From contig CACLJX010000001.1 in assembly GCA_902607435.1 (NCBI GenBank), positions 215,289 through 279,288 on the forward strand: a stretch of DNA of 64,000 nt. Reading direction: 5' to 3'. Numbering within the stretch: position 1 is the stretch's first letter; every line of letters starts with the position of its first letter. This DNA is from an uncultured Alphaproteobacteria bacterium. Lineage in GTDB: Bacteria; Pseudomonadota; Alphaproteobacteria; HIMB59; GCA-002718135. Made by a program: the position numbers and the translations under genes. Positions 1 to 64,000 of this stretch are shown here, piece after piece. The notes below the pieces were generated by a model. It worked only from the letters and a program-made list of their open reading frames with translations, was not told the DNA's origin and made no database searches.

Positions 1-60
1 AGCGGACTGTAAATCCGCCCGCGTGAGCGTACGTAGGTTCAAATCCTACCCCCTCCACCA
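1..60 (+). tRNA. tRNA-Tyr (GTA), 5' end outside the window
   Basis: This is the 3' part of a tyrosine tRNA. The anticodon stem GCGGA/TCCGC encloses a seven-base loop with anticodon GTA at 9-11. A long variable arm follows, as expected for a class II tRNA such as tRNA-Tyr, then a T arm (GTAGG/CCTAC around TTCAAAT) and an encoded CCA end at 58-60. The D arm and 5' acceptor strand lie upstream of the window. It is followed by tRNA-Gly and tuf, the common bacterial order. Confidence 0.93.
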
Positions 61-112
61 CTTTAACGAGGGTGTAGGCAAAAAGGTAAAGAGTGTGTGT
101 GTCAGTAAGAAT

Positions 113-186
113 GCGGGTGTAGCTTAGTGGTAAAGCTCCAGCCTTCCAAGCTGGCTACGAGGGTTCGATTCCCTTCACCCGCTCCA
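113..186 (+). tRNA. tRNA-Gly (TCC)
   Basis: Complete tRNA. The acceptor strands GCGGGTG and CACCCGC pair fully. The anticodon stem CCAGC/GCTGG carries a loop with anticodon TCC at 145-147. The T loop is TTCGATT and the gene encodes CCA at 184-186. It lies 29 bases before tuf and is probably co-transcribed with tRNA-Tyr and tuf. Confidence 0.96.
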
Positions 187-215
187 TAAGAGAAATTTAT
201 ATTGGGGTAAATAAA

Positions 216-1406
216 ATGGCTAAAGCAAAATTTGAAAGAACGAAACCACATTGTAATATTGGTACAATTGGTCATGTCGATCATGGAAAAACTACTTTAA
301 CGGCAGCTATAACAAAAGTTTTATCTGAAGCAGGCGGTGCAGAATTTGTTGCGTTTGATCAAATTGATAAAGCACCTGAAGAAAAAGAAAGAGGAATAAC
401 TATAGCTACAGCTCATGTTGAATATGAAACAGAAAAAAGACACTATGCTCACGTTGATTGCCCAGGTCACGCTGATTATGTGAAAAACATGATTACCGGA
501 GCTGCTCAAATGGATGGAGCAATTCTAGTTGTAAGTGCAACTGATGGGGCAATGCCTCAAACAAAAGAACATATTCTTTTAGCGAGACAAGTTGGTGTCC
601 CTGCTCTTGTTGTATATGTAAATAAAGTTGACCAAGTAGATGATAAAGAATTAATTGATCTTGTTGAAATGGAATTAAGAGAATTACTAAATAAATACGA
701 ATTCCCTGGTGATACTACCCCTATTATTAAGGGATCAGCTCTAGCAGCTTTAGAAGGAAAAGATGATGAAGTTGGAAAAAATTCAATACTTGAATTAATG
801 AAGGGAGTTGATGAACATATTCCTCAACCAGATAGACCAAAAGATAAACCGTTTCAAATGCCAGTGGAAGATGTGTTTTCGATATCTGGAAGAGGTACGG
901 TTGTGACTGGCCGTATTGAACAAGGTGTTGTTAATGTTGGAGATGAAATTGAAATACTTGGTATTAGAGAATCTCAAAAAACCGTTTGTACTGGTGTTGA
1001 AATGTTTAGAAAAATATTAGACTCTGGAGAAGCTGGTGATAACGTAGGAGTATTGCTTAGAGGAACAAAAAGAGAAGAGGTTGAAAGAGGACAAGTATTA
1101 GCCAAACCAGGTTCTATAAAGCCTCATACTAAATTTAAAGCTGTAACTTATATTTTAAATAAAGATGAAGGAGGCAGGCATACTCCTTTCTTTTCTAATT
1201 ATCGACCACAGTTTTATTTTAGAACAACAGATGTAACTGGAACTATTAAACTACCAGAAGGTACTGAAATGGTAATGCCTGGAGATGATGTTACAATGGA
1301 AGTCACTTTGTTGTCTCCTATAGCAATGGATAAGGATGTTAAGTTTGCGATTCGTGAGGGCGGAAGAACAGTTGGGTCAGGAGTAGTATCAGAAGTTACT
1401 GAATAG
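216..1406 (+). CDS. tuf: Elongation factor Tu
   Basis: Elongation factor Tu is the GTPase that delivers aminoacyl-tRNA to the ribosomal A site. The product is 396 residues, the normal length. The P-loop GHVDHGKT is at residues 19-26, the switch I element RGITI near 60, DCPGH at 81-85 and the guanine-recognising NKVD near 137. Beta-barrel domains 2 and 3 follow. The ATG is preceded by a GGGG-containing ribosome-binding site. The gene sits between tRNA-Gly and tRNA-Trp. The second tuf copy that many proteobacteria carry between fusA and rpsJ is not present there, so this may be the only one. Confidence 0.98.
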
Positions 1407-1443
1407 TTGTAGGATTGCTTTCAGTTGGTCTTGCAACTCATAT

Positions 1444-1519
1444 AGGAGTGTAGCTCAACTGGTAGAGCACCGGTCTCCAAAACCGGGGGCTGCGGGTTCA
1501 AGTCCTGCCACTCCTGCCA
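1444..1519 (+). tRNA. tRNA-Trp (CCA)
   Basis: The acceptor strands AGGAGTG and CACTCCT pair fully. The anticodon stem CCGGT/ACCGG holds the loop CTCCAAA, giving anticodon CCA. The discriminator base is G and the 3' CCA is encoded at 1517-1519. It lies between tuf and secE, a conserved bacterial position. Confidence 0.97.
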
Positions 1520-1539
1520 ATTATAATGGTATTAATATT

Positions 1540-1755
1540 ATGAAACTCGAAAAGAAAAAAACAAATCCAGCACAATTTGTACGACAAGTACGTCAGGAAA
1601 TATTTAAAGTTACATGGCCTGAAAAAAAAGACACTTTTATATCAGCTGGTATTGTAATTATCTTAATTCTGCTTTTCTCTTTATTTTTTTTACTAGTTGA
1701 TCAAATATGGTCTTTCTCAATAAAAAAAGTAATTCAAATTGGAGCTGGTTTATAA
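1540..1755 (+). CDS. secE: Preprotein translocase subunit SecE
   Basis: SecE is the small clamp subunit of the SecYEG protein-export channel in the inner membrane. The product is 71 residues, the short single-membrane-span form usual in alphaproteobacteria. A conserved amphipathic segment with the VRQEIFKVTWPEKK pattern (about residues 16-30) precedes one hydrophobic span at about 34-57. The stop codon abuts the nusG ATG, so the two genes are translated in tandem. SecY is encoded at 24739. Confidence 0.93.
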   Translation: MKLEKKKTNPAQFVRQVRQEIFKVTWPEKKDTFISAGIVIILILLFSLFFLLVDQIWSFSIKKVIQIGAGL

Positions 1756-2289
1756 ATGAGTGAAACTCGATGGTACGTTTTACATGCATATTCTGGATAT
1801 GAAAAAAAAGTATCTGAAACTATTGTTGAACAAGCAGATAAACTTGGAATATCTGAACTTATAGAAGAAGTATCTGTTCCAACTCAAAATGTTGTAGAAG
1901 TTAAAAGAGGAGTAAGAGTAAATACTGAGCGAAAAATCTTTCCTGGTTATATTCTTATTAAAATGATTTTAAATGACGACACTTGGCATATTATAAAAAA
2001 TACTCCTAAGCTTAGTGGATTTTTAGGAACTAAAGGAAAGCCTATTCCTATTAGTAATGCAGAAGCAAAAAGAATATCCCAACAAGTCATTGATGGAGTT
2101 GAAAAAATAAGACCTGCAATTATGTATGATGTGGGAGAACATGTAAAAGTAATCGATGGTCCCTTTGCTTCTTTTAATGGTGAAATTGAAAAAATTGATG
2201 AGGAAAAAGCTAGATTAAGAGTAGCAGTTTCTATATTTGGAAGAGCAACTCCAGTTGATCTTGAGTATTCACAAGTAGAGAAAGTATAA
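1756..2289 (+). CDS. nusG: Transcription termination/antitermination protein NusG
   Basis: NusG binds RNA polymerase, reduces pausing, and couples it to Rho and the ribosome. The product is 177 residues. The NGN domain starts at [15 protein letters not shown] (about residues 5-19) and includes the conserved FPGYILIKM segment. A C-terminal KOW domain contains the [15 protein letters not shown] pattern at about 129-143. The start codon directly follows the secE stop, and rplK begins six bases after the nusG stop, so all are in one operon. Confidence 0.97.
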
Positions 2290-2294
2290 CTAGT

Positions 2295-2723
2295 ATGGCT
2301 AAAGAGATTTTAGAACTCATAAAATTACAAATTCCTGCAGGAGGGGCAAATCCTGCACCCCCAGTTGGACCTGCATTAGGCCAAAGAGGATTAAATATTG
2401 GAGATTTTGTAAAACAATTTAATGATAGAACTAAAAATTTGGAAAAAGGTATTCCCATTCCTGTTCTTATAACTGCTTATAAGGATAAAAAATTTACTTT
2501 TATTACAAAACTGCCTCCAGTTAGTCATTATTTAAAGAAAGCTGCAAAAATTGATAAAGGCAGCTCAACTACAGGTAGGGAGTTTGTTGGTAAAATTACT
2601 TTAAAAGATGTTGAAAAAATCGCTAATGAGAAAATGGCTGATCTTAATGCAATTGATTTAGATGGTGCGATAAATATGATTAAGGGCACAGCTGTATCAA
2701 TGGGAATAGAAGTAGTGAAATAA
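2295..2723 (+). CDS. rplK: 50S ribosomal protein L11
   Basis: L11 forms the GTPase-associated centre on 23S rRNA with L10 and L7/L12. The product is 142 residues, the standard length. The N-terminal domain carries the hallmark [18 protein letters not shown] stretch that is trimethylated and contacts the factor-binding site. The C-terminal RNA-binding domain includes KGTAVSMGI. The TAATG junction places the rplA start on the rplK stop, indicating coupled translation. Confidence 0.98.
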
Positions 2724-3415
2724 TGAAAAATTTATCAAAAAATAGAAAAAAAATATTACACAATTTAGATTTGACTAAAATTTATAATGCTAATGAAGCA
2801 ATTGAAATTTTAAAAAATAATTCCTTTACTAAATTTGATGAAACTCTGGATGTAGCTATTAAGCTGAATATAGATCCTAAAAAAACTGATCAGAATGTAA
2901 GAGGAAGTATTAATTTACCTAAAGGTACAGGAAAAAAGATTAGAATAGCTGTTATAGCCGAAGGTAGCAAGGCAAAAGAAGCAAAAGAGAATGGAGCTGA
3001 AATTGTTGGAGACAAAGATCTTATCCAAAAGATTTCAAAAGGAGAGATTAACTTTGATTTATTAATTACGACTCCAGATATGATGCCTAATGTAAGTAAG
3101 ATTGGAAAGATATTGGGTCCTAAAGGTTTAATGCCCAATCCTAAATTAGGAACTGTTACACAAGATTTATCTTCAGCAGTTAAAAAAGCAAAGGCAGGTC
3201 AAGTTCAATACAAAAATGATAAAGCAGGAATTGTTCATGCAGGAATTGGCAAACTTAAATTCACACAAGAAGATTTATTAGATAATTTAAAAACATTTTT
3301 TAACGAAATTAATAAAAACAAACCAGATAATGTGAAAGGCACGTTTGTAAAAAAAGTTTCCATAGCTTCAACTATGGGATTTGGACTAAAAGTTAATTTA
3401 GGTGATCTACGTTAA
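2723..3415 (+). CDS. rplA: 50S ribosomal protein L1
   Basis: L1 forms the mobile L1 stalk that helps release deacylated tRNA from the E site, and in many bacteria it represses its own operon. The product is 230 residues, the expected length. The signature LGPKGLMPNPKLGTV lies near residues 131-145. The start overlaps the rplK stop by one base. A structured 181-base leader separates it from rplJ. Confidence 0.98.
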   Translation: MKNLSKNRKKILHNLDLTKIYNANEAIEILKNNSFTKFDETLDVAIKLNIDPKKTDQNVRGSINLPKGTGKKIRIAVIAEGSKAKEAKENGAEIVGDKDLIQKISKGEINFDLLITTPDMMPNVSKIGKILGPKGLMPNPKLGTVTQDLSSAVKKAKAGQVQYKNDKAGIVHAGIGKLKFTQEDLLDNLKTFFNEINKNKPDNVKGTFVKKVSIASTMGFGLKVNLGDLR

Positions 3416-3450
3416 TGATAGTTCAATCAAGTAATATTTTAACTATTACT

Positions 3451-3596
3451 ACCTGTCAAAGACTGTAGGCGCTTAGGCTTAATATCCTACACAGACGGAA
3501 GCAAGTCATTTGATTAGCTTCTTGACAGGTTGTTATTAACTTGATGGTCTTGTTAATAATAACTAACTGGGGAAACCCGCCAAAACCGGAGTTAAG
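3451..3596 (+). promoter_or_regulatory. Ribosomal protein L10 leader (autoregulatory mRNA structure)
   Basis: The interval between rplA and rplJ has the architecture of an L10 leader, where the L10-L7/L12 complex binds to repress translation. A long-range stem of nine pairs joins ACCTGTCAA (3451-3459) to TTGACAGGT (3522-3530). Inside it, TGTAGG (3464-3469) pairs with CCTACA (3486-3491), followed by an ACGGAAGC element. A second hairpin pairs TTATTAAC (3533-3540) with GTTAATAA (3552-3559). A GGAG ribosome-binding site at 3588-3591 precedes the GTG start of rplJ. Confidence 0.85.
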
Positions 3597-4118
3597 GTGA
3601 AACGTTCTGAAAAAAAAGACTTTGTTCAAAATTTAAAAGAAGATTTAAAAAACTCTTCTTCAATTATTGTGAGTCACTATGCAGGTCTTAATGTCAATAA
3701 AATGGATGAATTAAGACAAGCTATGCGCAATAATGAAATTAAGTTCAAGGTAACTAAGAACAGACTAACTAAACTTGCTTTGGCAGATACCCAATACAAA
3801 ACTATTGCTGATTTATTTACTGGACCAACTGCAATTGCATATTCTAGTGATCCAGTTGCACCAGCAAGAATATCTGTTGAATTTGAAAAAAAATTTGAAA
3901 ATTTTAAAATTCTCGGTGGATATTTTGAAGGAGAGAAAATAGGTCAAGACAAGATAAATTTTTTAGCATCTTTACTATCATTTGATGAAATTAGAGGTAA
4001 ACTTGTTGGATTGTTATCTGCCCCTGCTCAAAAAATTGCCTCTGTTTTACAAGCACCAGCGAGCGGAATAGTTAGTTTATTGGAGTCACAAAGTAAGAAA
4101 TTGGAAGAGTCTAACTAG
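3597..4118 (+). CDS. rplJ: 50S ribosomal protein L10
   Basis: L10 anchors the L7/L12 dimers to the ribosomal stalk base. The product is 173 residues, a normal length. It begins with the conserved KRSEKKDFVQ segment and contains the KNRLTKLAL pattern of the rRNA-binding domain. The C-terminal helix that binds L7/L12 ends at the stop. The start is a GTG with a GGAG box five bases upstream and lies directly after the structured leader. rplL follows after 22 bases. Confidence 0.97.
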   Translation: MKRSEKKDFVQNLKEDLKNSSSIIVSHYAGLNVNKMDELRQAMRNNEIKFKVTKNRLTKLALADTQYKTIADLFTGPTAIAYSSDPVAPARISVEFEKKFENFKILGGYFEGEKIGQDKINFLASLLSFDEIRGKLVGLLSAPAQKIASVLQAPASGIVSLLESQSKKLEESN

Positions 4119-4140
4119 GTTTTATATAGGAGAATTATAA

Positions 4141-4512
4141 ATGGCTGATTTAAAAAAGATAGTGGACGAATTGTCAACTTTATCCGTAATTGAAGCGGCA
4201 GAATTAAGTAAGTTGCTTGAAGAAAAATGGGGTGTATCAGCAGCTACACCTGTAGCTGCTGCTCCTCTTCCTGCTGGAGGCGACGCTGTTGCTGAAGAAA
4301 AAAGTGAATTTGAAGTTGTTTTATTGGAAACAGGACCAAATAAAATTGCAGTAATTAAAGAAGTTAGAACTATAACAAGTCTTGGTCTTAAAGAAGCTAA
4401 AGATTTAGTTGAAAGTGCCCCTAAACCTTTAAAACAAGATGTAGCTAAAGCTGACGCAGAAGAAATGAAAAAATCTCTGGAAGCAGCTGGTGCCAAAGTT
4501 GAATTAAAATAA
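4141..4512 (+). CDS. rplL: 50S ribosomal protein L7/L12
   Basis: L7/L12 is the multicopy stalk protein that recruits translational GTPases. The product is 123 residues. The N-terminal dimerisation helices end near residue 33. An Ala/Pro-rich hinge ([14 protein letters not shown]) follows, then the globular C-terminal domain with the conserved KIAVIKEVR and [10 protein letters not shown] segments. A GGAG box precedes the ATG. A perfect hairpin separates it from rpoB. Confidence 0.98.
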
Positions 4513-4517
4513 AAATT

Positions 4518-4550
4518 TAACGCTTTCAATTATTAAAATTGAAAGCGTTA
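4518..4550 (+). terminator. Hairpin between rplL and rpoB (attenuator or RNA-processing site)
   Basis: A perfect 13-pair stem joins TAACGCTTTCAAT (4518-4530) to ATTGAAAGCGTTA (4538-4550) around a seven-base AT loop. No T-run follows, so it is not a classical intrinsic terminator. The same junction in enterobacteria holds an attenuator and an RNase III site that set the ratio of stalk protein to RNA polymerase. A similar role here is inferred from position. Confidence 0.6.
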
Positions 4551-4577
4551 TTAGAAGATTAAATATTTAGGTTAAAA

Positions 4578-7500
4578 ATGAGTCTAGGTCATATAAATTC
4601 AAAAAAAATTAGAAAATCTTTTGGTAAAATACCAATTATTGCTTCGTTACCTAACTTAATAGAGGTTCAAAAAAGATCATTTGATAATTTTTTGCAATTA
4701 AAAACTGATTTAAAAAATAGAGAAGACCATGGTTTGCATGCAGTTTTTAAATCAGTTTTTCCTATTAATGATTACACAGAAAGAGCAACCGTTGATTATG
4801 TTAGTTATAGTTTGGGAATCCCAAAATATGACGTTGATGAGTGTTCACAAAGAGGAATGACATTTGGAGCCCCACTTTTAGTAAATTTTAGATTGATTGT
4901 ATGGGATATTGATGAAGAAGCAGGCACTAAATCAGTGAGAGATATTAAAGAACAAGAAGTTTATATGGGAGACATTCCTTTGATGACAAAAAATGCTACT
5001 TTTATTGTTAATGGAACTGAAAGAGTGGTTGTAAGTCAAATGCATAGATCCCCTGGAGTTTTTTTTGATCATGATTTTGGTAAAACTCATATAAGCGGTA
5101 AATTTCTTTTTAGTGCAAGAATTATTCCATACAGAGGTTCATGGTTGGATTTTGAACATGATGCAAAAAATATGTTGTATGCGAGAATTGATAGAAAAAG
5201 AAAATTTCCTGTAACAACTTTGTTTAAATGTTTAGTTAGTTCTGTTTCGGAACTTTATTTAGAAGATTGCAATAAAAAGAAAATTGAACCAGACCATAAA
5301 AAAGTTCAAGGTATGACTGGAGAAGAAATTTTAAATTTTTTCTATAATTTATTAACATTTAAAAAAAATAAAAAAGGATGGGTATCAAAACTAGATCTAA
5401 ATTTTTATAAAGGTAAAGTTATTAATATAGATATATTGGATGAAAAAAATTCAAAAATTTTAATTAAAAAAGGAACCAAGGTAAATCAAAGAATAATTAA
5501 TGAAATTGAAAAGAAAAAAATTAATTTATTTTGTTTAAAAGAGGAATCCCTTGTAGGTAATTTTATTTCTGAAGATATCATTGATGATAAATCAGGCAAA
5601 ATATATTATGAAGCTGGTTATGAAATTGATGAAGATTTTTTTCAATTTATTAATAGTAAGAAAATTCAAAAAATAAATATACTAAAAGTTGATAATGTAG
5701 AAATCGGACCCTATATTAGAAACACTTTACAATTAGACAAGGCACGATCTAGAGAAGAAGCATTATTTGAAATATTCAAAATTTTAAGACCTGGAGAACC
5801 ACCAACAATTGAAACCGCTGAACTTCTTTTCAATAATCTTTTTTTTAATGCAGACAGATATGATCTATCAGCAGTTGGAAGATTAAAAATTGTTTCTAAA
5901 TTTAAAAAAGATACTCCTTTAGATAAAAGAATTTTAGACAAAAGTGACATTTTGGATGTTGTTAAACATATGCATAATCTTATAGATGGTATGGGAGAAA
6001 TTGACGATATAGATCATCTTGGAAATAGAAGAGTTAGATCAGTAGGAGAACTTTTAGAAAATCAATATAGAGTTGGTTTATTAAAAATGGATAGAGCAAT
6101 TAAAGAAAGACTAAGTTCTGTTGAAGTTGACAACGTTATGCCTCAAGATGTTATAAATTCCAAACCCGTTGCATCTTCCATCAAGGAATTTTTTGGAACA
6201 AGTCAATTAAGTCAGTTTATGGATCAAACCAATCCTTTAAGTGAAATAACACATAAAAGAAGGGTATCAGCTTTGGGTCCGGGTGGATTGAATAGAGAAA
6301 GAGCAGGATTTGAAGTAAGAGATGTTCATCAAACTCACTACGGTAGGATTTGTCCAATTGAAACGCCCGAAGGAGCTAATATTGGTTTAATAAATAGTCT
6401 CGCATCTTATTCTAGAATTAATCAATACGGATTTATTGAAACACCATATAAAATTGTTTCAAATGGAACTGTTACAGAGAAAGTGATTTATTTAAGTGCT
6501 ATTGAAGAGGAAGATTATGTAATAGCTCAAGCTAATTCTGAAGTTGACAATAAGAGGAAATTTAAAAATGATCTTATAAGTTGTAGACAAAAAGGAGAAT
6601 TTATCACTGCTGAAGCAGATAGCATTGATTTAATGGATATTTCGCCGCAACAATTAGTATCAGTAGCTTCTTCGTTAATACCTTTTTTAGAAAATGATGA
6701 TGCCAATAGAGCCTTAATGGGTTCAAATATGATGAGACAAGCAGTACCACTTATGAAACCAAAAGCCCCAATAGTGGGAACTGGAATGGAATATACAGTA
6801 GCTAAAGATAGTGGTTCTACTGTTTTAGCAAAAAGAGAAGGTATTGTAGATCAATTAGATGCTAATAGAATAGTTGTTAGAGTTACTGATAAAAAAGATA
6901 AATCACTTAATAAAATTGATATTTATAATTTATTAAAGTTTCAAAAATCAAATCAAAATACATGTATAAATCAAAGACCACTCGTAAACGTTGGAGATAA
7001 AGTTTTAAAAAACCAAATTATAGCAGATGGTCCTGCAACTGAATTAGGTGAGTTAGCGCTTGGAAGAAATGTGCTGGTGGCTTTTATGCCTTGGAATGGT
7101 TATAATTTTGAAGATTCTATTCTTATATCAGAGAGGATAGTTCATGAAGATGTATTTTCATCTATTCATGTTGAAGAGTTTGAGGTCATGGCACGTGATA
7201 CAAAGTTAGGACCTGAAGAGATCACAAGAGATATTCCTAATGCAAGTGAAGAAATGATAAGAAATTTGGATGAAACAGGTATGGTTTATGTAGGAGCTGA
7301 AGTTAAATCAGGGGATATTCTAGTTGGAAAAGTTACTCCCAAAGGTGAGTCTCCAATGACTCCGGAAGAGAAACTTTTAAGAGCGATATTCGGAGAAAAA
7401 GCCGCAGATGTAAAAGATACTAGTCTAAGAGTTTCCCCAGGATCAAAAGGTACTGTTGTTGAAATTAGAGTTTTTTCACGAAGAGGCATAGAAAAAGATG

Positions 7501-8786
7501 AAAGAGCTATTAGTATTGAAAATTCTCAAATTGAAAACATATCTAGAGATCGTGACGATGAAATGAATATACTTGAAAAAAGTTTTGTAAATCAATTAAA
7601 AGATTTATTAACAGGTAAAATTTTTGTTTCTGGAAATGATGATTTAGAGAAAAACAAAATAATTAAATATGAAGATATTGAAAATCTAGAAGCTAAAGAT
7701 TTGTTAAAAATTAATGTTAAAGATAAAACAACACTTGATGAAATTGAAGCAAGAACAAAAAATTTTGATTTACAACTAGGAAATATAAATCAGAAATTTG
7801 AAAATAAAATAGATAAAATTCAGAGCGGAGACGAACTCCTTCCTGGAGTATTAAAATTAATTAAAGTTTTTATTGCTGTAAAACGAAAATTGCAGCCTGG
7901 AGATAAAATGGCTGGAAGACATGGAAACAAAGGTGTTATCTCTAAAATTTGTCCAATCGAAGACATGCCGTATCTTCAAGATGGAACTCCTGTTGATATT
8001 GTTCTTAATCCTCTTGGAGTGCCAAGTCGAATGAATATAGGTCAGATTCTTGAAACTCATTTAGGTTGGGCCTCAGCTTCTTTAGGCAGACAAGTTTCAT
8101 CTATGCTAAGTAAAATGCACTTAGAAGGACATTCTAATAATATTAAAAATAAACTAATTGAAATATACAGTGAAGAAAATCATAAAAAAATAATTAATAA
8201 AATGAATGATGATGATATCGTTGAGTTGGCACATAATATAAAGGACGGAATTCCATTTGCTACACCTGTATTTGATGGAGCAAAGGAATCAGATATAACA
8301 AGATATTTGCAAGAAGCTGGTCTTGAAGCATCTGGTCAAGAAATACTTATTGATGGTATTACAGGAGAACCATTTGAAAGACCGGTTACTGTTGGATATA
8401 TTTATATGTTAAAACTTCATCATTTAGTGGATGAAAAAATACATGCTAGATCAATTGGACCTTATAGTCTTGTAACTCAACAACCTTTAGGTGGTAAGGC
8501 TCAATTTGGAGGACAAAGATTTGGAGAAATGGAGGTTTGGGCTCTTGAAGCATATGGAGCTGCCTATATGTTACAAGAAATTTTGACTATTAAAGCAGAT
8601 GATGTTGCAGGAAGAACTAAAGTTTATGAATCTATTGTAAAGGGAGATCATAATTTTGAATCAGGCACTCCTGAATCTTTTAATGTTATGGTTAAAGAAT
8701 TAAAATCTTTAGGATTAAACGTTGAACTTAAACAAACTAATACTTTAGAAAACCAAATAAAACCAATGATTGATAAAAATGAATAA
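4578..8786 (+). CDS. rpoB: RNA polymerase beta subunit
   Basis: The beta subunit forms half of the RNA polymerase active-site cleft. The product is 1402 residues, a usual length for the class. The rifampicin region ([20 protein letters not shown]) is recognisable. The [19 protein letters not shown] segment near the active site and the C-terminal [20 protein letters not shown] signature are intact. A Lys-rich, poorly conserved stretch lies around residues 265-375 in the lineage-variable beta region. Its stop overlaps the rpoC start by eight bases. Confidence 0.99.
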
Positions 8787-11700
8787 AGAACTTTTAAATA
8801 TATTTAATCAAAATCAAGGAATCCAAAATTTTAATCACATTAAAATTTCCATTGCAAGTCCAGATCAAATACGTTCATGGTCTTTTGGTGAGATTAAAAA
8901 ACCTGAAACAATTAATTACAGAACATTTAAACCAGAAAAAGATGGACTTTTTTGTTCAAGAGTTTTTGGCCCGGTAAAAGATTATGAATGTTTGTGTGGT
9001 AAATATAAAAGGATGAAATTTAGAGGGATAATATGTGAAAAATGCGGAGTAGAAGTTACCTTATCAAAGGTTAGAAGAGATAGAATGGGACATATTGAGC
9101 TTGCTGCTCCTGTTTCGCATATATGGTTTATGAAATCATTACCAAGCAGAATTGCAACTTTGCTTGATATGACAATTAAGAATTTAGAAAAAGTATTATA
9201 TTTTGAACAATTTATTGTTGTAGAGCCCGGCTTAACAGATCTAACCAAAGGTCAAATTATATCAGAAGATCAATATATTGATTATCAAGATGAATTTGGA
9301 GAAGATTCTTTCAATGCTTCTATTGGAGCAGAGGCAATTGAGCAATTACTTCAGAACATTAATCTTCCTGAAGATAAAGAGAAATTAAAACAAGATTTGT
9401 TAGAAACTAAATCAGAGTTAAAAAAAACCAAAATAACAAAAAGACTAAAACTTATTGAAAATTTTATTACTTCTAAAAACAAACCTGAATGGATGATTTT
9501 AAAAGTCTTGCCTGTTATTCCTCCTGAGTTAAGACCCTTAGTTCCACTTGATGGAGGTAGATTTGCTACCAGTGATTTAAATGATTTATACAGGAGAGTA
9601 ATTAATAGAAACAATCGTTTAAGAAGGCTTATTGACTTAAGAGCACCCGATATAATTATAAGAAATGAAAAAAGAATGTTGCAAGAATCGGTGGATGCTT
9701 TGTTTGATAATGGAAGAAGAGGTAGAGTAATAACTTCAACTAATAAAAGGCCTCTAAAATCTTTGTCTGATATGCTTAAAGGCAAACAAGGAAGATTTAG
9801 ACAAAACTTACTAGGTAAAAGAGTCGATTATTCTGGAAGGTCTGTTATTGTTGTGGGTCCGAATTTAAAATTACATCAGTGTGGTTTGCCTAAAAAAATG
9901 GCTTTAGAATTATTTAAACCATTTATTTTTCATAAACTTGATGTTTATGGTTGGGCAAATACAATTAAATCTGCAAAAAAACTTGTTGAGAAAGAAGACC
10001 CTAGAGTATGGGATATATTAGAGGAAGTTATAAGAGAACATCCTGTACTTTTAAACAGAGCACCAACTCTTCATAGATTAGGAATACAAGCATTTGAACC
10101 AATGCTAATAGAAGGAAAATCAATTCAATTACATCCTCTAGTATGTACTGCATTTAATGCTGATTTTGATGGAGATCAAATGGCAATTCATATTCCTTTA
10201 AGTTTAGAAGCACAATTAGAAGCAAGAGTACTAATGATGAGTACTAACAACATTTTATCACCTTCTAGTGGAAAACCAATTATAGTTCCTTCTCAAGATA
10301 TTGTTTTAGGTATCTATTATTTATCAATTCTTCGAAAAAATCAGAAAGGAGAAGGAAAATATTTTGCTGATTTAAATGAAATAATCAAAGCTCTTGAAAG
10401 TAATGTTGTCAATCTTCATACTAAAATCTTTGCCCGTGTAAAAGATTTTGATTCTAATATTAAAAGAGTTGAAACTACACCTGGTAGAATGTTGCTTGGA
10501 GAGTTACTTCCTAGTAACAAAAATATTGATTTTGATATCATAAATAAAATTTTAGTAAAAAAAGAAATTAGCAATATTATTGATAATGTTTATAGATTTT
10601 GTGGCCAAAAAGAGACTGTAATTTTTGCAGATCAACTTATGACACTAGGTTTTAAATATGCTGCAAAAGCAGGGATTTCATTCGGCAAAGATGATTTAAT
10701 TATACCTAATCAAAAAAATATATTAGTTGAGAATACTCAACAAAAAGTTCAAGAATATGAAAATCAATATCAAGATGGGCTTATTACTCAAGGAGAAAAA
10801 TATAACAAAGTAATTGATGCATGGTCTGATTGTACAAATAAAGTATCAGATCAAATGATTGAAACTATCTCTACCCCAGAAGATGATAAGCCAGTAAATT
10901 CAGTATATATTATGGCTCACTCAGGAGCCAGAGGTTCTGCAGCTCAACTTAAGCAATTAGCAGGTATGAGAGGTTTAATGGCAAAGCCTTCAGGAGAAAT
11001 TATTGAAAATCCGATTAGATCTAATTTCAAAGAAGGATTGTCAGTTTTAGAATATTTTACTTCCACTCATGGAGCAAGAAAAGGTTTAGCCGATACAGCA
11101 TTGAAGACAGCAAGCTCAGGTTATTTGACTAGAAGGTTAGTAGATGTAGCACAAGATGCAACAATCAAAGAAGAAGATTGTGGTACAAAAAATGGAGTTG
11201 TAGCAGAAACAATTATTGAATCAGGAAACATAACTTCCCCTCTTGCAGAGAGAATACTTGGCAGAAGCCCAGTTGAAAACATTATTGATAAAAATAATGA
11301 TATCGCAATAGTAGAAGCAGGTAATTTAATTGAAGAAAAACATATTGAAAGAATTGAATCACTGAATCTAAGATCTTTGAAAATTCGTTCTGTTTTAACT
11401 TGTGAAACAGAGAATGGTATTTGTGCGAAATGTTATGGAAGAGATTTAGCAAGAGGAACTCCTGTTAATATTGGTGAGGCAGTTGGTATTGTTGCCGCAC
11501 AATCTATTGGCGAACCAGGAACACAGCTAACTATGAGAACGTTTCATATAGGTGGCGCAGCAAGTGCTTCAGCTGAACAATCTTCAGCTTCTTCGCCTAT
11601 TGAAGGAGAAGTGAAGATTGAAAATTTAAAATATATTAGAGATATTAATAATAACAAAATCTTACTTACAAGAAATGCAAAAATTAAAGTTTTGTCAGGT

Positions 11701-12900
11701 GAAGATGCAAAGTTTTCTTTTAATATTCCTTATGGTTCAAGAATATTATTTGATGATAAAGAAAAAGTTAAAGCTGATCAGCTTTTAGCGGATTGGGATC
11801 CTTATACTTTACCCATTATAGCTGAAAAAAAAGGCTACATAAGATTTATAGATTTAAAGCAAGGAATATCATTTCGTGAAACAATAGATGATACAACCGG
11901 TATATCTAGCAAAGTTGTAACTGATTGGAGCCAAAACTCTAAAACAAAAAATTTAAAGCCTGCAATTAGTATTGTAAATGTTAAAGGCGAGGATGTAACT
12001 TTGGAATCAGGTATAAAAATTAACTATCCAATGTCTATCGACACTATATTAAGCGTTGAAGATGGTGATGAAGTTCAGGCTGGCCAAGTAATTGCTAGAA
12101 TTCCTAAAGAGTCGTCTAGAACAAAGGATATTACAGGAGGATTGCCACGAGTGGCCGAGCTATTTGAAGCAAGAAAACCTAAAGATCCTGCTATAATGAG
12201 TGAGATTGATGGTAAAATCAGCTTTGGAAAAGATTATAAAAATAAAAGAAGATTAATTATTAAAAGTTTAGATGAAAAAGATGTAATTGAAATACTTATT
12301 CCAAGATCAAAGTATTTAACTGTACAAGAAGATGATTATGTTAAAAGAGGAGACATTTTAGTTGATGGAACACCAGTTCCTCATGATATTTTGCGAATAC
12401 AGGGTGTGGAAGAGCTTGCAAGATATTTAATTAGGGAAGTTCAATCTGTATATAAACTTCAAGGTGTCTATATTAATGACAAACATATAGAAGTTATTGC
12501 CCGTCAAATGTTGCAAAAAGTTTTAATCAAGAATTCAGGTGACTCTGCGCTACTTGTTGGAGAGCAAATTCATAAAAATGAATTGAAATTTATTAATGAA
12601 GCTCTAAAAAATGAAGGCAAAAGAACGGTTGAATTTGAACCAATTCTTTTGGGAATCACTAAAGCAAGTTTGCAAACAAGATCTTTTATTTCAGCTGCTT
12701 CTTTTCAAGAAACAACTAAAGTTTTAACAGATGCTGCCACTCAAGGAAAAACTGATGATTTAGTGGGCTTAAAAGAAAATGTTATTGTTGGTCGTTTGAT
12801 TCCTGCAGGAACGGGAAAAATGTCTTCAATATACCAAGAAATAGCAAAAAATAGAGATTTAGCAAAAATTTCAAGCAATAAAAAAATATCAGAAAATTAG
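8779..12900 (+). CDS. rpoC: RNA polymerase beta' subunit
   Basis: The beta' subunit carries the catalytic magnesium-binding loop of RNA polymerase, seen here as [14 protein letters not shown]. The N-terminal zinc site is CLCGKYKRM...CEKCG and the second zinc site is [13 protein letters not shown]. The ATG at 8779 is chosen because [11 protein letters not shown] aligns with known N-termini. An in-frame TTG at 8770 would add three residues. The 1373-residue product is of standard size. The ATG lies inside the end of rpoB, so translation is probably coupled. Confidence 0.98.
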
Positions 12901-12930
12901 AATAACACTTTATCTAATTAGCTAATTTCC

Positions 12931-12975
12931 TTGACTTTTTGGATACATATTACTACACACTCGCAACTTTATAAT
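12931..12975 (+). promoter_or_regulatory. Candidate promoter for the rpsL-rpsG-fusA block
   Basis: The 126-base gap after rpoC contains a TTGACT -35-like box at 12931-12936 with TACACA 17 bases further on. It also holds a perfect TATAAT at 12970-12975 that lacks a good -35 partner. Which box is used cannot be decided from sequence. A short hairpin, TGGAAA/TTTCCA at 12985-13000, lies in the leader of rpsL. Confidence 0.4.
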
Positions 12976-13026
12976 CAAAGGTGGTGGAAAATCCTTTCCA
13001 AACGCTTGATTTAGGGAAACTAAAGA

Positions 13027-13398
13027 ATGCCTACAATTAATCAGCTTGTCCGTAAGGGCAGAGAAACAGTTAAAAAAAGGAATAAAGTTCCTGCATTAGA
13101 TGCTTGTCCACAAAAAAGAGGCGTATGCACTAGAGTTTATACTACTACACCAAAAAAACCAAATTCAGCTCTTAGAAAAGTTGCAAGAGTTAAATTAACA
13201 AATGGCCAAGAAGTATCAGCTTATATTCCTGGAGAAGGACATAATCTTCAAGAGCATTCCGTTGTGCTGATTCGAGGTGGTAGAGTAAAAGATTTACCAG
13301 GTGTACGTTATCATATTCTTCGTGGTACACTTGATACTCAAGGAGTGACTTCTAGAAAACAACGACGCTCCTTATATGGTGCAAAAAAACCTAAGTAA
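13027..13398 (+). CDS. rpsL: 30S ribosomal protein S12
   Basis: S12 lies at the decoding centre and affects translational accuracy. The product is 123 residues, the expected length. The streptomycin-relevant [13 protein letters not shown] and [11 protein letters not shown] segments have the wild-type lysines. It starts the rpsL-rpsG-fusA-rpsJ string after the only sizeable gap in this part of the cluster. rpsG follows after five bases. Confidence 0.98.
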
Positions 13399-13403
13399 GC
13401 TTT

Positions 13404-13874
13404 ATGTCTAGAAGAAGAGCCGCAATTAAACGAGAAGTACTTCCAGATCATAAATTTAAAGATACTATATTAACAAAGTTCATGAACAGAATCATGATGG
13501 ATGGTAAAAAATCTGTCTCGGAAAAAATTGTTTACGGAGCTTTTGATATTGTTTTTGAGAAAACAAAAAAAAAACCCATAGAATTTTTTCATAGTGCATT
13601 AGACAATGTAAAACCTAATTTAGAAGTAAGATCAAGAAGAGTCGGTGGTGCAACATATCAAATTCCTGTGGAGGTACGTCCTAGGAGGGCTGAAACTTTG
13701 GCGATGAAATGGATTGTTGATTGTGCGGCGAAAAGAAAAGAAAAAACTATGAAAGAGAGAATTGCTAACGAAATTATTGATGCTCTTAATAATAAGGGAA
13801 ACGCAGTAAAAAAAAGAGAAGAAACACATAAAATGGCAGAAGCAAATAGAGCCTTTTCTCATTTTAGGTGGTAA
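13404..13874 (+). CDS. rpsG: 30S ribosomal protein S7
   Basis: S7 nucleates assembly of the 30S head and contacts the E-site tRNA. The product is 156 residues, a normal length. It starts [16 protein letters not shown] and contains the [10 protein letters not shown]-like segment [17 protein letters not shown]. The C-terminal [15 protein letters not shown] end is typical. Only three bases separate it from fusA. Confidence 0.98.
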
Positions 13875-13877
13875 TTT

Positions 13878-15953
13878 ATGTCTCGTACTCATCCAATAGA
13901 AAAATACAGGAATATAGGTATCATGGCGCACATTGATGCTGGAAAAACAACTACTACTGAAAGAATACTTTATTATACAGGCAAATCACATAAGATCGGG
14001 GAAGTACATGATGGTGCAGCAACAATGGATTGGATGGAACAAGAACAAGAAAGAGGAATTACTATAACTTCCGCAGCAACTACATGTTTCTGGAATGATC
14101 ATCGAATAAATATTATTGATACCCCAGGTCACGTAGATTTTACTATTGAAGTTGAGAGATCTCTTAAAGTTTTAGATGGTGCAATAGCTATATTTGACGG
14201 AGTCGCAGGTGTTGAACCTCAATCTGAAACTGTATGGAGACAAGCAGATAAATACAATATTCCAAGAATGTGTTTTGTAAATAAGTTAGATAGAACAGGT
14301 GCTAATTTTTTTATGACAGTAGATATGATAAAAGAAAGATTAGGTGCCTATCCCTTGGTTACTCAGTTACCCATTGGTATTGAAAGCAATTTCAAAGGTA
14401 TTGTAGATTTAGTTACTAAAAAAGCAATTATTTGGAAAGAAGAAAAACTTGGAGCTGAATATGAGTTTGTTGATATTCCTGAAGATTTACTTAAGCAATC
14501 CAAAAAATATAGAGAAATACTAATTGAAAAAGTTGTTGAAGAAGAAGACTCTACAATGGAAAAATATCTTAATGGTGAAGAGCCTAGTATTGAGCAAATA
14601 AAAAAATGTATTCGTGAAGGTACAAAAAAAGGTCATTTTGTACCAGTATTAACAGGATCAGCTTTTAAAAATAAAGGGGTACAACCTTTACTAGATTCTG
14701 TTGTTGATTATATGCCTTCACCTCAAGATGTTGATAGTGTTAAAGGAGCAGATATTAATGGAGGAAAAGAATTAATAAGAAAATGTAATGATAATGAACC
14801 TTTTAGTGCATTAGCTTTTAAGATTATGACTGATCCATTTGTTGGCAGCCTAACATTTGCTAGAATTTATTCTGGAACTATAAGTTCGAAAGATAGCGTT
14901 TTGAATTCAACAGCTAATAAAAAAGAAAACATTGGAAGAATGTTATTAATGCATGCAAATAATAGAGAAGAAATTAAAACAGCTAATGCTGGCGATATTA
15001 TTGCCTTAGTTGGATTAAAAGATGTAACAACTGGAGAAACACTATGTGATCCTTCTAATCCAATTATTCTCGAAAAAATGGATTTTCCTGATCCTGTTAT
15101 TGAAGTAGCTGTTGAACCTAAAACTAAAGTTGATCATGAAAAAATGAGCGCTGCTCTCAGCAGACTAGCTCAGGAAGATCCAAGTTTTTTAGTAACAACT
15201 GATGAGGAAAGTGGCCAAACTATTATTAAAGGAATGGGAGAATTACATTTGGAAATCCTTATAGATAGAATGAAAAGAGAATTTAAGGTAGAAGCTAATG
15301 TTGGAGCACCCCAAGTTGCTTATAGAGAAACTATTTCTAAGTCCTATGATGTTGATTATACACATAAAAAACAATCTGGTGGAGCAGGTCAATTCGCACG
15401 AGTTAAAATTATATTTGAACCTTCAGAACCTGGTAGCGGATATGAATTTATTAATAAAATTAAAGGCGGAAATATTCCAACTGAATTTATACCTGGGGTT
15501 CAAAAAGGCCTTGTAGATCAACAACAAACAGGTGTCATGGCTGGTTTTCCCTGTATTGATTTTAAAGCAACACTTTATGATGGTAATTATCATGATGTTG
15601 ACTCGAGTGTTCTAGCTTTTGAAATTGCAGCTAGAGCAGCTTTTAGAGAAGGTATGGCCAAAGCTGAACCAAAATTATTAGAACCAATGATGAAAGTTGA
15701 GATTGTAACACCAGAAAATTATATGGGAGATGTTATAGGTGATCTCAGTAGTAGGAGAGGCAATGTACAACAAATGACAACAAGAGGTAATGCAAGCGTT
15801 ATTGATGCAATGGTACCACTAGCAAATATGTTTGGTTATGTTAATAATTTGCGTTCCTTATCTCAAGGAAGAGCAAGCTATACTATGCAATTTAATCATT
15901 ATGCAGAAGTACCATCAAATGTTGCTGAAGAAGTAAAGGCGAAATTAGCTTAA
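13878..15953 (+). CDS. fusA: Elongation factor G
   Basis: EF-G is the GTPase that drives ribosomal translocation. The product is 691 residues, the standard length. The P-loop AHIDAGKTT is near residues 17-25, the switch motif RGITITSAA near 60, DTPGHVDF near 83 and NKLDR near 137. Domains II to V follow, including the GGAGQFARV region of domain IV. The last base of its TAA stop is the first base of the rpsJ ATG (TAATG). No tuf copy lies downstream. Confidence 0.98.
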
Positions 15954-16261
15954 TGGAAAATCAAGATATAAGAATTAGATTAAGAGCTTATGACAGCAAA
16001 TTGTTGGATACAAGTGCTGCTGAAATTATTAATACAGCAAAAAGAACTGGAGCTAAAGTTAGAGGACCTATACCTTTGCCAACACGAAATGAAAAATTTA
16101 CAGTTAATAGATCTCCATTTATAGATAAAAAGAGCAGAGATCAGTTTGAAATAAGAACACATAAACGTTTACTAGACATTATTGAACCAACACCCCAAAC
16201 AATTGATGCATTAATGAAATTAGATCTTTCATCTGGTGTAGAAGTTGAAATAAAAATATAA
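15953..16261 (+). CDS. rpsJ: 30S ribosomal protein S10
   Basis: S10 is a 30S head protein and also a partner of NusB in antitermination. The product is 102 residues, the usual length. [14 protein letters not shown] at the N-terminus and the THKRLLDI segment are diagnostic. It is the first gene of the classical S10 operon, but here it starts on the fusA stop codon, so the str and S10 operons are joined. Confidence 0.98.
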
Positions 16262-16263
16262 TC

Positions 16264-16911
16264 ATGCGTACTGGATTAATAGGAAAAAAAATAGGTATCT
16301 CCAATCATTTTGCTGAAAATGGTACGATGACTCCCATTACTTTAATAAAAATAGAGGAATGTATTGTGTCAGAGATTAAAACCAAAGAAAAGCATGGTTA
16401 TAATGCTATACAAATTGCTAGTATTGGAGAAAAGTTTAAATTATCTAAAGTTAAAAAACCACAAAGGAAACTTTTTGCTTCATTAGACAATAAACCAAAA
16501 CGAGTTTTAAAAGAATTCAGAGTTGAAGATAATAATTCCTTAAAAGTTGGAACAGTAATCAATGCTTCTCACTTTGAAAAAGGTCAAGTAATTGATGTAA
16601 CTGGTATTAGTATTGGTAAAGGATTTGCTGGCGTTATGAAGAGGTACAACTTTGGAGGTGGAAGAGCTTCACATGGAGTTTCAGTATCTCATAGATCCCA
16701 TGGATCAACTGGAAATAGTCAAGATCCTGGAAGAGTTTTTAAAGGAAAAAAAATGGCAGGTCATATGGGAGCGAAACGAGTAACTAAACAAAATTTAATA
16801 ATAATAGATATTGATTTAGATAATAATTTAATCCTTATTAAAGGCTCAGTTCCAGGACATAAAAATTCGGTAGTTTTAATTAAAGATGCCGTCAAAAAAA
16901 ATAGAAATTGA
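16264..16911 (+). CDS. rplC: 50S ribosomal protein L3
   Basis: L3 is an early assembly protein near the peptidyl transferase centre. The product is 215 residues. The [20 protein letters not shown]-like loop, which includes the glutamine methylated in many bacteria, lies near residues 143-162. The N-terminal [13 protein letters not shown] is typical. It starts two bases after rpsJ and its stop precedes the rplD ATG by two bases. Confidence 0.98.
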
Positions 16912-16913
16912 TT

Positions 16914-17537
16914 ATGAAAAAACAAGTAGTAAATTTGCAAAATAAACTAGTTAATGAAGTTGAAATCCCAGATTCAATTTTTAATATAAAAATATTTCCT
17001 GATTTAATTCATCAATATATCAGATACCAAGGTGCTAAAAATAGGCAAGGCTCTCACAAAACAAAGTCAAGGTCAGAAGTTAAAGGTGGAAGTAAAAAAC
17101 CTTTTTCTCAAAAAGGAACAGGTAATGCAAGACAAGGAAGCTCTAAGCCACCACATTCTAGAGGTGGTGCAGTATCAATGGGACCGCAAAATAGAGACCA
17201 TTCTTTTTCATTAAATAAGAAAGAGAAAAAGTTAGCAATTAGATGCGCTTTATCTGCAAAAAACAATAATAAAGAAATTATTTTTTTAGATAGTTTAGAA
17301 TTAAAAAATCACAAGACTAAAGAATTGTTCAAAACATTGAACAAGTTTGAATTTACCTCAGCTTTATTTCTGTATAGCGAAGAAAAGAAAATTATTAATT
17401 TTAAAAGAGCATCCGCAAATATTCCTAAATTAAATATACTTTCCGAAAAAGGTATTAATGTAAAAGATTTAATACTTCATGACAAAATATTTATAGTTCA
17501 AGATTCAATTAATAGCATTTCTAAAAGATTATCATGA
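16914..17537 (+). CDS. rplD: 50S ribosomal protein L4
   Basis: L4 lines the peptide exit tunnel and can regulate the S10 operon in some bacteria. The product is 207 residues from the ATG at 16914. An in-frame TTG at 16908 would add two residues and overlap rplC, and is less likely. The tunnel loop contains KPFSQKGTGNARQGS and SRGGAVSMGP. The stop overlaps the rplW start (ATGA). Confidence 0.97.
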   Translation: MKKQVVNLQNKLVNEVEIPDSIFNIKIFPDLIHQYIRYQGAKNRQGSHKTKSRSEVKGGSKKPFSQKGTGNARQGSSKPPHSRGGAVSMGPQNRDHSFSLNKKEKKLAIRCALSAKNNNKEIIFLDSLELKNHKTKELFKTLNKFEFTSALFLYSEEKKIINFKRASANIPKLNILSEKGINVKDLILHDKIFIVQDSINSISKRLS

Positions 17538-17857
17538 AAAAAGTAATGAAAATCCAAGATATTTCTGAAGGCAAATCTTTAAATATAATTCAGAAACCTA
17601 TTTTAACTGAAAAATCAACAAACCTTAATCAGTATAATCAATATTCTTTTATTGTGAATTTAAAATCAAATTCAGCACAAATTAAAAAATCTATCGAAAA
17701 AATTTTCAAAGTTAAAGTAACGAAAGTAAATACTTCTATAATGCGTGGCAAACTTAAATCTTTTAAAGGAAAAACTGGTTATAAAAAAGATTATAAAAAA
17801 GCAATTGTTACTCTTGCTGAGGGCAATACAATTGATTCTTCATTGGAAATTAAATGA
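17534..17857 (+). CDS. rplW: 50S ribosomal protein L23
   Basis: L23 sits at the exit of the peptide tunnel and docks trigger factor and SRP. The product is 107 residues. The conserved [12 protein letters not shown] segment near residues 19-30 and the VNTSIMRGK stretch identify it. There is a second in-frame ATG a few codons downstream, and either could be used. It overlaps both rplD and rplB by four bases. Confidence 0.96.
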
Positions 17858-18678
17858 CAGTAAAAAATCTTAAACCAACAACATCTGGACGAAGAGGAAC
17901 TGTGTTAGTTGATAAATCTCTTCTTTGGAAGGGAAAACCTGTAAAATCTTTAGTTGTAAAATATAATTCTACTGGTGGCAGAAACAATCAGGGTAGAATT
18001 ACGTCAAGACATATGGGTGGAGGAGCAAAAAGAAAATATAGAATTATTGATTTTAAAAGAAATAAGTTTGATATAGAAGGAGAAGTTATAAGAAAGGAAT
18101 ATGATCCAAATCGCTCTGCTTTTATTTGTTTAGTAAAATATTCTGATGGTGAATACAGATACATCATAGCACCACAAAAATTATCTATTGGCAATAAAGT
18201 GGTTTCTGGTGAAACTGTTAATATATCTATTGGCAATTGCTTACCTCTTAAAAATATTCCTGTAGGTATAAGTATTCATAATATTGAATTAAAACCTAAA
18301 GCAGGAGGCCAACTAACAAGATCAGCAGGTACATCCGCACAAATTATTTCAAAGGATGAAGTTTTTGTTCAGATTAAACAATCTTCGGGAGAAATTCGTT
18401 TAATTAATAAAAATTGTTTTGCAACCATTGGGGTAGTTTCTAATTCTGACAATAAAAATATTAAATTAGGGAAAGCAGGCAGAAAAAGATATCTTGGTTT
18501 TAGACCTAAGGTCAGAGGAGTAGTGATGAATCCAGTAGATCATCCACATGGAGGAGGCGAAGGACGTACTTCTGGAGGAAGACATCCTGTAACACCCTGG
18601 GGCAAATCTACAAAAGGTAAAAAAACTAGAAATAACAAGAAAACAAATGTTTATATTTTAAAAAGAAGGAAGAAATAA
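17854..18678 (+). CDS. rplB: 50S ribosomal protein L2
   Basis: L2 is required for subunit association and for peptidyl transferase assembly. The product is 274 residues, the usual length. The [16 protein letters not shown] segment near residues 43-58 and the [18 protein letters not shown] loop near 223-240, with its conserved histidine, are intact. It overlaps rplW by four bases and rpsS by one base (TAATG). Confidence 0.99.
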
Positions 18679-18980
18679 TGGCAAGATCAGTATGGAAAGG
18701 ACCTTTTGTTGATATGACCTTAATAAAAAAAGCTCAAAAGGTTTCAGATTCTGGGAGAAAAGAAGTAATTAAAACATGGTCTCGTAGATCTACAATTCTT
18801 CCTCAATTTGTTGGTCTTACGTTTGGAGTATATAATGGTACAAAATTTATTCCTGTATCGGTTTCGGAAAATATGGTTGGTCATAAATTAGGAGAATTTT
18901 CTCCCACTAGAATTTTTAAAGGTCATACTACAGCAGATAAAAAAATAGTTACTAAGAATGTAGGTTTGAAAAATGAATAA
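18678..18980 (+). CDS. rpsS: 30S ribosomal protein S19
   Basis: S19 lies in the 30S head next to S13 and contacts A-site tRNA. The product is 100 residues, slightly longer than the common 92. It starts [12 protein letters not shown] and contains [14 protein letters not shown] and [11 protein letters not shown]. The extra length is at the C-terminus. Its end overlaps the start of rplV by eight bases. Confidence 0.98.
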
Positions 18981-19350
18981 TAATTTATTTTCAATAGCAA
19001 GAGATAACACTATTAGGGTGAGTTCTTTAAAGTTGAATAATATAACAAAATTAATTGTTAATCAAAAAGTCAGTAAAGCAATCAATCAACTAAAATTTAG
19101 TCAAAAAAGAATATCCACAACTGTTCTAAAAGTACTAAATGCAGCTATTGCTAATGCTGAGAATAATCAACAATTAGATATAGATTATCTTTATGTAAAA
19201 GAAGCATTTGTTGGAAAAAGTTTAACTATGAAAAGATTTCGACCACGAGCTAAGGGAAGGGCTACGAAAATTAAGAAACCTTTTAGTAAATTAACAATAA
19301 TTTTAGAAGAACGTCGAGATTCTAAAAAAAATAACGATATTCAGGAGTAA
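18973..19350 (+). CDS. rplV: 50S ribosomal protein L22
   Basis: L22 lines the exit tunnel with L4 through a long beta-hairpin. The product is 125 residues. The [19 protein letters not shown] hairpin region near residues 88-106 is diagnostic. The N-terminal half is more divergent than in model species. The gene overlaps rpsS by eight bases and stops two bases before rpsC. Confidence 0.96.
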
Positions 19351-19352
19351 TT

Positions 19353-20030
19353 ATGGGTCAGAAAGTAAATCCAAATGGTCTTCGTTTAGGTATTAATAAA
19401 ACTTGGTCATCAAGATGGTATGCTAAAGACAATTATGCAAAATTATTACATGAAGATTTTTTAATTGAAAAGTATGTCAAAACTAAATTATCTTCCGCTA
19501 GTATTTCAAAAATAATAATAGAAAGAGCAGCTAAAAGATTAAGAATAACATTATTTAGTTCTAAACCAGGAATCATAATTGGGAAAAAAGGATCTGACAT
19601 AGAAATTTTGAAAAAAACTATTACAAAAATGACAAAGCTTGAAGTTTTTATAGATATTAAAGAAATTAGAAAGCCTGAGGTTGAAGCAAAATTAGTTGCT
19701 GAAAATATAGCATCTCAGCTTGAAAAAAGAATTTCTTTTAGACGTGCTATGAAGAAAGCTATCCAATCTTCTATGAGGTTAGGAGCTAAAGGTATTAAAA
19801 TTGTTTGTAGTGGTAGATTGGGAGGAGCAGAAATAGCCAGAACTGAAAAATATCATGAAGGAAGTGTTCCATTGCACACACTAAGAAACGATATTGATTA
19901 TGCAACAGCAGAAGCAGAAACCACTTATGGTATATGTGGAATTAAAGTATGGATTAATAAAGGAACAATTCTAGCATTAGACCCCTTAGGTAGTGAAAAA
20001 AATCAAATTGATCAAGGAAGCGTTAGATAA
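19353..20030 (+). CDS. rpsC: 30S ribosomal protein S3
   Basis: S3 is at the mRNA entry channel and contributes helicase activity. The product is 225 residues. It starts [14 protein letters not shown], has the KH-domain GXXG loop in [13 protein letters not shown] near residue 73-85, and the C-terminal GIKVWINKG segment. A clear AGGAG box precedes the ATG. Confidence 0.98.
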
Positions 20031-20035
20031 TAAAT

Positions 20036-20446
20036 ATGTTATTTCCACAAAAAACAAAATATAGAAAACAATTTAAGGGCAGAATACATGGCAAAACTAA
20101 GGGAAATTATTCACTTAATTTTGGAAGTTATGGTCTTAAAGCATTAGAACCAGAAAGAGTAACTTCACGTCAAATTGAATCTGCGAGAAAAGCTATTACT
20201 AGACATTTGAAAAGAACTGGAAGGTTGTGGATTAGAATTTTTCCTGATGTACCAGTTTCTAAAAAACCAGCTGAAGTTAGAATGGGAAAAGGTAAGGGAG
20301 CTAATGAATATTGGGCTTGTAGAATTAAACCTGGAAGAATTATGTTTGAAGTTGATGGAGTAGATATTGATGAAGCAAAAAAAGCAATGACTTTAGCTTC
20401 CGCAAAACTTCCAATTAAATGTAAATTTGTAGAAAGAAATACTTAA
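20036..20446 (+). CDS. rplP: 50S ribosomal protein L16
   Basis: L16 binds near the A-site tRNA elbow and organises the peptidyl transferase centre. The product is 136 residues, the standard length. It contains [13 protein letters not shown], the [22 protein letters not shown] loop (near residues 77-98), and the [12 protein letters not shown] end. The stop overlaps the rpmC start (TAATG). Confidence 0.98.
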
Positions 20447-20643
20447 TGAAAAAATCAACCAAAATTATTGATATCAAGAAAAAAAGAGTTGAGATTAATT
20501 CTTTAAGAAAATCATTATTAAATTTAAATTTTCAAAAATCTACTGGTCAATTAGAAAAAACTTCAGAAATAAAAAAGACAAGAAGGAAAATAGCTTCTTT
20601 AATCACAAATTTAAATTTAAGTAAGGAAACTAAAAATGTCTAA
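20446..20643 (+). CDS. rpmC: 50S ribosomal protein L29
   Basis: L29 lies near the tunnel exit with L23. The product is 65 residues, the right size, and forms two predicted helices. It is poorly conserved but retains the LRKSLLNLNFQKSTGQLE pattern and the RRKIASLITNLN end. Its place between rplP and rpsQ supports the call. It overlaps rpsQ by eight bases. Confidence 0.92.
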   Translation: MKKSTKIIDIKKKRVEINSLRKSLLNLNFQKSTGQLEKTSEIKKTRRKIASLITNLNLSKETKNV

Positions 20644-20896
20644 AAGGTTGCTAAGTGGAAAGGTTGTATCTTCAAACAGTAATAAAACAATTGTAGTTGA
20701 AGTAACCAGGAGAGTTAAACATAAACTTTATAAAAAAATAATAAAAAAAACAAAAAAATACCATGCTCATGATGAAGATAATATTCATCAATTAGGTGAT
20801 TTTGTAATAATTAGAGAATCTAAACCAATTTCAAAAATGAAGAAGTGGATTGTAATTAATGATTCTGCGAATATTGATAAAGGATCATTAAAATGA
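20636..20896 (+). CDS. rpsQ: 30S ribosomal protein S17
   Basis: S17 is a primary 16S rRNA-binding protein with an OB fold. The product is 86 residues. It starts with [21 protein letters not shown], interrupted here only for description, and contains YHAHDEDN and the [15 protein letters not shown] segment that match the family. It overlaps rpmC by eight bases and rplN by four. Confidence 0.97.
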
Positions 20897-21261
20897 TTCA
20901 AATGCAATCAAATTTAAATGTTGCTGATAATTCTGGAGCAAGAAAAATTCAATGTATTAAAATTTTGGGTGGATCAAAAAGAAGGTTTGCTTCAATAGGT
21001 GATATTATCATTGTTTCAATAAAAGATGCTATACCCAGAGGTAAGGTTAAAAAAGGTGAGATTTTTAAAGCAGTTGTAGTTAGAACTAAGAAAGATTTTA
21101 ATCGTACTGATGGTACAACTATTAGGTTTGATAAGAATGCTGCAGTTCTTTTAGATAAACAGGAAGAACCAATTGCCACACGCATATTTGGACCAGTTAC
21201 GCGTGAATTAAGAGTTAAAAAATTTATGAAGATAATTAGTCTTGCACCTGAGGTAATTTGA
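20893..21261 (+). CDS. rplN: 50S ribosomal protein L14
   Basis: L14 forms an intersubunit bridge with 16S rRNA. The product is 122 residues, the standard length. [18 protein letters not shown] and [20 protein letters not shown] are diagnostic. The ATG at 20893 overlaps the end of rpsQ. The TGATG junction puts the rplX start on the rplN stop. Confidence 0.98.
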
Positions 21262-21578
21262 TGAGCAATAAAATAAAATTAAAAAAAGGCGATGAAGTAA
21301 TTATTTTAGCTGGAAAAGATAAAGGAAAAACTGGAAAAATACTAAAAGTGAAAACTTTAAATAATAAAGCAATTGTTTCAGGTATTAACAAAGTAAAAAA
21401 ACATAAAAAGCCAGACAAGGATCAGCCAGGAGGAATAGTTGAAAAAGAGATGCCTATACATATTTCAAATCTAGCTTTTTATGACGCATCTATAAAAAAA
21501 GGTATAAAAATTGGTTTTAAGTATTCAGATAAAAATAAAAAAATTAGATTTAACAAACAAAATCAGAAAGAAATATAG
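21261..21578 (+). CDS. rplX: 50S ribosomal protein L24
   Basis: L24 initiates assembly of the large subunit. The product is 105 residues from the ATG at 21261. An in-frame TTG three bases earlier is less likely. The KOW segment contains KKGDEVIILAGKDKGKTGKI near residues 6-25. GINKVKKHKKPDKDQPGGIVEKE is the family pattern that follows. It lies five bases before rplE. Confidence 0.97.
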   Translation: MSNKIKLKKGDEVIILAGKDKGKTGKILKVKTLNNKAIVSGINKVKKHKKPDKDQPGGIVEKEMPIHISNLAFYDASIKKGIKIGFKYSDKNKKIRFNKQNQKEI

Positions 21579-21583
21579 TAGCT

Positions 21584-22135
21584 ATGACTTTGTTGACTAA
21601 GGAATTCAAAAACAATATTGAATCAAAGCTTTTTGAAAAATTTAAATATAAAAATATTCATCAAGTTCCAAGAATTACAAAAATAGTTCTAAATATGGGT
21701 ATTGGTGATGCCAAGGAAGATCCAAAATTACTTGATAAAGCGCAAGAAGAATTGACTCTTATTGCAGGACAAAAAGCAATAAAAACTAAGGCAAAAAAAG
21801 CTATCTCTAATTTTAAAATTCGCGATGGAATGGGTTTGGGAGTAAGCGTTACACTGCGAAATAAAATTATGTATGAATTTTTTGTTAGATTAATAAATAT
21901 TGCTCTTCCCAGAATTAGAGATTTTAGAGGACTTGATCCAAAAAGTTTTGATGGAAACGGAAATTTTACAATGGGAATAAAAGAGCAAATAATATTTCCT
22001 GAAATTAATTATGATAAAATAGATAAAGTTCGTGGGCTTAATATAACTATTTGCACAAGTGCAAGTAACGATTTAGAAGCATTAGAACTCCTTAAAGGTT
22101 TTAATATGCCTTTTACAACTCAAAATACAAATTAG
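21584..22135 (+). CDS. rplE: 50S ribosomal protein L5
   Basis: L5 binds 5S rRNA and contacts P-site tRNA. The product is 183 residues, the usual size. VPRITKIVLNMGIGDA near residues 28-43, the GQKAIKTKAKKAISNFKIR region and the RIRDFRGL loop identify it. It is in the same orientation and spacing as the rest of the spc operon. Confidence 0.98.
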   Translation: MTLLTKEFKNNIESKLFEKFKYKNIHQVPRITKIVLNMGIGDAKEDPKLLDKAQEELTLIAGQKAIKTKAKKAISNFKIRDGMGLGVSVTLRNKIMYEFFVRLINIALPRIRDFRGLDPKSFDGNGNFTMGIKEQIIFPEINYDKIDKVRGLNITICTSASNDLEALELLKGFNMPFTTQNTN

Positions 22136-22142
22136 GTGAAAA

Positions 22143-22448
22143 ATGGCTAAACAAAGTTCAATCCAAAAAAATAATAGAAGAAAGTTGTTAGTAAAAAAAT
22201 TTCAAGACAAAAGATTTAATTTAAAAAAAAGATTAAATGATAAAAAAATTTCAATGGAAGAAAGATTTAAATTACAAGTTAAAATAAATGATCTTCCTAG
22301 AGATGGCTCTAGAATTAGAGTGAGAAATAGATGCAAACTTACTGGGAGAACAAGAGGAGTTTATCGAAAGTTTGGTTTATCAAGAATTAAAATAAGAGAA
22401 TTATCAATGGCTGGATTATTGCCAGGTGTTGTTAAATCTAGTTGGTAG
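22143..22448 (+). CDS. rpsN: 30S ribosomal protein S14
   Basis: S14 is a late-assembly protein of the 30S head. The product is 101 residues, the long zinc-free form. LPRDGSRIRVRNRCKLTGR and the C-terminal RELSMAGLLPGVVKSSW are diagnostic. The Cys pattern of the zinc-binding short form is absent, as is usual for proteobacteria. Confidence 0.97.
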   Translation: MAKQSSIQKNNRRKLLVKKFQDKRFNLKKRLNDKKISMEERFKLQVKINDLPRDGSRIRVRNRCKLTGRTRGVYRKFGLSRIKIRELSMAGLLPGVVKSSW

Positions 22449-22460
22449 GAGGTAAAATAC

Positions 22461-22859
22461 ATGTCTTTTAATGATTCACTTTCTGATATGTTGGCAAGAA
22501 TAAACAATGCACACAGAGCTAATAAAAGTTTTACATATTGCTATAGTTCAAAATTAAATACAAATGTTTTAAATGTTTTAAAAGATGAAGGATATATAAG
22601 AGATTTTAAAAAAGTAGAGATTAGAAAAGGAATTGATAATATTAAAATTGAACTAAAATATCATCTAGGCGTTCCAGTTATAAAAAAAATTAAAAGAATT
22701 TCAAAACCAGGTATTAGAGTTTATTCTAAGATTAAAGAACTATCAAAACCTTTTGGAGGACTTGGGATTTCTATTTTATCAACTCCTAAGGGCGTTATGT
22801 CTGACCAGCAAGCGAGAGTTAATAATGTTGGCGGAGAAATATTGTGTGAGATTTTTTAA
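22461..22859 (+). CDS. rpsH: 30S ribosomal protein S8
   Basis: S8 is a primary 16S rRNA-binding protein and the feedback repressor of the spc operon in model bacteria. The product is 132 residues. It starts with a DSLSDMLARINNAHRA segment and ends with GIGISILSTPKG-like GLGISILSTPKGVMSDQQAR and GGEILCEIF. A GGAGG box precedes the ATG. Confidence 0.98.
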   Translation: MSFNDSLSDMLARINNAHRANKSFTYCYSSKLNTNVLNVLKDEGYIRDFKKVEIRKGIDNIKIELKYHLGVPVIKKIKRISKPGIRVYSKIKELSKPFGGLGISILSTPKGVMSDQQARVNNVGGEILCEIF

Positions 22860-22863
22860 TTAG

Positions 22864-23397
22864 ATGTCCAGAATAGCAAAAAATAGCATTAACTTACCAA
22901 AAGATACGACATGTACTTTTGAAAATAATATTTTATTAGTTAAAGGAAAATTAGGTTCTATCTCACTATCAATAAGTAATATTTTTACAATAAAAAATGA
23001 CAATAACAAAATTAATGTTCTTCCCATCAATGATAAGGATAAGGACAATCCTCTTTGGGGGACTATAAGTGCTCATGTTATAAATTGTATTAATGGTGTA
23101 AATAATGGTTTTTCAAAAACTCTGGAGCTAAATGGAACTGGTTATAGAGCCCAAGTTTCAGGAACAAAGTTAAAACTCCAACTCGGATATAGTCATGACA
23201 TAGATTATGAAATTCCAAAAGAAGTTAAAATTGAATGCCCTAAACAAAATATTATAAAAATTACAAGTATTAATAAAGAAATTTTAGGAGCCGTTGCTGC
23301 TAAAATTAGAGCTTTTAGGAAGCCGGAACCTTTTAAGGGAAAAGGAATTAAGTATGAAAATGAGTTTATTTTTAGAAAAGATGGAAAAAAGAAATAA
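22864..23397 (+). CDS. rplF: 50S ribosomal protein L6
   Basis: L6 lies near the factor-binding site of the large subunit. The product is 177 residues, the standard length, with two related domains. The ELNGTGYRAQVSG segment and the C-terminal FRKPEPFKGKGIKYENE loop are diagnostic. It lies four bases after rpsH. Confidence 0.98.
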   Translation: MSRIAKNSINLPKDTTCTFENNILLVKGKLGSISLSISNIFTIKNDNNKINVLPINDKDKDNPLWGTISAHVINCINGVNNGFSKTLELNGTGYRAQVSGTKLKLQLGYSHDIDYEIPKEVKIECPKQNIIKITSINKEILGAVAAKIRAFRKPEPFKGKGIKYENEFIFRKDGKKK

Positions 23398-23399
23398 TT

Positions 23400-23744
23400 A
23401 TGAATACAAATATTAGCAGAAAAACTAGAACTAGATTTAAGCTTAAAAAAGTTTCTTCTAGAAAAAGATTGTCTGTATTTAAATCTAATAATCATTTGTA
23501 TGTTCAGATTATAAATGATGAAAAAGGTATAACTTTGGTTAGTGTTTCGACTTTAGAGAAAATTTTTAGAGATAAAACAATTAGTAATAGGAAAAAATTA
23601 GCTGAGGAGATTGGTAAAGAAATTGCTAAAAGATCTTTAAAAAAAGGGATAAAATCAGTAGCTTTTGATAAGGGTAAATATAGATACCATGGTATTATTA
23701 AGATCCTTGCTGATTCTGCAAGAAATGCAGGTTTAGATTTCTGA
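23400..23744 (+). CDS. rplR: 50S ribosomal protein L18
   Basis: L18 binds 5S rRNA together with L5. The product is 114 residues. The basic N-terminus, the [19 protein letters not shown] segment and the [20 protein letters not shown] end match the family. It starts two bases after rplF and precedes rpsE by seven bases. Confidence 0.97.
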
Positions 23745-23751
23745 GGTAATT

Positions 23752-24264
23752 ATGTTTGATAATGAAAAAAACGAAATTAACGAACATCTTGTAACAATTA
23801 ATAGGGTTGCTAAAGTTGTTAAAGGAGGAAGACGTTTTGGTTTTGCAGCAATTATGATTGTTGGGGATTCTAAAGGTAAAGTAGGATATGGAACTGGGAA
23901 AGCTAAAGAAGTTCCTGAAGCTGTTCGCAAAGCTACCGAAAATGCAAAAAACAGAATGATCAGAGTACATTTAAAAGATAATAGAACCATACACCATGAT
24001 ATGATTGGTAGGTTTGGTGCTGGGAAAGTAATTTTGCGTTCAGCTGCACCAGGAACTGGAATTATTGCAGGGGGACCTATGAGAGCTTTGTTTGAATCAT
24101 TAGGTATAAAAGATGTCGTTGCTAAATCTATTGGAAGCTCAAATCCACACAATATGATTAAAGCAACTTTTAATGCTTTTAAAAATTCTGAGTCTCCAAA
24201 AAGTATAGCGTCTAAAAGATCAAAAAAAATTTCTGATATTGTTAAATCTAAAGAGATGAGTTAA
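23752..24264 (+). CDS. rpsE: 30S ribosomal protein S5
   Basis: S5 helps mRNA entry and translational fidelity. The product is 170 residues. [14 protein letters not shown]-like [16 protein letters not shown] near residues 17-32, [15 protein letters not shown] and [12 protein letters not shown] identify it. The next gene, three bases later, is rplO. The rpmD (L30) gene that often lies between them is absent. Confidence 0.98.
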
Positions 24265-24267
24265 TTT

Positions 24268-24729
24268 ATGAAAATTAATGATTTAAAACCATCATTCTCT
24301 TCAATTAAAAATAGGAAGAGAGTAGGTAGGGGAGCTGGTTCAGGTTTTGGAAAGACAGCAGGCAGAGGAGCAAAAGGTCAAAAATCTAGATCAGGAGTTT
24401 CAACAAGAGGTTTTGAAGGTGGACAAATGCCTTTATATAGACGACTTCCTAAAGTGGGATTTAAAAACATATTTTCCAAAAAGATTCAATCCATTAACTT
24501 TAATCAGATTCAAAAAGCTATAAAAAAGTACAATTTAGATCCAAAGAAAATAAAAGAAGAAGATTTTTTTAAAAAAAATATTTTGCATAAATCAAAGGGA
24601 TCATTAAAATTATTAAATGTTGGAGATCTAACTTCTGTTATAAATATTGAAGTATCTTATGCTTCAAAAAATGCTATTGAAAAAATTAAGAAACTTGGTG
24701 GTAGTATTAAAATAATTAAAGAAAATTAA
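24268..24729 (+). CDS. rplO: 50S ribosomal protein L15
   Basis: L15 binds 23S rRNA late in 50S assembly. The product is 153 residues. The Gly/Arg-rich N-terminal half contains [38 protein letters not shown], and the C-terminal domain ends in the usual beta-rich segment. It directly follows rpsE and precedes secY by nine bases. Confidence 0.97.
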
Positions 24730-24738
24730 ATAGCAAAA

Positions 24739-26079
24739 ATGGCAACAGCAGCTGAAAAACTTACAGGCAATCTTAATTTTGGAGCTTTTGGAAAGGCAAC
24801 GGAGCTAAAAAATAGATTATTATTTACTTTAGGAGCTCTAATAGTATTTAGGTTGGGAACTTTTTTGCCAATACCTGGTATAAATCCGATGGCTCTTCAA
24901 CAATTTTTTGAACAACAGTCCTCTGGTATTTTAGGTATATTTGATACATTTTCAGGGGGGGCTTTAGGAAGAATGGGTATTTTTGCCCTTGGTGTGATGC
25001 CTTATATTTCATCCTCTATCATAATGACTTTGTTGCAAGCAAGTATACCACATTTAAAAGCACTTAAAGAGCAAGGATCAAAAGGCATAAGAAAAAGAAT
25101 TCAGTACTCACGATATTTGACTGTTTTAATTGCTGCACTTCAAGGTTACGGTGTAGCTATAGGGCTGGAATCAATGCAGACCTCATACGGAAATATTGTG
25201 ATTAATCCTGGATTATTCTTTAAACTTACAACTGTAATTACTCTAGTAGGAGGAACTATCTTTTTAATGTGGTTAGGAGAACAAATTTCATCAAGAGGAG
25301 TAGGTAATGGGATTTCATTAATAATTAGTGCAGGTATTATTGCAAATCTACCAAGCGCAATTGTGAGTACCCTTCAGCTAGGTAGATCTGGTGAATTAAG
25401 TATTGCTTTTATTCTTTCTATTTTATTATTAGTTTTGGCGATTATACTCCTAATTGTTTTTATAGAAAAAGCACAAAGAAGAATAGTAGTTCAATATCCT
25501 AAGAGACAAGTAGGTAATAAAATTTATGGAGGACAAAGTTCTCATTTACCTTTAAAACTTAATACAGCAGGTGTAATTCCTGTTATTTTTGCTTCATCAA
25601 TATTATTACTTCCAAATACAATGTCTGGTTTTGGAGCTGGCTCATCAAGTGACATTTTTTTATTGATTTCTAGTTATCTTGGAAGAGGTCAGCCTCTTTA
25701 TATGTTGTTATTTGCAGCGATGGTCATTTTTTTCGCTTTTTTTTATACAGGTATTGTATTTAATCCAGATGAGCAGGCAGAAAATTTAAGAAAGTATGGA
25801 GGTTTTATACCAGGCATAAGACCTGGAGAGAATACAGCAATTTACATTGATTATGTTCTGGTAAGATTAACAACTGTTGGATCTATATATTTAGCTTCAG
25901 TAGCTTTATTCCCAGAGTTTTTAATTTCTAAAACTTCAATTCCTTTTTACCTTGGAGGTACTAGCTTATTGATAGTTGTAGTCGTTATGATGGACTTTAT
26001 TACTCAAGTTCAATCATATTTATTTCAACATCAATATGAAGGTTTACTAAAAAAAACTAAATTAAAAGGAAGAAGATAA
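24739..26079 (+). CDS. secY: Preprotein translocase subunit SecY
   Basis: SecY is the channel-forming subunit of the inner-membrane Sec translocon. The product is 446 residues with ten predicted membrane spans, the expected topology. The lateral plug region near FDTFSGGALGRMGIFALGVMP and the signature GGTIFLMWLGEQIS and GIRPGENTA segments are present. It is encoded within the spc operon between rplO and adk. SecE is encoded at 1540. Confidence 0.99.
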   Translation: MATAAEKLTGNLNFGAFGKATELKNRLLFTLGALIVFRLGTFLPIPGINPMALQQFFEQQSSGILGIFDTFSGGALGRMGIFALGVMPYISSSIIMTLLQASIPHLKALKEQGSKGIRKRIQYSRYLTVLIAALQGYGVAIGLESMQTSYGNIVINPGLFFKLTTVITLVGGTIFLMWLGEQISSRGVGNGISLIISAGIIANLPSAIVSTLQLGRSGELSIAFILSILLLVLAIILLIVFIEKAQRRIVVQYPKRQVGNKIYGGQSSHLPLKLNTAGVIPVIFASSILLLPNTMSGFGAGSSSDIFLLISSYLGRGQPLYMLLFAAMVIFFAFFYTGIVFNPDEQAENLRKYGGFIPGIRPGENTAIYIDYVLVRLTTVGSIYLASVALFPEFLISKTSIPFYLGGTSLLIVVVVMMDFITQVQSYLFQHQYEGLLKKTKLKGRR

Positions 26080-26082
26080 TAA

Positions 26083-26655
26083 ATGATTTTAATTTTTTTC
26101 GGTCCACCAGGGGCTGGAAAAGGAACTCAAGCAAAATTTATATCTAAAAAATTAGACATCACACACTTGTCAACAGGAGATATTTTACGAAAGCAATTAT
26201 TAAAAAAAAATGAACTTTCTATAACACTTAAAAATATTATGGACAGAGGTCGACTTGTTACTGACAGTATTTTAAACAATATTATATATGAACGATTAAA
26301 AGAAAATGATTGTTTGAATGGCTTTATATTAGATGGCTATCCAAGAACTATGGATCAAGCAATTTTTTTAAATACAATTCTAAAAGAGAAAAATTTAGTA
26401 ATCGATTATGTTTTAGATTTCATGATTGATGAAGGAACGATCATTAAAAGGATAAAAGCTAGATCAATCATTGAAAATAGAGAAGATGATAGCGAGGATG
26501 TAATTAGGACTAGAGTTGTAAATTATTATAATGAAACAAAGCCTCTATCGTATTTTTATAAAAGTGAATTCGCCTCTGCATACCGTATTATTAATGGCAA
26601 TCAAGAAATTCAAAAATTAAACACTGAAATATTAAAAATATTAAAAAAACACTAA
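26083..26655 (+). CDS. adk: Adenylate kinase (short form)
   Basis: Adenylate kinase interconverts ATP plus AMP and two ADP. The product is 190 residues. The P-loop GPPGAGKGTQA is at residues 6-16, the AMP-site THLSTGDILR near 28-37, and LDGYPRT near 83-89. The zinc-type LID insertion is absent, giving the short isoform common in alphaproteobacteria. It is the last gene before a 98-base gap, in which rpmJ would be expected but is not found. Confidence 0.97.
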   Translation: MILIFFGPPGAGKGTQAKFISKKLDITHLSTGDILRKQLLKKNELSITLKNIMDRGRLVTDSILNNIIYERLKENDCLNGFILDGYPRTMDQAIFLNTILKEKNLVIDYVLDFMIDEGTIIKRIKARSIIENREDDSEDVIRTRVVNYYNETKPLSYFYKSEFASAYRIINGNQEIQKLNTEILKILKKH

Positions 26656-26684
26656 GTTGCAGCCATTTTATCAAATTTCTATCC

Positions 26685-26714
26685 TTGACTTTAACCTTAT
26701 AAATCATGTATTCA
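26685..26714 (+). promoter_or_regulatory. Candidate promoter upstream of rpsM
   Basis: The 98-base gap between adk and rpsM contains TTGACT (26685-26690), 18 bases, then TATTCA (26709-26714). The same TTGACT hexamer occurs upstream of rpsL. The gap position makes an internal promoter for the alpha operon plausible. The -10 match is weak. Confidence 0.4.
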
Positions 26715-26753
26715 CCCTCATTCCTTTTTAGTACAGGCATTAGAGAATTTTAA

Positions 26754-27134
26754 ATGGCAAGAATTTCAGGTGTAAATATTCCAACCAACAAAAAAATTAA
26801 TATAGCTCTCACATATATATTTGGTATAGGACCTACGAGAGCTTCGAATATTTGTGTTAAAGCTTCAATAGATCAGTCTAAAAGAGTTAATCAACTAAAT
26901 GAAGATGAAGTCACTAAAATAAGAGAAATCATTGAATCTAATTATGCTGTAGAGGGTGATTTAAGAAGAGAAATATCAATGAATATTAAAAGATTAACAG
27001 ATTTGGGGTGCTACAGAGGTTTAAGACATAGAAAAAGACTTCCTGTAAGAGGTCAAAGAACCCATACAAATGCTCGTACTAGAAAAGGTAAAGCAGTAGC
27101 TATTGCTGGCAAGAAAAAAGTTACCAAAGGTTAA
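26754..27134 (+). CDS. rpsM: 30S ribosomal protein S13
   Basis: S13 bridges the 30S head to the large subunit and contacts P-site tRNA. The product is 126 residues. It starts [15 protein letters not shown] and contains [29 protein letters not shown] and NARTRKGKA. It opens the alpha operon (rpsM-rpsK-rpoA-rplQ). Confidence 0.98.
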
Positions 27135-27137
27135 TTT

Positions 27138-27524
27138 ATGGCCGATAAAAAAAAAGTAAAACAAAAAGTTAAAAGAAAAGTTACAAGTGGGATTGCACAC
27201 ATTGTTTCTTCTTTTAATAATACAATTATTACTATTACTGATGATAATGGTAATGCTCTTGCTTGGTCATCAGCTGGTTTAAAAGGTTTTAAAGGCTCAA
27301 GAAAGTCTACTCCTTTTGCTGCTCAAATTGCAGCAGAAGATGTTGGAAATAAAGCTAAGGAATATGGAATTAAATTTTTAAAGGTTGAAATTTCTGGGCC
27401 AGGTTCGGGAAGAGAATCTGCTTTAAGATCTTTACAATCAATTGGATATATTATTTCATCAATCAAGGATGTTACTCCTATTCCTCATAATGGTTGTAGG
27501 CCAAGAAAACGTAGGAGAGTATAA
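27138..27524 (+). CDS. rpsK: 30S ribosomal protein S11
   Basis: S11 lies on the 30S platform near the E site. The product is 128 residues. The [18 protein letters not shown] segment, [19 protein letters not shown] and the C-terminal [17 protein letters not shown] are diagnostic. It starts three bases after rpsM. Confidence 0.99.
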
Positions 27525-27549
27525 AATTTAAATTAAAAGGAGAATATAA

Positions 27550-28572
27550 GTGTTACAAAAAAACTGGTTAGAATTAATCAAACCAAATAAAATGGAAATC
27601 AATGTAAATAATGATAATGATCGCCATGGTGTACTTGTTGCAGAACCACTTGAAAGAGGCTTTGGCCTTACAATCGGAAATGCCATAAGAAGAATTTTAC
27701 TTTCATCTTTACAAGGCGCTGCTATAACTTCAATAAAACTCAAAGGAGTTGTTCATGAATTTTCAACTATCCCAGGAGTTAAAGAGGACTTGACTGATAT
27801 AGTTCTTAATTTGAAAACTTTAGGAATAAAAGTGCATTCGCCTGGAGCTAGAAAGATGTATATTAGAGCAAAGGGACCAGGAGAAATTAGAGCAAGCAAT
27901 TTTGAAACAGATTCTGAAACAGAGATTATGGATCCAGATCTCATTATTATGACTCTAGATAGCAACGCTGATGTTGAATTGGAAGCTAATGTTAATACTG
28001 GAAAAGGCTATGTTTCAGCAGAAGTCGCTGAAGATGAAAATAAACTAATTGGTGAAATTCCAATAGATGCTATGTTCAGTCCAGTAAAAAAAGTTTCTTA
28101 TAAAGTCGAAAACAGTCGGGTCGGTCAGGTAACTGATTATGATAAATTAATTCTTGAAGTTGAAACTAACGGAGCAGTTACTCCCGATGATGCTGTTGCT
28201 TTAGCAGCAAGAATTCTACAAGAACAAACTCAGCCATTCATTAATTTTGACGAGCCAGAAGTTCAGCAAGAAAAAAGTTCTCAAGAAAAACTTCCTTTTA
28301 ATAGTAATCTACTAAAAAAAGTAGAAGAATTAGAATTGTCTGTTCGTTCAGCTAATTGTTTAAAAAATGACAATATTGTTTATATTGGTGATTTAGTTCA
28401 AAAAACTGAGTCTGAAATGCTTAGAACGCCAAACTTTGGCAGAAAATCTTTAAATGAAATTAAAGAAGTTTTACAACAAATGGAGCTTGGATTAGGTATT
28501 ACCGTACCAGAGTGGCCACCAGAGAATATTGAAGAATTGGCAAGACAATTTGAAGATCCTTTTAATAAATAA
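27550..28572 (+). CDS. rpoA: RNA polymerase alpha subunit
   Basis: The alpha subunit dimer nucleates RNA polymerase assembly. Its C-terminal domain binds UP elements and activators. The product is 340 residues. It begins with a GTG preceded by AAGGAG, because [13 protein letters not shown] matches the start conserved in alphaproteobacteria. [20 protein letters not shown] lies near residues 34-53. The C-terminal domain (about 255-330) retains [13 protein letters not shown] and the [14 protein letters not shown] helix. Confidence 0.98.
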
Positions 28573-28577
28573 TTATA

Positions 28578-29003
28578 ATGAAACATAAGATTAATCATCG
28601 TAAACTAAATAGAACATCTTCTCATCGGAAAGCTTTATTAATGAATTTATCTAATGCTTTATTAAAACATGAACAAATAATCACTACTGTGCCAAAAGCA
28701 AAAGCACTTAAACCATTTGTAGAAAAAATTATAACTTTAGGCAAAAAAGGAGATTTAAAAGCCAGAAAAAAAACTATTTCTATTCTGCAGGATGAAAAGA
28801 ACACAAAAAAAGTTTTTGCTATTTTTGCAGATAGATATAATAAAAGAAATGGTGGTTTTACTAGAATTGTAAAATTAGGAAACCGTTATGGTGATAATGC
28901 TCAAACAGCAGTAATTGAGCTAGTAGATAGAGATGTTGAAGCCAAAGGAAAAGATAGCGGCCCTGTTATCGAAAAAAAAATAAGCGAAGAAGAACAAAAA
29001 TAA
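28578..29003 (+). CDS. rplQ: 50S ribosomal protein L17
   Basis: L17 lies near the tunnel exit. The product is 141 residues. The N-terminal MKHKINHRKLNRTSSHRKAL and the TTVPKAKALKPFVEKIITLGK segment are typical. A variable charged tail follows residue 115. It ends the alpha operon; crcB begins only eight bases later, so read-through into the next genes is likely. Confidence 0.98.
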   Translation: MKHKINHRKLNRTSSHRKALLMNLSNALLKHEQIITTVPKAKALKPFVEKIITLGKKGDLKARKKTISILQDEKNTKKVFAIFADRYNKRNGGFTRIVKLGNRYGDNAQTAVIELVDRDVEAKGKDSGPVIEKKISEEEQK

Positions 29004-29011
29004 TTTAAAGT

Positions 29012-29383
29012 TTGTTTATTTATTTGATATATATTGCAAGTGGTGGAGCTCTTGGAGCTACTATGCGTTTTGTAATATCAAGTATTTGTAAAGCTTATTT
29101 TCCTTATTTTCCAGTTGGCACACTTATCGTTAATGTTTTTGGATCTTTTTTTATTGGTGTTTTAGTTAACTATTTAAATAGTAGAGAAATCTCGGAAATA
29201 TTTTTTAAATATTTTTTAATTATTGGCCTATTAGGATCCTTTACAACATTCTCGGCATTTTCAATTGAGACAATAGAATTAATTAAAACAGGAAAAATTT
29301 TAATTTCTTTATTATACGTTTTACTTTCTTTTATACTTAGTATTTCCGCAGCATTAATAGGACTTTCACTAATAAAATTATAG
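29012..29383 (+). CDS. crcB: Fluoride channel FluC/CrcB
   Basis: CrcB (FluC) proteins are small dual-topology membrane channels that export fluoride. The product is 123 residues with four predicted spans. Family motifs are GGALGATMRFVIS near residues 12-24, VNVFGSFFIGVL near 41-52 and GLLGSFTTFSAFS near 74-86. The start is a TTG, as no suitable ATG is present upstream of the first span. It follows rplQ by eight bases and precedes the pseudouridine synthase by two. Confidence 0.93.
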   Translation: MFIYLIYIASGGALGATMRFVISSICKAYFPYFPVGTLIVNVFGSFFIGVLVNYLNSREISEIFFKYFLIIGLLGSFTTFSAFSIETIELIKTGKILISLLYVLLSFILSISAALIGLSLIKL

Positions 29384-29385
29384 TT

Positions 29386-30315
29386 TTGTTAAAGAATATC
29401 AAAGTAACTACTTTAGATGATGAAACCAGGATTGATCGGTGGTTAAAAAGACATTTTACATCTTTAAGCCAAAACTTTATTGAGAAAAATCTCAGAAAAG
29501 GAATAATTAAAGTTAATGATAATAAAATAAAATCTAATTATATAGTTATTGCAGGTGATACTATAAATATTTATGGATTTTTAGAAAAAAATTATTCAAG
29601 TTCAAATATAATTCATAAGTATAAAATTTTGCCAGCTGAAATATTAAAAGAATTTAATAAATCAATTATATATCAAAATTCTGATTTTATTATTATCAAT
29701 AAATGGACAGGAATTTCAACACAAGAAGGAAGCAAAAATCAAATATCAATTGATGACATAATAAAAAATTTATCAAAACATTATAATCTTGTACATCGTT
29801 TAGACAAAGAAACATCTGGGTTATTAATTATTGCTAAAAATCTTAAAGCTACTAGGTTATTTGGAAAACTTTTAAAGGAACAAAAAATTGATAAAATATA
29901 TATTTCTTTATGCCATGGAATTCCAAAAAATTTAAATTCTACTGTTAAGCTAAAAATTAAAGATAAAAAAAATGTTAATAATAATATTCAAACTATTACA
30001 AAATATAAAGTAATAAAAACACAAAATAAAATAAGTTTAAATTTGTTCAAACCACTTACAGGTAAAAAACATCAGTTGCGTATTGTTTCAAAGTATTTAA
30101 ACTGTCCAATCGTTGGTGACAGGAAATATAATATTGGGAATAATTATTATTCAGAAAAACTAAAATTGAATGCTTGTTACATAAAATTTAATTTTAAAGG
30201 GCAAGAATTTGAGTTTCAATCAACTTTACCCTCACATTTTCTTGATTTTATGAAAAAGAACAAATTAAATTTTAAATTAAACAAATATATTAATAATTTT
30301 TCACAAATTTTTTAA
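29386..30315 (+). CDS. rluC: Ribosomal large subunit pseudouridine synthase, RluC/RluD family
   Basis: These enzymes convert specific uridines in 23S rRNA to pseudouridine. The product is 309 residues. An N-terminal S4 RNA-binding domain (about residues 14-62) is followed by the catalytic domain with the HRLDKETSGLL motif, in which D140 is the likely catalytic aspartate. GKKHQLRI near 223 is the other family motif. The start is TTG two bases after crcB. RluC is preferred to RluD by length and context, but the target site cannot be read from sequence. Confidence 0.88.
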   Translation: MLKNIKVTTLDDETRIDRWLKRHFTSLSQNFIEKNLRKGIIKVNDNKIKSNYIVIAGDTINIYGFLEKNYSSSNIIHKYKILPAEILKEFNKSIIYQNSDFIIINKWTGISTQEGSKNQISIDDIIKNLSKHYNLVHRLDKETSGLLIIAKNLKATRLFGKLLKEQKIDKIYISLCHGIPKNLNSTVKLKIKDKKNVNNNIQTITKYKVIKTQNKISLNLFKPLTGKKHQLRIVSKYLNCPIVGDRKYNIGNNYYSEKLKLNACYIKFNFKGQEFEFQSTLPSHFLDFMKKNKLNFKLNKYINNFSQIF

Positions 30316-30960
30316 TCCTTTTCTAAAATAGTTTAAAAACATCCCATCAAATTTTTTTTGAGATATTTGAATTCCCAATTCATTCAATGATGTAGTTGAA
30401 TAATTTTCTATTCCACATGGATGAATGTTTTTATAATATTTTAAATCAGGATTTATATTAAAACTTAACCCATGATAAGTTACCCATTTTTTAATTCGCA
30501 ATCCAATTGCTGCAATTTTTTTTTCTTTTTCTAATATCTTGCCATTTGATTTTGTAACCCAAATCCCTATTCTATCTTGGATAGTTGTTGATTCGATATT
30601 CAAGTCCTGTAGTAAAGAAATAACTGATTGACCAATTAAATCAATAAATTTTCTAATATCTTTTTTTCTTTTATTTAGATTTACCATTAAATAAATCACT
30701 CTTTGCCCAGGACCATGATAAGTTGTTTTGCCTCCCCTATTAGTTTGAATTATAGGAGTATTAGTTATATTTATAATTTCTTTTTCACTAGCACTAGTTC
30801 CACAAGTATAAATATGATCATGATTTAATAACCAAACTAGATCATCTTCATTATGATTTATTATGCCATTAACCTTTTTTTGCATAAATTTAAAAGCATT
30901 GATATAGTCAACATTTTTATTTGATATTTTTGTTTTAAAATTATTATTAAGATTTTTCAT
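30301..30960 (-). CDS. lipB: Octanoyl-[acyl-carrier-protein]:protein N-octanoyltransferase LipB
   Basis: LipB moves an octanoyl group from acyl carrier protein to lipoyl domains in the first step of lipoate assembly. The product is 219 residues. The family motif RGGKTTYHGPGQ starts at residue 75. The expected catalytic pair is C182 in HPCGIENY and K148 in KKIAAIG. WVTYHGLSFN is also typical. It is convergent with the pseudouridine synthase and overlaps its last 15 bases. No lipA is in the window. Confidence 0.96.
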   Translation of the reverse strand: MKNLNNNFKTKISNKNVDYINAFKFMQKKVNGIINHNEDDLVWLLNHDHIYTCGTSASEKEIINITNTPIIQTNRGGKTTYHGPGQRVIYLMVNLNKRKKDIRKFIDLIGQSVISLLQDLNIESTTIQDRIGIWVTKSNGKILEKEKKIAAIGLRIKKWVTYHGLSFNINPDLKYYKNIHPCGIENYSTTSLNELGIQISQKKFDGMFLNYFRKGLKNL

Positions 30961-31019
30961 TTTTATTATGAATTATTGATACTTAATAACCTATCTGATA
31001 ATTGTTTACCAAATAATTA

Positions 31020-31106
31020 GCGGTTGTGGCGGAACTGGTAGACGCGCAGCGTTGAGGTCGCTGTAGGATTATTCCTGTGGAAGTTCGACTCTTCTCAGCC
31101 GCACCA
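31020..31106 (+). tRNA. tRNA-Leu (GAG)
   Basis: The acceptor strands GCGGTTG and CAGCCGC pair with one G-T wobble. The anticodon stem CAGCG/CGCTG holds loop TTGAGGT, giving anticodon GAG. A long variable arm, expected for leucine tRNAs, and a T loop TTCGACT follow. CCA is encoded at 31104-31106. It lies 11 bases before the mgtE start. Confidence 0.95.
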
Positions 31107-31117
31107 AAAATGATAAT

Positions 31118-32500
31118 ATGATTGAAATTTCTAATATAAAAAAAGAAGATTTAAATAATAATCATTCAATTCAAGATAGTATTTCTAAAATACAGGATAT
31201 TATAGATTTAAAAGACCAGAATAAATTAATTGAATTTATTAATGATTTACATAATGCTGATATTGCAGAAATTATCCAAAATCTTGATGAGGATAATAGA
31301 TCTAAATTTATATTTATAATTAAGGATTTTTTTAATCCTGAAATATTAACATATTTAAATGAAAGCTTAAAAGATGAGATTATCAATAAGCTTGATATAC
31401 AAACATTAGCTTCTAATGTTAATGAATTAGATATTGATGATGCAGTAGATGTTGTTGAAGATCTTGAAAAGTCTGATCAAGAAATTTTTCTTAGTTATGT
31501 TTCAGCAATTGACAGAAAGTTAATTAAAGAAGGATTAAATTATCCTGAAGATAGTGCAGGAAGACTTATGCAAAGAAAATTTATTGCTATTGATGACTCA
31601 TGGGATGTTGGAAACACTATTGATTATTTAAGAAAAGAAACAGAAAATTTACCACAAGATTTTTATGATGTATATTTAATAGATAAAAACAATAAAGTTA
31701 CAGGGATTGTTGCTTTAGGTCGTTTAATGAGTTCAAATAGAAATGTAAGCTTGAGCAAAATTCAGAATAAAGAAACAAGATTAGTAAATGTTTTAACTGA
31801 TCAAGAAGAAGTGGCTTATCAATTCAATAAATATGCTATGGTAAGTGCCCCAGTTGTAGATGATTACAAAAAGATACTAGGATCCATAACTGTTGATGAT
31901 GTTGTAGGTGTAATTGAAGAAGAAAGAGAAGAAGATATATTAAAGCTTGGGGGAGTTGGGCAGGTAGATATTTATGAGGCAATTATTAACACAATTAAAT
32001 CAAGATTTTCATGGTTATTAGTAAATTTATTAACAGCAGTGGTAGCTTCAATAGTAATAGGTTTTTTTCAAGCGTCTATAGAAAAAGTTGTAGCATTAGC
32101 AGTTTTAATGCCTATCGTTGCTTCTATGGGTGGAAATGCAGGAACACAAACATTAACAGTTGCTGTTAGAGCACTTGCCACAAAAGAACTTACAGGCACT
32201 AATGCTTTAAAGATTGTCATAAAAGAAACTTTTGTCGGCGGTATTAATGGTATTATATTTGCAGTAATAATAGGATTTGTTTCAACTTATTGGTTTAATG
32301 ATAATTTGCTAGGCATAGTAATAGCACTAGCAATGATTTTAAATTTATTCGTTGCCGGTTTGTTTGGAGCAATTATACCTTTGTCTCTCTATCGTATGAA
32401 GATTGACCCAGCTTTAGCTTCAGGTGTAATTCTAACCACAATAACTGATGTTTTTGGTTTTTTATCTTTTTTAGGGCTTGCTTCAATATTTCTAGTTTAG
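31118..32500 (+). CDS. mgtE: Magnesium transporter MgtE
   Basis: MgtE is a homodimeric, gated magnesium channel of the inner membrane. The product is 460 residues. The N domain with helical repeats is at about 20-140, the two CBS domains that sense magnesium at about 145-270, and five membrane spans at about 295-460. The pore motif MGGNAGTQTLTVAVRAL is at about 335-351. The ATG lies just after tRNA-Leu. The product is of normal length. Confidence 0.96.
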   Translation: MIEISNIKKEDLNNNHSIQDSISKIQDIIDLKDQNKLIEFINDLHNADIAEIIQNLDEDNRSKFIFIIKDFFNPEILTYLNESLKDEIINKLDIQTLASNVNELDIDDAVDVVEDLEKSDQEIFLSYVSAIDRKLIKEGLNYPEDSAGRLMQRKFIAIDDSWDVGNTIDYLRKETENLPQDFYDVYLIDKNNKVTGIVALGRLMSSNRNVSLSKIQNKETRLVNVLTDQEEVAYQFNKYAMVSAPVVDDYKKILGSITVDDVVGVIEEEREEDILKLGGVGQVDIYEAIINTIKSRFSWLLVNLLTAVVASIVIGFFQASIEKVVALAVLMPIVASMGGNAGTQTLTVAVRALATKELTGTNALKIVIKETFVGGINGIIFAVIIGFVSTYWFNDNLLGIVIALAMILNLFVAGLFGAIIPLSLYRMKIDPALASGVILTTITDVFGFLSFLGLASIFLV

Positions 32501-32574
32501 TTTTAAACTTAGTAGCAGGAATTTTTTTTTAGATAAGCTTGAAGCCCCATATTATATAGTTTAATATATTATCA

Positions 32575-33201
32575 ATGAAAAAATATTTTTCAGGAAATAG
32601 TTTAATAATTAGTAATATTAGTCCTTTAAATAAAATTGATAAATACTTAAAAAACATATTAATAATTATTTTTGGTTCTATTCTTCTTGCAATTTCTGCA
32701 AGAGTAAAGATAGATATACCACCAGTGCCAGTTACTCTCCAAACTCTTGTACTGCTCGTTTTCGCAATGTCTGTAGGATGGAAACTTTCTGTAACTACAT
32801 TTATAGCCTATTTAGTAGAAGGTTCATTTGGTCTACCTGTTTTTGCAAACCCTCCATATGGAGGTGCTGGATATTTAATGGGTCCTTCAGGGGGCTATCT
32901 TTTAGGTATGTTAATTGCAAGTTATTTAGTAGGTTATTTAGCTGAAAATAATTATGATAAAAATTATTTTAAATCCCTATTTGCAATATTTCTTGGAACA
33001 GTAGTTATTTTTATTCCTGGTTTGATATGGTTAACATATTGGTTTAATCTTTTATCTTCTAACGCATTAGATTTAAATTTTGCGCAAAGTGTTGCTCTTG
33101 CTTTAGAATTTGGTCTATTAAAATTTGTTTATACCGAACCCATTAAAATTGCACTTGCAGCAACGGCTACACCATTAATTTGGCAGTATATAAATAGATA
33201 A
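32575..33201 (+). CDS. bioY: Biotin transporter BioY (ECF S-component)
   Basis: BioY is the substrate-binding membrane protein of the biotin ECF transporter. The product is 208 residues with about six spans. Typical elements are the VPVTLQTLVLLVFAMSVGW segment (positions about 52-70) and the LVEGSFGLPVFANPPYGGAGYLMGPSGG region, of which GPSGGYL is the strongest match. No bioM or bioN ATPase or T-component lies next to it, so it may use a shared energising module or act alone. The window also encodes biotin-dependent carboxylase parts at 42265-46027. Confidence 0.94.
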   Translation: MKKYFSGNSLIISNISPLNKIDKYLKNILIIIFGSILLAISARVKIDIPPVPVTLQTLVLLVFAMSVGWKLSVTTFIAYLVEGSFGLPVFANPPYGGAGYLMGPSGGYLLGMLIASYLVGYLAENNYDKNYFKSLFAIFLGTVVIFIPGLIWLTYWFNLLSSNALDLNFAQSVALALEFGLLKFVYTEPIKIALAATATPLIWQYINR

Positions 33202-33214
33202 AACATAATTTTTG

Positions 33215-34102
33215 ATGAAAATTGGAATAGATTTGGGTGGCTCCAAAACGGAAGCTATTTTAATTGACAATAAGGGAAAAGAAATATTTCGCAAAAGAAT
33301 TAAAACTGAAAACAATTATCAAGGAACAATTGAAGGCATTGAATTACTTATTAAAGGAATTGAAAGTAATTTTGGTGTTGTTAAATCAATCGGCATAGGC
33401 ATGCCCGGAGTAGTATCAAATGATACATCGCTTGTAAAAAATGCTAATTCTATTTGGTTAAATAACAAGCCATTAAAAAAAGATTTAGAAACTTCTCTAA
33501 ATAAAGAAATAAATTTAGAAAATGATGCTAATTGTTTCGCACTTTCTGAAGCAGTGGATGGTGCTGGTAAGAATTATCATGTCGTTTTTGGTGTTATTAT
33601 TGGTACGGGTGTTGGAGGAGGAGTCGTTATTAATAAAAAAGTAATACAAGGTTGCAATAATATTGGCGGAGAATGGGGGCATATATCTCTTCCCAATCGA
33701 ACAAAGGATGAAAAAAAATATTCAAATAAATGCTATTGTGGTCACGAAGGATGTATGGAAACCTATGTTTCTGGACCTGGATTTTCTAGTATTTTTAATT
33801 CTAAATACAATGAAAATTTTGACTCTTATCAAATTATTGAAGGTTTTAATAAGGGAGATAATCGATGTATTGAGTCTCTAAAAGCTTACGTAGATCATTT
33901 AGCAAGAGGTTTATCAATTATAGTTAATACACTTGATCCAAATATTATTGTTTTAGGTGGGGGGATGTCGAATATAAATTATATTTATGATAATATAAGT
34001 GATCAACTAAAGAAATACGTGTTTAGTGACACAATGCATACAATAGTTGTTAAAAATTTTCATGGGGATTCAGGTGGCGTAAGGGGAGCAGCCTGGTTAT
34101 AG
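33215..34102 (+). CDS. ROK-family sugar kinase (fructokinase or glucokinase type)
   Basis: ROK kinases phosphorylate hexoses or amino-hexoses with ATP. The product is 295 residues from the ATG at 33215. The phosphate-1 motif GIDLGGSKTEAILID starts at residue 4. ENDANCFALSEA supplies the catalytic aspartate. The ROK signature region GCNNIGGEWGHISL with the zinc motif CYCGHEGCMETYVSGPG is complete. It follows bioY by 13 bases. The specific sugar cannot be assigned. Confidence 0.88.
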   Translation: MKIGIDLGGSKTEAILIDNKGKEIFRKRIKTENNYQGTIEGIELLIKGIESNFGVVKSIGIGMPGVVSNDTSLVKNANSIWLNNKPLKKDLETSLNKEINLENDANCFALSEAVDGAGKNYHVVFGVIIGTGVGGGVVINKKVIQGCNNIGGEWGHISLPNRTKDEKKYSNKCYCGHEGCMETYVSGPGFSSIFNSKYNENFDSYQIIEGFNKGDNRCIESLKAYVDHLARGLSIIVNTLDPNIIVLGGGMSNINYIYDNISDQLKKYVFSDTMHTIVVKNFHGDSGGVRGAAWL

Positions 34103-34105
34103 GAC

Positions 34106-35557
34106 TTAAATTCCCGCCATGTTAATGTATTTAATTTCTAAGAAATCATCCAGTCCATAACGAGAACCTTCTCTGCCAAGCCCAGATTCTTTTATGCCAC
34201 CAAAAGGAATTTCTGCTTTTGATGTTAATCCAGTATTAACACCAACCATACCATATTCTAGTGCTTCAGATACTCTCCAGATTCTTCCAATATCTCTTGA
34301 ATAAAAATATGAAGCTAAACCATATGGAGTATTATTTGCCATCTTTATAACTTCCTCTTCAGTCTTAAATTTATATAAAGGAGCCACTGGTCCAAAAGTT
34401 TCTTCATAAGTAATTTTTGCTTTAGTAGTAACATTAGAGATTATAGTTGGTTTGTAAAAGTTTCCACCCAATTCATGCATATCTCCACCAACAGCAATTT
34501 TGGCTCCAGTGTTTACCGCATCTTTAACATGCTCTTTTACTTTCTCAAGAGAGTATGCATCAATTAGAGGACCCGATACAACATCCTCTTCTAAGCCATT
34601 CCCTACTTTAATTTTTGAAACAGCTACGGTAAATTTTTTTAAAAATTCATCATATATTTTTTCATGAATAAACAATCTATTTGCACATACGCAAGTTTGT
34701 CCAGAATTTCTAAACTTGCTTTGCATTGCACCCAACACAGCATCGTCAACATTTGCATCTTCAAAAACAATAAAAGGTGCGTGACCACCCAATTCCATTG
34801 AAACTTTTTTAACCGTTGATGCACATTGCGATAATAATATTTTTCCAATTTTTGTTGATCCTGTAAAAGATAATTTTCTTACAATTGGACTCACAGACAA
34901 TTCCTGACCTATTTCATTTGCATTACCAGTAATGATATTTAATACTCCTTTTGGAATTCCAGCCTCTTCTGCAAGGACAGCTAAAGCTAAAGCTGAGAAT
35001 GGAGTTTGACTTGCCGGTTTAATTACAACAGGGCAACCTACAGCTAGTGCAGGGGCACATTTTCTAGTTATCATAGAACTTGGAAAATTCCAGGGGGTTA
35101 TAGCAGCAACAACGCCAATAGGTTGTTTGATTACAACAATTCTTCTATCAAGAAGTGGATCAGGTATAATATCGCCATATACTCTTTTGCTTTCTTCAGC
35201 ATATAATTCAACAAATGAAGCTCCATACGCTATTTCACCTCTTGATTCATTTATTGGCTTACCTTGTTCTATAGTCATAATTTGAGCTAAATCTTCTTGA
35301 TTTGACATTATTAAATCAAACCATTTGCGAAGTATAATGGATCTATCTTTAGCGGATTTTCCTTTCCAATTATTCCACGAGGTATTTGCAGCCTCAATTG
35401 CAACCTTAGTTTCTTCAGCACCACATTTTGGAACTTTACCAATGATTTCTAGTGTAGCGGGATTGTTTACTTTGATAATTTCATTATTATTACTGTTAAC
35501 CCATTCCCCATTAATGTAACATTGCTCTTTGAAAAGATCTGTATTTTTTATTTCCAT
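34106..35557 (-). CDS. gabD: NAD(P)-dependent succinate-semialdehyde dehydrogenase (aldehyde dehydrogenase family)
   Basis: The enzyme oxidises succinate semialdehyde or related aldehydes to the acid. The product is 483 residues, the family length. Cofactor-site segments TPWNFPSSMITRK and SFTGSTKIGK are present. The catalytic glutamate is in MELGGHAPF and the catalytic cysteine in NSGQTCVCANRLF. The C-terminal GIKESGLGREGSRYG and DFLEIKYI favour the GabD subgroup. It is transcribed convergently with the ROK kinase. Other aldehyde substrates are possible. Confidence 0.88.
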   Translation of the reverse strand: MEIKNTDLFKEQCYINGEWVNSNNNEIIKVNNPATLEIIGKVPKCGAEETKVAIEAANTSWNNWKGKSAKDRSIILRKWFDLIMSNQEDLAQIMTIEQGKPINESRGEIAYGASFVELYAEESKRVYGDIIPDPLLDRRIVVIKQPIGVVAAITPWNFPSSMITRKCAPALAVGCPVVIKPASQTPFSALALAVLAEEAGIPKGVLNIITGNANEIGQELSVSPIVRKLSFTGSTKIGKILLSQCASTVKKVSMELGGHAPFIVFEDANVDDAVLGAMQSKFRNSGQTCVCANRLFIHEKIYDEFLKKFTVAVSKIKVGNGLEEDVVSGPLIDAYSLEKVKEHVKDAVNTGAKIAVGGDMHELGGNFYKPTIISNVTTKAKITYEETFGPVAPLYKFKTEEEVIKMANNTPYGLASYFYSRDIGRIWRVSEALEYGMVGVNTGLTSKAEIPFGGIKESGLGREGSRYGLDDFLEIKYINMAGI

Positions 35558-35628
35558 AGTGTATCTTTTTTATTTAAATAAATATATTTTATTCAATATA
35601 CACTTAAATCATAAATTTTTAAAAAAAA

Positions 35629-36087
35629 ATGAAAAAATTATTTGTTATTTTTTTTCTTGTCTCAAATTCTTTACATGTTTATGCAATACAACCACTAACT
35701 AATTATTCATTTGAAGAACTTCTTAATGATGAGAATGCCAATCACTTTGTACTTGAAGGATGTGTTTCTTTATACTCGGCTATAACTGAATTAACAAAAA
35801 AAAAATATCCAGAATTAGCAAATGAATTTTTTGAAATTGCTAATACTATTTATCCTTATGGTATTATTTCTTTATCAAAAAAAAACACTATATCTTACGA
35901 AAAGGCGGAAAAAATTTTTTTTGTTAATGTAAATAATCTTACTAATGAATATATAGATGAAATGAACAGAAATGGAAAAAAAAATGGAAGCTATTTTAAA
36001 GGGAGTTTTTTAGGTGATGATCTTCGTTTTTGTCATGAGGTAACTAAATTAGTACAGTCAATTGTTTTAGAGTCTTTAGGAGAGTAA
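35629..36087 (+). CDS. Unknown secreted protein (152 residues)
   Basis: I do not recognise the family. The protein starts with a clear signal peptide (MKKLFVIFFLVSNSLHVYA, cleavage predicted near residue 19). The mature part is about 133 residues, mostly alpha-helical by pattern, with two cysteines (in LEGCVSLYS and RFCHEV) that could form one disulfide. It is divergent from gabD with a 71-base intergenic region and convergent with the HyuA gene. Periplasmic location is inferred. Confidence 0.7.
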   Translation: MKKLFVIFFLVSNSLHVYAIQPLTNYSFEELLNDENANHFVLEGCVSLYSAITELTKKKYPELANEFFEIANTIYPYGIISLSKKNTISYEKAEKIFFVNVNNLTNEYIDEMNRNGKKNGSYFKGSFLGDDLRFCHEVTKLVQSIVLESLGE

Positions 36088-36097
36088 AAAATATTAA

Positions 36098-38179
36098 TTA
36101 ATGATTTTTTCGATTAATAATATACGTTCCGCTTTTATGCAGTTCTAGACACCATCCTGGTTCAATTACTAAAGTGGTTGTATCTTCTTCAACAACTGCA
36201 GGACCATTAATTTTATGCCCATTACTTAAAAGATTGCCATTATAAACTGGGGTTTTTATTGAATCTCCTGAATTAGAAAAAATAAGATTACGATAAGATT
36301 TTAATGCATCTTTTAATAAAGTATCATTTTCTATCTCTGTAAGTGAAGGTCGGTCAATTCGACCATATAACGTACTCTCAATGTTTACTAATTCGATAGA
36401 GCTTTGTAACTCAGAGTAAGTGTAAAGTTCTTCATGTCGTTTGTGGAAAGTTTCTTTAATTTTTTCAATTGTTGTACTATTAATATCAAAAGTGTCTATA
36501 TTAACAGTACATTCATGTATTTGTCCTAGATAGCGCATTTCCAAACTGCGAAAAACATCAATCTCTTTTTCATCAAATCCATCATTTTTGAGATGTTCTT
36601 TTCCTTTAGATTCAATATCTTTAAATAGTTGGTTGATTTTTCCATAATCGCAATTTTCATTCAAACGAACAGGAATAGTAGCCATATAATTATATTTTAC
36701 ATCAGAGATAATTTGACCATAAGCACATAATCCAGAAGAAAGTTTTGAAACGATAACAGTATTAATTCCCATCTCCGAAGCTAAAGAGGTTATATGAGCA
36801 CCAGTTGCACCTCCAGCAGCAACAAGAACAAAATCACGGGGATCATATCCACGCTCAACTGAAACTCGTCGAATTCCATTTACCATATTGCTGTTGACTA
36901 TTGTAAACATACCATAAGCAGCTTTTTCAATAGATAAGTTTAGTGGTTTTGCTATTTTTTCTTCAATACTTTTAAGAGCATTTTCATAATTTAGAGGTAA
37001 CTTTCCACCTATTAAACCTTCTGGATTTAAATAACCAAGTACAAGATTAGCATCAGATACTGTGGGATCAATTCCTCCTTTATCATAACATGCTGGCCCT
37101 GGATCAGCACCTGCACTTTGAGGGCCAACTTGAAGTAAACCTATTTCATCAATCCAACCAATTGAACCTCCACCAGCACCAAGTGTTTCAACTTGTATCA
37201 TTGGGATACCTATACGATATCGTAAAAAATCAATATTTTTATTTAAATTTGTATTTCCGTCTTTTGTTAAAGTAATGTCAAATGAGGTACCTCCCATATC
37301 TACAGTAATTACATTTTTATAATCAAATGGATTACAGACAGATAAACCCGCTTGTGGAGCAGAAGCTGGACCTGAATTTATTGCATATACTGAACGATCA
37401 GACATTACTTTTCCTGTAGCAAGTCCACCATTTGATTGAAAATATCGAACGTTATTTTTCCCTCCTAAGCCTATGAAATATTCGTTTACTGCTGAAACAT
37501 AGTTTCTTAAGATGGGAGACAAGTAAGCGTTTGTAATAGCTGTTGAGGTTCTAGTATATTCTCTTATTTGTGGATACAGTTCACTGCCAATAGTAATAAT
37601 TGCTTCAGGCATCATTTCCTTTACTATTTGCGCAGCTCTTATTTCATGAGATGGATTTAATACAGACCAAACAAAAGATACTGCTATTGTTTTGATATCA
37701 TTTTCAATAAACAGTTTACAAGCTTCACGAACGTCAAGCTCATTCATTGGGGTTTTAATAGTACCATTTGATAATACACGTTCTTTAATTCCTCTTCGTA
37801 GGTAACGAGGTGCTAGCATTATTGCTGGCGGATAATCCGGATCATAACGATATCCATCTTCCTTATGACCTAGTCTAATTTCTATAGAGTCCTCATGACC
37901 TTTAGTGCATATTAATCCGACTAATGACCCTTTATGTTGGATTAGTGCATTGAGACCAACAGTTGTTCCGTTAATACATAAATCAGATTGAGAAACGATA
38001 TCCTCAGGACTTACTTCTAAATCTTCAGATATTAGAGCCAGTCCATTTTTTATTGCTTTAGTAGGATCATTAGGAGTTGATGGAGTTTTATAAATTTTTA
38101 TATCACTTGATTTGTCAGCAAGTACAAAATCAGTAAAGGTTCCACCAGCATCAATGCCTAACCTATAGTGACTACGCAT
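36098..38179 (-). CDS. hyuA: Hydantoinase/oxoprolinase HyuA subunit
   Basis: HyuA-type proteins carry an actin-like ATPase fold that activates a cyclic amide (hydantoin, 5-oxoproline or lactam) for ring opening. The product is 693 residues, the family length. The N-terminal GIDAGGTFTDFVLAD (from residue 8) and the NGTTVGLNALIQ segment are phosphate-binding motifs. VDMGGTSFD is the second one. The gene lies six bases after hyuB on the same strand. The exact substrate, including acetone-carboxylase-like carboxylation, cannot be told from sequence. No third subunit is adjacent. Confidence 0.88.
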   Translation of the reverse strand: MRSHYRLGIDAGGTFTDFVLADKSSDIKIYKTPSTPNDPTKAIKNGLALISEDLEVSPEDIVSQSDLCINGTTVGLNALIQHKGSLVGLICTKGHEDSIEIRLGHKEDGYRYDPDYPPAIMLAPRYLRRGIKERVLSNGTIKTPMNELDVREACKLFIENDIKTIAVSFVWSVLNPSHEIRAAQIVKEMMPEAIITIGSELYPQIREYTRTSTAITNAYLSPILRNYVSAVNEYFIGLGGKNNVRYFQSNGGLATGKVMSDRSVYAINSGPASAPQAGLSVCNPFDYKNVITVDMGGTSFDITLTKDGNTNLNKNIDFLRYRIGIPMIQVETLGAGGGSIGWIDEIGLLQVGPQSAGADPGPACYDKGGIDPTVSDANLVLGYLNPEGLIGGKLPLNYENALKSIEEKIAKPLNLSIEKAAYGMFTIVNSNMVNGIRRVSVERGYDPRDFVLVAAGGATGAHITSLASEMGINTVIVSKLSSGLCAYGQIISDVKYNYMATIPVRLNENCDYGKINQLFKDIESKGKEHLKNDGFDEKEIDVFRSLEMRYLGQIHECTVNIDTFDINSTTIEKIKETFHKRHEELYTYSELQSSIELVNIESTLYGRIDRPSLTEIENDTLLKDALKSYRNLIFSNSGDSIKTPVYNGNLLSNGHKINGPAVVEEDTTTLVIEPGWCLELHKSGTYIINRKNH

Positions 38180-38185
38180 TTTAAA

Positions 38186-39889
38186 TTAAGGAGACTCTTT
38201 ATCAACAAGAACAACTCCGTAATCTTCATGAGCTCCTTTTATTGATACAAGTCCATTTTTGACATCTAACATAACTTTTTCAATTGGTCTTTCAAGAGGA
38301 TTGCCATATCCACCGCCACCTGGATTCATATTAGCAACTCTTTGACCAGGTAAAATAGTTTCAATAACATTTTTTTTTATAACTTCTACTTTGCCATTTC
38401 GAGTAATCTCAACTCTTCCTACTTTAGCTTCTAATAGTGTTGAAAATGCTCCAGCTGAACCTAATGCAGGAAATTTTCTACCTTCGCCAAACATAACAAA
38501 TGTCATTGGTTTATCTAAAGGTTCAACTTCCCAACAAGTGCCTGAGCCACCACGAAATTTACCCGCACCTCCTGAATCAGTCATGAGACTATAGCGATGA
38601 AGAATAATAGGATAAGAATATTCAATTAGTTCGATATCACCTGAGGCCAAAGCCCCCATACAGCATTCAGGACCGCAAGCATGCCAACCATCTTGCGTTG
38701 GTGTTGCGCCCGCTCCAGAAATAAGGGTTGCTAACACCATTGTTACATATTCTTCATTATTTCTAGAGTCGTGACCTGTGATATTACAACCGTTTGAATG
38801 CCCCCATGATGCGCTAACTTTAGTTGGGACAGCTTGCTCAAAAGCTAATCTTACTGCATCAGTTAATGTTTCCATTGGTGTAGTAGTGCAATTTACATGA
38901 GGCGCAGGTGCTTCTGCATTACATAGAGTTCCTTTTGGACCCATATTAACATTTACACATCGATATAGTCCTTCATTATATGGAGGAGGTAATTGAGCAA
39001 ACATCATTAACCCTAAATAAACTCCAGAATAGGAATTTCCTTCATATGAATTAATAAAATAAGGAACTTGAGGAGGACTAATAATACCGATGTCACATAT
39101 ATCATCTTTAATTGTTAAATTAGCAGTTATTTCCATATCACCCAATCCATGCCCAGCATCTTCAAGAAAGGCAGTACCACTATAGTTACCATCTGGAATT
39201 TCCTTAATAAGTGATCTCATATGTCGATCAGCCATTGATAGTAACTCGTCTATACATAAATTAACTTCATCTAGGCCATACTTATCCAACATATTGATGA
39301 GATTTCTTTCACCTACCTGGCAAGATCCTATTAAAGCTCTAAAATCTCCCTCTTGATTTCTCCTAGCTCTCATATTTGTAAGAATCATATTAAGTATATC
39401 ATCTTGTGGCTTGCCTTTATCCCATAGTTTAATAGGAGGTATACGCAAACCTTCAGCAAAAATTTCTGTTGCTTCAGGATTATAACTAGCAGGAACAGGA
39501 CCCCCAGCATCAGTTAAGTGTCCTTTGCAAGCAGTCCAAAAAACATGTTTTTCTTTGTAAAAAACAGGTCTATACATACACATGTCAACTATATGACTTC
39601 CTTGATATGCAGGGTCATTGTGCAATATTAAATCGCCTTCATGAATATCTTCACTAAAAAAATCAGCTACTGCTTTCATAGCTGGCATAAAAGATCCAAG
39701 GTGGATAGGAATATCTTGTCCTTGTAAAATCATTTCTGGTGTAGAGTTAAATATCGTTGTTGAATAATCTCGGGCAAGATTAAGAACACTTGAGCGCGAT
39801 GTTTTTTCAAGTGCCAAAGTCATTTCTCTTTGAGTTGTTTCTAATATACCACGTACAACTGAAAGAGTGATAGGATCTAGTTTAATCAT
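38186..39889 (-). CDS. hyuB: Hydantoinase/oxoprolinase HyuB subunit
   Basis: HyuB is the partner of HyuA and is thought to provide the hydrolytic site. The product is 567 residues. Family features include LHNDPAYQGSHIVDMCMYRP (near 90-109), the GHLTDAGG metal-binding pattern, and the C-terminal GGGGYGNPLERP. It is the upstream gene of the pair, separated from hyuA by six bases. The 119 bases upstream show no promoter that I can call with confidence. Confidence 0.88.
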   Translation of the reverse strand: MIKLDPITLSVVRGILETTQREMTLALEKTSRSSVLNLARDYSTTIFNSTPEMILQGQDIPIHLGSFMPAMKAVADFFSEDIHEGDLILHNDPAYQGSHIVDMCMYRPVFYKEKHVFWTACKGHLTDAGGPVPASYNPEATEIFAEGLRIPPIKLWDKGKPQDDILNMILTNMRARRNQEGDFRALIGSCQVGERNLINMLDKYGLDEVNLCIDELLSMADRHMRSLIKEIPDGNYSGTAFLEDAGHGLGDMEITANLTIKDDICDIGIISPPQVPYFINSYEGNSYSGVYLGLMMFAQLPPPYNEGLYRCVNVNMGPKGTLCNAEAPAPHVNCTTTPMETLTDAVRLAFEQAVPTKVSASWGHSNGCNITGHDSRNNEEYVTMVLATLISGAGATPTQDGWHACGPECCMGALASGDIELIEYSYPIILHRYSLMTDSGGAGKFRGGSGTCWEVEPLDKPMTFVMFGEGRKFPALGSAGAFSTLLEAKVGRVEITRNGKVEVIKKNVIETILPGQRVANMNPGGGGYGNPLERPIEKVMLDVKNGLVSIKGAHEDYGVVLVDKESP

Positions 39890-40008
39890 AATATATTTAT
39901 TGCAAATCTTTATTGATTTGAAGTTATCACAAAAACTTTAATGATCAAGTTATTGATAGTTCCAAAATATTATTTTTATGGATTTATAATTAAGCAATTT
40001 AAAATCAC

Positions 40009-40371
40009 TTAGTTTGTCTTTTCAGGTTTTCTAGGTACTTTTGATTCTTTCTTTTTGGGTTTTTTTGGAATTTTTGATTCCTTCTTTTTAGGTTTTTTTG
40101 GAATTTTTGATTCCTTCTTTTTAGGTTTTTTTGGTATTAATGATCCTTTGCTTTCTTCAATTTCTTCTTCAATAAATATTTCTATTGGAGTATCTACTTC
40201 TTGACACTTCTCTGAGTCACAAAAATATACTTCCCCTGTTTTACTATTGTAAATGTAAGCACCACAATTAGATGTTTTTTTAGTAGTGCAAATTACACGT
40301 TCCATACGAAATTCAGCTAATAAAGCTGATGCAAAGAACAATACCAAAATGAATGTTAAAAAGTTTTTCAC
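40009..40371 (-). CDS. Small secreted protein with three Lys/Pro-rich tandem repeats
   Basis: No family is recognised. The GTG start at 40371 is chosen because it begins a signal peptide (VKNFLTFILVLFFASALLA, read with initiator Met). A longer reading from an ATG at 40434 adds 21 residues before it. The mature protein has four cysteines in ICTTKKTSNC and FCDSEKC, then an acidic stretch, then IPKKPKKKESK repeated three times and a degenerate end (VPRKPEKTN). The basic tail could bind nucleic acid or acidic cell-envelope polymers; this is a guess. It is 64 bases downstream of the Gfo/Idh gene on the same strand. Confidence 0.65.
   Translation of the reverse strand: MKNFLTFILVLFFASALLAEFRMERVICTTKKTSNCGAYIYNSKTGEVYFCDSEKCQEVDTPIEIFIEEEIEESKGSLIPKKPKKKESKIPKKPKKKESKIPKKPKKKESKVPRKPEKTN
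40039..40137 (-). repeat. Three in-frame 33-bp tandem repeats
   Basis: The three units encode IPKKPKKKESK each. They are near identical at DNA level and differ mostly by synonymous changes. They lie in the 3' part of the secreted-protein gene. The period is 11 codons, so unit gain or loss would keep the reading frame. Confidence 0.9.
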
Positions 40372-40435
40372 ATTGCTTATATAGCAATACTTTAGATAAA
40401 AGTGGACTGTTATTTTTCTAAACAAAATTAACATA

Positions 40436-41416
40436 TTATGATTCTAAATAAATTATTTTTTTTGTGTTTGAAGATTTAACAATTGCTTCCATAATTTCAA
40501 CATTATGAATGGCTTCTTTATTATCTATCCTGTATTTTTTTTTATTTACACAGCTATCTGCAAACTCTTGGAGTTCTAAGAATAATGTATTCTGATTGAT
40601 TAAATTGAGATTATTAATTTTTCCATTTTTATTAACGATTATAATTTTATTACTATCTACTTGTGAAAAAATATTCATATTTGTTCCATATACATTAAAA
40701 GTTGAAATGTAAGGACAGGCAAAAATAGTAGTTAAATTCCCCGTGCATCTATTATCGAATTCGAAAATTGCTGAAGTTGTATCGTCCATATTAACCTTAA
40801 CAGCATATTTTCTTACTAGTGATTGAATGGATTTTATTTTTCCACCAAATGCACACATTAAATCTATCATATGTATTCCTAGTCCCGCTATAGCTCCTCC
40901 AGGACTTTCTTTTCTATTAGCACGCCAAAAGTTTTTTTTATAATTTAAAGCTCCTGGTGCAGAAAAGTTTGCGTCTAAGTGCAAAATTTTTCCTATTTTA
41001 TTCTGATTATTTAATTTTTTTATATAATTAAAAACACTTGAAAATCTTCTATTATGACCAACAGCTAATTTTTTGTTATATTTTTTTGCAGTATACAATA
41101 TTTTTTGAGCATCCACTGATTTTGTTGCCATTGGTTTTTCTACAAAGACATGTTTACCATTTTGCAGTGCTTGAATTGCATGGTTAGCATGGAGAGAATG
41201 TGGGGTTGTCAATATGATAGCATCGATATTTTTATCTTTAATTAGATCCTTATAAGAATTATGATATTCTGTTTTAAATTTTTTTGAAAAATTAATTCTT
41301 TTTTTCTTATTCCTGGAGTAACAACTTACAATTTTTATTTTCTTACTTTTGCCTTGAATAGATTTGGCAAGTTCGTCAGACCACCAACCTAATCCAACTG
41401 AAGCAGCTTTAATCAT
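40436..41416 (-). CDS. Gfo/Idh/MocA-family NAD(P)-dependent oxidoreductase
   Basis: The family oxidises or reduces sugars, inositols and related compounds. The product is 326 residues. The N-terminal Rossmann fold starts AASVGLGWWSDELAKSI, with the usual GxGxxG reduced to GLGWWS. The EKPMATKS segment (near residues 93-100) carries the conserved lysine of the active site. The C-terminal beta-sheet domain is present. The GHNRRF motif follows at about 120. The gene lies 18 bases after the GST-like gene in the same orientation. Its substrate is not known. Confidence 0.85.
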   Translation of the reverse strand: MIKAASVGLGWWSDELAKSIQGKSKKIKIVSCYSRNKKKRINFSKKFKTEYHNSYKDLIKDKNIDAIILTTPHSLHANHAIQALQNGKHVFVEKPMATKSVDAQKILYTAKKYNKKLAVGHNRRFSSVFNYIKKLNNQNKIGKILHLDANFSAPGALNYKKNFWRANRKESPGGAIAGLGIHMIDLMCAFGGKIKSIQSLVRKYAVKVNMDDTTSAIFEFDNRCTGNLTTIFACPYISTFNVYGTNMNIFSQVDSNKIIIVNKNGKINNLNLINQNTLFLELQEFADSCVNKKKYRIDNKEAIHNVEIMEAIVKSSNTKKIIYLES

Positions 41417-41434
41417 AGTAATCTATATAAATTA

Positions 41435-42031
41435 TTAAATTTTAGGTAAAGTTGATTCCATAAAGTCATTTTTCAAAAAAATGTTGAACCATTTATTAAG
41501 GTTTGAATAATCATTCTTCCACTCATTAGTAAATCTAAAAGAAGTGTAGTCTAAAGCACAAGCTATGGCAATTTGATCCATTGTTAAATATTCCTCATTA
41601 TAATTTTTCCAATTATTTTCTAGCCATTTTATTGTTCTGAGAACTCTAGTTTCGAGCTTATCAATAAACTTTTTGCTTTGTTCTTGATCAGGTCGCGCAA
41701 TTTCCATAAATCTTTCTAAAACAGCTTCCATTAATCCATTGGCAAGTGAAGTCATAGACATAATCTGCCAGTAGCGATCTTTAGGAAATAATGATTTTTT
41801 GCTGGATATAGAATCTAAATATAAACAAATGTTATCACTATCAATAATAGATAAATTATTTATTAAGAGTGTCGGTATTTTCCTCAAGGGATTACTTTTA
41901 TCTAAAAAATCAGCTTCATAAACATTAATAATTTTTTCTTCTAAATCTATTTTTTGAACGATTGATACTATTTTAACTTTCCTTCCAAAAGGACTAGTAG
42001 GGCCGTTATATAATGTTAATTTATTGCTCAT
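41435..42031 (-). CDS. Glutathione S-transferase-like protein
   Basis: The product is 198 residues. The N-terminal thioredoxin-like domain (about 1-80) starts LTLYNGPTSPFGRKV, with the serine typical of bacterial GSTs, and has the conserved cis-proline segment NPLRKIPTLLI. The helical C-terminal domain has the family N-capping pattern LTMDQIAIACAL. Glutathione conjugation, a thiol-dependent isomerase or a non-catalytic role all remain possible. It sits in the operon that starts with pxpA. Confidence 0.82.
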   Translation of the reverse strand: MSNKLTLYNGPTSPFGRKVKIVSIVQKIDLEEKIINVYEADFLDKSNPLRKIPTLLINNLSIIDSDNICLYLDSISSKKSLFPKDRYWQIMSMTSLANGLMEAVLERFMEIARPDQEQSKKFIDKLETRVLRTIKWLENNWKNYNEEYLTMDQIAIACALDYTSFRFTNEWKNDYSNLNKWFNIFLKNDFMESTLPKI

Positions 42032-42039
42032 TAGAAAAA

Positions 42040-42252
42040 TTATAACTTACAAATAAGTGAAAAAATATTCATCACAACAAAGGCTAAGATTTCTTCTTTT
42101 AATTTATTATAATCAATCCTAGAGGGGTTTATAATAGATATAGCTGTATCAACTAAATTTTTTGCTTCCTTGATTGATATTCCAATTTCTTCAGAAAGAT
42201 CTATTATTAGTATTGCATAAGACAATTTTTCTTTAATTATTTCTTTTTTCAT
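42040..42252 (-). CDS. Small unknown protein (70 residues) in the carboxylase operon
   Basis: No family is recognised. The protein is mostly alpha-helical by pattern (about 1-20, 27-42 and 48-70), lacks a signal peptide and ends in a hydrophobic helix with one cysteine. It is only 12 bases downstream of the biotin-carrier gene and eight bases upstream of the GST-like gene, all on the minus strand. That tight placement supports a real gene. A role as a small accessory subunit of the carboxylase is an inference. Confidence 0.55.
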   Translation of the reverse strand: MKKEIIKEKLSYAILIIDLSEEIGISIKEAKNLVDTAISIINPSRIDYNKLKEEILAFVVMNIFSLICKL

Positions 42253-42264
42253 CAGTTATTTTTT

Positions 42265-42483
42265 TTATTCAATTACAATAGCAATCGAACCGGGATCTAC
42301 TCCTTCTTGATCATTCACAATACTAACTTTAGTAACTTTCCCATCCACTGGAGAGTCATGGTTTACCTCTGTTTTCATAACTTCCATTATAAATAGTGTA
42401 TCACCTTTTTTTACCTGATCACCTTCCTTAACTAAAACTTTCCATATATTACCTGGCACAGTTGTTTTAACTTCTGTTGTCAT
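42265..42483 (-). CDS. Free-standing biotin carboxyl carrier protein
   Basis: The 72-residue protein is a minimal biotinyl domain. The biotin-accepting lysine is K37 in EVMKTEV, at the standard beta-turn. The flanking glycines GDQVKKGDTL and DGKVTKV match the biotinyl fold. It lacks the Pro/Ala-rich N-terminal extension of fatty-acid-synthesis AccB. It follows the AHS2 gene by 25 bases. It most likely carries carboxybiotin between the biotin carboxylase part of the 43640-46027 gene and an acceptor. Confidence 0.9.
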   Translation of the reverse strand: MTTEVKTTVPGNIWKVLVKEGDQVKKGDTLFIMEVMKTEVNHDSPVDGKVTKVSIVNDQEGVDPGSIAIVIE

Positions 42484-42508
42484 AATGTATATTTCATTTA
42501 TTAAATCA

Positions 42509-43636
42509 TTAATTAAAAAAACGAACTTTCATTTTTTCTAATCCTTTTTTTTCCATTAACCTATCTCTTATTTTTTCTTTTTCTTTTTCTTTTCCAAAAT
42601 CTTTAACTTCAATATGACCTATGTTTTTAGTTATGCTAGGTTTCTTTAATAAGTTTTTTTCTATAGACTCCTCTATACTTAATTCACTACATATAGAATT
42701 TTGTTCGTTTCTAAGTAACTGAGCTTCTTCGATTGAAACTTCTGTAAAATTAAAACCATCACCAGGTTTTGCTTGTCCAAGTTTCCAAAACGATGCTGAA
42801 GGAACTGTGTATGGGACAATAAACCCGCCCATACTTGGTCCATCATTCACTAATATAATTGGAGTTTGTCCAGCTAAATTAATAGCACCTACGGGATATC
42901 CTTGGTCGATAATATTTGAAGGGTTTGATCCATGTTCTAAACCTTTATGAGTTGCTTTTTTAGTAAAAGACCAATCTGGTCCATCCAATCTATATCCAGT
43001 TCTGTCACTTTTAGCTTGCAACTTCCATTTAGAGTTTAAAAACATTTTATGTCCTTTTTCATCAACCCAATCATCGTTTGGACCACGGACAACCTCTATA
43101 GTCCATTTTTTATTTGTTGACATTATTGGTATAGAACTTTTTTTTATTTTTCTGCCAGCAACTGATTTAGACTTACCTAGTGGAATTATTTGACCTTCTT
43201 GAATTGCTTTTCCTTCTATTCCTCCTACCCCAGCTTTATGAAAAGTTGATCTTGAACTTAGCCATGGCTCAGAAATGATACCACCAGAAAAAGCAATATA
43301 TGATCTAGCACCAATAGTAGCAAATTCCATTTCTAAAACTTGATTAGCTTTAACCTCTATACTTTCCCATAGGGGAATTGGATTCCCATCGAGTTTTGGT
43401 GACATATTAGCTCCTGTGATCGCAATAATTCTATTGTTCTTGAATTTGAGACTAGGACCCATAAATTGACATTCTAAAGCTGCAGCATCTTGTTTATTTT
43501 CTACTAAAACATTAGCAAGCCTAAACGACCAATTATCCATTGGACCTGATGGTGGAAAGCCTTGGTTTAAACTTCCAATTCTACCTGGATAATCTTGTAT
43601 TGAAGTTTCCAAGCCTTTTTTAATAACTTCTACCAT
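42509..43636 (-). CDS. AHS2-domain carboxyltransferase / 5-oxoprolinase subunit C-like
   Basis: The protein is 375 residues. It belongs to the KipA/PxpC (AHS2) family, whose members form the carboxyltransferase half of urea carboxylase or subunit C of bacterial 5-oxoprolinase. The N-terminal TSIQDYPGR and FPPSGPMDNWSFRLANVLV run (about residues 11-46) is close to the urea carboxylase version of the domain. The C-terminal segment beyond residue 300 is lineage-specific and Lys/Glu rich. It starts four bases after the upstream BC-AHS1 gene. Confidence 0.82.
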   Translation of the reverse strand: MVEVIKKGLETSIQDYPGRIGSLNQGFPPSGPMDNWSFRLANVLVENKQDAAALECQFMGPSLKFKNNRIIAITGANMSPKLDGNPIPLWESIEVKANQVLEMEFATIGARSYIAFSGGIISEPWLSSRSTFHKAGVGGIEGKAIQEGQIIPLGKSKSVAGRKIKKSSIPIMSTNKKWTIEVVRGPNDDWVDEKGHKMFLNSKWKLQAKSDRTGYRLDGPDWSFTKKATHKGLEHGSNPSNIIDQGYPVGAINLAGQTPIILVNDGPSMGGFIVPYTVPSASFWKLGQAKPGDGFNFTEVSIEEAQLLRNEQNSICSELSIEESIEKNLLKKPSITKNIGHIEVKDFGKEKEKEKIRDRLMEKKGLEKMKVRFFN

Positions 43637-43639
43637 ATA

Positions 43640-46027
43640 TTAAAACCTCTTTGTTTTATCTATTGTAGATAGCCATTTTTTATAATTTTTTACTGAGAAT
43701 TTTTGATATTCAATAATGTTATAATCATAAGTTCCGTCTTCTACTTTCTGCGATACATGTTCAAATTCTTCATATGTTGTGGGAACAAATTTTACTCTAT
43801 CCCCTGGTTTAAAAAGACATATGTTTTTTTCAAATACAGGAAAACTTTTTTTTGTATCCCAGATTGGAACAGGAATAATACCAAAAATTTGATAACCACC
43901 AGGTAATCTGTCTGGGTATATAGAAGTAGAAGAACCACCCATTCCTACCGTTCCTTTTGGAGTCCATGTTCTTGGTGGATTGTATTTAGGAACTGTAAGT
44001 TTGCATCTCGGATCAAGAGCCATCATAAAAGGAAGACCAGGCCAAAAACCTATAGCCGCAACCCAATATTCTGTTCCAGAATGCACTCTTACAAATTGAT
44101 CAGTACTGTCAAGATTGTTTACTTCTGTAATAAGCTCTGGATCTGATTTCTTTTTTACAATTTTGTTCGAATAATCTTCAATGCATTCTTTTGTCCACTT
44201 ATCTAGATAAACTGTAGGAAAAGAAAAAATTCTACTATTAATTTCTATATCATCAGTTGGGCCTAAAGAATCTATAAGCGATTTCATCTCATTCTTTAAG
44301 TCATTAAATTTTATTTCTTCTGGTTCATAATGCACTAACATTGAGGCAAAACAGGGTGCCGTTTCATATACGCCTTTGACTTTATGATCCTGTATTGCTT
44401 GAGCTAGATTTTGTGCAGTAAAATTAAGCTCAAGATCCATTACATTACCGAATTCAATCAGCATATATTTATCACCGCCTGGTAGAAACTTAGGTTTATC
44501 ATAAATTTCTCCAGTGATTGGTGGAACAGAAGTGGCAGAAGTTCCTTCTTTTTGTTTAGATTTTTTCTTAATAGTTGGTGTTGCTTGTGGGAGCGGAATA
44601 TTAGCTTTTTCTTTTCGAAGCTTTTCTGTGGCCTCTTTATCAACCTTAAGAGATTTAATCTTTTCTTTTTTTTCCAAAAGAAAATCTAAATTATTTTCAA
44701 CAAACTTTGTATTAAAATTAGCTTCTAGAAAAAGTTTGTTTTCCAGTACTGTTAACAAAAAAGATTTGTTTGAACTTATTCCTTCAATTTCAATTTCATT
44801 AAGTAATTGAATCATATTATTAATTGAATCATTTCTATTTTCACCTCGAGTTATCACTTTTGCTATCATGGGGTCATAATAGAAAGAAATTTCATCGCCC
44901 TCATCCACACCAATATCCAATCTGTCATTACTTGTTAGTTTGGGAATTGATAATTTTGAAATTTTTCCAGGGGAAGGAAGGAAATTTTTTGAGGGATCCT
45001 CAGCATAAAGCCTACATTCGATTGCATGTCCAGAGCGAAGTATTTTATTTTGCTGCATTGTGTAATCATTTATCTTTAATGCAAATTTAATCTGCATTTC
45101 AATCAGATCCAAACCGGTAATTTGTTCTGTCACAGGATGTTCAACTTGAATTCTTGTATTCATTTCAAGAAAATAAAATTTCTTGTTATCAACATCATAA
45201 ACGAATTCCACAGTTCCAGCGCCTTCATATTTTTGATTGGAAGCAAAATTTACAGCAAATTCAGACATTTGATTGATCGTTTCTCTCTCAATATTAGGTG
45301 CTGGGCTCTCTTCAATTATTTTTTGAAAGCGTCTTTGCAGTGAGCAGTCTCTCTCATACAAATGTATAGCTTTTTTTTCGCCATAACCAAAAATTTGTAT
45401 TTCAATGTGCCTAGCATTAGCAATATATTTTTCTAAAAAAATATCACTGTTTCCAAAAGCTTTTCCTGCTAAATTTTTTGTTTTTTCTATTACTTCTTTT
45501 AATTGATTATAGTCCTTTGCGACTTGCATTCCAATACCACCACCGCCTGCACTTGCTTTAACTAGAATTGGAAAACCTATTGTTTTGCATTTTTCTTCTA
45601 AATCTTCTTCTTCTAATTCATTTTTATTTATTCCAGGACAAATAGGGACACCACTTTCTTCAGCAAGTGTCCTTGCTGTTTCTTTGTTTCCCATCGAGAT
45701 TATTGTTTCAGGTGTTGGCCCTATCCAAACTATGCCTGAGTCTATAATTTTTTTTGCAAATTGATCATTTTCAGCAAGAAAACCATAACCCGGGTGAATA
45801 GCATCAGCATTTGTTTTCAAAGCAGCATCTAAAATATTTTTTGTCGAAAGGTAACTTTCCTTAGCTTTAGAAGGTCCTATGTATATTTCTTCATTTGCTA
45901 ATCGTACATGTTTGCTATTTTTGTCAATATCAGAATAAACAGCAATAGAGTGAATATTTAATTTTTTGCAGCATTCTATGATTCTACAAGCGATTTCGCC
46001 TCGATTGGCAATTAATATTCTTTTCAT
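43640..46027 (-). CDS. Biotin carboxylase fused to an AHS1 domain
   Basis: The protein is 795 residues. Residues 1-450 are a complete biotin carboxylase of ATP-grasp fold: IANRGEIACRII at 6-17, the glycine loop SAGGGGIGM at 159-167, and EMNTRIQVEHP at 288-298. A charged linker (about 451-505) follows. Residues 510-795 are an AHS1 (PxpB/KipI) domain that ends with the FSVKNYKKWL pattern found in urea carboxylases. Free-standing carboxylases of this type are normally about 450 residues. The fusion puts the parts of a urea carboxylase in two genes plus a separate carrier. The substrate is unknown. Confidence 0.88.
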   Translation of the reverse strand: MKRILIANRGEIACRIIECCKKLNIHSIAVYSDIDKNSKHVRLANEEIYIGPSKAKESYLSTKNILDAALKTNADAIHPGYGFLAENDQFAKKIIDSGIVWIGPTPETIISMGNKETARTLAEESGVPICPGINKNELEEEDLEEKCKTIGFPILVKASAGGGGIGMQVAKDYNQLKEVIEKTKNLAGKAFGNSDIFLEKYIANARHIEIQIFGYGEKKAIHLYERDCSLQRRFQKIIEESPAPNIERETINQMSEFAVNFASNQKYEGAGTVEFVYDVDNKKFYFLEMNTRIQVEHPVTEQITGLDLIEMQIKFALKINDYTMQQNKILRSGHAIECRLYAEDPSKNFLPSPGKISKLSIPKLTSNDRLDIGVDEGDEISFYYDPMIAKVITRGENRNDSINNMIQLLNEIEIEGISSNKSFLLTVLENKLFLEANFNTKFVENNLDFLLEKKEKIKSLKVDKEATEKLRKEKANIPLPQATPTIKKKSKQKEGTSATSVPPITGEIYDKPKFLPGGDKYMLIEFGNVMDLELNFTAQNLAQAIQDHKVKGVYETAPCFASMLVHYEPEEIKFNDLKNEMKSLIDSLGPTDDIEINSRIFSFPTVYLDKWTKECIEDYSNKIVKKKSDPELITEVNNLDSTDQFVRVHSGTEYWVAAIGFWPGLPFMMALDPRCKLTVPKYNPPRTWTPKGTVGMGGSSTSIYPDRLPGGYQIFGIIPVPIWDTKKSFPVFEKNICLFKPGDRVKFVPTTYEEFEHVSQKVEDGTYDYNIIEYQKFSVKNYKKWLSTIDKTKRF

Positions 46028-46035
46028 TTGATTCG

Positions 46036-46749
46036 TTACTTAATCGCTTTGTTTAAATTTTGAATAATTTCAATAGCATTTGGAGTATCAGAATGAACAC
46101 AAATAGTATCACATCCAACAACTGTATCTGTCCCACCTGTGTTCTTAACTTTATTTTCCGAAATTGCTCTCAGACATCTTTCTACAGCTAATTTAGTATC
46201 ATAGGGTTTGTTCTTCCCTTTAGAAATAATCAATTTACCTTCAGAATCATAATCCAAGTCAGCATAAAATTCTGCAATAAAGTCAAGATTTCTTTCTTTG
46301 TAAACTTTCTCATGAAATGTATTAACCATTCCAAAAATACTTACATTAAAAACTGCAACAGCATCCGCGATTGCGTGTGCAACCCCTTCATCTTTTGAAG
46401 CCATGCCATATAAGGCTCCATGAGGTTTGATATGGTTAAGAGGCATCCCTAGTTCATCTAAAAATGATTTAAGAGCACCCACTTGGTACATAATTAAATT
46501 TTTTAATTCATGTCTTTGTAATTTCATTTCTCTTCTTCCAAAACCCTGTAAGTCAGGCAAAGAAGGATGCGCTCCCACCTTCACATTATTTTTTTTTGCT
46601 AACTCTACTGTTTTGCGCATATGATTTGGATCTGAGGCATGAAAGCCACAAGCTACATTAGCTATATCTATTAAAGGCATAATTTCTTCATCATTTCCTG
46701 CAGAATATATGCTAAAGCTTTCCCCCATATCGCAGTTTATGTCAGTCAT
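46036..46749 (-). CDS. pxpA: LamB/YcsF family protein (5-oxoprolinase subunit A)
   Basis: The product is 237 residues, slightly below the common 250. Hallmarks are DINCDMGES at 3-11, VACGFHASDPNHM, the GAHPSLPDLQGFGRR block near 57-71 and VKPHGALY-like IKPHGALYG. PxpA acts with PxpB and PxpC to open 5-oxoproline to glutamate using ATP in characterised bacteria. Here its partners are of urea-carboxylase type. It is the first gene of the minus-strand operon and is divergent from the ABC importer genes across a 193-base region. Confidence 0.85.
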   Translation of the reverse strand: MTDINCDMGESFSIYSAGNDEEIMPLIDIANVACGFHASDPNHMRKTVELAKKNNVKVGAHPSLPDLQGFGRREMKLQRHELKNLIMYQVGALKSFLDELGMPLNHIKPHGALYGMASKDEGVAHAIADAVAVFNVSIFGMVNTFHEKVYKERNLDFIAEFYADLDYDSEGKLIISKGKNKPYDTKLAVERCLRAISENKVKNTGGTDTVVGCDTICVHSDTPNAIEIIQNLNKAIK

Positions 46750-46883
46750 TTAAAATTCCTATAAAATCTTTTAATTTAGTTAATTTTTGCTATATTTTAA
46801 AATTAATTCAATTCTTTAATTTAGTATTAGCCCACATTTTGTACCATAATAAGAAACAATAATACTGCATAACCGAACAATAT

Positions 46884-46913
46884 TTGATAGAATTTACTAA
46901 TTATTTCTAAAAT
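46884..46913 (+). promoter_or_regulatory. Promoter upstream of the ABC-importer genes
   Basis: The 193-base gap between pxpA and the binding-protein gene contains TTGATA (46884-46889), 18 bases, then TAAAAT (46908-46913). A transcript from here would have a leader of about 22 bases. A strong AGGAGGG ribosome-binding site is at 46933-46939, before the ATG at 46943. No operator palindrome is obvious. Confidence 0.5.
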
Positions 46914-46942
46914 TTTAGTAAAATTTTTTAATAGGAGGGATA

Positions 46943-48145
46943 ATGAAAATAATTAAACTTTTAATCGCTTTTTTTGCTGCGTATTTTGTTACTCTTGTTA
47001 GTAATGTTTATGCACAAGAATTGTGCGAAGAATGTTTAGCTAATGTTCCTGAAGACATGCGAGATTATGTTTACAACATGGACTACATGGATAAGGATCA
47101 ACCTTTGGGACCTACAGTCATGAGAGACTGGAAGAGCCCAAGCAAGCCGCCTTGGACGATTGGTTATGCTAGCACATATGCTGGTAATACTTGGCGTAAA
47201 GGTGCAATGGAGCGTTTAATGGAAGTTGTACTTCCAAAATGGAGAGCGCTTGGTATGGTTGATGATATTCTAATTACTCAATCTAATTTAGATGATTCTT
47301 TGCAGATTCAACAAATGAGACAAATGATTGATGGAGGTGTAGTTGATGCCATTATTATCTGCTGTTCAAACTTAACAGCACTTAATAAAACAATTGAATA
47401 TGGTTGGAGTAAAGGTATCCCGACACTTTCTTTTACAGGTTTCACAACCTCGCCAGTTTCAATCAATACATCAGTTAATTACCGACTAGTTGGTGTTTAT
47501 ATTGGTACATGGCTGGCAGAACTAATTGGTGAAAAAGGAAATGTAGTAGTCATGGATGGAATTCCTGGTTATTCTGCATCTGACCAACAGAGTGATGGAA
47601 TGCTAGCAGGTTTAGCAATGTATCCTGACATAACAGTTGTTGGACATTTAGCTCATAACTGGACATCGCAAGTTGCACAGAAAGAGCTGTCGACATGGCT
47701 TGCATCTCACCCTGAAGAAATACATGGTATTGCTGTTCAATCTTCAGGCGAGACTGGAACTTTACAAGCATTACTTCAGTCTGGACGTGATCCAATTCCG
47801 CCAATTGCATTAGGTGGAGAACTTGGTGCATTATGTTATTGGAGACAAAACCCTGATTATATTGATGAAGCAATTTATGCATGGCCTCCGGGCGATGAAA
47901 TTCAATTGGGTTTTGAGGTTATGATGCGTACACTTCAAGGTCAGGGACCAAAGATTCAATCAATATTGGTTGGTCCTGCAACAAAGAGTTTTGATGATAT
48001 CGCAGCAGTTTTAGATGAAGATTGTGATAGAAACTCTACGGGTTGGGATAATCCTGGACTTGAAAATTGGGCACCATCATCGTATGTAGATGCTTTCTTT
48101 GAAAGACCAGCTGATCCTACAAAATACGATCCAAGCTCACATTAA
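46943..48145 (+). CDS. Periplasmic substrate-binding protein of a CUT2-type ABC importer
   Basis: The product is 400 residues. A signal peptide (about 1-24, MKIIKLLIAF... ending NVYAQ) targets it to the periplasm. The mature protein is a type I periplasmic-binding fold (RbsB/LacI-like), with the family pattern IDGGVVDAIIICC near residue 133 and KGIPTLSFTGF near 156. Two extra features are the N-terminal Cys pair ELCEECL and a C-terminal tail (residues about 355-400) with DEDCDRN. It has the strongest ribosome-binding site of the gene set. The ligand cannot be inferred; sugars are typical of this family. Confidence 0.88.
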   Translation: MKIIKLLIAFFAAYFVTLVSNVYAQELCEECLANVPEDMRDYVYNMDYMDKDQPLGPTVMRDWKSPSKPPWTIGYASTYAGNTWRKGAMERLMEVVLPKWRALGMVDDILITQSNLDDSLQIQQMRQMIDGGVVDAIIICCSNLTALNKTIEYGWSKGIPTLSFTGFTTSPVSINTSVNYRLVGVYIGTWLAELIGEKGNVVVMDGIPGYSASDQQSDGMLAGLAMYPDITVVGHLAHNWTSQVAQKELSTWLASHPEEIHGIAVQSSGETGTLQALLQSGRDPIPPIALGGELGALCYWRQNPDYIDEAIYAWPPGDEIQLGFEVMMRTLQGQGPKIQSILVGPATKSFDDIAAVLDEDCDRNSTGWDNPGLENWAPSSYVDAFFERPADPTKYDPSSH

Positions 48146-48163
48146 TCCTTCATACGGATTAAT
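48141..48163 (+). repeat. Hairpin over the binding-protein stop and the ATPase start
   Basis: ATTAATCC (48141-48148) pairs fully with GGATTAAT (48156-48163) around a seven-base loop. The left arm contains the stop of the binding-protein gene. The right arm ends two bases before the ATPase ATG and takes up its possible ribosome-binding site. This fits either 3'-end protection of the binding-protein mRNA or lowered translation of the ATPase. Confidence 0.65.
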
Positions 48164-48165
48164 TA

Positions 48166-49935
48166 ATGAGTGAAAGTGAAAATATAATCGATAACACCTC
48201 TAAAAATGAGGTGTTATCAAATACAAAACAATCTGGTGTCGGCGATATATACGTCCAAGATGTTCACAAATCTTTTGGTGTTACTAAAGCATTAGATGGA
48301 GTGAATTTTAGTGCAAATTTTGGTGAGATTCATGCCATTGTTGGCCCCAATGGCTGTGGGAAAAGCACTCTTGCTAAAGTACTTTCAGGAGTCTTGCCAA
48401 TTGATAAAGGCAAAGTTTCTGTTTTGGGACACTTCCCTACTTCTCCGGTGATGGCACGTGATTTAGGGATTGCTACAGTCTTTCAGGAAGTAATGATAGC
48501 CGATGAAGCTTCTGTCGTGGACAACTTATTTATCGGCTCTGATGATTTTTGGTATAAATCTTTAACACATAGAGAAAAAATCAAAAAAGCTGAAGAGCTA
48601 ATGGAGGATCTCGTAGGTGAGTATATAGATCCAAATACACTAGCAATTAATTTATCTTTGCCAATTAAAGCATGGATTACAATTGGAAGAGCATTTTTGC
48701 GAGATAATACAAAAGTGTTAATTCTTGATGAGTCCTCAGCTGCACTTGATTTTGATTCAACAGAAAGATTGTTTAAAAAAATGAGAGAATTTCGTGATAG
48801 TGGCATGGCTGTATTTATTGTTACTCATCGAATAGCAGAATTAATACGTATAAGTGATAAAGCAACAGTCATGAGAGACGGTGTTGATGTCGGTGTTCTG
48901 GACAAAAATGATCTTAATGAAAAAAATTTATTAAGTTTGATGACAGGAAAAGTTGTATCTGGAGAAAAATCTAAAGACGTTGCTCTACAGACAAAGAGTG
49001 ATAAGGTTGTAATAAGAGCCAAAGATTTAGTTGTCTGGCCAGAAAGTGTGCCTGTAAATTTAGAAATACATAGAGGGGAAATTATAGGTGTTACAGGATT
49101 GGATGGCAATGGTCATGACGATTTTGTTAAAATTTTAGCAGGTGTTCAAGAATCTCATGGGGGAACAACAGAAGTCTTAAATATCAATGACAAATTTGTA
49201 AAATATAACACCTTAATGGAAGCAAAAGAACTCGGAATTTCTTTTGTATCAGGTGATCGTAAAAAAGAAGGAATACTGCCTAATCTAAGTATTTATGAGA
49301 ATATGGTGATACCCCTTTACCGCACAACAAGCAGGGCTGGTTTTTTAGGATTTATTAATTGGTTAGAGTTAAACGGTGTGTATGAGTGGGAATTGGATAG
49401 ATTAAATATTAAAACTGGTTTTAAATCTGATTTGGTTACTTCACTGAGCGGAGGTAATCAGCAAAAGGTTATGATAGCAAGGTCTTTTGGTCAACATCCG
49501 AAAATATTGATTCTCAACGATCCAGCAAGAGGTATTGATGTTAATACAAAAACGGATTTGTATCTTCACTTAAGAAAATATGTTGAAGAAGGTAATTCAG
49601 TTGTTTTTTTATCGAGCGAACTAGAAGAATTTATCGGGCTTTGTCCAAAAGTAATAGTGTTTAGACACGGGTCTGTATTTGATATTTTCGAAAATGAAAA
49701 AGTTAATGCTGATACTTTGCTTCAAGGTATGTTTGGTCAAACCCAAGGCTTAGGCTCAACTAGTGTTAGCAAATCAAATAATACAAGCATTTCAGAAAAA
49801 TTAAATGATACCAATACTAATTTAAGAAATGTAGATGCCTCGGATAAAAAAATTATAAAAATTGTAGATTTTGATAAAGAAAAAAAATTGAGAGAAGAGA
49901 ACATACTAAAGAAAATAAAAGTAAAATCTTTTTAA
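48166..49935 (+). CDS. Double ABC ATPase of a CUT2-type importer (RbsA/MglA-like)
   Basis: The 589-residue protein has two ABC domains. The first (about 25-265) has Walker A GPNGCGKST at 60-68, Q107, and Walker B with D188 and E189. Its signature segment is LSLPIKAW at 163-170 instead of an LSGGQ-like sequence. The second domain (about 280-525) has a degenerate Walker A (GLDGNGHDD at 311-319) as usual for the family, an intact LSGG at 427-430 and Walker B replaced by N451, D452. A linker and a tail (from residue 540) follow; the last 27 residues match the end of the next gene product. Only the ATG at 48166 gives a plausible start. Confidence 0.88.
   Translation: MSESENIIDNTSKNEVLSNTKQSGVGDIYVQDVHKSFGVTKALDGVNFSANFGEIHAIVGPNGCGKSTLAKVLSGVLPIDKGKVSVLGHFPTSPVMARDLGIATVFQEVMIADEASVVDNLFIGSDDFWYKSLTHREKIKKAEELMEDLVGEYIDPNTLAINLSLPIKAWITIGRAFLRDNTKVLILDESSAALDFDSTERLFKKMREFRDSGMAVFIVTHRIAELIRISDKATVMRDGVDVGVLDKNDLNEKNLLSLMTGKVVSGEKSKDVALQTKSDKVVIRAKDLVVWPESVPVNLEIHRGEIIGVTGLDGNGHDDFVKILAGVQESHGGTTEVLNINDKFVKYNTLMEAKELGISFVSGDRKKEGILPNLSIYENMVIPLYRTTSRAGFLGFINWLELNGVYEWELDRLNIKTGFKSDLVTSLSGGNQQKVMIARSFGQHPKILILNDPARGIDVNTKTDLYLHLRKYVEEGNSVVFLSSELEEFIGLCPKVIVFRHGSVFDIFENEKVNADTLLQGMFGQTQGLGSTSVSKSNNTSISEKLNDTNTNLRNVDASDKKIIKIVDFDKEKKLREENILKKIKVKSF
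48190..48218 (+). repeat. Hairpin inside the start of the ATPase gene
   Basis: GATAACACCTC (48190-48200) pairs perfectly over 11 bases with GAGGTGTTATC (48208-48218) around the loop TAAAAAT. It starts 24 bases after the ATPase ATG and encodes part of the poorly conserved N-terminus. No T-run follows. Along with the hairpin at 48141-48163 it forms two consecutive stem-loops at the boundary. Confidence 0.7.
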
Positions 49936-49966
49936 AGACGTGAGTGCAGATAGGAGAAAATATTAA

Positions 49967-50590
49967 ATGAAAAGACAAGATAGTAATCTTATTCAAAATT
50001 ATACTGATAGTGATTTACAAACTTTTACAATATTAGGAAACTTTAAAAACTATGGATCTGATTCAATTGAAAAAAAAAATAAAAAAAACATCAATCAGTC
50101 TATTGGTTATGCTCTTTCTGATAATAAACACTTTCAAAAACTTATGAATTTTAACAAAAGTACTAAAACCTCTTCAAAAGAATATTCTATTCATGAATTT
50201 ACAGATAGTGACGATTTGACTGAAAAAAGAACACCTAAGGATGAGGATAATTTTTACAATGAATCAGACATGCAAAATTTTAAAAAATTGAAACAATTTC
50301 CACTCAGCATTAATCCTGATACTTTACAATATACAAACAAAAAAGAAGATTCAGTAGTCACAAAAATTAATTATACTGTAAGTGATCTAGAAGCGTTTAA
50401 TCGTATTGTTGAATCAAAAGAAGACAGCACAAATAATCAAGTCACAACAAAGAATGCTGAAGCAAAGAACTTAAAGTCAAATATCGATAGAAGTTCCATT
50501 AAGATTATAGATTTTGATGAATTAAAAAAGCAAAAAACAATACACAACAAACAAAGGATTGAAAAAATTAAAGTGGTGCACTTTGATTAA
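49967..50590 (+). CDS. Unknown repeat protein with a tail shared with the ABC ATPase
   Basis: No family is recognised. The protein is 207 residues, hydrophilic, without signal peptide or membrane span. A loose motif [YF]xxSD[LMN]xxF recurs at residues 12-20, 48-56, 97-105 and 136-144, with a partial copy at 78-83. The C-terminal 30 residues (178-207) read IKIIDFDELKK ... RIEKIKVV and resemble the end of the ATPase encoded just upstream (IKIVDFDKEKK ... ILKKIKV). It lies between the ATPase and the first permease, so a role in transporter assembly or regulation is likely but unproven. Confidence 0.7.
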   Translation: MKRQDSNLIQNYTDSDLQTFTILGNFKNYGSDSIEKKNKKNINQSIGYALSDNKHFQKLMNFNKSTKTSSKEYSIHEFTDSDDLTEKRTPKDEDNFYNESDMQNFKKLKQFPLSINPDTLQYTNKKEDSVVTKINYTVSDLEAFNRIVESKEDSTNNQVTTKNAEAKNLKSNIDRSSIKIIDFDELKKQKTIHNKQRIEKIKVVHFD

Positions 50591-50606
50591 TTGTAGATTT
50601 TAAGAA

Positions 50607-52925
50607 ATGGCATTAGTAGACAAAATAAAACATGGCTTTAGAACAAGCGGAGATACTGGAGTTCATAAATATCTCATGGTTCCAATCTTTATGTTTTTTG
50701 CTCTATTAATTTTTGCCCTTATTAGAAGTCCGATAATAATTTCACCTTCAGGCATAGGTAGTGTTATTATTCTCACTGCACCGCTAATATTGGCTACTTA
50801 TGCTTTAACTATAATTGTAATGGCAGGTCGAGGGGGTGTAGATTTATCCATTGGACCCTTTATGGGCTTTATTAATGTCAGCCTTATTTCATTGTATGCT
50901 CATGGCTATTTGCAGCATCCAGTTAGTTTTTTTATTTATGCAATAGGCATAGGTGTAATCTACCAAATATTTTTTGGAATGATTGTAGTGTTTGTTAGGG
51001 TCCAGCCAATTATTATCGCTTTAGCAGGGTATTTAGCTTTTACGGGTATTAACTTGGTCATTTTATCACGACCTGGAGGTGTAGCACCGGACTGGATCGA
51101 GCCATGGGGTGCCGGCATAACGATATTTAATGAAATATTACTGCTATTAATTTTAGCAACAATCTTCTTTTATCTAATCACTCATACCGCCTTTTGGGGA
51201 CACCTTAAACTGATGGGAGCGGATGAGCGAGCTGCTTTTACTAGTGGTGTGAAGATTAATTGGGTGAGGATTGTAGCTCATGCAATAGCCGGAATATTTG
51301 CAGGTTTATCTGCGATATCATTTACCGCACTAATAGGTTCTGGCGATCCCATACAAGGAACAAAATATACCCTTCTTGGTGTGACAGCCTTGGTGCTGGG
51401 AGGGGCCAGTCTTGTCGGTGGTAGAGGAGGAGCTTTTGGTGCTATTTTAGGTGCTCTTATTCTTTATTTAATTAATTATAGTTTAGTTACGTTCCAATTT
51501 GAAAGACTGCAAAGTTTTGTCTCTGATTTATCTTATGGTGGAGTGCTTGTGATAGCTTTATTGATAAGCTTAACACTTCCTTTTGTACAAAGAATTACAA
51601 AAAATTTGTCTGTTTTTGTTTTTTTTATTCTTATGTCAATTGCTGGTTTGGCCGTTATTGTTCATACGACGCAGGATATACCGATTGCTGAAGAAAAAGT
51701 ACTTACAACAGAAGACTACACTGGAACACAGTATGAAAGATCTACTGTTGTTCGCAAATTAGATGCAACGGGAAATATAATTGTGGAAGGCGATGCAGCA
51801 ACAACTACTGGGGAAGGTACTGCACAAGGAGGTTCATTAGCTGGACACTCTATTGTTATTGTTAAAGATCCAGGAACAGTAGTTTTATATGTGATTCTTG
51901 GCTTGGCTGGCTTGGCGTATCTTGGTACTTTGCTTGCCAGAAATCGAGACGCCACGACAACGTGCTTTGCACTTATAGTGGCTGTTATAGTTGTGGGATT
52001 AATATTTGATCCTGACAGCAAACAAAGTGAACCTCAAATTGAACAAGTAAACTTACACTCCAACCAAAGCACTATAGAAAATTTTTCGCCTCAATATTTT
52101 AGTCTTGAGAAAATTGATTTTGTTTCAAATATTTCTTCTAACGCGAGTTTGATTGTTAGCTCGACTTACAGTTTGATTTATATAGTAGGAACCATTCTGC
52201 TTACTTCTTTAATTGTCATGGTTATGTTGCCTCAATTTAGCACAAGAGTAAAAGCAACTGCTATGCTTTTATTTACTACCGCTTTAACAATCGTTCTACT
52301 AGGAGGTATATCTTATTATAATTTAGGCGATAAGGTTGATAACAGTCTTTTTGGTCTGCAGGGATATGGTATTATATTAGTAGGCTTACTTCTTTTTGTG
52401 ATTACAGCTCCTTTTGTTCATTCAAATATTGCGAACTTGACCAATATTTATATTTTTGGACTTAGTGTTTTAGCTATTCTTGCTGTCTATTTTTTAGCAG
52501 GTAATACCAGTATGTCTACTGATCCAGCTCTTTATCAATCCCAGATTATAAGTGAGTTGCAGATTGGTGATTTTTCACAAATTGCATATGGCGAGCCAGT
52601 AAGGCATTTTAATCCAGGTATATCGCCTATTGCACAGTTTGCTTATAGCGCACTTGTAATTTTTTTATTTCAGTATTTTGTCTTTATAGCTATGAATCAA
52701 GAAAATAGATTTAATCGTTTTGCACCTTTTATGTATATAGTTATTTGTGCTGGTTTTTTGTGGTCAGCAATGTTTTACGCAGTTGGATATCCTTTATATA
52801 AAATTGTAGTAGTATTGATTGTAGGTCTTCCAATTACTCCTTTAGTATGGCAATTTTTCGGCGTTTATTTAAAGAAACTATCACGAGACAGACAATTAAG
52901 CCAATGGGCTGAAGAGGGGAAGTAA
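50607..52925 (+). CDS. ABC permease (RbsC-like) with a large C-terminal membrane extension
   Basis: The product is 772 residues, more than twice the usual permease. Residues 1-330 form a standard BPD_transp_2 permease: VMAGRGGVDLSIGP at 71-84 and the coupling-helix region KLMGADERAAFTSGV at 201-215, followed by GGASLVGGRGG at 265-275. Residues 331-772 add about ten further predicted spans and two soluble loops (355-420 and 465-520). I do not recognise the extension. The gene starts 17 bases after the repeat protein and precedes the second permease by eight bases. Confidence 0.85.
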   Translation: MALVDKIKHGFRTSGDTGVHKYLMVPIFMFFALLIFALIRSPIIISPSGIGSVIILTAPLILATYALTIIVMAGRGGVDLSIGPFMGFINVSLISLYAHGYLQHPVSFFIYAIGIGVIYQIFFGMIVVFVRVQPIIIALAGYLAFTGINLVILSRPGGVAPDWIEPWGAGITIFNEILLLLILATIFFYLITHTAFWGHLKLMGADERAAFTSGVKINWVRIVAHAIAGIFAGLSAISFTALIGSGDPIQGTKYTLLGVTALVLGGASLVGGRGGAFGAILGALILYLINYSLVTFQFERLQSFVSDLSYGGVLVIALLISLTLPFVQRITKNLSVFVFFILMSIAGLAVIVHTTQDIPIAEEKVLTTEDYTGTQYERSTVVRKLDATGNIIVEGDAATTTGEGTAQGGSLAGHSIVIVKDPGTVVLYVILGLAGLAYLGTLLARNRDATTTCFALIVAVIVVGLIFDPDSKQSEPQIEQVNLHSNQSTIENFSPQYFSLEKIDFVSNISSNASLIVSSTYSLIYIVGTILLTSLIVMVMLPQFSTRVKATAMLLFTTALTIVLLGGISYYNLGDKVDNSLFGLQGYGIILVGLLLFVITAPFVHSNIANLTNIYIFGLSVLAILAVYFLAGNTSMSTDPALYQSQIISELQIGDFSQIAYGEPVRHFNPGISPIAQFAYSALVIFLFQYFVFIAMNQENRFNRFAPFMYIVICAGFLWSAMFYAVGYPLYKIVVVLIVGLPITPLVWQFFGVYLKKLSRDRQLSQWAEEGK

Positions 52926-52933
52926 AATAGTTT

Positions 52934-54352
52934 ATGAAAAGATCTGCATTTCTTTTTTTTAAAGCTTTGGGATTATTATTTGCTATCCTAGTTGGCATAG
53001 GCACTGCCGTGTTAGGATGGTTTGATGCAGCAGATTGGATCAATATTGTTTTTTATTCCATGGCTACCAGTGCATTAGTTTTATGGGGCTGGCATCATTT
53101 TTCTATTCGCTGGATTCACAGTGATCTCAAGCAAGATATCTTTTCCCAGGTTACGAAAAAAGAAAAAATTGATACGGAAGAGATTACACACGAAGAAGCA
53201 GATGAAGAAAATTTCTTTTTTAGAATTATTAGTCAATACAAATGGGCGCTCGGAGGGTTTCTTCTACTAATAGCTATTTTTATTTTTGTTTCATTTATTG
53301 TCGAAGGTTTCTTTTCTGGTCGAACATTAGTATCTTTTTTAATATTTTTAGGCTTTATTATTTTAGCTTCTGTAGTAGGTAGCTATATTACAGTTCAAAA
53401 AAATGTATTTATTGGTATTTGCGTTTTAATAGGATTATTTATTATAGGATCTCTGACCATACCAGGGTTTCTTTCTATTCTTAACATGAAATCCATGTTG
53501 GTCTTTGCTGCTTTTTTAGGTCTAGCCACAATAGGACAGACACTTGTTGCTCTATTAGGAGGACTTGACTTATCAATTCCCTTTATCATAGGGTCTTCTA
53601 ATATAGCTTTGATGTCGATGATTTCTAAAGGTGTGCCACCCTGGCTTGCAGGTCTTGTAGTATTACTATTCGGTTTGGGAGTAGGTTTAATCAATGGTAT
53701 CTTGAGTTTTCGACTTCAAGGCCAAGCATTAATATTAACACTGGGCGTAGGATTTTTCATGGTTGGAGGCGTTCAAATTCTTGTAGCAATGAATACTTTT
53801 TCAGCTGGCACTGTTTTTGGGGTTGTACCGGACTGGATGAGAAATATTGCTTCTATGAACGGCAAAACTATAGGACTACCCATTCCTCCTGTAATTATTA
53901 TTTGGATTGTATCTGCACTAATTATAATTATTGGTCTTCGATATACAAAATGGGGACGAAATTTGTATGCACTTGGAGGAAATCGTTTATCTGCAGAGCG
54001 GTTATCTATTTCTGAAAGAGCGTATTGGGTCGGTGTCTATGTCATTAGTGGCTTTTTTTCAGCATTGACAGGAGCATTACTTCTTGGCTGGAGTGGTGGA
54101 GGATTTGTTGGTGTTGGCGATACCTATTTATTTTTAACTCTTGCAGCAGTTGTTGTTGGAGGTACTTCCTTACTTGGTGGTTGGGGCGGTTACGGCCTAA
54201 GTGTTATAGGTGTATTAGTTTTACAAGTCCTCAATACAACATTAATAGGATGGGGTTTAAGCTTTGAAGGACAACAATTTATTTTGGGTCTTTTAATAAT
54301 ACCTATGGTTGCATTATATGCTCGATCGCCACATATTAGGACTTTAGTTTAA
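52934..54352 (+). CDS. ABC permease (RbsC-like) with an N-terminal extension
   Basis: The product is 472 residues. The core permease domain is in the C-terminal 310 residues, with VALLGGLDLSIPFIIG near 204-219 and GGTSLLGGWGGYG near 412-424. An N-terminal part of about 160 residues adds roughly four or five spans and a charged cytoplasmic loop (EKIDTEEITHEEADEEN, about 76-92). The two permeases probably form a heterodimer on the double ATPase. Its TAA stop overlaps a possible 42-codon ORF by one base (TAATG). Confidence 0.86.
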   Translation: MKRSAFLFFKALGLLFAILVGIGTAVLGWFDAADWINIVFYSMATSALVLWGWHHFSIRWIHSDLKQDIFSQVTKKEKIDTEEITHEEADEENFFFRIISQYKWALGGFLLLIAIFIFVSFIVEGFFSGRTLVSFLIFLGFIILASVVGSYITVQKNVFIGICVLIGLFIIGSLTIPGFLSILNMKSMLVFAAFLGLATIGQTLVALLGGLDLSIPFIIGSSNIALMSMISKGVPPWLAGLVVLLFGLGVGLINGILSFRLQGQALILTLGVGFFMVGGVQILVAMNTFSAGTVFGVVPDWMRNIASMNGKTIGLPIPPVIIIWIVSALIIIIGLRYTKWGRNLYALGGNRLSAERLSISERAYWVGVYVISGFFSALTGALLLGWSGGGFVGVGDTYLFLTLAAVVVGGTSLLGGWGGYGLSVIGVLVLQVLNTTLIGWGLSFEGQQFILGLLIIPMVALYARSPHIRTLV

Positions 54353-54480
54353 TGAAATATTTTTCAAGTATAATAATTTTATTAACAAGTTTATTTCATA
54401 ATACGAAATTTTACTTTAAATTTTACTACAAAAATATATTTTCCAATTTCTTTTTGTTAGGTTTAGTCGAGTATGAATAA
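54352..54480 (+). CDS. Possible 42-residue membrane peptide between permease and rhodopsin
   Basis: The reading frame starts on the permease stop (TAATG) and ends inside the start of the rhodopsin gene, overlapping it by eight bases. The product would be hydrophobic and aromatic (starting MKYFSSIIILLTSLF and ending FFLLGLVEYE), about one or two membrane segments. It has no recognisable family. It may be a real small protein, a leader peptide that couples translation to the rhodopsin, or chance in AT-rich sequence. Confidence 0.3.
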   Translation: MKYFSSIIILLTSLFHNTKFYFKFYYKNIFSNFFLLGLVEYE

Positions 54481-55174
54481 ATTATTGTTTCCTCAAGATG
54501 TAGTTGGTGGTTCTTTTTGGTTAATCTCAGTGGCCATGATTGGCGCAGCAATATTTTTCTTTTTAGAAAGAGGAAGGCTATCAAAAAGATGGAACACTGT
54601 TATGACTCTGGTAGGGGTGATAGCCTTAATGTCTTCCATACATTATTTTTATGCGAAAAATTTATGGGTGATGAATGGACAAGCTCCCATTGCCATAAGA
54701 TACATTGATTGGACCCTAACTTTTCCTCTTCAAATATTAACTTTTTACGTAATGCTTACAGCGGTGACTGATGTGAAAAGAGGCATGTTTTGGCGTTTAC
54801 TCGTAGGTACACTTGTTTGGGTAATTGCACAGTTTTTAGGTGCCTCAGGTTACATGAGCGTCACACTTGGCTTCTTAGTTGGTATAGTTGGCTGGCTGTA
54901 TATTATTGGGGAACTGTATATGGGAGATGCAGGAAGAAAAAATGCAGCATGTGGTAATGAGCATGTTCAAATGGCATTTTTTGCAAATAGATTAATTATT
55001 ACCATTGGATTTTCTATCTACCATATTGGGTATTTTATTGAACATCTGGGAGGAGGCGTCAATATTAGTAGCCTTAATGTAATTTACAATCTTGGAGATA
55101 TATTAAATAAAATTATATTTGGAATGGTAATCTATGGCGCCGCTTCCCAAGATACAAAAAAGAGTGGTCTATAG
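54473..55174 (+). CDS. Microbial rhodopsin (proteorhodopsin-like) with a DTT motif
   Basis: The product is 233 residues with seven predicted spans. Alignment to proteorhodopsin needs no gap in helix C: RYIDW gives R76 and D79 (counterion), T83, and T90 where proton-pumping proteorhodopsins have the donor glutamate. Q87 occupies the spectral tuning site, where glutamine marks blue-absorbing forms. H57 (partner of the counterion), D209 and retinal lysine K213 are conserved. Helix F differs: F180 replaces a tryptophan and H184 the usual proline. Ion and direction are therefore uncertain. No retinal biosynthesis gene is in the window. The gene follows the permeases and precedes the SPFH gene. Confidence 0.93.
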   Translation: MNKLLFPQDVVGGSFWLISVAMIGAAIFFFLERGRLSKRWNTVMTLVGVIALMSSIHYFYAKNLWVMNGQAPIAIRYIDWTLTFPLQILTFYVMLTAVTDVKRGMFWRLLVGTLVWVIAQFLGASGYMSVTLGFLVGIVGWLYIIGELYMGDAGRKNAACGNEHVQMAFFANRLIITIGFSIYHIGYFIEHLGGGVNISSLNVIYNLGDILNKIIFGMVIYGAASQDTKKSGL

Positions 55175-55222
55175 ATGACATTAGAATTAATTAGATATAT
55201 GTTAAGTAGGAGGAATATTTAA
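55175..55222 (+). CDS. Possible 15-codon leader ORF between rhodopsin and SPFH gene
   Basis: An ATG follows the rhodopsin stop directly (TAGATG), 15 codons read through MTLELIRYML, and the stop shares its last base with the SPFH ATG (TAATG). The AGGAGG box at 55208-55213 lies within it. It is probably a coupling element, if it is translated at all. Confidence 0.2.
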   Translation: MTLELIRYMLSRRNI

Positions 55223-57213
55223 TGACTAGAGGAGCAGATATAATAGCAGTAATAATTCTGATTGCACTAGCTATAGCAGTCATAGTTTATTTATTACATT
55301 GGTTATACAGAAGATCTTCAAAAGAAGTTTCATTTGTTCGAACTGGAATGTTTGGTGAGAAAGTTGTTATCAGCGGAGGTGCTTTTGTCTTACCTATCAT
55401 TCATAATATCACTCAAGTAGGTATGCGTACATTAAGTTTAACTATAAAAAGATCGGGTGATAAATCTTTAATTACAAAAGATAGAATGAGAGCAGAGTTA
55501 GTTACAGAATTTTATACAAAAGTTCCACCTGAAAAAAAATCTGTTTCAACTGCAGCTCAAACCTTGGGTAACAGAACCCTTGATCCTGAACATTTAAGGG
55601 AAGTAGTCCAAGGTCGATTTGCTGATGCTCTTGGAGAAGTAGCTGCGAATATGACATTAGACGAAATACAAGAAAACAGAGGACAATTTGTTAAAGAAGT
55701 TACAAAGATTGCAGACGAGTCTATTGGACACACTGGTCTAGCTTTAGAAACTGTTTCTATGATATCCTTAGATCAAACACCAATTGAGCAGTTTAACCCA
55801 GCAAATACTTTTGACTCTCAAGGCCTAACTCAATTGACAGAACAAATTGAAGCTAGAAAGAAAAAAAGAAATGATATTACTCAAGACACAAAAATTTCAA
55901 TTGAAAATAAAAACTTAGAAACTATTCAGAAAGAATTAGAAATTAAAAAAAATGAAGAATTTTCAAGATATAAACAAGAAAGAGAAATTGCTATACAGAA
56001 AGCGAACGAAAGAACAGAGACTATAAAACAAAGGTCAGAGAGAGAACGTGAGGCTGAAGAAGCAGAAATAAGAAGTCAAGAAGAAATTGAAGTAGCAAAA
56101 ATATCTCAAAATCAAGTTATTGAAGTTGAAAGAAGATTAACTGAAACAAGACTAATTGAAGAAATTGAAAAACGTAGAAGAGAGCAAAATGATTTAGAGC
56201 AAAATGCAGCTCTTGATATTAGGCAAAAAAATCTTGACACAGAGGTCAAAATTTTGAATTTAGATAAAGAAAGTGAGTATGCTCGTTTAGAAAAACAACG
56301 TTTAGTTGATATTAAAAAGGCCCAAGAAAGAGCAGAAATTATCAAAGAACAAGCAGAAAGACAACGTGATTCAGAAGAAGCACAAATCATATCTGAAGAA
56401 CAAATAAAAAACGCAAAAATAAGTCAGCAAAAAAACGTTGATGCTTACCGTATTTCTGCAGAAAAAGAAACGAGACTGCTTGATATTGAGAAAGCAAAAA
56501 GATTAAAATTAGAAGAGCATCAAAAAGAACTAGAAATTATAGATAAATCGAAAGCTGTACTTAAATCAAAAGCTGAAGAAGAGGTTGCAAGGGCTAAAGC
56601 CGTTGAAGCTGAAGAAAAAGCAAATTCAACTCGATATATTGAAAAAGCGCAAGGTATAAAACAAGTTGATGTAATCTCTGCAGCTTCAAAAGCAGAACAA
56701 GATAAACATTCAACTTTGGCTGCAAAGTTAAGATATGAAATTGATGCAGCTGGTAAGAAAGCTTTGAATACAGCTGAAAATCTCAGAAGTGATGCAAGTA
56801 GGAGAAGTGCCTTACGTTTGAAACTTGCTGATAAAATTGAATCTATTATCAGAGAAAGCGTTAAACCAATGGCAAATATTGGCGATATTAAAATTGTTGA
56901 TGTTAATGGCCTTCCAGGCTTTAGTGGTGGCAATCCTGATGGTGGAAATGCAGTTGGAAGTAGTGGAGGAAGAGGTGACAGCACTGGAAGAAGTGGTAAC
57001 TTAGCTGATAGTGTTGTGAACTCTGCTTTGCGCTATAGGGCTCAACAACCTTTCCTAGATAGTCTCTTGAAAGAAATAGGCATGAACCCAGGTGAGATTA
57101 GTAATATTCGTAATATTTTAGGTGACTATGATAATCCAAAAAAAGATTTTCATATGAATTTTGATAAAGACCCTACAAAATCAGTACCAAGTAGAAAAAA
57201 TCCTAAAAAATAA
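55222..57213 (+). CDS. SPFH/flotillin-like membrane protein (YqiK type)
   Basis: The product is 663 residues. One N-terminal span (about 7-28) anchors it. The SPFH domain is at about 36-200 (FGEKVVISGGAFVLPIIHN near 44-62). A long coiled coil follows. Residues 213-318 and 319-424 are a gapless tandem duplication with a period of 106, seen in NKNLETIQ/QKNLDTEV and in VAKISQNQ/NAKISQQK. The C-terminal part has a Gly-rich linker (about 566-592) and a basic end. Flotillins organise membrane domains and oligomerise. The usual NfeD partner is not adjacent. The AGGAGG box upstream is strong. Confidence 0.85.
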   Translation: MTRGADIIAVIILIALAIAVIVYLLHWLYRRSSKEVSFVRTGMFGEKVVISGGAFVLPIIHNITQVGMRTLSLTIKRSGDKSLITKDRMRAELVTEFYTKVPPEKKSVSTAAQTLGNRTLDPEHLREVVQGRFADALGEVAANMTLDEIQENRGQFVKEVTKIADESIGHTGLALETVSMISLDQTPIEQFNPANTFDSQGLTQLTEQIEARKKKRNDITQDTKISIENKNLETIQKELEIKKNEEFSRYKQEREIAIQKANERTETIKQRSEREREAEEAEIRSQEEIEVAKISQNQVIEVERRLTETRLIEEIEKRRREQNDLEQNAALDIRQKNLDTEVKILNLDKESEYARLEKQRLVDIKKAQERAEIIKEQAERQRDSEEAQIISEEQIKNAKISQQKNVDAYRISAEKETRLLDIEKAKRLKLEEHQKELEIIDKSKAVLKSKAEEEVARAKAVEAEEKANSTRYIEKAQGIKQVDVISAASKAEQDKHSTLAAKLRYEIDAAGKKALNTAENLRSDASRRSALRLKLADKIESIIRESVKPMANIGDIKIVDVNGLPGFSGGNPDGGNAVGSSGGRGDSTGRSGNLADSVVNSALRYRAQQPFLDSLLKEIGMNPGEISNIRNILGDYDNPKKDFHMNFDKDPTKSVPSRKNPKK

Positions 57214-57218
57214 ATCTT

Positions 57219-57608
57219 ATGAGTGCTGAAATAGAAAATTGGGCGAAAAAATATGAAGAACTTACAAATAGTGACGATACTATTGGTGCAATGGCAAAAT
57301 ATTACACGTGTTCCTTCATGTTTGATATGGAAAAAGCAAAAGTTATAATAGAAATGCATGACGGGAAAGTAAAAAAAATTAATACTAACCCTGCACCTCT
57401 TGATCCGTATGATTTTGCTCTACGAGCTTCAGCTCAAACATGGCGGGAGTTTGGTCAGCCAATGCCCAAACCCATGTATCATGGAATTTGGTCTGCGAGT
57501 TTTCAAAGAGACTTAAAGATTGAAGGTAATCATCTTGTTTTAATGCAAAATTTAAGAAATTTTACAGTACAATTCGAACTCTTAAGAAAATCGGGAGTCC
57601 CTGTATAA
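57219..57608 (+). CDS. SCP2-like sterol/lipid-binding-domain protein (tentative)
   Basis: The 129-residue protein has no signal peptide or span. The pattern of an SCP2-type fold is visible: a beta segment VIIEMHDGKVKKI (about 42-54), the DPYDFALRASAQTWREF region (about 62-78) and a C-terminal GNHLVLMQNLRNFTVQFELL helix (about 103-122). SCP2-like proteins bind hydrophobic ligands in a tunnel. The match is by pattern only and is weak. The gene begins five bases after the SPFH gene. Confidence 0.5.
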   Translation: MSAEIENWAKKYEELTNSDDTIGAMAKYYTCSFMFDMEKAKVIIEMHDGKVKKINTNPAPLDPYDFALRASAQTWREFGQPMPKPMYHGIWSASFQRDLKIEGNHLVLMQNLRNFTVQFELLRKSGVPV

Positions 57609-57636
57609 TATGTTAAATGTTTTAAGGATCTTATAG

Positions 57637-58491
57637 ATGGTAAAGCATCATGATGTAATTGGGCGTTATGTTACAATTGAAGTTGACGATTGTGAGTACA
57701 AAGTTTTTTATCTTCAAAATGGAAAAGGTATACCATTAATATGCCAGCATACAGCTGGATGTCATAATCATCAATGGAGAGGACTACTTGAAGATGAGGA
57801 AATTCTTAAAAAATACAATGTGATTGCTTATGATTTACCAAGGCACGGTAAATCAGATCCTCCTCATAATAAAGAATGGTGGAAAGAAGAGTATAAACTT
57901 ACAGCTGAACACTATTGTAATTTTATTGTTAAATTATGTGCTGCTCTTGATTTAAATAATCCAATATTTATGGGCTCCTCATTTGGAGGAAACATAGCTT
58001 TACAGCTGGCTTTGCGGCATCCAAATAAATTTAAAGCAGTTATTCCTGTTGAGGCGGCTGATTATGCACCAGGGTTTTATTTGGATTGGTGGCGTCATCC
58101 TCATGCAAATGCTGCGCAAGTATGTGCAAGTGGAGTGTGGGATCTTATGGCACCTCAATCTCCTAATATGGATAGATGGCTAACCTGGCATTATTATTCT
58201 CAGGGTTCAGAAGCTTTTAAAGGAGATCTATATTTTTATTCTGTTGATCATGATTTAAGAAAGGAATTACAGAATATTGATGGAAGAAAATGTCCTGTAG
58301 TGATGTTAACAGGCACATATGACTATCTTACTCCACCAGAAGCAACAGAAAATACAGCACGTCAAATTAAAGGAGGGGTATATATTGAAATGACAGATAT
58401 AGGACATTTCCCTATGAGTGAAAACCATGAAGTTTTTCGTGTTTATTTGATGGAGGCACTTCGAATAATAGAAGAAAAAACAAACAACTAA
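57637..58491 (+). CDS. Alpha/beta-hydrolase
   Basis: The product is 284 residues with no signal peptide. The nucleophile elbow is GSSFGG with S115, the acid D229 in GTYDYL and the histidine H257 in DIGHFP. The oxyanion region HTAGCHNHQWRG is near residues 38-49. The family includes esterases, amidases and C-C hydrolases. Its location directly before the amidohydrolase genes suggests a linked step, such as ester or amide hydrolysis. The substrate is unknown. Confidence 0.85.
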   Translation: MVKHHDVIGRYVTIEVDDCEYKVFYLQNGKGIPLICQHTAGCHNHQWRGLLEDEEILKKYNVIAYDLPRHGKSDPPHNKEWWKEEYKLTAEHYCNFIVKLCAALDLNNPIFMGSSFGGNIALQLALRHPNKFKAVIPVEAADYAPGFYLDWWRHPHANAAQVCASGVWDLMAPQSPNMDRWLTWHYYSQGSEAFKGDLYFYSVDHDLRKELQNIDGRKCPVVMLTGTYDYLTPPEATENTARQIKGGVYIEMTDIGHFPMSENHEVFRVYLMEALRIIEEKTNN

Positions 58492-58532
58492 AAAATATTT
58501 TAAATCTTAAAATGTTTATCTAGAGGAATACT

Positions 58533-58940
58533 ATGATTAAAGAAAAAACTGGGGTACAAATAAACGCTGCACATACTCATACTGATGATTTCATAACTAA
58601 GAAATACGTCTTGCCTTTATTAAGAGATGAGGAAACAAGAAATAGACTAATTGCTGAACACAAAGCTACCCCGGTTGGAAGGGCACCTCATAAAGGGAAC
58701 CCGGCTATTGAACATAGCAAAGACCTTCAAACTGTTCTTGACAAGTTAAGAAGGCAGCCGATGGTTGGAAAATACATAACTATTTGTAAGAAAGATTTTA
58801 AAGATTACAGAATTGGAATTTGTAGTGGTGTTCGAGGTCAGCCTGTTGAGATATTAGAAGATTCCTTTTCTTCTGAAGAGGCTTGTGAACATGCAATTTT
58901 TCTTAAAAGAATTTCTGAATTGTTGGAGAAATACACATAA
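58533..58940 (+). CDS. N,N-dimethylformamidase-like small subunit
   Basis: The 135-residue product is close in size to the small subunit of N,N-dimethylformamidase (about 130 residues). The segment RRQPMVGKYITICKKDFKDYR (split: RRQPMVGKYI at about 80-89, DFKDYRIGI at 96-104) and the end SFSSEEACEHAIFLKRI (about 115-131) follow the family pattern as I remember it. Its stop codon overlaps the large-subunit start (TAATG). The large subunit supplies the active site; the small one is thought to be structural. The identification depends on the pairing. Confidence 0.7.
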   Translation: MIKEKTGVQINAAHTHTDDFITKKYVLPLLRDEETRNRLIAEHKATPVGRAPHKGNPAIEHSKDLQTVLDKLRRQPMVGKYITICKKDFKDYRIGICSGVRGQPVEILEDSFSSEEACEHAIFLKRISELLEKYT

Positions 58941-61297
58941 TGCTGCGTATTACTGGTTACAGTGATAAATATTCAGTTCATCCTGGAGAAAAGGTAAAGT
59001 TTTATATTAATTCAGAAAGCAATGAAAATTATGAAGTACAGATTGTACGGTTGATACATGGTGATACAAATCCTGAAGGACCTGGATATAAAGAAGAAGA
59101 ATTAGGCGCTAGTTGCAATGGCAACTATGAAGGAAAAAATCAAAGAATACATGGTGGTTCATATGTAATTATATCACAGGATGACCGTATGAATGTAGAG
59201 AGTTTTACTTTGCAGGCATACATTTTTCCTACTACCCCTGATAAGGGTAAACAAGGAATACTTACAAAATGGAACGAGACAAATAGTTCAGGTTATGGAC
59301 TCTTTGTTGATGACGACAGTTGCTTAAGTTTGATGATTGGCGATGGTGATGGACAAGTCTTTAAAATTTCAAGTGAAAAAAAACTAATGAGAAAAGTTTG
59401 GTATCTAATAGCTGCTAGCTTTGATGCTGAAACCGGTAAAGTAATATTATATCAAGAGCCAACAGTAACTCCGACGAATGGTGGCTTAGGAATGTCTTTG
59501 TTACATCCAGCAGACGAAACGAGCGCTATTGTTGAAAGTTCAAATAATATCAAGCCTGGGAAAAACGACTCTCCATTACTAATGGCAGCTTCTACAGTTG
59601 TTGATCGTTCTGGGAGGTATATTACAGGTGGTCATTATAAAGAAGCGCTTACTCCTGTAGAATTACCAGAACAGGGATTTGTTTATAATGGAAAAATAGA
59701 TAGACCAAGATTAAGCAACAAAGCTCTATCGAAAGATGAAATTAAAAATTTAGCTAGTGGTTATGGAGGCTGCACTTCTGATCTTAGAATAAAAGTAGTA
59801 GGCGCATGGGATTTCCATGCAAATATAACTAACAATATTGCCTCTACGTTTATTGTAGACTTGTCTCCAAGTCATCTAAATGGTTTTATTGTTAACTTAC
59901 CCTGTAGAGGAATGACTGGCTATAATTGGACAGCAGATGATATAGTTTATCACCACAAGCCAGAAGAATATGGTGCAATTCATTTTCATGATGATGATAT
60001 AGATGACGCTAGATGGGAAGTAGATTTTGTTTATGAAGTACCAGACAAAATTAGAAGTGGTGTTTATGCTGCAAGATTAAGAATAAATGGTGATGATTCT
60101 TCGGAGACAGAAGATTTCGTTCCTTTTGTTATAAAACCTCCTAAAGGTAAAGCGACTTCTAAATTAGCTTTAATCGTTCCTACAAATAGCTACTTGGCTT
60201 ATTCAAATGATAACTTAGGAACAAACTCAGTTGTTGCCCAGTTACTTGCAGGAAAAGTTCCTGTTTTGGCAGCATCAGATTTATATTTAAATGAACATAG
60301 AGAATATGGATTGTCTACATACTCTCTTCATTCAGATGGAAGTGGTGTTTGTTATTCTTCACGACTTAGACCAATTCTAAATATGCGACCGAAATACAGA
60401 CACTGGCTATCTCCATCTTTATGGCAATTAAATGGAGACTTGCATTTGACAGACTGGCTTGAAGAAAAAGGTTTTGAATTCGATTGTTTAACTGATGAAG
60501 ACTTGCATATCGAAGGGGTCGAATTGCTTAATAGATATCAATGTGTACTTACTGGATCACATCCTGAATATAGTTCAGAAAAAATGCTGGCTGCTTACGA
60601 AGCTTATCAGCTTCAAGGTGGAAGGTGGATTTACCTAGGTGCTGATGGTTTTTATTGGGTAAGCGAATATCATCCTGATAATCCAAATATTATTGAAGTT
60701 AGAAAAGGCGAGGCAGGTACTAGAGCTTGGACGGCTAATCCCGGAGAATATAATAATGCATTTGATGGAAAATATGGAGGTATGTGGCGAGCACGAGGAA
60801 GAATTCCAACAAAAGTTTGTGGGTTAACCTTTACGGCTTATGGATTTGACGTTTCTTCATACTATAAAAGATCAGACGATAGTTTCAAACCAGAATGCTC
60901 TTGGATATTTGAAGGAGTTGGTCCTGATGAAAGAATAGGTGATTTTGGTTTAGTTGGTGGTGGTGCAGCTGGTTTAGAGCTAGACAGATATGATCTTGAA
61001 TTTGGAACACCTCACAACGCATATTTGCTTGCTCAGTCAGAAGATCATACAAACTTAATGTTACAAGTTAACGAAGAAATACATTTTTCTGTAAGAGGTT
61101 ACTATGGCGGTGGTACAGAAAATCCAATGGTAAGAGCTGATATGATTTACTACAAGACCCCCAATGATGGTGCTCTATTTGCACCCGGGTCTTTGTCATG
61201 GTGCGGTAGTCTTTCTTATAATAGCTACAATAATAATGTATCCAAAATTTTAGAGAATGCAATTAATGGATTTTTAAAAGAAGGACCACTTCCTTAA
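58940..61297 (+). CDS. N,N-dimethylformamidase-like large subunit
   Basis: The 785-residue product matches the size of the large subunit (about 760). Residues 85-270 carry a laminin-G/concanavalin-type beta-sandwich (FTLQAYIFP at 89-97, WYLIAASFD at 154-162). The C-terminal half has the catalytic domain, with LIVPTNSYLAYSND at 411-424, GSHPEY at 539-544 and GGRWIYLGADGFYW at 560-573. Characterised enzymes bind one iron through two tyrosines and a glutamate; Y421, Y461 and E543 lie at similar spacing, but this is not checked. The substrate may be another amide. No signal peptide is seen, so it is cytoplasmic. Confidence 0.75.
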   Translation: MLRITGYSDKYSVHPGEKVKFYINSESNENYEVQIVRLIHGDTNPEGPGYKEEELGASCNGNYEGKNQRIHGGSYVIISQDDRMNVESFTLQAYIFPTTPDKGKQGILTKWNETNSSGYGLFVDDDSCLSLMIGDGDGQVFKISSEKKLMRKVWYLIAASFDAETGKVILYQEPTVTPTNGGLGMSLLHPADETSAIVESSNNIKPGKNDSPLLMAASTVVDRSGRYITGGHYKEALTPVELPEQGFVYNGKIDRPRLSNKALSKDEIKNLASGYGGCTSDLRIKVVGAWDFHANITNNIASTFIVDLSPSHLNGFIVNLPCRGMTGYNWTADDIVYHHKPEEYGAIHFHDDDIDDARWEVDFVYEVPDKIRSGVYAARLRINGDDSSETEDFVPFVIKPPKGKATSKLALIVPTNSYLAYSNDNLGTNSVVAQLLAGKVPVLAASDLYLNEHREYGLSTYSLHSDGSGVCYSSRLRPILNMRPKYRHWLSPSLWQLNGDLHLTDWLEEKGFEFDCLTDEDLHIEGVELLNRYQCVLTGSHPEYSSEKMLAAYEAYQLQGGRWIYLGADGFYWVSEYHPDNPNIIEVRKGEAGTRAWTANPGEYNNAFDGKYGGMWRARGRIPTKVCGLTFTAYGFDVSSYYKRSDDSFKPECSWIFEGVGPDERIGDFGLVGGGAAGLELDRYDLEFGTPHNAYLLAQSEDHTNLMLQVNEEIHFSVRGYYGGGTENPMVRADMIYYKTPNDGALFAPGSLSWCGSLSYNSYNNNVSKILENAINGFLKEGPLP

Positions 61298-61665
61298 TGA
61301 GCAATGCATCAATTATTAAACCTGAGGGAACAGATGGAAAGGCAATACTAGGTTCCGACAAAAATTCATCACTCAATATTCTTGAGAAAAATGCTTTCAA
61401 AAATCTTGATATGGATAAAATGAATGATTTAGCTGAATGTTTGTTTGTACTTAATAATAGAAGATATGGTCCAATTCCAGGTGCTTATATGGTAATGTGT
61501 ACAAAACCAGGAAAAGAATGGTGTGTTGGTCAGTTGAATGCAGATAGAGCTAAACCATTTGTTTTATTTGAAGATAAGGTTTTTTCATCGTCTGAAGAAG
61601 CTCAAAAAGAAGCAGAAAGAATTAAGAAAGATCGAGGTGAATCAGCTCCTAGGCGTTGTACTTAA
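61297..61665 (+). CDS. Second small-subunit-like protein
   Basis: The 122-residue product is unannotated by me, but its second half resembles the small subunit at 58533. PGAYMVMCTKPGKEWCVGQ (about 67-85) pairs with GKYITICKKDFKDYRIGI, and FEDKVFSSSEEAQKEAERI (about 91-109) with LEDSFSSEEACEHAIFLKRI. It starts on the large-subunit stop codon. It could be a paralogous small subunit, a regulator or an alternative partner. No signal peptide is seen. Confidence 0.55.
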   Translation: MSNASIIKPEGTDGKAILGSDKNSSLNILEKNAFKNLDMDKMNDLAECLFVLNNRRYGPIPGAYMVMCTKPGKEWCVGQLNADRAKPFVLFEDKVFSSSEEAQKEAERIKKDRGESAPRRCT

Positions 61666-61688
61666 AAAATTTGTTGAGGGATTAAGAT

Positions 61689-61967
61689 ATGGCCAAAGCA
61701 AACGTTCTTATAAATAATGATAAAGTAAAAGTAACTGAATGGTCTTTTGAAGTTGGAGATAGTACTGGTCATCATATACATGAATATAACTATATTGTTA
61801 TTCCGATGCTTGATGGAGAATTAAGAATAGTAGACAAGGATAACAATGAAACAATTTCAAAACTTACTAAGGGTGGAGCTTATTATAGAGAAAAAGGGGT
61901 GGAACATAATGTTTTGAATAATAATAATAATCCTTATTCTTTTATTGAAATTGAATTAATAAAATAA
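61689..61967 (+). CDS. Cupin-domain protein
   Basis: The 92-residue product is a single small cupin barrel. The metal-binding pattern GHHIHEYNYIV (about residues 27-37) and the second motif GVEHNVLNN (about 70-78) supply histidines and a glutamate. LDGELRIVD lies between. Such proteins are metal-dependent sensors, isomerases or dioxygenase-like enzymes. It lies between the second small-subunit-like gene and the symporter gene, in the same orientation. Confidence 0.8.
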   Translation: MAKANVLINNDKVKVTEWSFEVGDSTGHHIHEYNYIVIPMLDGELRIVDKDNNETISKLTKGGAYYREKGVEHNVLNNNNNPYSFIEIELIK

Positions 61968-61971
61968 AACC

Positions 61972-64000
61972 ATGTCTGAAAAAGTTCTTTGGTTTTTTAT
62001 TTTTTTGGTGCTCTATGCATCATATTGTGTTTTTTGGGGCTTACGAGGTTCAAAAAATACTAGTAATCCGAATGAATATTATTTAGCAAACAGGAGTATT
62101 TCATCATGGGTTTTCTTTTTTGCAGCAACTTCTGCAACATATGCAGGATTAATATCTTTAAGTCACACAGGCCTAATTTTTCATGATGGATTTCAATATG
62201 TTGGTACATCTTTTATAGCGATAACTATACCGTTAGGAAGCGTATTATTTTTTAAAAGACAATGGATGTTAAGTAGAAAATACGGATATATTACCCCAGG
62301 TGAAATGTATTATGATTATTATAGGAGTGACACAATACGTATTATATCAGTTATTGTCACTTTTTTCGTAGCAGTACCTTTGCTTGCGATTTTATTTGGC
62401 GCTACTGGTTTTTTAGTAAATTTGTTAACCGAAGGAAACATTTCTAGAGAATTAAGTATGTGGGTTATCTCCTCAATTGTTTTGTTATATGTAGTAACAG
62501 GAGGATTTAAAGCAACAGTGAGCGTTGGGGTTGTCCAGTCATGGCTGTTTGTAGTTACTACTGTTGTTTTAGGAATAATTATATATTTTTTTGTAGGGGG
62601 TTTTGATGTTTTTAATCAAGCATTATCAAAAATCGCAAGTACGTCAATTAGTGCTTGGGGCAATACCAATGGATATGGAGGCGGGGATCACAATAGCTAC
62701 TTTGTTGTTCCAGGAGTAATTCAATGGGTTGCTGGGTTAGGAAAAAATGATCCTACAGGAGGACCCTGGACAGCAATGATGATATTTACTTTTACTATTT
62801 CATTTATGGGGATAGTTCTTTCTCCTTCTTTTTCAATGTGGAGTTTTTCCACGCAACACCCTAGAGCTTTTTCGTACTATCAAATTTGGGGATGTGCTGC
62901 TGCTATCGGGGTTTTACTATTTGTTTTTATAACTTTCCAAGGATTAGGAGCAAACTTATTAGGAGCAAACGGCGATATTAATAATGAAAATCTATTTATC
63001 AGCAATTTATTGCCAGAAATTTCTAGATCCGAACATTCATTGGTAATTTTTCATCTTATAAGTTTAATGGATAAATATGCTTTATGGTTAAGTGGAGCAC
63101 TAGTGCTAGGATTAATCGCAGCTCTTCAATCAACAGCAGCAGCTTTCTTAATGACATCAGGTAGCATTATAACAAGAGATTTATACAAAGCATATATTGA
63201 TCAAAATATGAAATGGGAAAAAGAGCGTTTGGTTGCACGTTTATCAATGTTGCTAATTTTTTTAGCTGCACTTTATTTAGCTACTTTTGCTAAACCTGCC
63301 ATGATACTTTTTGGAGGCATAGCCATTTCAATTGCATTTCAGTTTATAATTATATTGTTAGGAACGTTGTGGTTTCCTTGGATCACAAGAGGGGCTGCTA
63401 TTATGGGTATAATTAGCGGTATAATTATTGTCGTTTTAACGGAAACTCTTGGTCAACAAATTACAGGTAATCGATTGCCTTGGGGAAGATGGCCACTTAC
63501 TATACATTCAGGTGTATGGGGACTCTTATTTAATGTTGTAGTTTGTTTTTCTATTTCTGCTTTTTCATATCTATCACAAATGGATACTCACAGATCTCAT
63601 AGACAAAAATTTCACAACTTTTTAGGTGAGCATATGGGATTACATCCAAGTAGAGGTAAAATAAGATCCTTTGCTTATGTTATTGTTTTAATTTGGCTTT
63701 TTTGTGCAATTGGACCAGGATTAATTTTGGGAAACGATATTTTTGGTATTCCAGGAAATGGATATGAATCATGGATTTTAAAAATTCCTTCAATATGGGG
63801 ATATCAACTTATTTGGTGGTTTCTAGGTATTGGATTAGTATGGTTTTTGGCAAACAAAATGGATTTGTCTACCCTACCCAAAAAGGCAATTAGACCTGAT
63901 GATCTTTATGTTGATACTGAGTTTTCTCCTTCAATGACCACTGAATCTCCAATTAATTATACTGAAAATGTAGGTTCAGGCTATGGATGGATACTAGTCC
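61972..64000 (+). CDS. Sodium:solute symporter family protein, C-terminus outside the window
   Basis: The reading frame is open to the window end, giving 676 codons so far. The N-terminal EYYLANRSISSWVFFFAATSAT (about 29-50) and the conserved VTGGFKATVSVGVVQSW region (about 180-196) identify the sodium:solute symporter (SSS) family, with at least 12 predicted spans. A typical member has about 500 to 550 residues. The extra 120 or more residues suggest additional spans or a C-terminal domain that the window does not show. It starts five bases after the cupin gene. Confidence 0.85.
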   Translation, partial: MSEKVLWFFIFLVLYASYCVFWGLRGSKNTSNPNEYYLANRSISSWVFFFAATSATYAGLISLSHTGLIFHDGFQYVGTSFIAITIPLGSVLFFKRQWMLSRKYGYITPGEMYYDYYRSDTIRIISVIVTFFVAVPLLAILFGATGFLVNLLTEGNISRELSMWVISSIVLLYVVTGGFKATVSVGVVQSWLFVVTTVVLGIIIYFFVGGFDVFNQALSKIASTSISAWGNTNGYGGGDHNSYFVVPGVIQWVAGLGKNDPTGGPWTAMMIFTFTISFMGIVLSPSFSMWSFSTQHPRAFSYYQIWGCAAAIGVLLFVFITFQGLGANLLGANGDINNENLFISNLLPEISRSEHSLVIFHLISLMDKYALWLSGALVLGLIAALQSTAAAFLMTSGSIITRDLYKAYIDQNMKWEKERLVARLSMLLIFLAALYLATFAKPAMILFGGIAISIAFQFIIILLGTLWFPWITRGAAIMGIISGIIIVVLTETLGQQITGNRLPWGRWPLTIHSGVWGLLFNVVVCFSISAFSYLSQMDTHRSHRQKFHNFLGEHMGLHPSRGKIRSFAYVIVLIWLFCAIGPGLILGNDIFGIPGNGYESWILKIPSIWGYQLIWWFLGIGLVWFLANKMDLSTLPKKAIRPDDLYVDTEFSPSMTTESPINYTENVGSGYGWILV

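Follow-up and report, generated by a model that had tools for sequence, protein, structure and literature searches.

A DTT-type flotillin-associated rhodopsin with an altered and conserved retinal pocket in an alphaproteobacterial importer gene cluster

Results

The rhodopsin gene and its neighbours

The stretch of DNA analysed here (64,000 nucleotides from an uncultured alphaproteobacterium; hereafter the window) contains a rhodopsin gene between genes for an ABC importer and a flotillin gene. The genes considered are listed below.

36098..39889, minus strand: caprolactamase subunits alpha and beta (CapA, CapB; NCBIfam NF050156, 1198.9 bits, and NF050157, 1062.8 bits; cut-offs 1000)
42509..46749, minus strand: PxpC-like protein (PF02626), biotin carboxylase-PxpB fusion (PF02682, PF02785, PF02786) and PxpA-like protein (PF03746)
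46943..48145, plus strand: ABC importer substrate-binding protein (PF13407, 125 bits), kept in SAR11, f2 and g71 clusters
48166..49935, plus strand: ABC importer ATPase of sugar-importer type with two ABC domains (PF00005; best NCBIfam relative YtfR, below its cut-off)
50607..52925, plus strand: ABC importer permease 1, 772 aa (PF02653, 68.1 bits)
52934..54352, plus strand: ABC importer permease 2, 120 nt upstream of the rhodopsin gene (PF02653, 79.9 bits)
54473..55174, plus strand: flotillin-associated rhodopsin (FArhodopsin, FAR), 233 aa, ATG start, seven helices, no N-terminal signal-peptide extension
55222..57213, plus strand: flotillin, 663 aa, 47 nt downstream of the rhodopsin gene (PF15975, 100.3 bits; PF01145, 42.2 bits)
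57219..57608, plus strand: p129, a conserved 129-aa protein and core FAR gene (no Pfam or PDB match; 72–91% identity across FAR loci)
57637..58491, plus strand: alpha/beta hydrolase, core FAR gene (PF00561, 78 bits; 84–93% identity across FAR loci)
58533..58940, plus strand: 135-aa protein upstream of the dimethylformamidase-like gene (no Pfam match; present in SAR11 and f2 FAR loci)
58940..61297, plus strand: N,N-dimethylformamidase beta-subunit-like protein (PF20254, 313 bits)
61297..61665, plus strand: 122-aa protein without family assignment, present in SAR11 and f2 FAR clusters

The open reading frame at 54473–55174 scored 88.9 bits for PF01036 (Bac_rhodopsin; cut-off 24.6), and its top match among solved structures was the flotillin-associated rhodopsin PsFAR (PDB 9r21; 310 bits, as compared with 205 bits for the top pump). 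An AF2 model built from 58 sequences (pLDDT 89.9, pTM 0.87) was used for the fold only, an earlier one from 13 sequences (pLDDT 51) having been discarded; a Foldseek search with this model again returned PsFAR as the best match by fold (TM 0.94). In a maximum-likelihood tree, a single branch with support 100/99 split the FAR proteins from 40 DTE pumps, and the window rhodopsin fell within the clade holding PsFAR and the SAR11/HIMB59-type FARs. A first-pass annotation of the window had left room for a phylogeny that returned the protein to the ordinary DTE pumps; it lies outside them at the support given. The motif D79, T83, T90 (DTT) fits the FArhodopsin criterion of DTT, DTL or DNI, and the adjoining flotillin gene, which the first-pass annotation does not mention, identifies the rhodopsin as a FArhodopsin. 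Judged by its sequence, the protein is thus a DTT-type FArhodopsin, a member of a family already described and not a new rhodopsin type: a description of the DTT group appeared in 2018, and the name FArhodopsin followed in 2023 (Haro-Moreno 2023, PMC10308929). What the window adds is a member that has glutamine at the colour-tuning site and whose host, judged by rpoB, lies outside SAR11.

Wherever an examined FAR locus extends far enough, flotillin adjoins the rhodopsin; this holds for SAR11, for the g71 genomes described below and for f2, a family of the host's own order that is presumably HIMB59, since its D-N-I motif is as published for that group. The spacer between the two genes is 47 nt in the window, as against the published 16 (PMC10308929). 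The published FAR cluster comprises an importer, a dimethylformamidase, Pxp-like proteins, an alpha/beta hydrolase, a Na+ symporter and an Fe-dependent alcohol dehydrogenase (PMC10308929), and most of its genes are present around the window rhodopsin; these surroundings include a reading frame (61972 onward) judged symporter-like by inspection and not by profile, together with an Fe-dependent alcohol dehydrogenase. Flotillin, p129 and the hydrolase were kept with the rhodopsin in every group, and the importer genes in every cluster read far enough, permease 1 being the least conserved of them. Even in g71, the FAR group that diverges most, the importer and the hydrolase accompany the rhodopsin. 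The most deeply conserved set consists of the importer, rhodopsin, flotillin and hydrolase genes, which appears to be a new observation.

The Pxp-like genes are divergent from the importer and also occur in SAR11 and f2 FAR clusters. Among them, the gene at 43640–46027, between the PxpA- and PxpC-like genes, encodes biotin carboxylase fused to a PxpB-type carboxyltransferase domain; its product may act on an amide or lactam, using ATP and biotin. The caprolactamase genes were considered as core FAR genes and rejected: CapAB was not found near FAR in genomes G525 and G092 or in g71, and was seen only in the cluster of this genome. With Pxp-like and dimethylformamidase-like genes nearby, they suggest that this marine host uses lactams or amides. 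A scan for promoters and terminators gave results no better than shuffled sequences, and a search for a viral or phage origin found no match.

The host and the transfer of the cluster

In rpoB, the window shared 79–83% identity with genomes of family f1 and 79% with the partial gene of SAG-MED31; for the f2 genomes of its own order the value fell to 61%, and for SAR11 single-cell genomes to 58–61%, so that a SAR11 host was rejected. Two observations concern the compared genomes themselves: SAG-MED31 (G522, L002) is labelled Pelagibacterales, yet its rpoB is as close to the window as that of family f1, and three independent SAR11 genomes (G528 L153, G523 L154, G525 L155) show between one and three stop codons within the rpoB match.

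The cluster genes gave the following identities to SAR11 and f2, respectively: rhodopsin about 87% and about 67%, flotillin 84% and 64%, substrate-binding protein 78% and 56%, importer ATPase 76% and 58%. A topology grouping the FARs of the host's order together was rejected (AU p 0.0005), which rules out vertical inheritance of FAR within that order. Since rpoB is far from SAR11, the cluster genes are closest to SAR11 and the AU test rejected the common grouping, the cluster moved between SAR11 and the host lineage, implying a transfer of a SAR11-type cluster between orders, which may have run in either direction and appears to be new.

Residues of the retinal pocket

The window protein was aligned with GPR, Med12 (4jq6), PsFAR and about 86 fetched rhodopsins. 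The numbering of the GPR reference was checked against known residues. The alignment was gapless through helices C and F, as the first-pass annotation had it, and all the residues named there (D79, T83, T90, Q87, F180, H184, D209 and K213) were correct. The N terminus is 18 residues shorter than that of GPR, so that D79 aligns with GPR D97. Counts below refer to 45 SAR11-type FARs, window included.

54707..54709, plus strand: D79, Schiff-base counterion position (GPR D97); D in 43/45, E in 2/45
54719..54724, plus strand: T83 (GPR T101) and F84 (GPR V102; H84 in PsFAR); F84 in 45/45
54731..54733, plus strand: Q87, colour-tuning position (GPR L105)
54740..54742, plus strand: T90, replacing the proton donor E108; 45/45
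54818..54820, plus strand: W116, replacing GPR M134; 45/45
54830..54832, plus strand: Q120, replacing GPR G138 (E120 in PsFAR); 45/45
55010..55012, plus strand: F180, replacing GPR W197; 45/45
55022..55024, plus strand: H184, replacing GPR P201; 45/45
55097..55111, plus strand: D209 (GPR D227, second counterion) and K213 (GPR K231, retinal-binding lysine), both kept; 45/45

R76 (GPR R94) and H57 (GPR H75) are likewise intact, and the carboxylate donor at position 108 is absent. The results showed that positions 102, 134, 138, 197 and 201 are V, M, G, W and P in every DTE pump fetched and F, W, Q, F and H in the window protein. The altered pocket proposed earlier was thus borne out for F180 and H184, but F84, W116 and Q120 had been overlooked; these also line the pocket, which changes the interpretation. 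F84 would be expected to project into the pocket. Structure 9r23 is, by its PDB title, an H84V/E120G double mutant of PsFAR, changed at the sites of window F84 and Q120, which we read as a sign that the depositors also regarded both as important; the literature searched gave no reason for the mutations. The site of Q87 varies among the SAR11-type FARs (T, Q, S or I, mostly T). The two glutamates at the counterion site belong to loci L030 and L040.

The closest relatives, the Pelagibacterales DTT FArhodopsins (SAG AG-390-L03, SAG AAA288-N07), are 85–89% identical, have the same DTT motif and the same F84, W116, Q120, F180 and H184, and share with the window cluster the tandem flotillin and the dimethylformamidase-like, Pxp-like and importer genes. 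The window differs from them in having Q instead of T at the tuning site, CapAB, importer permeases directly upstream, and a host rpoB only 58–61% identical. PsFAR (9r21; mutant 9r23) has about 60% identity, the same fold (TM 0.94) and a place in the same clade, but its motif is D-T-M, it keeps the helix F tryptophan and proline, and it has H84 and E120 where the window has F84 and Q120. The HIMB59-type FArhodopsins (D-N-I; f2/g7) are 66–68% identical and, with their tandem flotillin and the same cluster core, come from the host's order; they have N at 101, I or V at 108 and W197 and P201 kept, and the window protein groups elsewhere (AU p 0.0005). The blue and green proteorhodopsin pumps (4jq6, GPR; 41–48% identity) have in common with it the fold and D97, T101, R94, H75, D227 and K231, whereas the window protein has no donor E108, five changed pocket residues and no signal-peptide extension.

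Selection on the altered pocket

Across the 45 SAR11-type FARs, 163 of the 233 positions were invariant. Because the pocket substitutions are identical in all 45, they are due neither to chance nor to sequencing error. The median dN/dS (omega) was 0.032 over 127 unsaturated pairs; five pairs of DTE pumps gave about 0.04 to 0.09. A decaying pseudogene, or a passenger of a mobile cluster, might be suspected in a cluster that has moved between orders, but the low omega, like that of working pumps, and the invariant positions contradict decay and make such a reading hardly credible. The altered pocket is a maintained state under strong purifying selection.

Deep-branching FARs in genomes without a detected pump

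A class-wide search found a divergent FAR (51–53% identity) in the genus g71 of family f66, whose genomes are 3.7–4.5 Mb in size. It formed the first branch inside FAR, the remaining FARs being held together at 100/98. Its motif is D-T-T, D-T-V or D-T-I; V102, M134, W197 and P201 are pump-like, G138 is replaced by A and W159 by G, and the gene order is importer, rhodopsin, flotillin, p129, alpha/beta hydrolase. In xanthorhodopsin, the glycine at the W159 position opens the fenestration for the carotenoid antenna. A glycine at the antenna site is not sufficient alone (PMC3646047).

In six of the seven g71 genomes (G494, G324, G417, G550, G551 and G552; loci L129–L132, L102–L104 and L205–L207), which are 95–97% complete, FAR was the sole PF01036 match. 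Apart from freshwater contigs, published FARs come from three marine taxa with streamlined genomes, in each case alongside a true proteorhodopsin (PMC10308929); g71 appears to be an exception to this rule, and a new one. The exception bears on the hypothesis that FArhodopsins are silent partners that form hetero-oligomers with the DTE pump of the cell in flotillin microdomains and adjust it (PMC10308929). Proteorhodopsins do form oligomers, such as the hexameric 8cqd, and of the 27 genomes to which SAR11-type FAR loci led, 19 have a second rhodopsin. On the other hand, the six g71 genomes have no other PF01036 protein, and the host genome (G000), though only 84% complete, gave a single PF01036 match, so that a pump-adjusting role seems quite unlikely. 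Carriers without another detected rhodopsin weaken the idea that FArhodopsins assist a proton pump.

Retinal binding and retinal supply

The first-pass annotation had expected retinal binding from the intact lysine and aspartates. These persist and leave some room for retinal binding, but with larger or polar residues at five pocket positions and relatives that are pigmentless in Escherichia coli, retinal binding by the window protein cannot be assumed from its sequence. The missing donor carboxylate that it had noted stands; its slow pump, other ion or sensor is no longer the leading reading. A proton pump that binds retinal, is driven by light and completes its photocycle slowly or without a donor would be in keeping with the intact D79, T83, R76, H57, D209 and K213, and donor-less DTG-type proteorhodopsins have reportedly been treated in the literature. 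Nevertheless, we regard it as very unlikely in view of the five pocket substitutions and of the behaviour of the DTT-T proteins, which in E. coli gave neither a retinal pigment nor a light-driven pH change, and whose DTT-T residues abolished activity when put into functional pumps (PMC5864233). The failure in E. coli may reflect misfolding or missing flotillin (PMC5864233, PMC10308929). In AlphaFold models, conserved FAR residues were predicted to clash with all-trans retinal (PMC10308929).

A further point against a pump is that no retinal-forming enzyme was found in the host genome, only 84% complete. As a sign of a retinal-free protein, this finding was dropped; genomes G001, G002 and G004 gave the same result. 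These three, of family f1, carry ordinary DTE pumps and had no match to Blh, phytoene synthase or RPE65 at 90–93% completeness. Most SAR11 and f2 carriers have a second rhodopsin together with the retinal enzyme Blh, which makes the presence of retinal in their cells probable. Blh was found in 1 of 15 genomes with FAR only, as against 26 of 31 SAR11 and f2 genomes with FAR plus a pump; we made no use of this link, which is confounded by genome incompleteness and by the linkage of pump and Blh. Blh was absent from the g71 genomes, where RPE65-family oxygenases are present.

The possibility exists that the protein binds retinal as a light sensor or photoswitch controlling the importer or the flotillin microdomain. 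The lysine and counterions are conserved in 45/45 or nearly so, and FArhodopsins are reported from photic and twilight waters and are co-transcribed with flotillin (PMC10308929). It is unlikely, however, that the protein is such a sensor, since the pocket appears occluded, no transducer gene was found in the cluster and the lysine is absent from most freshwater FArhodopsins (PMC10308929).

Discussion

We consider it fairly probable that the window protein is a retinal-free or retinal-restricted membrane component that works with flotillin and the ABC importer, and not a light-driven pump. The substitutions in helices C, D and F would occupy the room that the polyene and ring of retinal need, and with that space filled there would be no normal all-trans-retinal photocycle and no light-driven pumping. 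The small membrane protein, made together with flotillin, would sit beside the importer of the cluster in a membrane microdomain and would organise or regulate the uptake of the cluster's substrate. This substrate is plausibly an amide or a lactam-like (cyclic amide) compound, a guess drawn from the amide- or lactam-directed catabolic proteins encoded nearby (dimethylformamidase-like, Pxp-like and CapAB). The lysine and aspartates that remain may have a part in the fold or in binding a ligand other than retinal.

Several observations argue against a retinal-free protein. K213, D209 and D79 are nearly or strictly kept, which is hard to explain for a protein that never forms a Schiff base, and the more divergent FARs (f2, g71 and PsFAR) keep W197 and P201, so that the occlusion is not uniform. 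The caveat on expression in E. coli and the probable presence of retinal in most SAR11 and f2 carriers, both noted above, count on the same side. The one line pointing to a link between rhodopsin and importer is synteny. More tentatively, and with some doubt, FArhodopsins at large may be proteorhodopsins whose scaffold now serves, independently of light, in a nutrient importer and flotillin module, inherited as a block across orders and, in the genus g71 with its genomes of about 4 Mb, without any proton-pumping rhodopsin.

The function of FArhodopsins is a question posed in 2018 and again in 2023. The present locus adds constraints to it, namely five pocket residues fixed under strong selection, two of them at the sites of the PsFAR mutant, a transfer of the entire cluster between SAR11 and a lineage outside SAR11 by rpoB, and a carrier group in which no other rhodopsin was detected. 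The conserved importer gives FArhodopsin a testable partner.
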